Origin: a virus
DNA length: 28,443 nt
Virus record (IMG/VR): IMGVR_UViG_3300009076_000032
Coordinates: 1 to 28,443 of that record
Strand: one strand, 5' to 3'
The stretch's first letter is position 1, and every line of letters starts with the position of its first letter. Shown in pieces: positions 1 through 28,443 of the stretch. Made by a program: the position numbers and the translations under genes. The notes beneath the pieces are model-generated. The model saw only the letters and a list, made by a program, of their open reading frames with translations, was not told the DNA's origin and searched no databases.

Positions 1-2
1 GT

Positions 3-1334
3 GGTAAGTGGATTAAGCCAAACAATATATTAAATAACTGGAGGGTTACTAAAACCTGTTTAAGGTTGGGTAGTAGGATTATAGGAAAGTGTCTGATGGG
101 TTCAACATCGAATGCACTAGAGAAGGGTGGTGATAACTTTAAGAAGCTTTACTATGACTCTGATCCAGGAATAAGAAATGCAAATGGTCAAACTAAAAGC
201 GGGTTATATTCACTTTTCATCCCTATGGAGTGGAATATGGAGGGGTTTATTGATAAGTATGGAGCCCCTGTTTTAACCACACCTGAAAAACCTGTAGAGG
301 GTATTAACGGGGACATAATAAAGAAGGGTGCTATAGATTATTGGAATGACGAGGTTTCTTCTTTAAAGAATGATGCGGATGCATTGAATGAATACTATAG
401 ACAATTCCCTAGGACAGAGTCTCATGCGTTCAGGGATGAGAGCAAGTCTTCTATATTTAACTTAACCAAAATCTATCAACAGATGGATTATAACGATAAC
501 CTAATAAAAGACAGGGTATTAACAAAAGGTTCATTCCATTGGAAAGATGGGAAGGTAGACTCTCAAGTTATATGGACCCCAAATGACAGGGGGAGGTTCT
601 TAGTTTCTTGGATACCTAATAGCTCTTTACAGAACAGGGTTGACATCAGGAACGGTTCTAAGTTCCCTGGTAATGAACATATGGGTGCTTTCGGTTGTGA
701 CAGTTATGATATATCTGGAACAGTAGGTGGTGGAGGTTCTAACGGAGCGCTTCACGGTATCACTAAGTTCCATATGGAGGATGCGCCTTCAAATGAATTC
801 TTCTTAGAGTACGTGGCTAGACCACAGACAGCTGAGATATTTTTCGAGGATGTTCTTATGGCTTGTATATTTTATGGTATGCCGATACTAGCAGAGAACA
901 ACAAACCTAGACTACTGTATCACTTCAAGAACAGAGGGTACAGACGGTACTCAATGAATCGACCAGACAAAGCAGCTAGTAAGTTATCAGGAACAGAAAG
1001 AGAGCTTGGTGGTATACCTAACTCATCTGAAGCTGTTAAGCAAGCACACGCGGCAGCTATAGAAACATACATAGAGAAGCATGTTGGTTTGGATACTGAA
1101 GGGGTTTATAGGTCTCCGGATGAGATGGGCTCTATGATGTTCTCAAAAACATTGAATGATTGGGCTCGTTTTGATATAAATAACAGGACCAAGTTTGATG
1201 CATCTATAAGTTCTGGTTTAGCTATTATGGCTATACAAAAACACCTGTACCAAACAGTTAAAAAAGAGTCTAAAATTAGCCTTAACTTTGCAAGATATAA
1301 TAATAAAGGAAGGTTTAGCGAAATAATCAAATGA
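3..1334 (+). CDS. terL: Terminase large subunit, C-terminal part (5' end outside window)
   Basis: ATP-driven DNA packaging motor and headful nuclease. The frame is open from the left edge of the window (first full codon at 3), so the TTG at 66 is not the true start and the Walker A/B region lies upstream. Residues encoded near nt 78-125 contain GSTSNALEKGG, in the position of the coupling motif of crAss-like TerL, followed by the 'SGLYSLFIPMEWN' segment characteristic of that group. The C-terminal nuclease part includes DSYDISG (about nt 697), FFEDV (about nt 841) and a K-R-L-L-Y-H-F-K-N-R-GY segment (about nt 903-940), consistent with RNase H-like nuclease acidic residues. It overlaps the portal start by 4 nt (ATGA at 1331-1334), so the two are probably translationally coupled. 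TerL identity is confident from motifs and from the portal next door; assigning each catalytic residue is inference. Confidence 0.93.
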   Translation, partial: GKWIKPNNILNNWRVTKTCLRLGSRIIGKCLMGSTSNALEKGGDNFKKLYYDSDPGIRNANGQTKSGLYSLFIPMEWNMEGFIDKYGAPVLTTPEKPVEGINGDIIKKGAIDYWNDEVSSLKNDADALNEYYRQFPRTESHAFRDESKSSIFNLTKIYQQMDYNDNLIKDRVLTKGSFHWKDGKVDSQVIWTPNDRGRFLVSWIPNSSLQNRVDIRNGSKFPGNEHMGAFGCDSYDISGTVGGGGSNGALHGITKFHMEDAPSNEFFLEYVARPQTAEIFFEDVLMACIFYGMPILAENNKPRLLYHFKNRGYRRYSMNRPDKAASKLSGTERELGGIPNSSEAVKQAHAAAIETYIEKHVGLDTEGVYRSPDEMGSMMFSKTLNDWARFDINNRTKFDASISSGLAIMAIQKHLYQTVKKESKISLNFARYNNKGRFSEIIK

Positions 1335-3751
1335 GAGAAATAAAGAAAGCTATAAATCCATCTACATTTCCTAGTCAGTTTGTACCAGAGTCTCAGAAAA
1401 ATACAAAAGAGTTTGGTTTAAAAATTGGTCAATCTATTCAGCATGAATGGTTTAAAAGGGACGGTGGTAGTTCTAAGTTTTTTAATCAGTGGGATTCATT
1501 CCATAAGCTTCGTTTGTATGCTAGGGCAGAGCAATCTGTTTCTAAGTATAAGAACGAGATAGCTGTTGATGGTGATTTATCTTACATGAACTTAGATTGG
1601 ACACCAGTGCCTATTATACCTAAATTCATAGATATAGTGGTTAATGGAATGTCGGATAGAATGTTCGATATAAAAGCGTATGCTCAAGATTCAATGTCTG
1701 CTGAGAAACGAAACAAGTACCAAGACTCACTAGAAGCTGATATGGTTTCTAAGGACGTCTTACTACAAATAAAGGAAGACTTCGGTGTTGACGCATTTAA
1801 CACTGATCCAGAAAATTTACCAGAAACAGATGATGAGTTAGAGTTGCACATGCAGCTTAATTATAAGGCATCCATAGAGTTAGCTGAAGAAGCTGCTATA
1901 AACACGGTTCTTGCTGAGAACAGGTATGAAGATACTAGAAAAAGAATGTTGTATGACCTTACTACACTTGGTGTGGGTATGGCTAAGCATGAGTTTGTAC
2001 CAGGTGATGGGGTTGTCGCTAAATATGTTGACCCTGCAAACGTTGTTTATAGTTACACAGAAGACCCTAACTTCAATGACTGTTATTATTGGGGAGAAGT
2101 TAAGACGGTTCCTATTGGAGAAGTTTTAAAGATTGACCCAACAGTAACTTCAGATGAGTTAAAAGAAATAGGAGAAATAAATAAAGATTGGGCAAACTCT
2201 TACAGAAACAGTGAATACTATGATACATCTGTTTTTAGTGGAGATAATGTTACTTTATTGTACTTCAATTACAAGACAACAAAGAAATTTGTTTATAAGA
2301 AAAAAGGAGAAAAAGTAATACCTAAAGAAGATACCTTTAACCCACCACAAGAAATGATGGAGGAAAGAGGTTTTGAAAAAGTAGAGAAAGTTATCGATGT
2401 TTGGTATGAGGGAGTTATGGTTATGGGAACTAACATTGTCCTTAAGTGGAACATGTCAGAGAACATGGTAAGACCTAAGTCCGCATCACAGAATGCAGTA
2501 TCAAATTATATTGCTTGTGCTCCAAGAATGTATAAAGGATCTATAGAATCAATCCTAAGAAGAATGATTCCATTTGCTGACCTTATACAAATGACACACT
2601 TAAAGTTACAGCAAGTAATACAGAAGGTTGTCCCAGATGGTGTATTTATAGATGCAGATGGATTAAGTGAGGTAGATCTAGGTAATGGTTCAGCTTACAA
2701 TCCTGAGGACGCATTAAAGCTTTACTTCCAAACAGGTTCTGTTATAGGAAGAAGTTTTACTCAAGATGGTGAATTCAATAATGCAAGAATACCTATACAA
2801 GAGTTATCTAAAAGCGGAAGCCAAGGGAAGATAGCAAGTCTTATTGGTAGTTACAACCATTACTTACAAATGTTAAGGGATGTTACAGGCCTTAATGAAG
2901 CAAGAGACGGGTCTATGCCTGATCCTAACTCATTAGTTGGACTACAGAAGTTAGCAGCGTTAAACAGTAACACAGCGACTAGGCACGTAATGGAGGGTCT
3001 TATGGATATCTCAAGGGACTTAGCTACAGCTTTATCATGTAGAATATCAGATGCACTAGAGTACTCTTCATACAAGGAGGAGTTTATTATGCAGATTGGT
3101 AAGTACAATGTAGGTCTCCTTGATGATATTAGGGAATTACACATACATGACTTCGGTATATTTATAGAGCTTGCTCCGGATGAGGAACAAAAGCAACAGC
3201 TAGAACAAAACATTCAGGTAGCGCTATCTAAGCAATCTATTGATTTGGATGATGCAATTGATATTAGAGAAATAAGAAACGTTAAGCTAGCTAACCAATT
3301 ATTGAAGGTTAAGAAAAAGAGAAGAGAGAAAGAACGTCAGAAGTATGAGATGCAGAAAATGGCAGCTCAACAACAAGGGCAGATTCAGTCTCAACAGTTA
3401 GCAGGTCAGATGGCAGCTCAGAAGGTTCAGTTAGATGCTGAAGCAGAGATGAGGGTTGCTCAAGCTAAAGCAGGTTTTGATATTGAGAAAATGAGAGGCG
3501 AAGCTTCCATTAAGTCAGAACTAATGCAGTTAGAGTTTCAGCTACAGATGAGCTTGAAAGGAGTTGACACAGATAACCTTTCTAAAAGAGAGGAAGCAAA
3601 AGAGAAAGCAAAGGATGACAGGATAAGTAAACAAAACACACAACAATCAAGGCTTATAGAGCAGCGTAAGAAAGACTTACCTCCTGTAAATTTTGAGTCA
3701 AATGAAGACACGTTGGATGGTTTTGACTTAGCTGAATTCGAGCCTAGATAA
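1331..3751 (+). CDS. Portal protein
   Basis: Dodecameric head-vertex channel through which DNA is packaged and ejected and on which the capsid nucleates. At 806 residues it is large, as in crAss-like phages. The N-terminal part contains the portal-type stretch 'HKLRLYARAEQSV ... PVPIIPKFIDIVVNGMSDR' (residues about 57-115), then a 'DPANVVYSYTEDPN' segment (about 230-245). From about residue 655 to the C-terminus it becomes highly charged and Q/A-rich (KKKRREKER, then repeated Q/A/K stretches), which predicts a long coiled coil or barrel. The extreme C-terminus is acidic (DTLDGFDLAEFEPR). The start is the ATG inside the terminase stop (ATGA overlap). Its place between terL and the scaffold/capsid genes supports the call. 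Confidence 0.92.
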   Translation: MREIKKAINPSTFPSQFVPESQKNTKEFGLKIGQSIQHEWFKRDGGSSKFFNQWDSFHKLRLYARAEQSVSKYKNEIAVDGDLSYMNLDWTPVPIIPKFIDIVVNGMSDRMFDIKAYAQDSMSAEKRNKYQDSLEADMVSKDVLLQIKEDFGVDAFNTDPENLPETDDELELHMQLNYKASIELAEEAAINTVLAENRYEDTRKRMLYDLTTLGVGMAKHEFVPGDGVVAKYVDPANVVYSYTEDPNFNDCYYWGEVKTVPIGEVLKIDPTVTSDELKEIGEINKDWANSYRNSEYYDTSVFSGDNVTLLYFNYKTTKKFVYKKKGEKVIPKEDTFNPPQEMMEERGFEKVEKVIDVWYEGVMVMGTNIVLKWNMSENMVRPKSASQNAVSNYIACAPRMYKGSIESILRRMIPFADLIQMTHLKLQQVIQKVVPDGVFIDADGLSEVDLGNGSAYNPEDALKLYFQTGSVIGRSFTQDGEFNNARIPIQELSKSGSQGKIASLIGSYNHYLQMLRDVTGLNEARDGSMPDPNSLVGLQKLAALNSNTATRHVMEGLMDISRDLATALSCRISDALEYSSYKEEFIMQIGKYNVGLLDDIRELHIHDFGIFIELAPDEEQKQQLEQNIQVALSKQSIDLDDAIDIREIRNVKLANQLLKVKKKRREKERQKYEMQKMAAQQQGQIQSQQLAGQMAAQKVQLDAEAEMRVAQAKAGFDIEKMRGEASIKSELMQLEFQLQMSLKGVDTDNLSKREEAKEKAKDDRISKQNTQQSRLIEQRKKDLPPVNFESNEDTLDGFDLAEFEPR

Positions 3752-3767
3752 TTAAATCAAATCAAAT

Positions 3768-4886
3768 ATGGAAATCAAAGTAAGAGAAGTATCAGGCCCT
3801 GGACAAAAGTCCGTTCAGGAAGTTGAAGAAACCTTAATGAAACAGGTTGAAGAAACAGGTGTAGAGGATACCCTTGTTGAAGAAACGAGTGTAGAGGATA
3901 CCCTTGTTGAAGAAACGAGTGTAGAGGATACCCCTGTTGAAGAAACGAGTGTAGAGGATGTCAGTATAAAAGAAGACGATATCCTTTCATTTATTAAGGA
4001 TAAGTATAAGAAAGACATATCATCAATGGATGACTTGTTTGCTGATAAGCAACAAGAAGACCTGCCAGAAGATGTATCTGCATTCCTAAAGTACAAGAAG
4101 GAAACAGGAAGGGATATTAAAGATTTTATGAAGCTACAAGTGGATTATGATCAGGTGGATGATAGTAAATTATTGCAAGATTTTTATTCTTCTACAGAGG
4201 AGGATTTGGATTCTGAAGATATATCATACTTAATACAAGAGAAGTTTGGGTATGATGAGGACATAGATGATGAGTCTGATGTAAAGGCTAAAAAGATTGC
4301 AATAAAGAGAGAGCTTGCTAAGGCAAAGAAGTACTTTAATGAGTTAAAGGAGACCTACAAGATCCCAGTCGAGTCGGCTAAGGGGTTGGTTAACGATGAG
4401 GAGTTAGAGACTTACAATGCTTACAAGGAATATGTATCACAATCGCAAAGTATTCAAGAGGAGAATCAGAAGAAGACTGAATTTTTCATGAAGAAGACAG
4501 AAGAGGTGTTTAACAATGAATTCAAAGGTTTTGAGTTTAATATTGGAGAGCAGTCTGTTTTGTTTAGCCCTGGAGAAGTAAGTGACGTTAAAAGCGCGCA
4601 ATCTGACGTTAATAATTTCATATCTAAATACATAGATGAGAAAGGATTGATAAAAGACCCTAAGGGATACCATCGTGCATTGTCTGCAGCAATGAACCCT
4701 GAGAAGATGGCTAATTTTTTCTACGAGAAAGGAAAGGCTGATGCAGTAGGTGATGTATCTAGACAGTCCAAGAACATAAACATGGATGTCAGGTCAACAC
4801 CTCAACAAGTATCTACTTCAGGAATTAAAATGCGTGCAGTCAGTAGCGATAGCGGTAATGGTCTAAAGATTAAACGTAGAAAATAA
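3768..4886 (+). CDS. Scaffold-like head assembly protein with acidic decapeptide repeats
   Basis: Probably the internal scaffold or another head-assembly protein. This is inferred from its position directly between portal and major capsid genes, its very acidic helix-rich composition and the lack of enzymatic motifs. Residues about 27-64 hold near-perfect ten-residue repeats of the type T-L-V-E-E-T-S-V-E-D. A predicted helical region with Q/E/K-rich sequence follows (about 210-250). The C-terminal third includes 'DPKGYHRALSAAMNPEKMA' (about residues 296-314), a segment I associate with conserved pre-capsid proteins of Bacteroidota phages, and ends in a basic tail (KIKRRK), as scaffold proteins often do for capsid binding. 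The start ATG follows an A-rich leader without Shine-Dalgarno. It could instead be a minor head protein; function is moderately supported. Confidence 0.7.
   Translation: MEIKVREVSGPGQKSVQEVEETLMKQVEETGVEDTLVEETSVEDTLVEETSVEDTPVEETSVEDVSIKEDDILSFIKDKYKKDISSMDDLFADKQQEDLPEDVSAFLKYKKETGRDIKDFMKLQVDYDQVDDSKLLQDFYSSTEEDLDSEDISYLIQEKFGYDEDIDDESDVKAKKIAIKRELAKAKKYFNELKETYKIPVESAKGLVNDEELETYNAYKEYVSQSQSIQEENQKKTEFFMKKTEEVFNNEFKGFEFNIGEQSVLFSPGEVSDVKSAQSDVNNFISKYIDEKGLIKDPKGYHRALSAAMNPEKMANFFYEKGKADAVGDVSRQSKNINMDVRSTPQQVSTSGIKMRAVSSDSGNGLKIKRRK
3846..3960 (+). repeat. 30-bp in-frame tandem repeat (about 3.8 copies)
   Basis: The unit begins CCCTTGTTGAAGAAACGAGT and ends GTAGAGGATA. Copies at 3871-3900 and 3901-3930 are identical, the copy at 3931-3960 differs at two bases, and a partial diverged copy lies at 3846-3870. 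Each unit encodes ten acidic residues, so copy number can change without a frameshift. The identity of two copies suggests recent slippage duplication. Confidence 0.95.
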
Positions 4887-4905
4887 ACATTTAAAAAAAC
4901 ACAAA

Positions 4906-6300
4906 ATGGCATTAACATTAGGAGCGGGTCAAGTAAGCTTAACCCCAACACAAACACAGGTAGTAACACCAGGGTCTTACATCTCAAACTTTGACTTTTT
5001 AAGTCAGTATCTTCCAGATACATACGAGCAAGAATTCGAACGTTACGGAAACAGATCAATTAGTTCTTTCTTAAGAATGGTAGGAGCAGAGATGCCTTGT
5101 ACATCAGACTTAATTAAGTGGAGTGAGCAAGGGAGATTACACTTGAAGTATCAAGCAGTAAGCTTAGCTGATGAAGCAGTAGAAACAGACGACGCTGTAA
5201 CATTATTGATTGCAGGTCACGCAATCAGAAAGGGACAAACAGTTATGGTATCTGACAGTACTGCAGCTTCTTTTAAAGCAATTGTAACAGGAGTAACAGC
5301 TGACAATATTACTGTAGCTCTTTATACTGCTGCTGGATTACCAGTAGTAGCTGGATTATCAGCAGGAGACAACTCTGCAACTGCTTTACAAGTATTTGTA
5401 TACGGTTCTGAATTCAAGAAAGGTTCTAACGGAATGGAAGGAGCAGTAGAAGCTACTCCAGACATCAAGGAGAACAGCCCAATCATCATCAAAGATAAGT
5501 ACACTGTATCAGGATCTGATATGGCTCAAATCGGATGGATTGAAGTTGAAGGAGAAAGTGGAACTGGGTACTTATGGTACTTAAAATCAGAGCATGAAAC
5601 AAGACAACGTTTTGAAGACTATTTAGAGACTGCAATGGTGGAAGCAATTCCTGCTGAAGCTAACTCTGGAGCAATTGCTGCAGGAGGAGACTTAGGTAAC
5701 AAAGGTTCTGAAGGTTTATTCTACGCTATCGAAAATGGTGGTAACACAACTACAGGAGATATTGAAAATTTAGATGATATCGATGCAATTGTAGCTAGAT
5801 TAGACAAGCAGGGAGCAATCGAAGAGAATGCTTTATTTGTAAACAGAGGATTATCTTTCCAAATTGACACAGTATTAGCTGCACAAAATAACTTTGGTTC
5901 TTCTGGTTCTTCTTTTGGTTTATTCGACAATGATAAAGACATGGCTTTGAACTTAGGATTCACAGGATTCCGTAGAGGGTATGACTTTTACAAGTCTGAC
6001 TGGAAATACTTAAACGACGCTTCTATGAGAGGTGGTATTGTAGGTGGAGCAGTAGATGGTGTATTAGTACCAGCTGGTTCAACTTCAGTTTATGACCAAG
6101 TATTAGGAAAGAACGCTAAGAGACCATTCTTACACGTTCGTTATAAGGCTTCAGCTGCTGAAGATCGTAAGATGAAATCTTGGATCGTTGGTTCTGCAGG
6201 AGGTGCTTCAAATAGTGATTTAGATGCTATGGAGGTTCACTTCTTATCAGAAAGAGCTTTATGTACTTTAGGTGCAAACAACTTCTTCTTATTCAAATAG
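4906..6300 (+). CDS. Major capsid protein
   Basis: Forms the icosahedral shell, presumably with the HK97 fold, as in crAss-like phages. The 464-residue length fits the family. The sequence has an N-terminal arm ('SNFDFLSQYLPDTYEQEFERYGNRSISSFLRMVGAEM' region, about residues 27-63, given here as key segments), a Gly/Ala/Val-rich beta domain with 'GHAIRKGQTVMVSD' near residues 104-117, and a 'KEKYTVSGSD'-like stretch (KDKYTVSGSD, about 196-205) leading into a helical spine segment. Codon choice differs from its neighbours: Leu is mainly TTA, Gly mainly GGA and Asn often AAC, as expected for the most highly expressed structural gene. The ATG follows an A-rich leader (AAAAAAACACAAA). A terminator hairpin follows the TAG stop by about 18 nt. 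Order and sequence make this call firm. Confidence 0.9.
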   Translation: MALTLGAGQVSLTPTQTQVVTPGSYISNFDFLSQYLPDTYEQEFERYGNRSISSFLRMVGAEMPCTSDLIKWSEQGRLHLKYQAVSLADEAVETDDAVTLLIAGHAIRKGQTVMVSDSTAASFKAIVTGVTADNITVALYTAAGLPVVAGLSAGDNSATALQVFVYGSEFKKGSNGMEGAVEATPDIKENSPIIIKDKYTVSGSDMAQIGWIEVEGESGTGYLWYLKSEHETRQRFEDYLETAMVEAIPAEANSGAIAAGGDLGNKGSEGLFYAIENGGNTTTGDIENLDDIDAIVARLDKQGAIEENALFVNRGLSFQIDTVLAAQNNFGSSGSSFGLFDNDKDMALNLGFTGFRRGYDFYKSDWKYLNDASMRGGIVGGAVDGVLVPAGSTSVYDQVLGKNAKRPFLHVRYKASAAEDRKMKSWIVGSAGGASNSDLDAMEVHFLSERALCTLGANNFFLFK

Positions 6301-6318
6301 GATGATTACATAGGGATT

Positions 6319-6348
6319 GGGTCGCATGGCGGCCCTCTCCTTTTTTTT
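6319..6348 (+). terminator. Intrinsic terminator after the capsid gene
   Basis: GGGTCGC (6319-6325), loop ATG, GCGGCCC (6329-6335) forms a 7-bp GC-rich stem with one G-U pair. It is followed by TCTCC and eight T residues (6341-6348). No promoter-like box was found before the next gene at 6371, so partial read-through is likely, making this an expression step-down after the capsid gene. Confidence 0.75.
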
Positions 6349-6370
6349 ATAAACTTTAAATTAAATCAAA

Positions 6371-7114
6371 ATGAAAAAACAAGTAGTCCTTAAGGACAAA
6401 ATCTACAGATTAAAAGGCATGACTGCCCCACTGAGTTATATTCTAAACTCAAGAAACACAAAAAGAAAACCATTATTACATTTTGACGGTTCTAGAAACA
6501 GAGCGTTAAGATATGCTTCAAACCAAGCATCATGCTTCCAGGATGAACAAGATGATAACTCTATTTTAGAGCCTATTGTTTTTGAGGATGGAATGCTTTT
6601 TGTACCTAAAACAAACCCATTACTTCAAGAGTTCTTATCATACCATCCATCAAACGGGGAAACGTTTGTTGAACTTGATGAGGAGAAGGATGCAACCGAA
6701 GAGGTTGATGTTTTAGATGCACAGCTTGAGGCACAATTACAAGCTAGAGATTTACCTATCGATATGTTAGAGACCATTGGTCGTATTGCATTATCCTTAA
6801 ATGTAGACAAGCTTTCAACTGCTGAATTAAAAAGAGATATCAGGTTATTCGCAAGAAACAGCCCGATTGACTTCCTAGATACCTTGAACGACCCAATGTT
6901 AAAGCTACAGAGTTTATCTGCTAAGTGTTTATCTGAAGGTTTATTGATGTTCAAGAACAAGTCGAAAGACATTTATTACAACTTACCAGGGAACAAAAAG
7001 AAACTAATTAGTATTCCTTTTGGAGAGTCACCTGTACACGTATTATCATCATTCTTTCAAAGTAATGATGGAGTAGAGGTTATGACAATGCTAGAGGCAA
7101 AGTTACAAGAGTAA
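6371..7114 (+). CDS. Conserved head-associated protein of unknown function
   Basis: A 247-residue protein lying between two terminators just downstream of the capsid gene. I recognise its N-terminal pattern (around residues 30-85: 'LHFDGSRNRALRYASNQ', then 'DEQDDNSILEPIVFEDG' and 'VPKTNPLLQEFL') from crAss-like and related Bacteroidota podoviruses, where the protein sits beside the capsid gene, but I know no proven function. The middle (about 97-125) is acidic and Q/A-rich, probably a flexible or helical linker. The C-terminal half looks like a compact domain ending with 'FGESPVHVLSSFFQSNDG'. No enzymatic motif, signal peptide or membrane segment is visible. A head auxiliary or completion role is inferred from position only. 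Confidence 0.7.
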   Translation: MKKQVVLKDKIYRLKGMTAPLSYILNSRNTKRKPLLHFDGSRNRALRYASNQASCFQDEQDDNSILEPIVFEDGMLFVPKTNPLLQEFLSYHPSNGETFVELDEEKDATEEVDVLDAQLEAQLQARDLPIDMLETIGRIALSLNVDKLSTAELKRDIRLFARNSPIDFLDTLNDPMLKLQSLSAKCLSEGLLMFKNKSKDIYYNLPGNKKKLISIPFGESPVHVLSSFFQSNDGVEVMTMLEAKLQE

Positions 7115-7140
7115 ACCTTTTTACATACAGACTCCGTAGG

Positions 7141-7173
7141 CCCCTCACTTAAATGAGGGGTTTATTTTTTTTT
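7141..7173 (+). terminator. Strong intrinsic terminator
   Basis: CCCCTCA (7141-7147), loop CTTAAA, TGAGGGG (7154-7160) is a perfect 7-bp stem, followed directly by a 13-nt T-dominated tract (7161-7173). It closes the head gene block, and a TAnnTTTG box follows within 4 nt. Confidence 0.88.
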
Positions 7174-7176
7174 GAC

Positions 7177-7184
7177 TATCTTTG
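7177..7184 (+). promoter_or_regulatory. Putative Bacteroidota -7 box (TATCTTTG)
   Basis: Matches the TAnnTTTG consensus of Bacteroidota housekeeping promoters. It lies just after a strong terminator and 16 nt before the ATG at 7200, where transcription restart would be needed. A -33 TTTG/TTG element at the usual spacing is not evident because the terminator occupies that position, so the box may need a phage or host activator. Confidence 0.45.
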
Positions 7185-7199
7185 TGGAAAATAAGTAAC

Positions 7200-8132
7200 A
7201 TGATAAACAGCGTAAGACAATCTGTCTTAGCTATAGCTAACAAACATCAGCAAGGATACATAACTCCTGCTGACTTTAATTTGTATGCGAAGCAAGCACA
7301 GTTAGATATATTTGAAGACTACTTTTACAGGTATAACCAATGGATTGTTAGACAAAACCAAAGAGCTTCAGGTTCAGGGTATGCAGATATATTGAAGAAC
7401 CTAGAGGAAGTAATTGATAACTTCTCTGAAGAAAAAGATTTAGAGAACGTAGGGAACAAGTACACGCTCCCTAGCGACTACTATCTCATAAATAAATTAA
7501 TAGTAAAAACAAACTTGCTAGCAAGCGGAACAACAACAAGTACAACCGCTGTAACATTGGTAAAGACAGGTGCAACATTTGTTACTGATGGGGTAGTGGT
7601 AGGAGACCAGGTTTGTGTTATAGATGATTCAGTTCTGTATGTTGCAAACATCACAGTAATAACTGAAGACACTATTATAACTGATAGCACACACCAATGG
7701 AACAGCAACTCATCGAATCTTGTTTTTGCTATATATAAGAGTAATAAATTTAAAGAGTCTGAGAGGTTGTCTCACACAAAAGCAACGATGCTTAATGCGT
7801 CAAACATTACAGCTCCAAACATTACTTTTCCTGCGTACACACAGAGTGGTAACACTGTAGATGTGTTCCCAGTAACCTTAACTAATGTTGGTCAAATAAA
7901 AACACAGTACATTAGGAAACCTAAAGACCCTAATTGGACGTACCAAATAGTAGCAGGTGACCCTCTATATAATATTGGAGACCCTAGTCACCAAGACCTA
8001 GAAATACCTTTGACGGATGAACCGTTAATTATATCTAAAATATTAAAGTATGTTGGTATATCTATAAGAGAAGCGGATGTTTATAAATCTGCTCAGGATT
8101 CAGAAATAAAAGAACAACAAAAACAAGGATAA
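7200..8132 (+). CDS. Head-tail connector / ring protein
   Basis: A 310-residue structural protein, first gene of the neck-tail block. The N-terminal segment 'GYITPADFNLYAKQAQLDIF' (about residues 19-38) is a pattern I recognise from ring or connector proteins of crAss-like phages. Residues about 105-180 form a Thr/Val-rich beta segment ('VVVGDQVCVIDDS ... VITEDTIITDS') resembling the small beta domain common in phage connector and tail proteins. I chose the ATG at 7200 because the TTG at 7182 lies inside the TAnnTTTG box and would put the start on the promoter itself. It is followed after 3 nt by the next connector gene. Ring position within the neck cannot be determined from sequence. Confidence 0.78.
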   Translation: MINSVRQSVLAIANKHQQGYITPADFNLYAKQAQLDIFEDYFYRYNQWIVRQNQRASGSGYADILKNLEEVIDNFSEEKDLENVGNKYTLPSDYYLINKLIVKTNLLASGTTTSTTAVTLVKTGATFVTDGVVVGDQVCVIDDSVLYVANITVITEDTIITDSTHQWNSNSSNLVFAIYKSNKFKESERLSHTKATMLNASNITAPNITFPAYTQSGNTVDVFPVTLTNVGQIKTQYIRKPKDPNWTYQIVAGDPLYNIGDPSHQDLEIPLTDEPLIISKILKYVGISIREADVYKSAQDSEIKEQQKQG

Positions 8133-8135
8133 GAT

Positions 8136-9053
8136 ATGGCATATTTAACAGGTTATCAGTACTATGAAAACGGAGGTTCTGGACAAGAAGATGCTAACTG
8201 GGGATCTTACCAATACACAACACTAGAAGATATTGTAAACAACTTTATGCTGATGTATGTTGGTAATGACAAGTTGGTTAACAATGTAGAAAGATATAAC
8301 GTAATATTTCATGCTAAGAGAGCTATTCAAGAGCTTAATTATGATGCGATGAAAGAGACTAAGATTGTAGAACTAACTGTTTGTGACAACTTAAGAATAG
8401 TTTTGCCTTCAGATTTCGTGAATTGGGTTAGAATATCTTTATACAAAGATGGGACATTATTCCCTTTAACAGAGAATATCCAAACAAATTACGCTAAGAG
8501 TTATTTACAAGATAACGACTGTAGGGTTTTATTTGACGAAGATGGAGACATACTTACAGGAACATCATTTCTAGATGGAGATAGGTTAGATGGACTATCA
8601 AAGACACCTTACTTAGGTTCAGGTAGAATGAAAGGGAACTTAGGATACAATATTGATGGGAAGTGGGTATTTGATTACTCAGTAGGTACAAGATTTGGGT
8701 TGAACACAGAGACCGCAAATGTAAACCCTACGTTTAAGATAGACAAAAAATCAGGTGTTGTTAACTTTGACTCTCAGATGGCAGACCAAACTGTTGTCAT
8801 TGAGTACGTTTCTGATGGAATGGAGTCAGGTAGCGACGTAAGCGTGAGTGTGAACAAGATGTTTGAGGAATACATTTATGCCTACATAAAGTATGCAATA
8901 CTATCTTCTAAATTCAATGTACAAGATTACGTTATTAGAAGGGCTCAGAAAGCCAAATCAGCGCTACTAAGGAATGCAAGAATCAGAATAAGTAATATAC
9001 ATCCAGGGAGATTACTCATGAACTTGAGAAGTCAAAACAAATGGTTAAAGTAA
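8136..9053 (+). CDS. Ring / tail-tubular-type connector protein
   Basis: A 305-residue neck protein, analogous to T7 gp11 or P22 gp4 in genome position. Residues about 30-60 ('TLEDIVNNFMLMYVGNDKLV' then 'YNVIFHAKRAIQELNYDAM') are a helical pattern strongly typical of crAss-like ring proteins. It is followed by the beta-strand core 'IVLPSDFVNWVRISLYKDG' (about 89-107). The C-terminal region returns to helices ('YIYAYIKYAILSS'), which probably pack in the ring. It starts 3 nt after the preceding stop, and the muzzle gene begins 1 nt after its own stop, so translation of the three is probably coupled. Confidence 0.83.
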   Translation: MAYLTGYQYYENGGSGQEDANWGSYQYTTLEDIVNNFMLMYVGNDKLVNNVERYNVIFHAKRAIQELNYDAMKETKIVELTVCDNLRIVLPSDFVNWVRISLYKDGTLFPLTENIQTNYAKSYLQDNDCRVLFDEDGDILTGTSFLDGDRLDGLSKTPYLGSGRMKGNLGYNIDGKWVFDYSVGTRFGLNTETANVNPTFKIDKKSGVVNFDSQMADQTVVIEYVSDGMESGSDVSVSVNKMFEEYIYAYIKYAILSSKFNVQDYVIRRAQKAKSALLRNARIRISNIHPGRLLMNLRSQNKWLK

Positions 9054-9054
9054 T

Positions 9055-12000
9055 ATGGATATAAATAAAATTTTTATTGGCGGCAAGATGAATAAAAGTC
9101 TTGACGAGAGATATATACCTAAGGGTGAATACCTTCATGCGGAGAATGTAAGGATCAATTCTGATGAGACAGGGGAAGCAGGTGTTATAACTACAGCTCT
9201 AGGTAAGAACGAGATAACTGACTTTGGTTTTGGAGATTCTCAAAAATGTATAGGAGCTTTTGCTGATGAACAAAGAGATACCATATACTGGTTTGTTACA
9301 ACAACATCAGGAACAAAAACTGACTACATAGTGTCCTTCAATGTTGAGACGGGGGTTCAAAGGGTTCACTTAAAAACCTTTAACCTACTAAACTTTGACG
9401 AATCTCATTTAATAAATGACATAAACCTCATAGATGACCTTCTTTTCTTTACTGACAATAAGAATCCTCCTAGAAGGATAAACATAAAAGAGAACTATCC
9501 TGAACCAATTTCAGGTGTAGACCAAACAGTGGAAGATGACATATCTGTTATCGTAAAACCCCCTGTTAGTTCTCCTACAATAAATCTAGTAAAAACAACA
9601 AAGAAAGATAATTACATAGAGGATAAATTTATAAGGTTTGCGTACAGGTATAAGTATGTTAATGGAGAGTACTCAGCACTTTCTGAGTTCTCTGATTTAG
9701 CGTTCAGCCCAGGAGGTTTCGAAGTTGATTACAGGAACTACAACTTAAAAGGGATGCAGAACAAATACAACTCTGTTAACTTAACTATAAATACAGGACC
9801 GAAAAGAGTGGTTGGTGTAGATGTTTGTTTTAAGGTATCTACCTCAAATATAATAAACGTTATTGATAAGTACAACAAAGAAGATGAGGGTTGGACGGAC
9901 AATAATGAAGTATCTTTGGTTTTTGATAACCAGAAAATATATACAACACTACCAGAGAGTGAGTTATTAAGGTTGTATGATAATGTCCCTAGGAAAGCAA
10001 AAGCACAAACAACTATAGGTAACAGGATTATGTATGGTAATTATGTTGATGGACATGATGTGGGTGTGAAAATAGATTACACGACAGAACTGGTAAGTAA
10101 CAATATTGGTTTACAATCACCTGCTCCAAGTACTAGTGAGGGGGACTCTTATACATTAGAAACCACTACTAATATTGATGACTGTACATTAGTTGTTGAT
10201 TTGTCTGATATCGAAATGAGAACAGGTGGTGCAATTAGCATATCTGTAAGTATAGACCACTCTGCTTTTGGAGGAGATGCATCTTATTCTGATGGACCAG
10301 AAAGTACATTCAGAGGTTCTGTCGACTTTGTGTTTCCAGTAAATTATTACTCTGCTCAAGAGTTGGTTGAAGATACTAGGTTCATAAGCAAAATAAATTC
10401 AGACCTTCCTATAAGTGAGGCTGGTGATGGTAATAGTTTAAAGGATTTGTTCTATAATGCTATTACTCCTAAAATAGGATGGGAGTTAGTAGGTGCTGGT
10501 GTGGCTTCAGATACTGAAAACTTTTTGATTTCTCATAATGATAACAGTTTATTTATACAGATACCTGCTTTAAAGTTTAGAGAAACAGCAAACCCAACCG
10601 TGTATGCTTATGAGTATTTATTCTCTTCTTCTCTTGACATCGATGTGTACAAGTTATCTAAACTACAGAGCCTTCACAGTAACAGAGATTATGAATTAGG
10701 TATTGTTTATTTAGATGAGTACAATAGAGCAAGTACTGTTTTAACATCTCAAAATAACACAATAAACGTTCCTGCTTCATCAAGCGCTCTGAAGAACAAT
10801 ATACGCTCAACAATAAAGAATACAGCTCCATCATGGGCTAAAAGATATAGGTTTGCTTTAAAGTCAAGCAAAGGAAGTTATGAAACAATATACAGCAACC
10901 AGTTTGCGTATGACTCAGAACAAAGTGCTTGGTGGTGTAAGTTAGAAGGAGATAACCAAACAAAAGCTAAGAAAGGAGACACCTTAATAGTTAAAACATC
11001 TGCTTCAGGTCCAGCATCTGGATTGATTAAAACAAAGATACTAGAATTAGATGTTAAGCAAGATGACTTCTTAAATAATAATGAGCTGACAGGTGTTTAC
11101 ATGAAAATAAAGCCAAAAGGTTTTTCTGTTAATCAAGAAGACATCCCAATTATAAGTTACGGTACTTGTGGAAAAGATGTAAAAAATAGAGACATTGTGT
11201 ACTCTACATCTGAAGAGAATCCAGATTATACTGTAGGTGGTTCTGAACTACAATACAGAGAGTACAGTATACCAGCGGGGTCAATTGTTAGGTTTGAAAT
11301 AATAACATATCAGTACGGAGATTTTAACAGTAGGTTTGTATTTGAAAGGTCTTTTACTGCTACGAGTGATTACGATAACATGTATGACTTCATTGCAGGA
11401 GAGAATATTGATTTCAATCTTCCAACCAACGACCCTGGAGCTGAATCTGCTCAAGGGCTAGAGGTTGAGGCAGTATGGATAAATACAGTTGGGACATACG
11501 ATGACTTTAATGGAGAGGTAATAGGTTTTGAGCACCAAAACTTAAACATTACTGACCCTGTAAACTTGACCTCTAGACTACAAATTAGGTACTACAGGAA
11601 CAGTGTAACTGGTGAAGCGTGTTTAGGATTCAGTAATCCGCAATCTTTTTATCACGATAATCACTTCCTTTTTGCTAGTACACTTAGGAACGCATACATG
11701 AATGTAGATATTGAGGTTGTGAAGTCTGGTGGTCTTTTAGTTTTAGAGACCGTACCTATTGAGTCTGATAATGAAATATATTACGAAAGTAACAAAAGTT
11801 ACCCTATTGATGAGAATGGACTACATGAAGGAAACGTTCAAAACCAAACCAGTAGTCAAGATGCTATAGTTGATGTTAATATATTTAACTGCTTCTCTTT
11901 TGGTAATGGTGTTGAGAGCTTCAAAATAAATGATGAACTTGAGAAACCAGGTTTCTTGATGGGTGCTAGAATAACAGCTGTTTCTGAACAGGACTACAAG

Positions 12001-13806
12001 GAGGCTCACAGGTATGCAGATATTACTTATAGTGGTATATACAACGAGGATACAAACATAAATAAACTAAATGAGTTCAACCTTGCGTTATCAAACTTTA
12101 GTGTACTAGAGAAGTCTTTTGGTCCAATAGAGAAGATGCATGCTAGGTCTTCTGATATATTGGTATTGCAAGAGGATAAGATATCTACAGTTTTAGCTAA
12201 TGGTAAAAACCTTTTCTCTGATGCTTCTGCCGGAGGTGCTATTATAAATACTCCTGACGTACTAGGAACACAAGTAGTACGATTTGAAGAGTATGGAATA
12301 AGTAATAACCCAGAGAGCTTTGCTGCTTATGGTTATGATGTATTTTTTACGGACACAAAAAGAGGAGCTGTAATAAACCTTAGAGGTGATCAGATGAATG
12401 TGATATCAGATTTAGGTATGGGATCTTGGTTCAGGGATGAGTTTGTTACTAGTAAGAAAAAAATGAAATTAGGAGCATTCGATGCTTACACTAAAGAATA
12501 TGTTCTTTCTGTAACAGATACTGAAATAGTAGAAGAAGCGTACGAAGTTGATTGCGGAACCAAAATAACAAAAACAAATTCTACGGATACGTTTAGCTAT
12601 ACAGTTAACCTGAATCACGTAGTAGGTTCATACGATGTAGATTATACTGTAACATCTGGTTCAATAACAGTTGTAGCAACATACAATGATGTAGAGGTTA
12701 AGAATGAAACATTTACTAGTAGTGGTACGTTTAGTTTAAGTAAAAGTCAAATTGACGTAAATGAACTTAAAGTTAGCATCACATCAGTAGCGGCAGATTA
12801 CTCATTCACAGTTGGCTGTGTTCAACCTCAGACATTAACTATTATTAGTATAACTAAGAACCACGTAAGTAGAGATGGTAAGACTATACACCATGAGTTT
12901 ACTTGGAATGATGGCTCAATTCAAGGAACTACTCAGGACAGCTTAATATCAATTAACGAAGGTCCGGTATCTTCTTATACCACATTATCAGGTATTGAGT
13001 CCTTTGGACCTATACCTTTAGAGGGTGCTACAGTAACAATGAGGTCTGTTAAAGAGCTTGGTGATTCCTTAGTGTTTAACTCTGATAGGTTTAAGTACTT
13101 GGTGTCTGACACACTTTATTATCGTTATCAAATCAATGACTTGTACCCACTACTTCAAAATAGTGGTACAGTAGCAAACCCTAGTGACGGAGTTTACGAG
13201 TCTTCTTTTACTTACAATAATACAAGTAATCATCAATACCTTTACTTAGTATGGGAGTATATTGATTCAGGAGAGGCTCAAGACTTACCTCCAGTAATAA
13301 CATTGTTAGGGCCTAACCCTTATAACATTGTTACTAATGACCCATACACTGAGTATGGAGCAACAGCTGTAGACCCTGAAGAAGGAGATGTTTCTGATAA
13401 CCTAGTGATAAATTCTGCCGCTGTTAACACTTCTGTTGCAGGAACTTACTCGGTTACATATAATGCTAGTGATGATGCAGGTAATGCAGCTGACGAGGTA
13501 ACAAGGTCTGTTGTAGTAGCTGAAGCATCCGGTAGCTCTGATAAGTGTAGAAACGTTTACATTCCAGACACTGTAACTATAGACCCTAGTGTAGATGTAT
13601 TCTACTACACTCAGTCAGGTATAGTTGTTTCAACTATAATTAATCAAACACAATCAACGGAAGGATTAGACGGTATTATATACCATTTATGTAGTTCAAC
13701 AGTTCCTCAGATTGGGTACAACGGAGGTGCTGCTAACAACTTACCTGCAGGTGTTACTGTTACAACAAACGGAAACTGTACAAATAATTTTGAATGTAGT
13801 TTATAA
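9055..13806 (+). CDS. Tail stabilisation (muzzle) protein with C-terminal Ig-like domain
   Basis: A 1583-residue protein that likely forms the bulk of the stubby tail and plugs the neck, as the muzzle/P22 gp10-like stabilisation protein does in crAss-like phages. The N-terminus (residues about 8-50: 'GGKMNKSLDERYIPKGEYLHAENVR' region in outline, then 'ALGKNE') is the family hallmark. A beta-rich core extends to about residue 1150 with 'RYANVRS'-like propeller-type repeats not clearly resolved by eye. Residues about 1163-1262 form a Cys-flanked beta domain (VDCGTKI ... VGCVQPQ). Residues about 1412-1492 match the DUF5011-type Ig-like fold (start PPVITLLG, then YTEYGATAVDPEEGDVSDN, VAGTYSVTYNASDDAGN). 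The last 85 residues contain CRN, HLCSS and NCTNNFEC, a terminal domain with several Cys. The extra C-terminal domains probably face outward and could bind host glycans; that role is inference. Confidence 0.85.
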   Translation: MDINKIFIGGKMNKSLDERYIPKGEYLHAENVRINSDETGEAGVITTALGKNEITDFGFGDSQKCIGAFADEQRDTIYWFVTTTSGTKTDYIVSFNVETGVQRVHLKTFNLLNFDESHLINDINLIDDLLFFTDNKNPPRRINIKENYPEPISGVDQTVEDDISVIVKPPVSSPTINLVKTTKKDNYIEDKFIRFAYRYKYVNGEYSALSEFSDLAFSPGGFEVDYRNYNLKGMQNKYNSVNLTINTGPKRVVGVDVCFKVSTSNIINVIDKYNKEDEGWTDNNEVSLVFDNQKIYTTLPESELLRLYDNVPRKAKAQTTIGNRIMYGNYVDGHDVGVKIDYTTELVSNNIGLQSPAPSTSEGDSYTLETTTNIDDCTLVVDLSDIEMRTGGAISISVSIDHSAFGGDASYSDGPESTFRGSVDFVFPVNYYSAQELVEDTRFISKINSDLPISEAGDGNSLKDLFYNAITPKIGWELVGAGVASDTENFLISHNDNSLFIQIPALKFRETANPTVYAYEYLFSSSLDIDVYKLSKLQSLHSNRDYELGIVYLDEYNRASTVLTSQNNTINVPASSSALKNNIRSTIKNTAPSWAKRYRFALKSSKGSYETIYSNQFAYDSEQSAWWCKLEGDNQTKAKKGDTLIVKTSASGPASGLIKTKILELDVKQDDFLNNNELTGVYMKIKPKGFSVNQEDIPIISYGTCGKDVKNRDIVYSTSEENPDYTVGGSELQYREYSIPAGSIVRFEIITYQYGDFNSRFVFERSFTATSDYDNMYDFIAGENIDFNLPTNDPGAESAQGLEVEAVWINTVGTYDDFNGEVIGFEHQNLNITDPVNLTSRLQIRYYRNSVTGEACLGFSNPQSFYHDNHFLFASTLRNAYMNVDIEVVKSGGLLVLETVPIESDNEIYYESNKSYPIDENGLHEGNVQNQTSSQDAIVDVNIFNCFSFGNGVESFKINDELEKPGFLMGARITAVSEQDYKEAHRYADITYSGIYNEDTNINKLNEFNLALSNFSVLEKSFGPIEKMHARSSDILVLQEDKISTVLANGKNLFSDASAGGAIINTPDVLGTQVVRFEEYGISNNPESFAAYGYDVFFTDTKRGAVINLRGDQMNVISDLGMGSWFRDEFVTSKKKMKLGAFDAYTKEYVLSVTDTEIVEEAYEVDCGTKITKTNSTDTFSYTVNLNHVVGSYDVDYTVTSGSITVVATYNDVEVKNETFTSSGTFSLSKSQIDVNELKVSITSVAADYSFTVGCVQPQTLTIISITKNHVSRDGKTIHHEFTWNDGSIQGTTQDSLISINEGPVSSYTTLSGIESFGPIPLEGATVTMRSVKELGDSLVFNSDRFKYLVSDTLYYRYQINDLYPLLQNSGTVANPSDGVYESSFTYNNTSNHQYLYLVWEYIDSGEAQDLPPVITLLGPNPYNIVTNDPYTEYGATAVDPEEGDVSDNLVINSAAVNTSVAGTYSVTYNASDDAGNAADEVTRSVVVAEASGSSDKCRNVYIPDTVTIDPSVDVFYYTQSGIVVSTIINQTQSTEGLDGIIYHLCSSTVPQIGYNGGAANNLPAGVTVTTNGNCTNNFECSL

Positions 13807-13815
13807 ATAATAATA

Positions 13816-14544
13816 ATGGCAAAAACATTAACATATAGTCAAAAAGTGAAGGGATGGCCTTCCTTTTATAGTTACTACCCTGAGAAGATGGTTAGTATGA
13901 ATAACAAGTTCTATTCATTCTATGGAGGAGAATTGAGTGTACATAATTACGTCGGTTCGTATTTAGGTACATCAACCCTCACAGGTGTGTTTAACGAAAA
14001 CCCTCACGATGTAAAACACTTTAAAACAATATCTACAGAGAGTGAAGGTCCTTGGACGTTTAGCTTCGAGACGGATTTAGAGAAAGGTGAGGCCAATAAC
14101 TTTGTGAAGAAAGAAGGAGAATATTTCTCAAACATAAAGACAACCACATTATCAGATTTTGCGGAAACAAATAACAGAGGAACTCAAGGTATAGGTTTTT
14201 GTACTGTTCGCTCTAGGGAAGGAGATACATTCACTGTTACTTTTGCTAACGAAATCAATAATATGATTTCAATAGGAGACTTGATTATTGCGTACAATGA
14301 AGGTACAGGTGATCAGAATAAAGTAGGGACGGTTACTAGTGTTAGTGGAAAATCTATGGAGGTGTACAGGTATGATGTATTTAGTGCAGTTGAAGTAGGG
14401 GATTTTGTTTTATTCAGTAAACCCGTTTCTATAGAGAGTTATGGTCTTAAAGGGTATTACATGAAGTATACTTTATCGAAAACATCACAAGTCCCAAGCA
14501 GTGTGTTTAGTATTGGTACTAGTTTATTTAAGAGTTATTCATAA
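13816..14544 (+). CDS. Tail-hub-like conserved structural protein
   Basis: A 242-residue protein directly after the muzzle gene. Its N-terminus (residues about 12-45: 'GWPSFYSYYPEKMVSMNNKF' followed by YSFYGGELSVHN) is a strong signature that I recognise from a conserved structural protein of crAss-like and other Bacteroidota podoviruses. The C-terminal half contains two VGD/IGD beta motifs (about residues 153-195, 'SIGDLIIAYNEG' and 'VEVGDFVLFSK') typical of small beta barrels in tail proteins. Its position between muzzle and ejected proteins suggests tail hub or tail tip. No enzymatic residues are visible. The start ATG follows the AT-rich leader AATAATAATA. Confidence 0.72.
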   Translation: MAKTLTYSQKVKGWPSFYSYYPEKMVSMNNKFYSFYGGELSVHNYVGSYLGTSTLTGVFNENPHDVKHFKTISTESEGPWTFSFETDLEKGEANNFVKKEGEYFSNIKTTTLSDFAETNNRGTQGIGFCTVRSREGDTFTVTFANEINNMISIGDLIIAYNEGTGDQNKVGTVTSVSGKSMEVYRYDVFSAVEVGDFVLFSKPVSIESYGLKGYYMKYTLSKTSQVPSSVFSIGTSLFKSYS

Positions 14545-14552
14545 AAAAAACT

Positions 14553-14560
14553 TATATTTG
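14553..14560 (+). promoter_or_regulatory. Putative Bacteroidota -7 box (TATATTTG)
   Basis: Matches TAnnTTTG in the 51-nt gap before the ejected-protein genes, 36 nt upstream of the ATG at 14596. The surrounding DNA is A/T-only in long stretches. No clear -33 element is seen at normal spacing. It could start a separate transcript for the three internal virion proteins. Confidence 0.45.
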
Positions 14561-14595
14561 CAATAATAATAATAGCAGAAGAAAATAAAAAAAAT

Positions 14596-15306
14596 ATGAT
14601 AGGAATTATTTCTGCAGGACTAGGTCTTCTTGGTTCTGGAATGTCTATAATAGAAAGTATAGAAGCAAAGAAAAGACAGAGAGATGCTGATAAGGCAGCT
14701 GATATAGCTTTAAGACAAGCAAAGAAAGAATTATCTGTAAACAGAATGGAAGGTATTCAGGTACCTATAGAGTCTTACAACCAAGCAATGAGAGCGGTTA
14801 CCGCACAACAAATGCAGGCTGTTGAGGGACTAAGAGAGTCTGGTCAAAGGGCTGTAGCAGGTGGTATTGGAAGAGTAGGTGCAGTAGGTCAGGATGCAGT
14901 AGAGCAGTATAGACAACAAATGGATAAGGCACTTGCTCAGAGAGATTTACTTATAGCTCAAGAGGATGCGAGAATCGACCAATCATTAGCAGAGATATCA
15001 CTAGGAGAAGCGAAAGGAGCTATGGCTGCATCACAACAAAACCAACAAGTGGCAGCACAACAAATGACTAGCGCTGTTTCTGGTTTGGGAGCTGTTGCTA
15101 ATAACCTTTATAAGTACAGTGACTTATACAAGAAAACAGATGATGATACTACTCAAAATAATGATGATAATACTCAAGTTAATAATGATACCACTCAAGT
15201 TAATAATGATAAGACTCAGCCTATTAGGAAAGAGTCTTTAAATGCTTACGGCGTTAAGGGATTTATTAATAATGACCGACAAAAGTACCTTAACCCCCCT
15301 TTTTAG
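14596..15306 (+). CDS. Internal virion (ejection) protein, T7 gp14-like
   Basis: A 236-residue protein with the layout of small podoviral ejection proteins. A Gly/Ile/Leu-rich hydrophobic N-terminus (residues 1-22, 'MIGIISAGLGLLGSGMSI') is followed by a long Ala/Gln/Lys/Glu helical region (about 25-165) with many AxxQ patterns. The tail (about 180-236) is disordered and N/D/T/Q-rich, with three seven-residue repeats. Known proteins of this type leave the virion and insert into the host membrane to help form a DNA channel; that role is inferred here from composition and position before two larger cargo genes. It stops 13 nt before the next gene. Confidence 0.72.
   Translation: MIGIISAGLGLLGSGMSIIESIEAKKRQRDADKAADIALRQAKKELSVNRMEGIQVPIESYNQAMRAVTAQQMQAVEGLRESGQRAVAGGIGRVGAVGQDAVEQYRQQMDKALAQRDLLIAQEDARIDQSLAEISLGEAKGAMAASQQNQQVAAQQMTSAVSGLGAVANNLYKYSDLYKKTDDDTTQNNDDNTQVNNDTTQVNNDKTQPIRKESLNAYGVKGFINNDRQKYLNPPF
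15151..15213 (+). repeat. 21-bp in-frame tandem repeat (3 copies)
   Basis: Units at 15151-15171, 15172-15192 and 15193-15213 encode TQNNDDN, TQVNNDT and TQVNNDK. The last two share 19 of 21 bases (ACTCAAGTTAATAATGATA). They form a polar, probably disordered linker in the ejection protein. Confidence 0.85.
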
Positions 15307-15319
15307 ATAAACTATAAAT

Positions 15320-17014
15320 ATGGCATACTACGGATTTCAAAAAGAAAAAAATATAGATAAGTCTATTATAGATTGGTCAAGTATTACTAAGAAAATATCT
15401 GATGACTTAATCTCTACAAGTGAGGATAGACAAAAACAAAGGAATGAACTTGAGGATACTCAGGTTAAGAACATAAACACCATAAAGGATTATGTTCCAG
15501 GTGAAGACACAGACATGAATTCATTTGTGTTGGAGCAATCTCAGAGCACTCGTGGTTTTTTGTCAGCTATACATAAACAGATGACAAGTGGTAAAATATC
15601 TGTTGACAAAGCTAAAAGAATAAAGCAGAGGGTAATGAACTCCTGGGGTAGTGTAAGTGAAGCTAGTAAAACATTTCAAGCAAACGCTAAGAGGCTTGGT
15701 GATTCTAAAGGAAAAGCTAATGAAGCTCTTTTAAATATTATGGGTTTAAATGCTGACCTAAATAGCAAGCAAATATATCACGACCCAGAGACAGGAGAGG
15801 GATACTATGTTGATGTTGATAAAAAAACAGGAGAAGTTGACTTAAGTACAGCTAAACCTATATCAGCAATAAACAATGTTCAGCGACAAACAAAACAGTA
15901 CGTTGACGTACCTGCCGAAACAGCTGAAATTGCTAAAAAAGCTCCTAAAATAAAGTTAGCTATAAATAGCACAACTGACATAAGCTCCGCACTTCAAAGT
16001 AAGGCTTACACAGATTACTTAGATAACGCTGTTAAGGCAAAGCTATCAGACGATGAAAGAATGGTATCAGTAGGTCTAGATTTCCTTGACATGGAATACA
16101 CTGTTGATGGTGAAGGTTCTTCAAATACAACTATTACTTACGACAAGGTAACAGGTTTTAAACCTGACGGTACACCTATATATAAAGAAGAAAAAGTAAG
16201 TCTAGGTAAAATAAATTTTAACTCAAGTACAGGGAAAGCAGAACTAACTCCCGAGCAGAGACGGGTAATAAAAGACGGTTACAAGAACGCCATAATAGGT
16301 CAGTTACCAAGAGAAACTAGTAAACAGTATGTAGACCCAAGGTCAACAAAGAAATCTCCTGGAGAAAAAGCTGTAGCAAATTCTGTAGATTTAATAAACA
16401 GATATGTATACGATGGAGATGTCGATGCCTTACAAAGCGCATTAACATCCTTAAAGAACTCACCATATGTTAGTGTAACGAAGCCTGATGCAAACGGTGT
16501 AATACAGTTAAACAAGTCTGATGGTACATACGATAAATTCAATACAAAAGATAGAGGAGCATTTGCTGCAGGAGAACAGTTAGCAGGTTTCTTGGGAATT
16601 GGAGGAGAATATAAAGGAAGAAAAAATGCTAAAGACATTTTAAACCCTAACGTACTTACTACTAAATCTACTGCATTTACACAAAGATATTCATTAACAC
16701 CTAAAGATGAAAAACAGTTCCAAGTTGCTTTGTCTCCAACTAAAGATGCATTTGGGGAACCAACTAACCCACCTACGAGAGATGCTGTTAATGAATCAAT
16801 AAAATCTGTTGCTAGTAAATTAGGTGTACCTACAGATAAAGTCTCAGTGAGTGCAGATAAGGATGGAAATTTAGTCATAATGTACTATGAAAATAATGTT
16901 GAGAAAGGTAAAGAAATAGGTGTTGTAGGACAAACTAGTACTACAGAAATAATAAAACAACTTGAATCAATTGGAGGATTTACTAGATCTAAAGGATCGA
17001 TGTCTGGATATTAA
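15320..17014 (+). CDS. Putative virion cargo / internal protein, unknown function
   Basis: A 564-residue polar protein between two likely ejected proteins. It has no Cys that I see, no signal peptide and no convincing membrane segment. The N-terminal 150 residues are helical and charged (for example 'SKIDVDKAKRIKQRVMNSW'-type segment at about residues 95-110). The middle holds a beta-like stretch (about 255-305, 'VSVGLDFLDMEYTVDGEG' onwards). The C-terminus resembles a small alpha-beta domain ('KLGVPTDKVSVSADKDGNLVI', about 498-518 in outline). I do not recognise a named family. Gene order matches the cargo-protein region of crAss-like genomes, so a packaged internal protein is the best inference. 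Confidence 0.6.
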   Translation: MAYYGFQKEKNIDKSIIDWSSITKKISDDLISTSEDRQKQRNELEDTQVKNINTIKDYVPGEDTDMNSFVLEQSQSTRGFLSAIHKQMTSGKISVDKAKRIKQRVMNSWGSVSEASKTFQANAKRLGDSKGKANEALLNIMGLNADLNSKQIYHDPETGEGYYVDVDKKTGEVDLSTAKPISAINNVQRQTKQYVDVPAETAEIAKKAPKIKLAINSTTDISSALQSKAYTDYLDNAVKAKLSDDERMVSVGLDFLDMEYTVDGEGSSNTTITYDKVTGFKPDGTPIYKEEKVSLGKINFNSSTGKAELTPEQRRVIKDGYKNAIIGQLPRETSKQYVDPRSTKKSPGEKAVANSVDLINRYVYDGDVDALQSALTSLKNSPYVSVTKPDANGVIQLNKSDGTYDKFNTKDRGAFAAGEQLAGFLGIGGEYKGRKNAKDILNPNVLTTKSTAFTQRYSLTPKDEKQFQVALSPTKDAFGEPTNPPTRDAVNESIKSVASKLGVPTDKVSVSADKDGNLVIMYYENNVEKGKEIGVVGQTSTTEIIKQLESIGGFTRSKGSMSGY

Positions 17015-17018
17015 ATAA

Positions 17019-20000
17019 ATGATAATGAACGAAGAAGCATTAAAACAATTATATACACTTTCTAAAGAAGAAGGTTATAACAAAACATTTGAAGAGTTTA
17101 AGTCCTTAATGTCTCAGAACTCTGATGCAGTAAATACAATGTACAAGACAGCTCAGTCAAATGGTTATGAAAAAAATATTGAAAGCTTTGAGATTTTAGT
17201 TGGCTTAAAAAAAAAAGAAAATTTACAGGATATTTCTCCAATGGAAGATATGGCTTCACCTACGGAGATTACCTTTTCGGATGCTTCAAAAATAATAGAA
17301 AAAGATGAGGAAGTTGCTATATCTGAAGTAAACTCATTACTTGCTGGAAAAGGTTTTTCAGTACAAGAAACAGGAGCAGGAGATGCTTTAAAGATTGTAG
17401 ACAATATAACAGGTGTAGAAACTGAGATAGACTTACAGCCTATTGATTTTTTTGGAGGAAACGAAGAAAAAGAAAAACAAACTAATAAACTACTAGCCTT
17501 AGTAAACTCCAAGAATACATTAAAAAGAAGAGCACTATCTGACAACACGCTTTCTGGATTTATAGAAAACAAAAATAAATATCTAGCGAAACTAGAGGAT
17601 GACTTCCCTCAGTTTACTTTTGAACGCACACCTGAAGGTGTCAAAGTGTCTAAAGGAGATTCAACTGAAACCTTTGACTTTTTTGTAGGTCAAGGAGGAG
17701 GTGCTACTGCTACTGAAAAATTCTCTAAAATAAACAAATTTATATTCGACAATATAGATGACAAAGAAGCGTCAGAGATATACAAAAATAAATCAGCAAA
17801 AACATATATTAAGACCATGAAAGATATTGATGCCATAAAGAGTAAGGTTGATATATCTGATGAAGTTGTTTCTAAAGATGTTTACAATAAAGATTACTTT
17901 TCGAAGTTATTTATAAGACTAGAGGCAGAGGGAATTGAATTTAACCCAGAAGCAAGAAAAGAACTAGAGAAAGGTCAGACCTACGAACCAGCAACAGAAT
18001 ATGACCCTGGTAGCCTTAAAGATTTTAATGAACAAGATATAAAGAATGGTATTCGGAAATATTTTTCTAACAATTCAGAAGCCTTAAAAGTAATAAATAA
18101 CTTCGAAAAGTATGAAAGAAGCTCTGTTCTAAAGCAAAAGATTGACAGAGCTACTAAACTGAAAATAGAAAACTATTACGACAACCTTCCAAACAGAGAA
18201 GGGGTCAGACAACTTGTTCTTCAAAAAAACAAGGATATAAATTCTAAGGAGGCTGATGTGATTACTAGGCTTGAACTAGCTAAGTCAGACTACGTAGGAA
18301 TGTTTTCATACGCGAAAGAAAAAATAGCCTCTATAGTAAAAAATAATCCTGAATTAAGTGTAAAGTTGCAATACGATGAATCAAGTAATTTAATTTCTAT
18401 TTCATATTCAGAGAAAAATAAAGAACTTGAATTATTACAGAACCAAATAAACCAGAGGTTAAGTGATTTCACTAACTTGATAAAGAAATCTGAACTAGAT
18501 TTAGGTGAGATGAATTCAGGCAAAGAAAATATAGAATATTTCTTGGATGCGTCAAAAAGAAACTACAATAATATAGACATTGCTTACACAGATTTAAAGA
18601 ACGCATCCAAAGGATTGGCGGGTGATTTTATAACTGTTGCTAGTTTAGCAAAAGAAGGTTTAGGCCTTGAAGGAATAAATATAGGAGGTGTAACACTTCC
18701 TGTAGAACTTTTAAGATCTCAAGTTAGCGCAGAGAAACAAAAAGACATGGAAAGGGTGGATCAGTTTTATGAGACCAAAAGGACTTACGATGAAGTTGAT
18801 GGTCTGGGGAACGCTATGGTGTTCTCATTAAGAGAGCTCGCTACACAGACTCCTAATATCGCTTTAGCAATTGCTACATCTGGTGCAGGAACCTCTTTAG
18901 GTCTTTCTAGGGCAGCTATATCAACCCTAGTATCTACACAGTTTGGGGTTTCATCTGCAGGAGCAAAGTATGATGAGTTAACGACTAGACAAAATTATGC
19001 TAAAACAGCCAAGAAAGGTCTAAAAGAGTTAGAACTAATAAAGGAAAACATAAGTACACAGGAATACCTAAGCCAAAAATACGAACTAGAAAGGGCAATA
19101 GAGGATGGAAATATTACACCACTACAAAAAACAGGGGCAGTTCTAGCTACAGGAGCTATTGAGTTTGGGGTTTCAAGGTTTATTGGTACTGTACCTAACT
19201 CTATCAACGTTATAAAGAATTTTAAGAAGCCAGGGAAGTTTTTGGATGATATACTAATGTCTAATAGGAAATCTGTCTTAAAGAAGCTAGGAGAAGCTGG
19301 TGGAAAGGTAACTAAGGCTACAGTAGGTGAGATAGTTGAAGAAGAGAGTATAGAAATTCTTGGTCAGGTTAGTGACTTTGCGTTACTAGGTGATAAGGTT
19401 GACTTCTCAAACCTAGATGATATACTTGTTACGTCAGTAATAACCTCTGGTGCGATGAATGTTCCAGGGATTGCTTACTCAAGTATAGTTACAAACATAA
19501 ACAATAAGAGGTACAACTCTAAGATAGAGTCAAATATAACTAGAATAAATGAGTTGAAGAAACTTTTAAAGAATCCAGACTTAAAAGAATCTAACAGAAA
19601 AAGCATACACGCCAACATAACTAATGAGATAATAAAAATATCCAATGTAGCAAGTGAAATGGAGGCTGACGCACTATTAGTTGGAGCTGATAACATAAAG
19701 GAGCTTTTAGTTATGTCAGATGTTGAGAGGTCTTTATATAAAAAAGCTGGTATAAAACCTTACGACAGTGAGCAAATAAAACAAGCAAAAATAAAGTCAC
19801 ACGTAGATTCCTTAGACAAGGAAGATGGCCAACAGTATAAAGATAACTTAAAGTACATAAGTGAAAAAAGAAACGAAATACTAGGAGACTTAAACTACGA
19901 AACAGCAATAGAGGAAGTATTTGGTGAGAAAGGAAAAGAAATTGCTGAGGAGCTAGATGACAAACTTTCTCCAAAAGAAAAGTACACAAAAGTTTATGAG

Positions 20001-23000
20001 GCTATAAAGGATGATATAAACAAAGAATCTGTAAAGGAATACAATAAAATTAAGGAGGTTGTAGATTTTGCAAACAGGATGGATGAAAACCCTGACTCAC
20101 TAACAGATGAAGAGTTTAATTTTTACACAGAAAACAAGGACTTAGTTGATAGGGTAATAACTGAAAGAAAAGATCAAAGAAAGAAGCAGGAACTATTTAC
20201 ATTGACTAACAAAGTTATAACAAATCCTGATAATTTGTCAGAAGCTGAATCAAAGCTATATGAAGATAACAAGGAATCTGTAGATAAAAATATAGAAGAT
20301 ATAAAGAAAGCAAACCCTGATGTAGTAAATCAAGTAATTGCAGCAAAGAAAGCTTTATCTGGAGTTTTGGGAGATGTTACATTCAAACTATATGAGAGTG
20401 AACAAGAGTATGCTGATACCACAGGAGAAGAAGTTGGAGACACTAGTAGTGGTGAATACAGTGTAGAGAAAAAACAAATAAGCATAAACCTAAGCAACGC
20501 TACAAGTACAACTGTCGCACACGAAGTGTTTCATGCTATATTATTGTCTAAAGGTATGAGTGACAAAGAAGCAACTCGTCTTACCAACTCTATGCTTAAA
20601 TCCGCATATAAGTTTACGTCTAAAGATTTAAAAAAGAAAATAACTGACTTCTCTAAAGGATATAAAAAATCTTTGCAAAGCGAAGAAAGTATGGCCGAGT
20701 TATTTGGTATATTGTCTAGTGAATACAAAACATTAAACAAACAAGACCAGGGTATAATAAAAAGATTTTTAGACAAGTTAGCTAAGTTATTTAAGCTTAA
20801 ACAATTTACTGATGCAGAGGTTGTAGACCTATTAAACGTATTATCAAGAAAGGTTGCTAGAGGTCAAAAAATAAAAAGCGAAGATGTAAAGGTTATTTCA
20901 GAAAAAAATAGTAAGTTTGCAAAGAAAAAAATACAAAGATATGGAAGAGATAGAAAAAGAATTACAGAACTATCCAAGTTATTGGAGACCTACACTAAAG
21001 AGACTAGCAAAACAAGGGGGATCGATAAAAGAAATGTACGAAAAACTGAAAGAGTTGGATCAGTTGACTTAGATATAATCGCAGAGTACGATCTTAACAA
21101 TATTGTAGATGACGGTATAACTAAAGTTTTTCCTAGATTTCAGGGAGTTCAAAAAGTTTATGAAATAACTAACGGTAAGGCATACAGAAAACTTATGGTT
21201 AGCTCTTTAAAAAATAGCCCGTTTGCTTCATCCGTTACAGTACACAAAGAATCAGAATTCAACGAAATGAGAATGTTCGTTACTGAAGATGGATCTACAG
21301 GTGTTACTATGGATAAAGAAGGTTTCTTAGGTGGAGCTTTTTCAAATGGATCAAGAAAAAATAATCTAAGTCAGTTAATGGTTTTAGGTATAAAAGAAGG
21401 TGCTACTACAGTTGAAGCTTTTCATACAATACTACCTGATTACTATACTAAATTTGGTTTTAAAGCAGTAGCAAAAACATCATTCAATGATGATTATAAA
21501 CCTATGATATCTAATGGATATTCTTTAAAAGATTGGGATTATGATACTTACAAAGAATTTAATAACGGTAGGCCTGATGTTGTTTTCTTTATCTATGATG
21601 GAGGAGATAGAAATACCATAGAAGATAGATTAGATACCTTCGGAGAATACCAAGAGAATACAGTAAAAGCATTTGATAAAGAAGGTTATGTAGACGCTGA
21701 AAACTTCATGCAACAAAAAGCTGTGGAATCTTTCACAACACAAGAAACACAAGACTTTAGTGTATTAGATAATATTTCAAATACTCCTGAAGACTGGGGT
21801 AGCTCTTCTGACAGGAAACAGCTTAGAACAAAGCCAGATCCTAAGACTACAATAAAAGCTTACAAGTTATTTAGAGTTTCTGAGGATCAGCCAGGGAAAA
21901 TATTTCCTTTATTTGTAGATGCTAACACACCTGTTGAAGTAGGCCTTTGGATTGATGCCGATATGGCGGAAGGCTATTCTTTTCAAGGTAAGAACGGCCA
22001 CTTCTATATACCATCAACAAGTTACGAAACTGTTAATGAATCTACAGGTAAAAAAGAGAAGAGAAAAACTGGAGCTAAAATAGAGATACCTAACGATAAA
22101 GTTAAACAAGAACTTATTGATGGAGGATTCCTTCCTAAAGGTTCTAACGCAAAGAATATAACTAGTTTAGCTAGAAGGCCAGGGTGGCATGCAGGAGACT
22201 CTCCTATGTCAACACATCTTGGTAGCAAAACAGGTGGTTCTAATATAGTAAACACAAGGTCATCTAATCAAGTATGGGCAGAGATAGAGGTTCCTGCTGA
22301 TGTCGATTGGCAAGAAATAGCTAACAGTGAAGCTAGTTTCAAGAAGAATGGGGACATGATTGTTAAGAGTGCTCAAATAACAGATAGGATACCAGAGGAT
22401 GGTTACTACAAGTATAAGACAAATCCAACAATGACGGGATCTTGGATTATATCTGGGGCAATAAAAGTAAACAGAATACTTTCTGACGAACAGGTTGCTG
22501 AGATTAATAATGATTTTGGTGTAAAGGATTTAGACAGATTAAAGCCAATGGATTTATCTAAGTACGGTTTTAAGGCAGAAAAATCTCCAGAAGGTAGAGT
22601 TAGGAAACAAACTTTTTTGACTGAGGATGTTAACAAAGCTCTTGAAGAAAAGGCAAGTCAAAAAAATAAAGTAAAAGCGACAAGAAAAATTAGAGAGAAA
22701 ATTCTTGATAGACAAACAAGAATAAAAGACTTATTAAAAGGTATTGGCTCTAAAGAGTCTCAAAGAACACATGACTTATTAGTAACAAGAGCAGGAGCTT
22801 CAGGTAACGCAAGCCTTAGGTTTAAAGAGGCCGATGAAAAAATATACAATGGGTTGTCTAAGACTGACATTGTGGACCTTAATGAGGTTATATACCTTAA
22901 AAGGATTATATCTATAAACAAAAACAGGGTAAAAAACAAAAGGCCTTTATATGTTGGTTACAAAGGTATTGACTCTACTAAGGCTGTGAGTATGCTTAAC

Positions 23001-25394
23001 ACTATAAAAGCTCAGGTTGGTTCTGAGAAGTTTAATGTACTAAAGGAAAGAGCAGACGTATACTTCGATGTCTTCAACGAAAGTCTAAAGAGAATGTACG
23101 ATGCTCAATTAATTTCAGAGGATGTATATAACAAATTAAAGGATGAAGAGTACTCTCCTATAAAGACTATAAAGTACTTGATTCCTGACAACATTAACGA
23201 TACTGAAGCAAGCAGAATAAGTAGCATAACAGGTTTAGCTCCGGATGTTATAAAGACTTTAAGTAACGAGAATAAGAACGAGATAATACTTGATTCTAGG
23301 TGGTTATTACAAAGTAACATATCAATGATTGAATCTAGGGTATTTGAGAATAGGTTGTTTAACTCTTTCTTTGATGCATACAACGAGTTAAGTAAAGAAG
23401 AAAAAGATTCATTCAGTAACATAATTAAGGAAAATCCTGTTGTAGGTAAAACTAAAGCTGGTAAACCTATTTTCTTGTATGATAACACACCTGTGCCACA
23501 AGGGTTTGCTAAATTAGAATTCGTAAAGGACGGAATAAAAACAAGCCTCGTAATGGATCAAGCTTACGCAAATCAACTACTTGACCTAAAGAAAGACCAA
23601 GGCAATATATCTCAATGGGTTAAGAAACTTACATTAGTTAATGTGTTGAGATTTATGGCAACATCAGGTAACCCTCTATTTATTGTAGGTAACACAGCTG
23701 TCGATTTTACTAACATACTGTTACTTTCAAATACTTATTCAAACAATAAATTCGTAGCCGCACCTGAACTCGCTTATGATTTTATAAAAAACTCACTAAG
23801 AAAAGGTTTCGGAACAAAAGAATACAAAGAAATCTACAAAGAGTTTATAGAACATGGGGGTAGTATGGACTTCTTATCTTCGGATGGATTGAAAGCCATA
23901 CAAGGAATAAAGTCAGAAAACTATGTGGTTAATGCTGCTACATCTACAATGAAAGGAATAGGTGGTTTACTAAGTTATCTTGGTGAGACATCTGAACTAT
24001 CCTTTAGATTAGCTGTATACGAAAAAGCTAAGCAGAACAATATAAAGAAGTTTGAAAAAGAGAACAATAGAAAACCTACAGAAAAAGAATTACAAGACAT
24101 AATGTTCTCCTCTGCAAGAGAATCTAGAGAGACAATTGACTTCAATCAAGGTGGATCAGTAGTTAAACAGTTTGACCAAGTTTTTCCATACTTAAATGCT
24201 GCTACTCAAGGTTTTAGAAAAGGTGTTGACTTTGCTAACGATAATCCTAAACAGTTTGCTTCAAATGTATTACAGTTTATGATTTTCTCTGGAGGACTTG
24301 CAGCAGCTTCAATGATGATGTTGTTTAAAGCTTTAGATGATGAAGATGATGTTAACGATGTATTTAAGAGTATAAGCCAATATGAAAAATCAAATTATCA
24401 TATATTCTTTACTGGAAAAAGAACTGAAGACGGAGAGTTTGATTACATTAGAGTAAAGAAATTGCCGCTACTTTCTGTTGCTGCAACAATGGCGGAACAA
24501 CTAACAATAAAGACATTGATGAGTAGTAGAGGTATTGATTATGATATGAATACAGAAGCTCTTGGAAAGAGTATTGAAAGCGCTTTACCATTTGTTCCAA
24601 CTCTAAAGAATGTTCTAACAAGAAACCCTGTACTTTCTGCTTTAATAACAGGATACACAAATTATGACTTGTTTTATGACCAAGAGGTATTTAGAAATCC
24701 TAAAAACCTAAAGTTAGAAGATAGAGCTAAAGGGGCTTATGATGACAGGGTGGCTACTATATACAAAGACTTAGGTAATGTGTTTGACTTCTCTCCTAAG
24801 ATAGCTCAAGCTTCTATAGAGAAAATTATAACAAGCGAAAACACTAACCCATTAGTAGGGTTGTTTTACTCTGGTTATGATAAAATGTTTAAGGAAGATA
24901 CTGAGTTAGGTAAAGAGTTAGATGGTGTTGTAAATAATGTTCTAAAGAGTTCTAAGAGAAAAGTTTTAAGAACCACAAACAAAAAACTTATAACTTATGC
25001 TGAAGATGATTTTGCTGAAATGGAAGAGAAGGCCATTGAGACAGAAATTTATAGAAAAGAGACAAAGATAAAGAACGCTATAAAAAACAATGACCTAACT
25101 CAAAAAGAATTAAAGGATTTGATAGTTGAGAACTTTGAACCTATTGACTACAAGAGATACTGGAAGAAGTTTACTACATATGCTAGAACAAAGGATGTTG
25201 ATTACTCTATACTTGATATAATTTATGAGCAAAACCCTGAGGTGCAAGGACTTAAATTGTATAATAAATTTGGAGCTGACCTAGACGACAAGGAAAAGAG
25301 GGAATTATCAAAAGTATTTAGAGCAGCAAAAAGAAAGTGGTCTAAAAAAGGATTGTACTACTACAAGAAAAAGATACGAGAAATGGAAAAGTAA
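17019..25394 (+). CDS. Giant multidomain virion-ejected 'polyvalent'-type protein with metallopeptidase motif
   Basis: A 2791-residue protein, last gene of the late block, probably packaged and injected. Visible parts in order: two N-terminal repeats of the pattern LY..(16)..GY....E.F..L (residues about 11-60); a Gly/Ala/Ser-rich, potentially membrane-active segment (about 598-655, 'IALAIATSGAGTSLGLSRAA'); a charged helical region with a duplicated about 46-residue unit (NPDSLTDEE..YTENK near 1024, NPDNLSEAE..YEDNK near 1069); a zincin motif HEVFH at 1168-1172 with a likely third ligand E1227 in ESMAE; a GNAT-like segment ending YYTKFGFKAV (about 1380-1530); a domain beginning KLFRVSEDQPGKIFPLFVD (about 1616-1830), which I associate with large phage and mobile-element polyvalent proteins; and a C-terminal region (about 2100-2490) resembling LPD38, with ARESRETIDF and FPYLNAATQGF. 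No RNA polymerase DxDGD motif is visible. ATG 17019 or 17025 could be the start. Confidence 0.75.
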   Translation: MIMNEEALKQLYTLSKEEGYNKTFEEFKSLMSQNSDAVNTMYKTAQSNGYEKNIESFEILVGLKKKENLQDISPMEDMASPTEITFSDASKIIEKDEEVAISEVNSLLAGKGFSVQETGAGDALKIVDNITGVETEIDLQPIDFFGGNEEKEKQTNKLLALVNSKNTLKRRALSDNTLSGFIENKNKYLAKLEDDFPQFTFERTPEGVKVSKGDSTETFDFFVGQGGGATATEKFSKINKFIFDNIDDKEASEIYKNKSAKTYIKTMKDIDAIKSKVDISDEVVSKDVYNKDYFSKLFIRLEAEGIEFNPEARKELEKGQTYEPATEYDPGSLKDFNEQDIKNGIRKYFSNNSEALKVINNFEKYERSSVLKQKIDRATKLKIENYYDNLPNREGVRQLVLQKNKDINSKEADVITRLELAKSDYVGMFSYAKEKIASIVKNNPELSVKLQYDESSNLISISYSEKNKELELLQNQINQRLSDFTNLIKKSELDLGEMNSGKENIEYFLDASKRNYNNIDIAYTDLKNASKGLAGDFITVASLAKEGLGLEGINIGGVTLPVELLRSQVSAEKQKDMERVDQFYETKRTYDEVDGLGNAMVFSLRELATQTPNIALAIATSGAGTSLGLSRAAISTLVSTQFGVSSAGAKYDELTTRQNYAKTAKKGLKELELIKENISTQEYLSQKYELERAIEDGNITPLQKTGAVLATGAIEFGVSRFIGTVPNSINVIKNFKKPGKFLDDILMSNRKSVLKKLGEAGGKVTKATVGEIVEEESIEILGQVSDFALLGDKVDFSNLDDILVTSVITSGAMNVPGIAYSSIVTNINNKRYNSKIESNITRINELKKLLKNPDLKESNRKSIHANITNEIIKISNVASEMEADALLVGADNIKELLVMSDVERSLYKKAGIKPYDSEQIKQAKIKSHVDSLDKEDGQQYKDNLKYISEKRNEILGDLNYETAIEEVFGEKGKEIAEELDDKLSPKEKYTKVYEAIKDDINKESVKEYNKIKEVVDFANRMDENPDSLTDEEFNFYTENKDLVDRVITERKDQRKKQELFTLTNKVITNPDNLSEAESKLYEDNKESVDKNIEDIKKANPDVVNQVIAAKKALSGVLGDVTFKLYESEQEYADTTGEEVGDTSSGEYSVEKKQISINLSNATSTTVAHEVFHAILLSKGMSDKEATRLTNSMLKSAYKFTSKDLKKKITDFSKGYKKSLQSEESMAELFGILSSEYKTLNKQDQGIIKRFLDKLAKLFKLKQFTDAEVVDLLNVLSRKVARGQKIKSEDVKVISEKNSKFAKKKIQRYGRDRKRITELSKLLETYTKETSKTRGIDKRNVRKTERVGSVDLDIIAEYDLNNIVDDGITKVFPRFQGVQKVYEITNGKAYRKLMVSSLKNSPFASSVTVHKESEFNEMRMFVTEDGSTGVTMDKEGFLGGAFSNGSRKNNLSQLMVLGIKEGATTVEAFHTILPDYYTKFGFKAVAKTSFNDDYKPMISNGYSLKDWDYDTYKEFNNGRPDVVFFIYDGGDRNTIEDRLDTFGEYQENTVKAFDKEGYVDAENFMQQKAVESFTTQETQDFSVLDNISNTPEDWGSSSDRKQLRTKPDPKTTIKAYKLFRVSEDQPGKIFPLFVDANTPVEVGLWIDADMAEGYSFQGKNGHFYIPSTSYETVNESTGKKEKRKTGAKIEIPNDKVKQELIDGGFLPKGSNAKNITSLARRPGWHAGDSPMSTHLGSKTGGSNIVNTRSSNQVWAEIEVPADVDWQEIANSEASFKKNGDMIVKSAQITDRIPEDGYYKYKTNPTMTGSWIISGAIKVNRILSDEQVAEINNDFGVKDLDRLKPMDLSKYGFKAEKSPEGRVRKQTFLTEDVNKALEEKASQKNKVKATRKIREKILDRQTRIKDLLKGIGSKESQRTHDLLVTRAGASGNASLRFKEADEKIYNGLSKTDIVDLNEVIYLKRIISINKNRVKNKRPLYVGYKGIDSTKAVSMLNTIKAQVGSEKFNVLKERADVYFDVFNESLKRMYDAQLISEDVYNKLKDEEYSPIKTIKYLIPDNINDTEASRISSITGLAPDVIKTLSNENKNEIILDSRWLLQSNISMIESRVFENRLFNSFFDAYNELSKEEKDSFSNIIKENPVVGKTKAGKPIFLYDNTPVPQGFAKLEFVKDGIKTSLVMDQAYANQLLDLKKDQGNISQWVKKLTLVNVLRFMATSGNPLFIVGNTAVDFTNILLLSNTYSNNKFVAAPELAYDFIKNSLRKGFGTKEYKEIYKEFIEHGGSMDFLSSDGLKAIQGIKSENYVVNAATSTMKGIGGLLSYLGETSELSFRLAVYEKAKQNNIKKFEKENNRKPTEKELQDIMFSSARESRETIDFNQGGSVVKQFDQVFPYLNAATQGFRKGVDFANDNPKQFASNVLQFMIFSGGLAAASMMMLFKALDDEDDVNDVFKSISQYEKSNYHIFFTGKRTEDGEFDYIRVKKLPLLSVAATMAEQLTIKTLMSSRGIDYDMNTEALGKSIESALPFVPTLKNVLTRNPVLSALITGYTNYDLFYDQEVFRNPKNLKLEDRAKGAYDDRVATIYKDLGNVFDFSPKIAQASIEKIITSENTNPLVGLFYSGYDKMFKEDTELGKELDGVVNNVLKSSKRKVLRTTNKKLITYAEDDFAEMEEKAIETEIYRKETKIKNAIKNNDLTQKELKDLIVENFEPIDYKRYWKKFTTYARTKDVDYSILDIIYEQNPEVQGLKLYNKFGADLDDKEKRELSKVFRAAKRKWSKKGLYYYKKKIREMEK
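17207..17216 (+). other. Ten-adenine homopolymer inside the giant gene
   Basis: The run reads through codons TTA-AAA-AAA-AAA-GAA just after the N-terminal LY/GY repeats (residue about 63). Gain or loss of one A leads to a stop within about 30 codons in either frame. It is therefore a candidate slippage site that would yield a short product made of the repeat domain alone. Confidence 0.4.
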
Positions 25395-25417
25395 ATAGAG
25401 GGGTTACTCCCTCTATT
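25394..25417. terminator. Convergent bidirectional terminator candidate
   Basis: AATAGAGGG (25394-25402), loop GTTACT, CCCTCTATT (25409-25417) is a perfect 9-bp stem between two convergent gene blocks; it includes the last base of one stop codon and the stop of the other gene (25413-25415). On the - strand it is followed by a moderately T-rich stretch (TTTACTTTTCC). On the + strand the T tract is poor, so termination may be mainly leftward. Confidence 0.6.
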
Positions 25418-25769
25418 CTACCTTAGTAATCATTACTTGTGTGTTGCTTATAGCTTGTTCTTTGTTCTCAAAGAAGTTGTTAACGTACTCTGAGAAAACG
25501 ATTGCCTCAGGCTCCGGTAATGAAGCTATCTGAGATATCATTCTGTGCTTCAAGTTCATAGCATTTATTGCCATCTCTTGGTCCAATGAAAAAACTCTGT
25601 CGTAAGCTTTACCTACGTTTGACTCTAAGGTTCTCTTGAACATGTTACCATGCTTCTTAAGTAACCCATTTAGTTTGTACTCATCCATTATTTCTAGAGC
25701 AAGTTGAAGTGTAAAAACTAACTCCATACCTGTTCTAACTACTGCTACATTATCAGATGCTTTATCCAT
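25413..25769 (-). CDS. Small helical protein, unknown function
   Basis: A 118-residue protein, last gene of the leftward block. It is predicted almost entirely helical: 'GMELVFTLQLALEIMDEYKL' (residues about 14-33) and a mid-region with KxxxL patterns ('LLKKHGNMFKRTLESNVGKAY'-type, about 36-56 in outline). It has no Cys and no membrane segment. Its first 25 nt overlap the end of the upstream membrane-protein gene. I recognise this composition from small conserved proteins near lysis or late genes of marine phages but know no function. The ATG start at 25769 is the only good option. Confidence 0.62.
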   Translation of the reverse strand: MDKASDNVAVVRTGMELVFTLQLALEIMDEYKLNGLLKKHGNMFKRTLESNVGKAYDRVFSLDQEMAINAMNLKHRMISQIASLPEPEAIVFSEYVNNFFENKEQAISNTQVMITKVE

Positions 25770-26029
25770 GCTATTAATCCATTTATATTAAGTGCTACTA
25801 AATTCCATTGCTTCCTGTAAACTACCTGAATGATGACAAGAACAAAACCAACTACATAGAGTGTAGGTTCTATTGTCCACTGAGCGGCAATCAAAAAACC
25901 ACTGCCCATGTATCCAATCCTTGTAGCAATCTTTTGCTCTACAGGTATTTTCTTGTTTTCTGCAAAAGAATTAACTATCTTTTCCTTCACACTCGTCAAG
26001 CATCTGTTGTAGTGATCTAATAAGAACAT
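25745..26029 (-). CDS. Small membrane protein (holin candidate)
   Basis: A 94-residue protein if started at ATG 26029. Two hydrophobic stretches are evident: 'IGYMGSGFLIAAQWTI' (residues about 38-53) and 'LYVVGFVLVIIQVVY' (about 57-71), followed by a basic-aromatic patch and a weakly hydrophobic C-terminal helix (ALNINGLIAWIKHLIM). The size and paired membrane segments suit a phage holin or other inner-membrane protein, but no lysin is adjacent in this window, so function is inference. A GTG at 25990 in the same frame gives an 81-residue product beginning KEKIVNSFAENKK. That start reduces the overlap with the 38-residue frame upstream from 59 to 20 nt and may be the true one. Confidence 0.6.
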   Translation of the reverse strand: MFLLDHYNRCLTSVKEKIVNSFAENKKIPVEQKIATRIGYMGSGFLIAAQWTIEPTLYVVGFVLVIIQVVYRKQWNLVALNINGLIAWIKHLIM

Positions 26030-26087
26030 AATTAGGGTTGTCTTTTAACTTCTCAGTTATGATTGCTGTTATTAATAAGTGATTCAT
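25971..26087 (-). CDS. Overlapping 38-residue reading frame
   Basis: ATG at 26087-26085, TAA at 25973-25971. The product starts MNHLLITAIITEKLKDN and continues to a helical, acidic end (SLQQMLDECEGKDS). It overlaps the end of the dATP/dGTP diphosphohydrolase-like gene by 35 nt and the start of the membrane-protein frame. Its amphipathic composition looks protein-like, and it fills what would otherwise be a short gap in a tightly packed operon. No family is recognised. Confidence 0.5.
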   Translation of the reverse strand: MNHLLITAIITEKLKDNPNYVLIRSLQQMLDECEGKDS

Positions 26088-26430
26088 TTTCTAAGTATAT
26101 TTGTAGGGCTGCTAAAGCTCTCCAAGCTACCTTACCTAAGTGAAGTAACCCATCTTCATCAACAGGGTTCTGTGAGTGATCTATTAAGTGCCTGGCTAAC
26201 GCATCTTCGTTATCAGTGCTTTTACTTTTATCCCAATGCAATGGCTTGTCAGAATGATGCTGATCATTGCCTTTCTTACTAACTTTACTAACATACTTTA
26301 ATGCGTCTGGAAAATATTTAACAACACCTGTAAATACAGGTTGACTTTTTCTTGATTCGCTCTCACTAGATACTAAAGAAGTTCTTCTTGGTTGGCTCAA
26401 CATAGTTGATGTTGTAGTATATTCTGCCAT
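26053..26430 (-). CDS. dATP/dGTP diphosphohydrolase-like (MazG-fold) protein
   Basis: A 125-residue protein. Residues 35-110 match the pattern I know from phage dATP/dGTP diphosphohydrolase N-terminal-type domains (all-alpha NTP-pyrophosphatase relatives): GVVKYFPDAL (35-44), GNDQHH (54-59), HWDKSKSTDNEDALARHL (65-82) and DEDGLLHLGKVAWRALAALQ (91-110). In the family the Lys/His/Asp/Glu residues in these blocks bind metal and nucleotide, and the enzyme would hydrolyse dNTPs to dNMP and pyrophosphate. The first 30 residues are Ser/Thr-rich and probably disordered. It starts 3 nt after the phosphoesterase stop. Substrate choice cannot be read from sequence; in some phages such enzymes support 2-aminoadenine DNA. 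Confidence 0.75.
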   Translation of the reverse strand: MAEYTTTSTMLSQPRRTSLVSSESESRKSQPVFTGVVKYFPDALKYVSKVSKKGNDQHHSDKPLHWDKSKSTDNEDALARHLIDHSQNPVDEDGLLHLGKVAWRALAALQIYLENESLINNSNHN

Positions 26431-26432
26431 AA

Positions 26433-27086
26433 TTACAAGTGCATTAATTCATTAATAACCGTATTGCCATCTATAACAATAGCACAACCAATCGCAGGCT
26501 TCTTACCTCTCTTAGCATATGCCATAGCATAACTGTCGTGGTCTATCCCACATCCCACCTGTGTGCCAAAAACCTTAAAGTTCTGTCCAACAAACCACTC
26601 GGTATAACACTGAGTATGCAAGTGACCTTGTACTGTAGACATCATGTCAGCTCTACACTTTGTTTTTGCTGTACCTCCCTCTCCGTGAATGTACTGTACG
26701 TTATCATAAACAACCTTGTCAACAAAGTTCCAGTTAGGAACACCTAATACATCCTTGTAATCTTTTATCCACTTGCTGGGTATAGCAGATGACTGAGCTT
26801 TCCTCATTATCAATCTGTCGTGATTACCTATAGTGACATCGGCTACGGGAAAAGCTTTGTACCAATTAGCGAGTTTAGATATAGCGAGGTCCAACTCTTG
26901 GCCACCACCCATCCCGTTAGCGTCAGTCTCATGATAAGAAGCAAAGTGATTATCAATCACGTCACCAATAAAAACAACATGCGAACAATTGTATTTTTTA
27001 AAAGTGTCTTTACAAAACTCTAAGTAACCATCAAGACAAAATGGTTCGTGTAAATCTCCTATTACTAAAATTTTATTAGATTTCAT
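26433..27086 (-). CDS. Calcineurin-like metallophosphoesterase
   Basis: A 217-residue protein with a full set of metallophosphoesterase motifs: GDLH (10-13), GDVIDNH (41-47), GNHDR (87-91), a HGEGG block (134-138) and GHLH (154-157). These supply the Asp, Asn and His ligands of a di-metal centre. The substrate is not evident; phage members include nucleotidases, DNA 3'-phosphatases and protein phosphatases. The compact size and lack of extra domains fit a soluble cytoplasmic enzyme. Its ATG overlaps the end of the preceding small gene by 11 nt (ATGAAATCTAA), indicating translational coupling. The surrounding nucleotide and DNA metabolism genes suggest action on nucleotides or DNA ends, an inference. 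Confidence 0.88.
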   Translation of the reverse strand: MKSNKILVIGDLHEPFCLDGYLEFCKDTFKKYNCSHVVFIGDVIDNHFASYHETDANGMGGGQELDLAISKLANWYKAFPVADVTIGNHDRLIMRKAQSSAIPSKWIKDYKDVLGVPNWNFVDKVVYDNVQYIHGEGGTAKTKCRADMMSTVQGHLHTQCYTEWFVGQNFKVFGTQVGCGIDHDSYAMAYAKRGKKPAIGCAIVIDGNTVINELMHL

Positions 27087-27261
27087 CTGTGAAGGTTTGG
27101 TTTATTTCTGTGAGTAAATCATTTATTTCTGAAATTATACCACTTGCCTCATCCCTCTCATCATCAACCAAAGCTTCATACAGTGAGTCGCAAAGATTGT
27201 TTAACTGATCCATAGCTATGTTTATGAAGTTTAGTCTTTGTTCTTCTGCAGTGATACTCAT
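27076..27261 (-). CDS. Small acidic helical protein, unknown
   Basis: A 61-residue product beginning MSITAEEQRL, strongly acidic in its second half ('DDERDEASGIISEINDLL', residues about 33-50). It is predicted to form two helices and has one Cys (C24). There is no recognisable family. It is held in the operon by a 2-nt gap to the upstream gene and an 11-nt overlap with the phosphoesterase start downstream, which is the main reason for accepting it as a gene. Confidence 0.6.
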   Translation of the reverse strand: MSITAEEQRLNFINIAMDQLNNLCDSLYEALVDDERDEASGIISEINDLLTEINQTFTDEI

Positions 27262-27263
27262 TT

Positions 27264-27497
27264 CTAACTGTTTAATTGGTATATTAGTTCCTTACCCATC
27301 TTAGGGTCTAATTTTTGTATGGCTTTGTAGATGTATCTAGACTTCTTCCTAACATCTTCTTTTTCCTTCTTAGTAGAATCTGTACCTAGGTTTGTGTACA
27401 TGTAGGTGTCAATCCTAAATAACTCATCTATTTTTTTCTCGTCGCTCCAGGTTGAAAAACCTAAAACTTTTTCTACGTCTTCGTATTTATATTCCAT
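27264..27497 (-). CDS. Small charged protein, unknown
   Basis: A 77-residue product beginning MEYKYEDVEKVLGF, with a Lys/Glu-rich helix in the middle ('KKEKEDVRKKSRYIYKAIQ', about residues 43-61). No Cys, no membrane segment, no family recognised. Its start overlaps the end of the VRR-NUC gene by 11 nt (ATGGAATATAA), the same overlap length and layout as the next coupled pair downstream. The TAG stop lies 2 nt before the next gene. Confidence 0.6.
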   Translation of the reverse strand: MEYKYEDVEKVLGFSTWSDEKKIDELFRIDTYMYTNLGTDSTKKEKEDVRKKSRYIYKAIQKLDPKMGKELIYQLNS

Positions 27498-27729
27498 TGT
27501 ATACTTCTGTTATGAATCCTAGCTTGTCCAACTCTCTTAACCTGTACTCCTGTATCTTTGATAACTTACCTGTAGGTGTCTTTATCTCAGAAAAAATAAC
27601 CGGTGTATTAGGAGGTATTGCTAACACGTCTGGGATTCCGTTTTTATTTGTCTTTATAAGCTTGAGAACATAGTATCCCTCTTTCTCTAACTGATCTATA
27701 CGTTTCTTCTGTATCTGTTGTTCTTTCAT
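27487..27729 (-). CDS. VRR-NUC-domain nuclease
   Basis: An 80-residue protein consisting of little more than a VRR-NUC (PD-(D/E)XK-type) fold: GIPD with D34, SEIKT with E48 and K50, and a following Gln (Q60) in KLSKIQ, spaced as in the family. VRR-NUC proteins act on branched or structured DNA, and stand-alone phage versions are common, presumably in replication or recombination. The preceding Lys-rich helix (KKRIDQLEKEG) and the strand YYVLKLIKT are the expected lead-in. It is encoded between MazG and small unknown genes, with a 67-nt gap upstream that could hold a promoter. Confidence 0.85.
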   Translation of the reverse strand: MKEQQIQKKRIDQLEKEGYYVLKLIKTNKNGIPDVLAIPPNTPVIFSEIKTPTGKLSKIQEYRLRELDKLGFITEVYNGI

Positions 27730-27783
27730 TCAAAAGGTCCATCATCTCTTCTTGAGAAGATACTTAAAATAAGCATTATTAAA

Positions 27784-27791
27784 CAAAAATA
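27784..27791 (-). promoter_or_regulatory. Weak TAnnTTTG box candidate
   Basis: On the - strand the sequence reads TATTTTTG in the 67-nt gap between MazG and the VRR-NUC gene, 55 nt upstream of the latter's ATG. There is no convincing -33 element. Because TAnnTTTG is short and the DNA AT-rich, this may be chance. Confidence 0.22.
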
Positions 27792-27796
27792 AAGTA

Positions 27797-28138
27797 TTAA
27801 CATTCACACTGACCTAAATCCAACTTACAAGAACATATCTTAGTTTGGTCTTTAACAAACTGACCATTAATCATTCTACCTGTTCTTTGACTTATAACAT
27901 TGTAAGCAGACTCTAAACAGTCTTGTACACTCAGTCCTTGCATCTTAGCCTGTATGATAATAGTTACTATGATATCTCCGATAGCATCAATTATTTCATC
28001 CCTGTCATTTATACTCACAGCCTGAGCTAATTCAGCAGACTCTTCAACAGTCTTTATTGCTTGAGCCATAGGAGTAGCTACATCAAGTATTCCTTTATCT
28101 AACGCCCAATTCTCTACCCTTAGTATCAATTCTTCCAT
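27797..28138 (-). CDS. MazG-type nucleotide pyrophosphohydrolase with CxC...CxC tail
   Basis: A 113-residue protein. Residues 32-55 show the MazG metal-binding pattern EESAE (E32, E33, E36) followed after 11 residues by EIIDAIGD (E48, D51, D55). These enzymes split NTPs or dNTPs (or in some phages ppGpp-related alarmones) to monophosphate and pyrophosphate, altering nucleotide pools in infected cells. Length matches the single-domain phage type, which works as a dimer or tetramer. Unusually, the C-terminus ends in C102-x-C104 and C111-x-C113, which could bind a metal or form disulfides. It lies 44 nt downstream of the helicase. Confidence 0.87.
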   Translation of the reverse strand: MEELILRVENWALDKGILDVATPMAQAIKTVEESAELAQAVSINDRDEIIDAIGDIIVTIIIQAKMQGLSVQDCLESAYNVISQRTGRMINGQFVKDQTKICSCKLDLGQCEC

Positions 28139-28182
28139 ACCGTAAATCTATAAAAAATTACTTAATTATCTATAAAATCTTA

Positions 28183-28443
28183 TTAACAATCTCTCTTGAA
28201 GTGTCTGAGTGTATAGTCTTTCTTGTTTATTACTGACCGGTATATCTTAGACTCTAGGCCTCCTTCTGAGAATATCCAAAAAACCTTATTGAATTTTCTG
28301 TCCTTAGTAGTCATCCTATCCCTTGCTTGCCAGTAACTAGTTGCACTAAAGTCTATGTTGTAAAACAAAACATAGTCAGCGTTCCTTAAACTAATCCCTT
28401 CTCTTCCACTAACAATCTGTAAAGCAATATGCTTATCTGTAGA
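28183..28443 (-). CDS. SNF2/SF2-type helicase, C-terminal end (5' part outside window)
   Basis: The frame is open to the right edge of the window, encoding 86 residues before TAA; the TTG near 28368 is internal and not a start. Early residues read 'QIVSGREGISLRNADYVLFY' (helicase motif V-type GxxGISL) followed by 'QARDRMTTKDR', the place of motif VI (Q-x-R-x-R arginine fingers). This indicates a superfamily 2, SNF2-like or similar phage ATPase, which would translocate on DNA during replication or recombination. The remaining C-terminal tail is basic. Crass-like genomes often carry such a helicase near MazG and VRR-NUC genes. Exact subfamily cannot be set from this fragment. Confidence 0.82.
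   Translation of the reverse strand, partial: STDKHIALQIVSGREGISLRNADYVLFYNIDFSATSYWQARDRMTTKDRKFNKVFWIFSEGGLESKIYRSVINKKDYTLRHFKRDC

What the first reader, a model, noticed from the sequence alone, without database searches (positions are those of the whole stretch)
17019..25394. Giant 2791-residue protein combining metallopeptidase, acetyltransferase-like and polyvalent-type regions in the ejection block
The sequence directly shows HEVFH at residues 1168-1172 with a downstream ESMAE, a YYTKFGF segment like GNAT proteins, and two further regions resembling domains of large polyvalent proteins. Such proteins are thought to be delivered with DNA to counter host defence or modify host targets. 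It lies where many gut crAss-like phages encode a virion RNA polymerase, yet shows no DxDGD motif. That suggests a different strategy for early infection in this lineage.
Basis: partly seen in the sequence, partly recalled or inferred. Interest (0 to 1): 0.72.

Follow-up and report, generated by a model that had tools for sequence, protein, structure and literature searches.

The report
Giant injected phage protein with coupler
This phage carries a giant protein, probably injected with its DNA, that contains a protease-like domain and a swappable effector section; its front end carries a doubled tag that, in relatives and in many unrelated phages, is matched to the tail end of the protein made just before it, as if the two injected proteins were coupled like railway wagons.

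Summary
ORF 17019-25394 is intact (2791 aa). HEVFH lies at 1168, ESMAE at 1223 and YYTKFGF at 1475. The metallopeptidase module is real: 42-sequence alignment, conserved HExxH and EE(x)3E, zincin-type predicted topology, weak PDB matches that are all zincins at the top. By analogy E1223 fits the zinc ligand better than E1227. No RNA polymerase is seen here or in a 65-kb relative. The GNAT-like and phrog_30118 modules lie in a cassette (1315-1850) that is wholly replaced in that relative (flanks 78% and 88% identical). This matches the known 'polyvalent protein' concept (Iyer 2017).

The unexpected part is the N-terminus: a duplicated peptide ending at KKK. In relatives it is exchanged for unrelated duplicated peptides while what follows stays 91-99% identical, and the C-terminal tail of the preceding (tunnel-position) gene changes with it. 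Best-tested pair: tail 'GYRFKGGDP....NWEKV' with tag 2x 'PWExY'. Selecting only on the tail, 96 of about 110 next genes carry two PW motifs (background 1.8%), across unrelated bodies. I propose exchangeable docking couples linking consecutive ejection proteins. Physical binding is inferred, not shown; for the window's own tag class the evidence is weaker.

The parts
17019..25394 (+). Giant polyvalent ejection-type protein, 2791 aa (position of T7 gp16 / DEV gp71)
   Evidence: Intact ORF; relatives: L001 78/88% identical, elemo 'structural protein', phi46:3 gp120/gp121, Panino, Desulfofustis phage
17028..17111 (+). N-terminal tag, copy 1 (residues 4-31, NEEALKQLY..GY..TFEEFKSLM)
   Evidence: Self-alignment score 57; maximum of 15 shuffles 30; 95% of internal controls 42, maximum 54
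17118..17201 (+). N-terminal tag, copy 2 (residues 34-61)
   Evidence: as copy 1
17208..17216 (+). KKK (residues 64-66), the boundary where tag exchange stops in relatives
   Evidence: KKK after the tag in 54 sequences examined; sequence after it conserved while the tag is exchanged
16982..17011 (+). C-terminal tail of the preceding protein (TRSKGSMSGY), proposed docking partner of the tag
   Evidence: Tail similarity follows tag similarity among relatives; for this tag class the evidence is weaker (p = 0.0044)
15320..17014 (+). 564-aa protein in the position of the tunnel ejection protein (T7 gp15 / DEV gp72); no family match
   Evidence: Order of genes; no significant Pfam or PHROG hit; function inferred from position
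14596..15306 (+). 236-aa A/Q-rich protein with an N-terminal hydrophobic segment, position of T7 gp14 / DEV gp73
   Evidence: phrog_13764 virion structural protein 5.6e-14; hydropathy peak at residues 1-19
13816..14544 (+). crAss-type muzzle protein
   Evidence: PF25729 crAss_MUZ_C, E 9.4e-8
20340..20888 (+). Zincin-type metallopeptidase module (residues 1108-1290)
   Evidence: 42-sequence alignment A7; AF2 core pLDDT about 93, HExxH helix and later EE..E helix; Foldseek top hits PPEP-1, IrrE, lethal factor, all weak
20520..20534 (+). HEVFH (1168-1172)
20682..20699 (+). EESMAE (1222-1227), E1223 predicted third zinc ligand
   Evidence: 100% conserved EE, 93% E1227; helix 142-158 of the model
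20961..22568 (+). Exchangeable effector cassette (residues 1315-1850)
   Evidence: No similarity to the 358-aa segment at the same place in L001, flanks 78% and 88% identical
21234..21656 (+). GNAT-like module (residues 1406-1546)
   Evidence: phrog_2563 1.6e-7; homologues in 18 relatives, there always before the metallopeptidase
21816..22571 (+). phrog_30118-type module (residues 1600-1851), unknown enzyme-like domain with RPGWHxGDxP and NxVWAExE
   Evidence: phrog_30118 1.7e-47; 80 loci kept of 194 relatives, alignment A9
22569..25391 (+). Conserved C-terminal region with LPD38-like stretch (2447-2602) and one membrane-like helix (2417-2435)
   Evidence: LPD38 2.2e-5, below cut-off; alignment A1; hydropathy

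Best explanation
The ORF is the third ejection protein of a crAss-related podovirus: a polyvalent protein carried in the head and injected with the DNA. It has four functional zones. (a) A duplicated N-terminal tag that docks on the C-terminal tail of the preceding tunnel-position protein, so that the two leave the capsid in register and stay joined in the envelope. (b) A zincin metallopeptidase that most likely processes the protein itself. (c) An exchangeable cassette of effector modules placed directly after the peptidase. (d) A conserved LPD38-type C-terminal part. The tag and tail are an exchangeable matched pair drawn from a repertoire that is shared across unrelated phages. Shown: sequence anatomy, cassette exchange, tag exchange, tag-tail covariation. 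Inferred: injection, binding, cleavage and target.
For: Gene order muzzle - 236 aa - 564 aa - giant, as gp14-15-16 in T7 and gp73-72-71 in DEV (PMC8954989, PMC10925440). Peptidase. Cassette. Duplicated tag: 45 of 76 N-termini above the 95% level of internal controls; codons at identical residues of the two copies match in 57%, little above random synonymous use (about 0.3-0.6 per residue), so the copies look old and retained. Tag exchange: e.g. L044/L057 99%, L021/L030 95%, L041/L057 91% identical after KKK with unrelated tags; the converse too. The divergent DNA tract spans the 3' end of the upstream gene plus the tag. Tag-tail covariation with unrelated backbones: 13 pairs against a permutation mean of 1.85 and maximum of 8 in 5000; tail ends 5.16 against -0.08, SD 0.92. 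Tag-only search: 10 of 11 distinct tandem-KPWE genes follow a gene with the tail (in L159 with an ORF between). Tail-only search: 96 of 115 next genes carry two PW, 7 carry one, 7 none, rest cut; background 19 of 1061; 54 upstream and 41 downstream body clusters. Pair kept across an inserted opposite-strand ORF in L159.
Against: Tag and tail are adjacent in DNA, so co-transfer by linkage can produce covariation without binding. In proteobacterial phages the WEK codons of the tail can double as the ribosome-binding site of the next gene. The EYEG-type tags (L042, L060, L068) have different tails. For the window's own tag class the signal is modest. The coupler model came from an artificial read-through fusion with a very short linker and 5 sequences; mean pLDDT is only 63, although tail plus first PW copy are at 82-89, and it has no PDB match. 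No cleavage, injection or virion data exist for this phage.
Confidence: 0.62

Rival explanations
1. Linkage only: tail and tag do not touch. A short DNA cassette over the gene junction moves between phages because it holds the translation signals of the next gene, and both encoded peptides ride along.
For: Genes are adjacent or overlap by a few bases in nearly all cases. WEK codons look like a Shine-Dalgarno sequence in proteobacterial phages (inference from the codons of the tail).
Against: Bacteroidota-type loci L052/L057 keep the pair with NWKK tails. Pairs survive a gap of about 40-50 nt (BUCT695) and a 1-kb inserted ORF (L159). The tag is duplicated and kept as protein while codons diverge. 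Long tag repeats go with short tails and short tag repeats with about 30-aa tails.
Confidence: 0.2
2. The tag is a packaging signal recognised by portal, scaffold or capsid, not by the preceding protein.
For: It sits at the N-terminus of an internal virion protein and is duplicated, as for avidity.
Against: Exchange of tag is accompanied by exchange of the upstream tail, while the upstream DNA before it stays alignable. No other ORF in the loci carries the tag.
Confidence: 0.12
3. The metallopeptidase is itself an effector that cleaves a host protein, rather than processing the giant protein.
For: Weak fold similarity to host-targeting zincins; such roles are considered by Iyer et al. (PMC5512222).
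Against: It is the constant module beside variable cassettes in the two close relatives, which fits a processing role; nothing decisive.
Confidence: 0.35
4. The giant protein is a highly diverged virion RNA polymerase.
For: Its position matches that of vRNAP subunits in gut crassviruses (PMC10172136) and of DEV gp71 (PMC10925440).
Against: No DxDGD, no polymerase family or PDB sequence match, and the recognised modules are of other kinds. No structure prediction was made for residues 65-1080.
Confidence: 0.04

Closest known systems
Polyvalent proteins of phages (Iyer et al. 2017, PMC5512222)
   Same: Very large, multidomain, zincin metallopeptidase, GNAT-like and LPD domains, encoded among late virion genes, predicted to be injected
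   Different: The sections read here do not describe a duplicated exchangeable N-terminal tag or its pairing with the tail of the preceding gene; two of the modules here have no Pfam match
T7 gp16 / gp15 ejectosome (PMC8954989)
   Same: Same gene order; an N-terminal segment of the large protein stabilises the C-terminal region of the tunnel protein
   Different: T7 uses a long 'molecular tape' (gp16 157-228); no duplicated peptide tag or exchangeable tail is described in the passages read
DEV / N4-like gp73-gp72-gp71 (PMC10925440)
   Same: Same kind of three-gene ejection set; the gp72 C-terminus (332-521) is unresolved and suggested to bind the giant gp71
   Different: gp71 is a virion RNA polymerase; the giant protein here is not recognisable as one
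Elemovirus 3667-aa 'structural protein' (MT497075)
   Same: Metallopeptidase module 32% identical, last gene of its strand block
   Different: Rest of the protein not similar; its N-terminus shows no clear duplication
Polyketide-synthase docking domains (general knowledge, analogy only)
   Same: C-terminus of one protein matched to the N-terminus of the next, in an exchangeable code
   Different: No sequence relation; different system

Membership tests
Phage polyvalent protein (Iyer et al. 2017) | Several unrelated enzyme-like domains in one polypeptide | tested here: met
   Metallopeptidase, GNAT-like, phrog_30118, LPD38-like
Phage polyvalent protein (Iyer et al. 2017) | Encoded beside late virion genes | tested here: met
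   Downstream of TerL, portal and muzzle genes
Phage polyvalent protein (Iyer et al. 2017) | Delivered into the host with the DNA | not testable with these tools
   Homologues are annotated virion proteins; delivery not shown
Zincin metallopeptidase | Sheet, then HExxH helix, then helix with Glu ligand | tested here: met
   AF2 model topology, conservation; the Foldseek matches are individually weak
Zincin metallopeptidase | Peptidase activity | not testable with these tools
   needs protein
GNAT acetyltransferase | Significant match to a GNAT family or fold | tested here: inconclusive
   Only weak BLAST links to annotated acetyltransferases; no Pfam or PDB match
LPD38 | Pfam gathering score | tested here: inconclusive
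   25.1 bits against 27
crAss-like virion RNA polymerase | DxDGD catalytic motif / polymerase match | tested here: not met
T7 gp16-type third ejection protein | Third gene of the ejection operon after small membrane and tunnel proteins | tested here: met
   Order and sizes 236-564-2791 aa; roles of the first two inferred
T7 gp16-type third ejection protein | Sequence or fold homology to gp16 | tested here: not met
   no family or PDB sequence match; filed as 'works like', not as a member
Tag-tail coupler (proposed here) | Duplicated N-terminal peptide | tested here: met
   window score 57 against control maximum 54 and shuffle maximum 30
Tag-tail coupler (proposed here) | Tail of the preceding gene matched to tag type | tested here: inconclusive
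   Strong for the KPWE type, modest for the window's class

The most novel reading that the evidence does not exclude
Tailed phages use a repertoire of exchangeable docking couples: a short C-terminal tail on the tunnel ejection protein and a tandemly duplicated, hypervariable peptide tag at the N-terminus of the next injected protein. Any cargo (giant polyvalent protein, lysozyme, others) can be hitched to the ejection machinery by wearing the right tag. Many pair types exist (PWExY, FVPPSDAV, DPLG, LPxPSDIL, LDLSGY, and the longer LY..GY..FEEF type of this window), and they are exchanged as matched pairs across phages of different host phyla.
Probability: 0.65. Interest if true: 0.87.

Novelty: new variant of a known kind. 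Interest (0 to 1): 0.74.

Why it matters
How ejection proteins are kept in order, hitched together and matched to their cargo is open; in N4-like phages the contact between the tunnel protein's C-terminus and the giant protein is the unresolved part (PMC10925440). A sequence code for that contact would let one predict from genomes alone which proteins a phage injects, and would give simple testable peptide pairs. It would also explain how very different effector proteins are swapped between phages while still being delivered. For the window itself, the cassette exchange next to a constant peptidase module points to the region where counter-defence functions should be sought.

Tried and rejected
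RNA polymerase in the giant protein: no motif, family or PDB sequence match. RNA polymerase elsewhere in relative G001: no hit in the large ORFs examined; the only DxDGD ORF of 80 aa or more is GroES-like. Same tag on other ORFs of a locus (packaging-signal idea): nothing above noise. One joint alignment of peptidase, GNAT-like and phrog_30118 fragments for a single structure job: MAFFT misplaced the fragments, so only the peptidase was folded; the GNAT-like and phrog_30118 modules were not folded. PDB profile searches for those two: nothing. Filing phrog_30118 as an ADP-ribosyltransferase: considered, dropped for lack of any match. Literature search for the PWEKY / GGDP motifs or an ejection-protein docking code: only unrelated papers or reviews without it; the library is partial. 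BLAST of the FVPPSDAV- and LPxPSDIL-type tails in isolated phages: no match. Pfam for tail and tag regions: no domain known there.

Full report
Observation. The ORF 17019-25394 is intact and 2791 aa long. The window is the whole 28,443-base virus record. Its late genes run terminase, portal, structural proteins, a 1583-aa virion protein, a crAss-type muzzle protein (PF25729, 9.4e-8), a 236-aa protein with an N-terminal hydrophobic segment, a 564-aa protein without significant family match, and the giant protein; behind it the genes are on the other strand.

Relatives. One near relative exists in IMG/VR (L001, in the 64.7-kb contig G001). More distant ones cover parts: Flavobacterium elemo phages (residues 1024-1297, in a 3667-aa protein annotated structural), Cellulophaga phage phi46:3 gp120/gp121, Maribacter phage Panino and a Desulfofustis phage (C-terminal part). 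A profile of the peptidase block drew 80 IMG/VR loci, nearly all with the block inside ORFs of about 1900-3900 aa where the ORF is complete.

Metallopeptidase. In 81 sequences the residues T-V-A-H-E-x-F-H, N1157, G1145, E1222 and E1223 are 100% conserved and E1227 93%. HExxH was part of a search pattern, so its own conservation there is circular; the EE(x)3E conservation and the elemo hit are not. AlphaFold2 on 42 sequences gives helix, strand, two strands, HExxH helix (model 85-97), and EE..E at the start of a later helix (142-158), with the core strands at pLDDT about 93. That is the zincin core described for polyvalent proteins (PMC5512222). Foldseek's top matches are PPEP-1, IrrE and anthrax lethal factor; each is individually weak (E 0.19 and up), but the first eleven are all zincins. 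Half of the members weakly match DUF5700, a putative zinc peptidase. By analogy with gluzincins (my knowledge) E1223 is the better ligand candidate and E1227 the second residue of the pair.

Cassette. Against L001 the giant protein is 78% identical over 3-1314 and 88% over 1851-2790, while 1315-1850 has no similarity to the 358 aa at that place. The lost part holds the GNAT-like module and the phrog_30118 module. The L001 replacement itself recurs after the peptidase in many relatives. In all 18 relatives with the GNAT-like module it lies before the peptidase, in the window after it. This is module shuffling of the polyvalent-protein kind. GNAT-like is supported only by links to annotated phage acetyltransferases and minor capsid proteins; phrog_30118 has no Pfam or PDB relative.

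No RNA polymerase. Pfam, PHROGs and PDB sequence searches show none in the giant protein. In G001 the large ORFs examined are tail-fibre-like, kinase-like, primase/helicase or helicase; the only DxDGD ORF is GroES-like. G001 may be incomplete.

The N-terminus. The first 61 residues of the window protein are two copies of a unit of about 28-30 residues (score 57; shuffles at most 30; 148 internal control segments at most 54, 95% at 42). Of 76 N-termini, 45 exceed the control 95% level. The units differ completely between proteins: FVPPSDAV, DPLGxKK, LPxPSDVL, KPWEKY, LDLSGY, TPPLPSGYEPI, VDEFGIPIKK and longer ones. Most are followed by KKK and a polar linker. Codons at identical residues of the two copies are the same in 57%, little above random synonymous choice (about 0.3-0.6 per residue), so the copies look old and kept at protein level. 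Proteins that are 91-99% identical after KKK carry unrelated tags (L044/L057, L021/L030, L041/L057), and the same tag occurs on unrelated proteins (L073/L094, L044/L055, L035/L076).

Tag and upstream tail change together. In DNA comparisons of such pairs the unmatched tract runs from the 3' end of the preceding gene (from about 100 to 850 bases before the start) to KKK. The C-terminal tail of the preceding protein goes with the tag type across unrelated backbones: FVPPSDAV with KW..LK.GQ.LVGPDGNTYTK, DPLG with YKIKGKTYTLKQL.DMGYTEEDVKSYK, LPxPSDVL with ADWKA.GW.D.QI.QGVKEGKIK, KPWE with GYKF.GGDP..QKNWKK, and others. Among pairs with unrelated backbones 13 share both; permutation gives 1.85 on average and never more than 8 in 5000. 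End-anchored tail scores for similar-tag pairs are 5.16 against -0.08 (SD 0.92). For the degenerate LY..GY..F class, which includes the window, they are 2.58 against -0.08 (SD 0.96, p = 0.0044). Permutations treat loci as independent, which they are not fully. Exceptions: L060, L068 and L042 share a tag type but not the tail.

Test in other phages. The KPWE-type tail matched cultured phages F116, H66, 8P, BUCT695 and a Bradyrhizobium phage. In those examined, the next gene begins with two PW[EQ] copies, including the 5145-aa structural protein of phage 8P. Two scans of IMG/VR, one by tag DNA and one by tail DNA, were then made. By tag: 10 of 11 distinct genes with true N-terminal tandem KPWE follow a gene with the tail, L105 being the exception. 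By tail: of 115 C-terminal tails, 96 next genes have two or more PW motifs in the N-terminus, 7 have one, 7 none, the rest are cut by the contig end. The background for other ORFs in the same loci is 19 of 1061. The 96 pairs involve 54 clusters of upstream bodies and 41 of downstream bodies, so often only tail and tag are shared. In L159 an opposite-strand ORF of about 1 kb separates the two genes and the pair is kept.

Structure of the pair. A read-through fusion (stop read as Trp) of tail and tag from five loci gave pLDDT 82-89 for tail plus first PW copy and about 50 or less elsewhere; strands 33-35 and 46-48, helix 56-63. The linker is only a few residues, so this is only suggestive. No PDB match.

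Reading. In T7 the N-terminal part of gp16 stitches the C-terminal region of the tunnel protein gp15; in DEV the C-terminus of gp72 is unresolved and proposed to bind the giant gp71 (PMC8954989, PMC10925440). PhicrAss001 cargo protein gp45 is thought to leave N-terminus first (PMC10172136). The tag-tail pair sits at this junction. I therefore propose that it is the coupling between the tunnel protein and the next injected protein. Certainty by step: duplicated tag and its exchange - shown; covariation - shown; functional link rather than DNA linkage - likely (about 0.75); direct binding - inferred; the same for the window's own pair - about 0.6; self-processing by the peptidase - about 0.5.

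Verdict. The giant protein is a new variant of a known kind. The coupler, if confirmed, is new; I found no description of it in the papers I could search, which is a partial library.

Noticed in passing
G001 (relative contig): L009:6052-7614 (-) and L413:537-1097 (-): The 65-kb relative encodes a GroEL (521 aa, phrog_5725 2.9e-131) and a GroES-like protein, far apart on the contig.
   Followed up: partly
L159 (contig 2534682026_000001), reverse strand, about 5096-6149: An opposite-strand ORF of about 310 aa with zinc-ribbon-like cysteines sits between the tail gene and the tag gene; the pair is kept.
   Followed up: partly
L006:4213-8946 (Desulfofustis phage LS06-2018-MD01): The giant protein starts with repeated PENFVPAQxFLS-like units followed by KKK: a tag in a phage assigned to another host phylum.
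   Followed up: no
L005 (Maribacter phage Panino) 5768-7270 and 7454: The upstream protein ends in KDPLGLGI, which resembles the DPLG tag type of L044/L055, while the giant protein starts with a duplicated DGSL-like unit.
   Followed up: no
L099 (Pseudomonas phage F116) 9020-15409: The annotated start of F116p59 is in another frame; a start at 9078 gives MADTSKPWEEF..EKPWEEF, so annotation or sequence has a frame problem.
   Followed up: no
L004 (phi46:3) 10828-11148: The homologue of the giant protein's C-terminal part is split over gp120 and gp121 with a gap of about 320 bases; frameshift, intervening element or sequence error.
   Followed up: no
window 3768-4886: 372-aa protein after the portal gene has an acidic tandem repeat (VEETSVEDT, several copies) near its N-terminus.
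   Followed up: no
window 9055-13806: 1583-aa virion protein carries a bacterial surface Ig-like domain (PF16403, 5.5e-14) at 1415-1488, near its C-terminus.
   Followed up: no
window 26053-26430 and 27797-28138 (-): Genes on the opposite strand include a dATP/dGTP diphosphohydrolase N-terminal domain protein and a MazG-like pyrophosphatase.
   Followed up: no
L328, L344, L307, L374, L325, L389, L398: The seven tail genes whose next ORF shows no PW tag; L328 and L344 have other N-termini (possible pair switches), the others have no ORF called at the junction.
   Followed up: no
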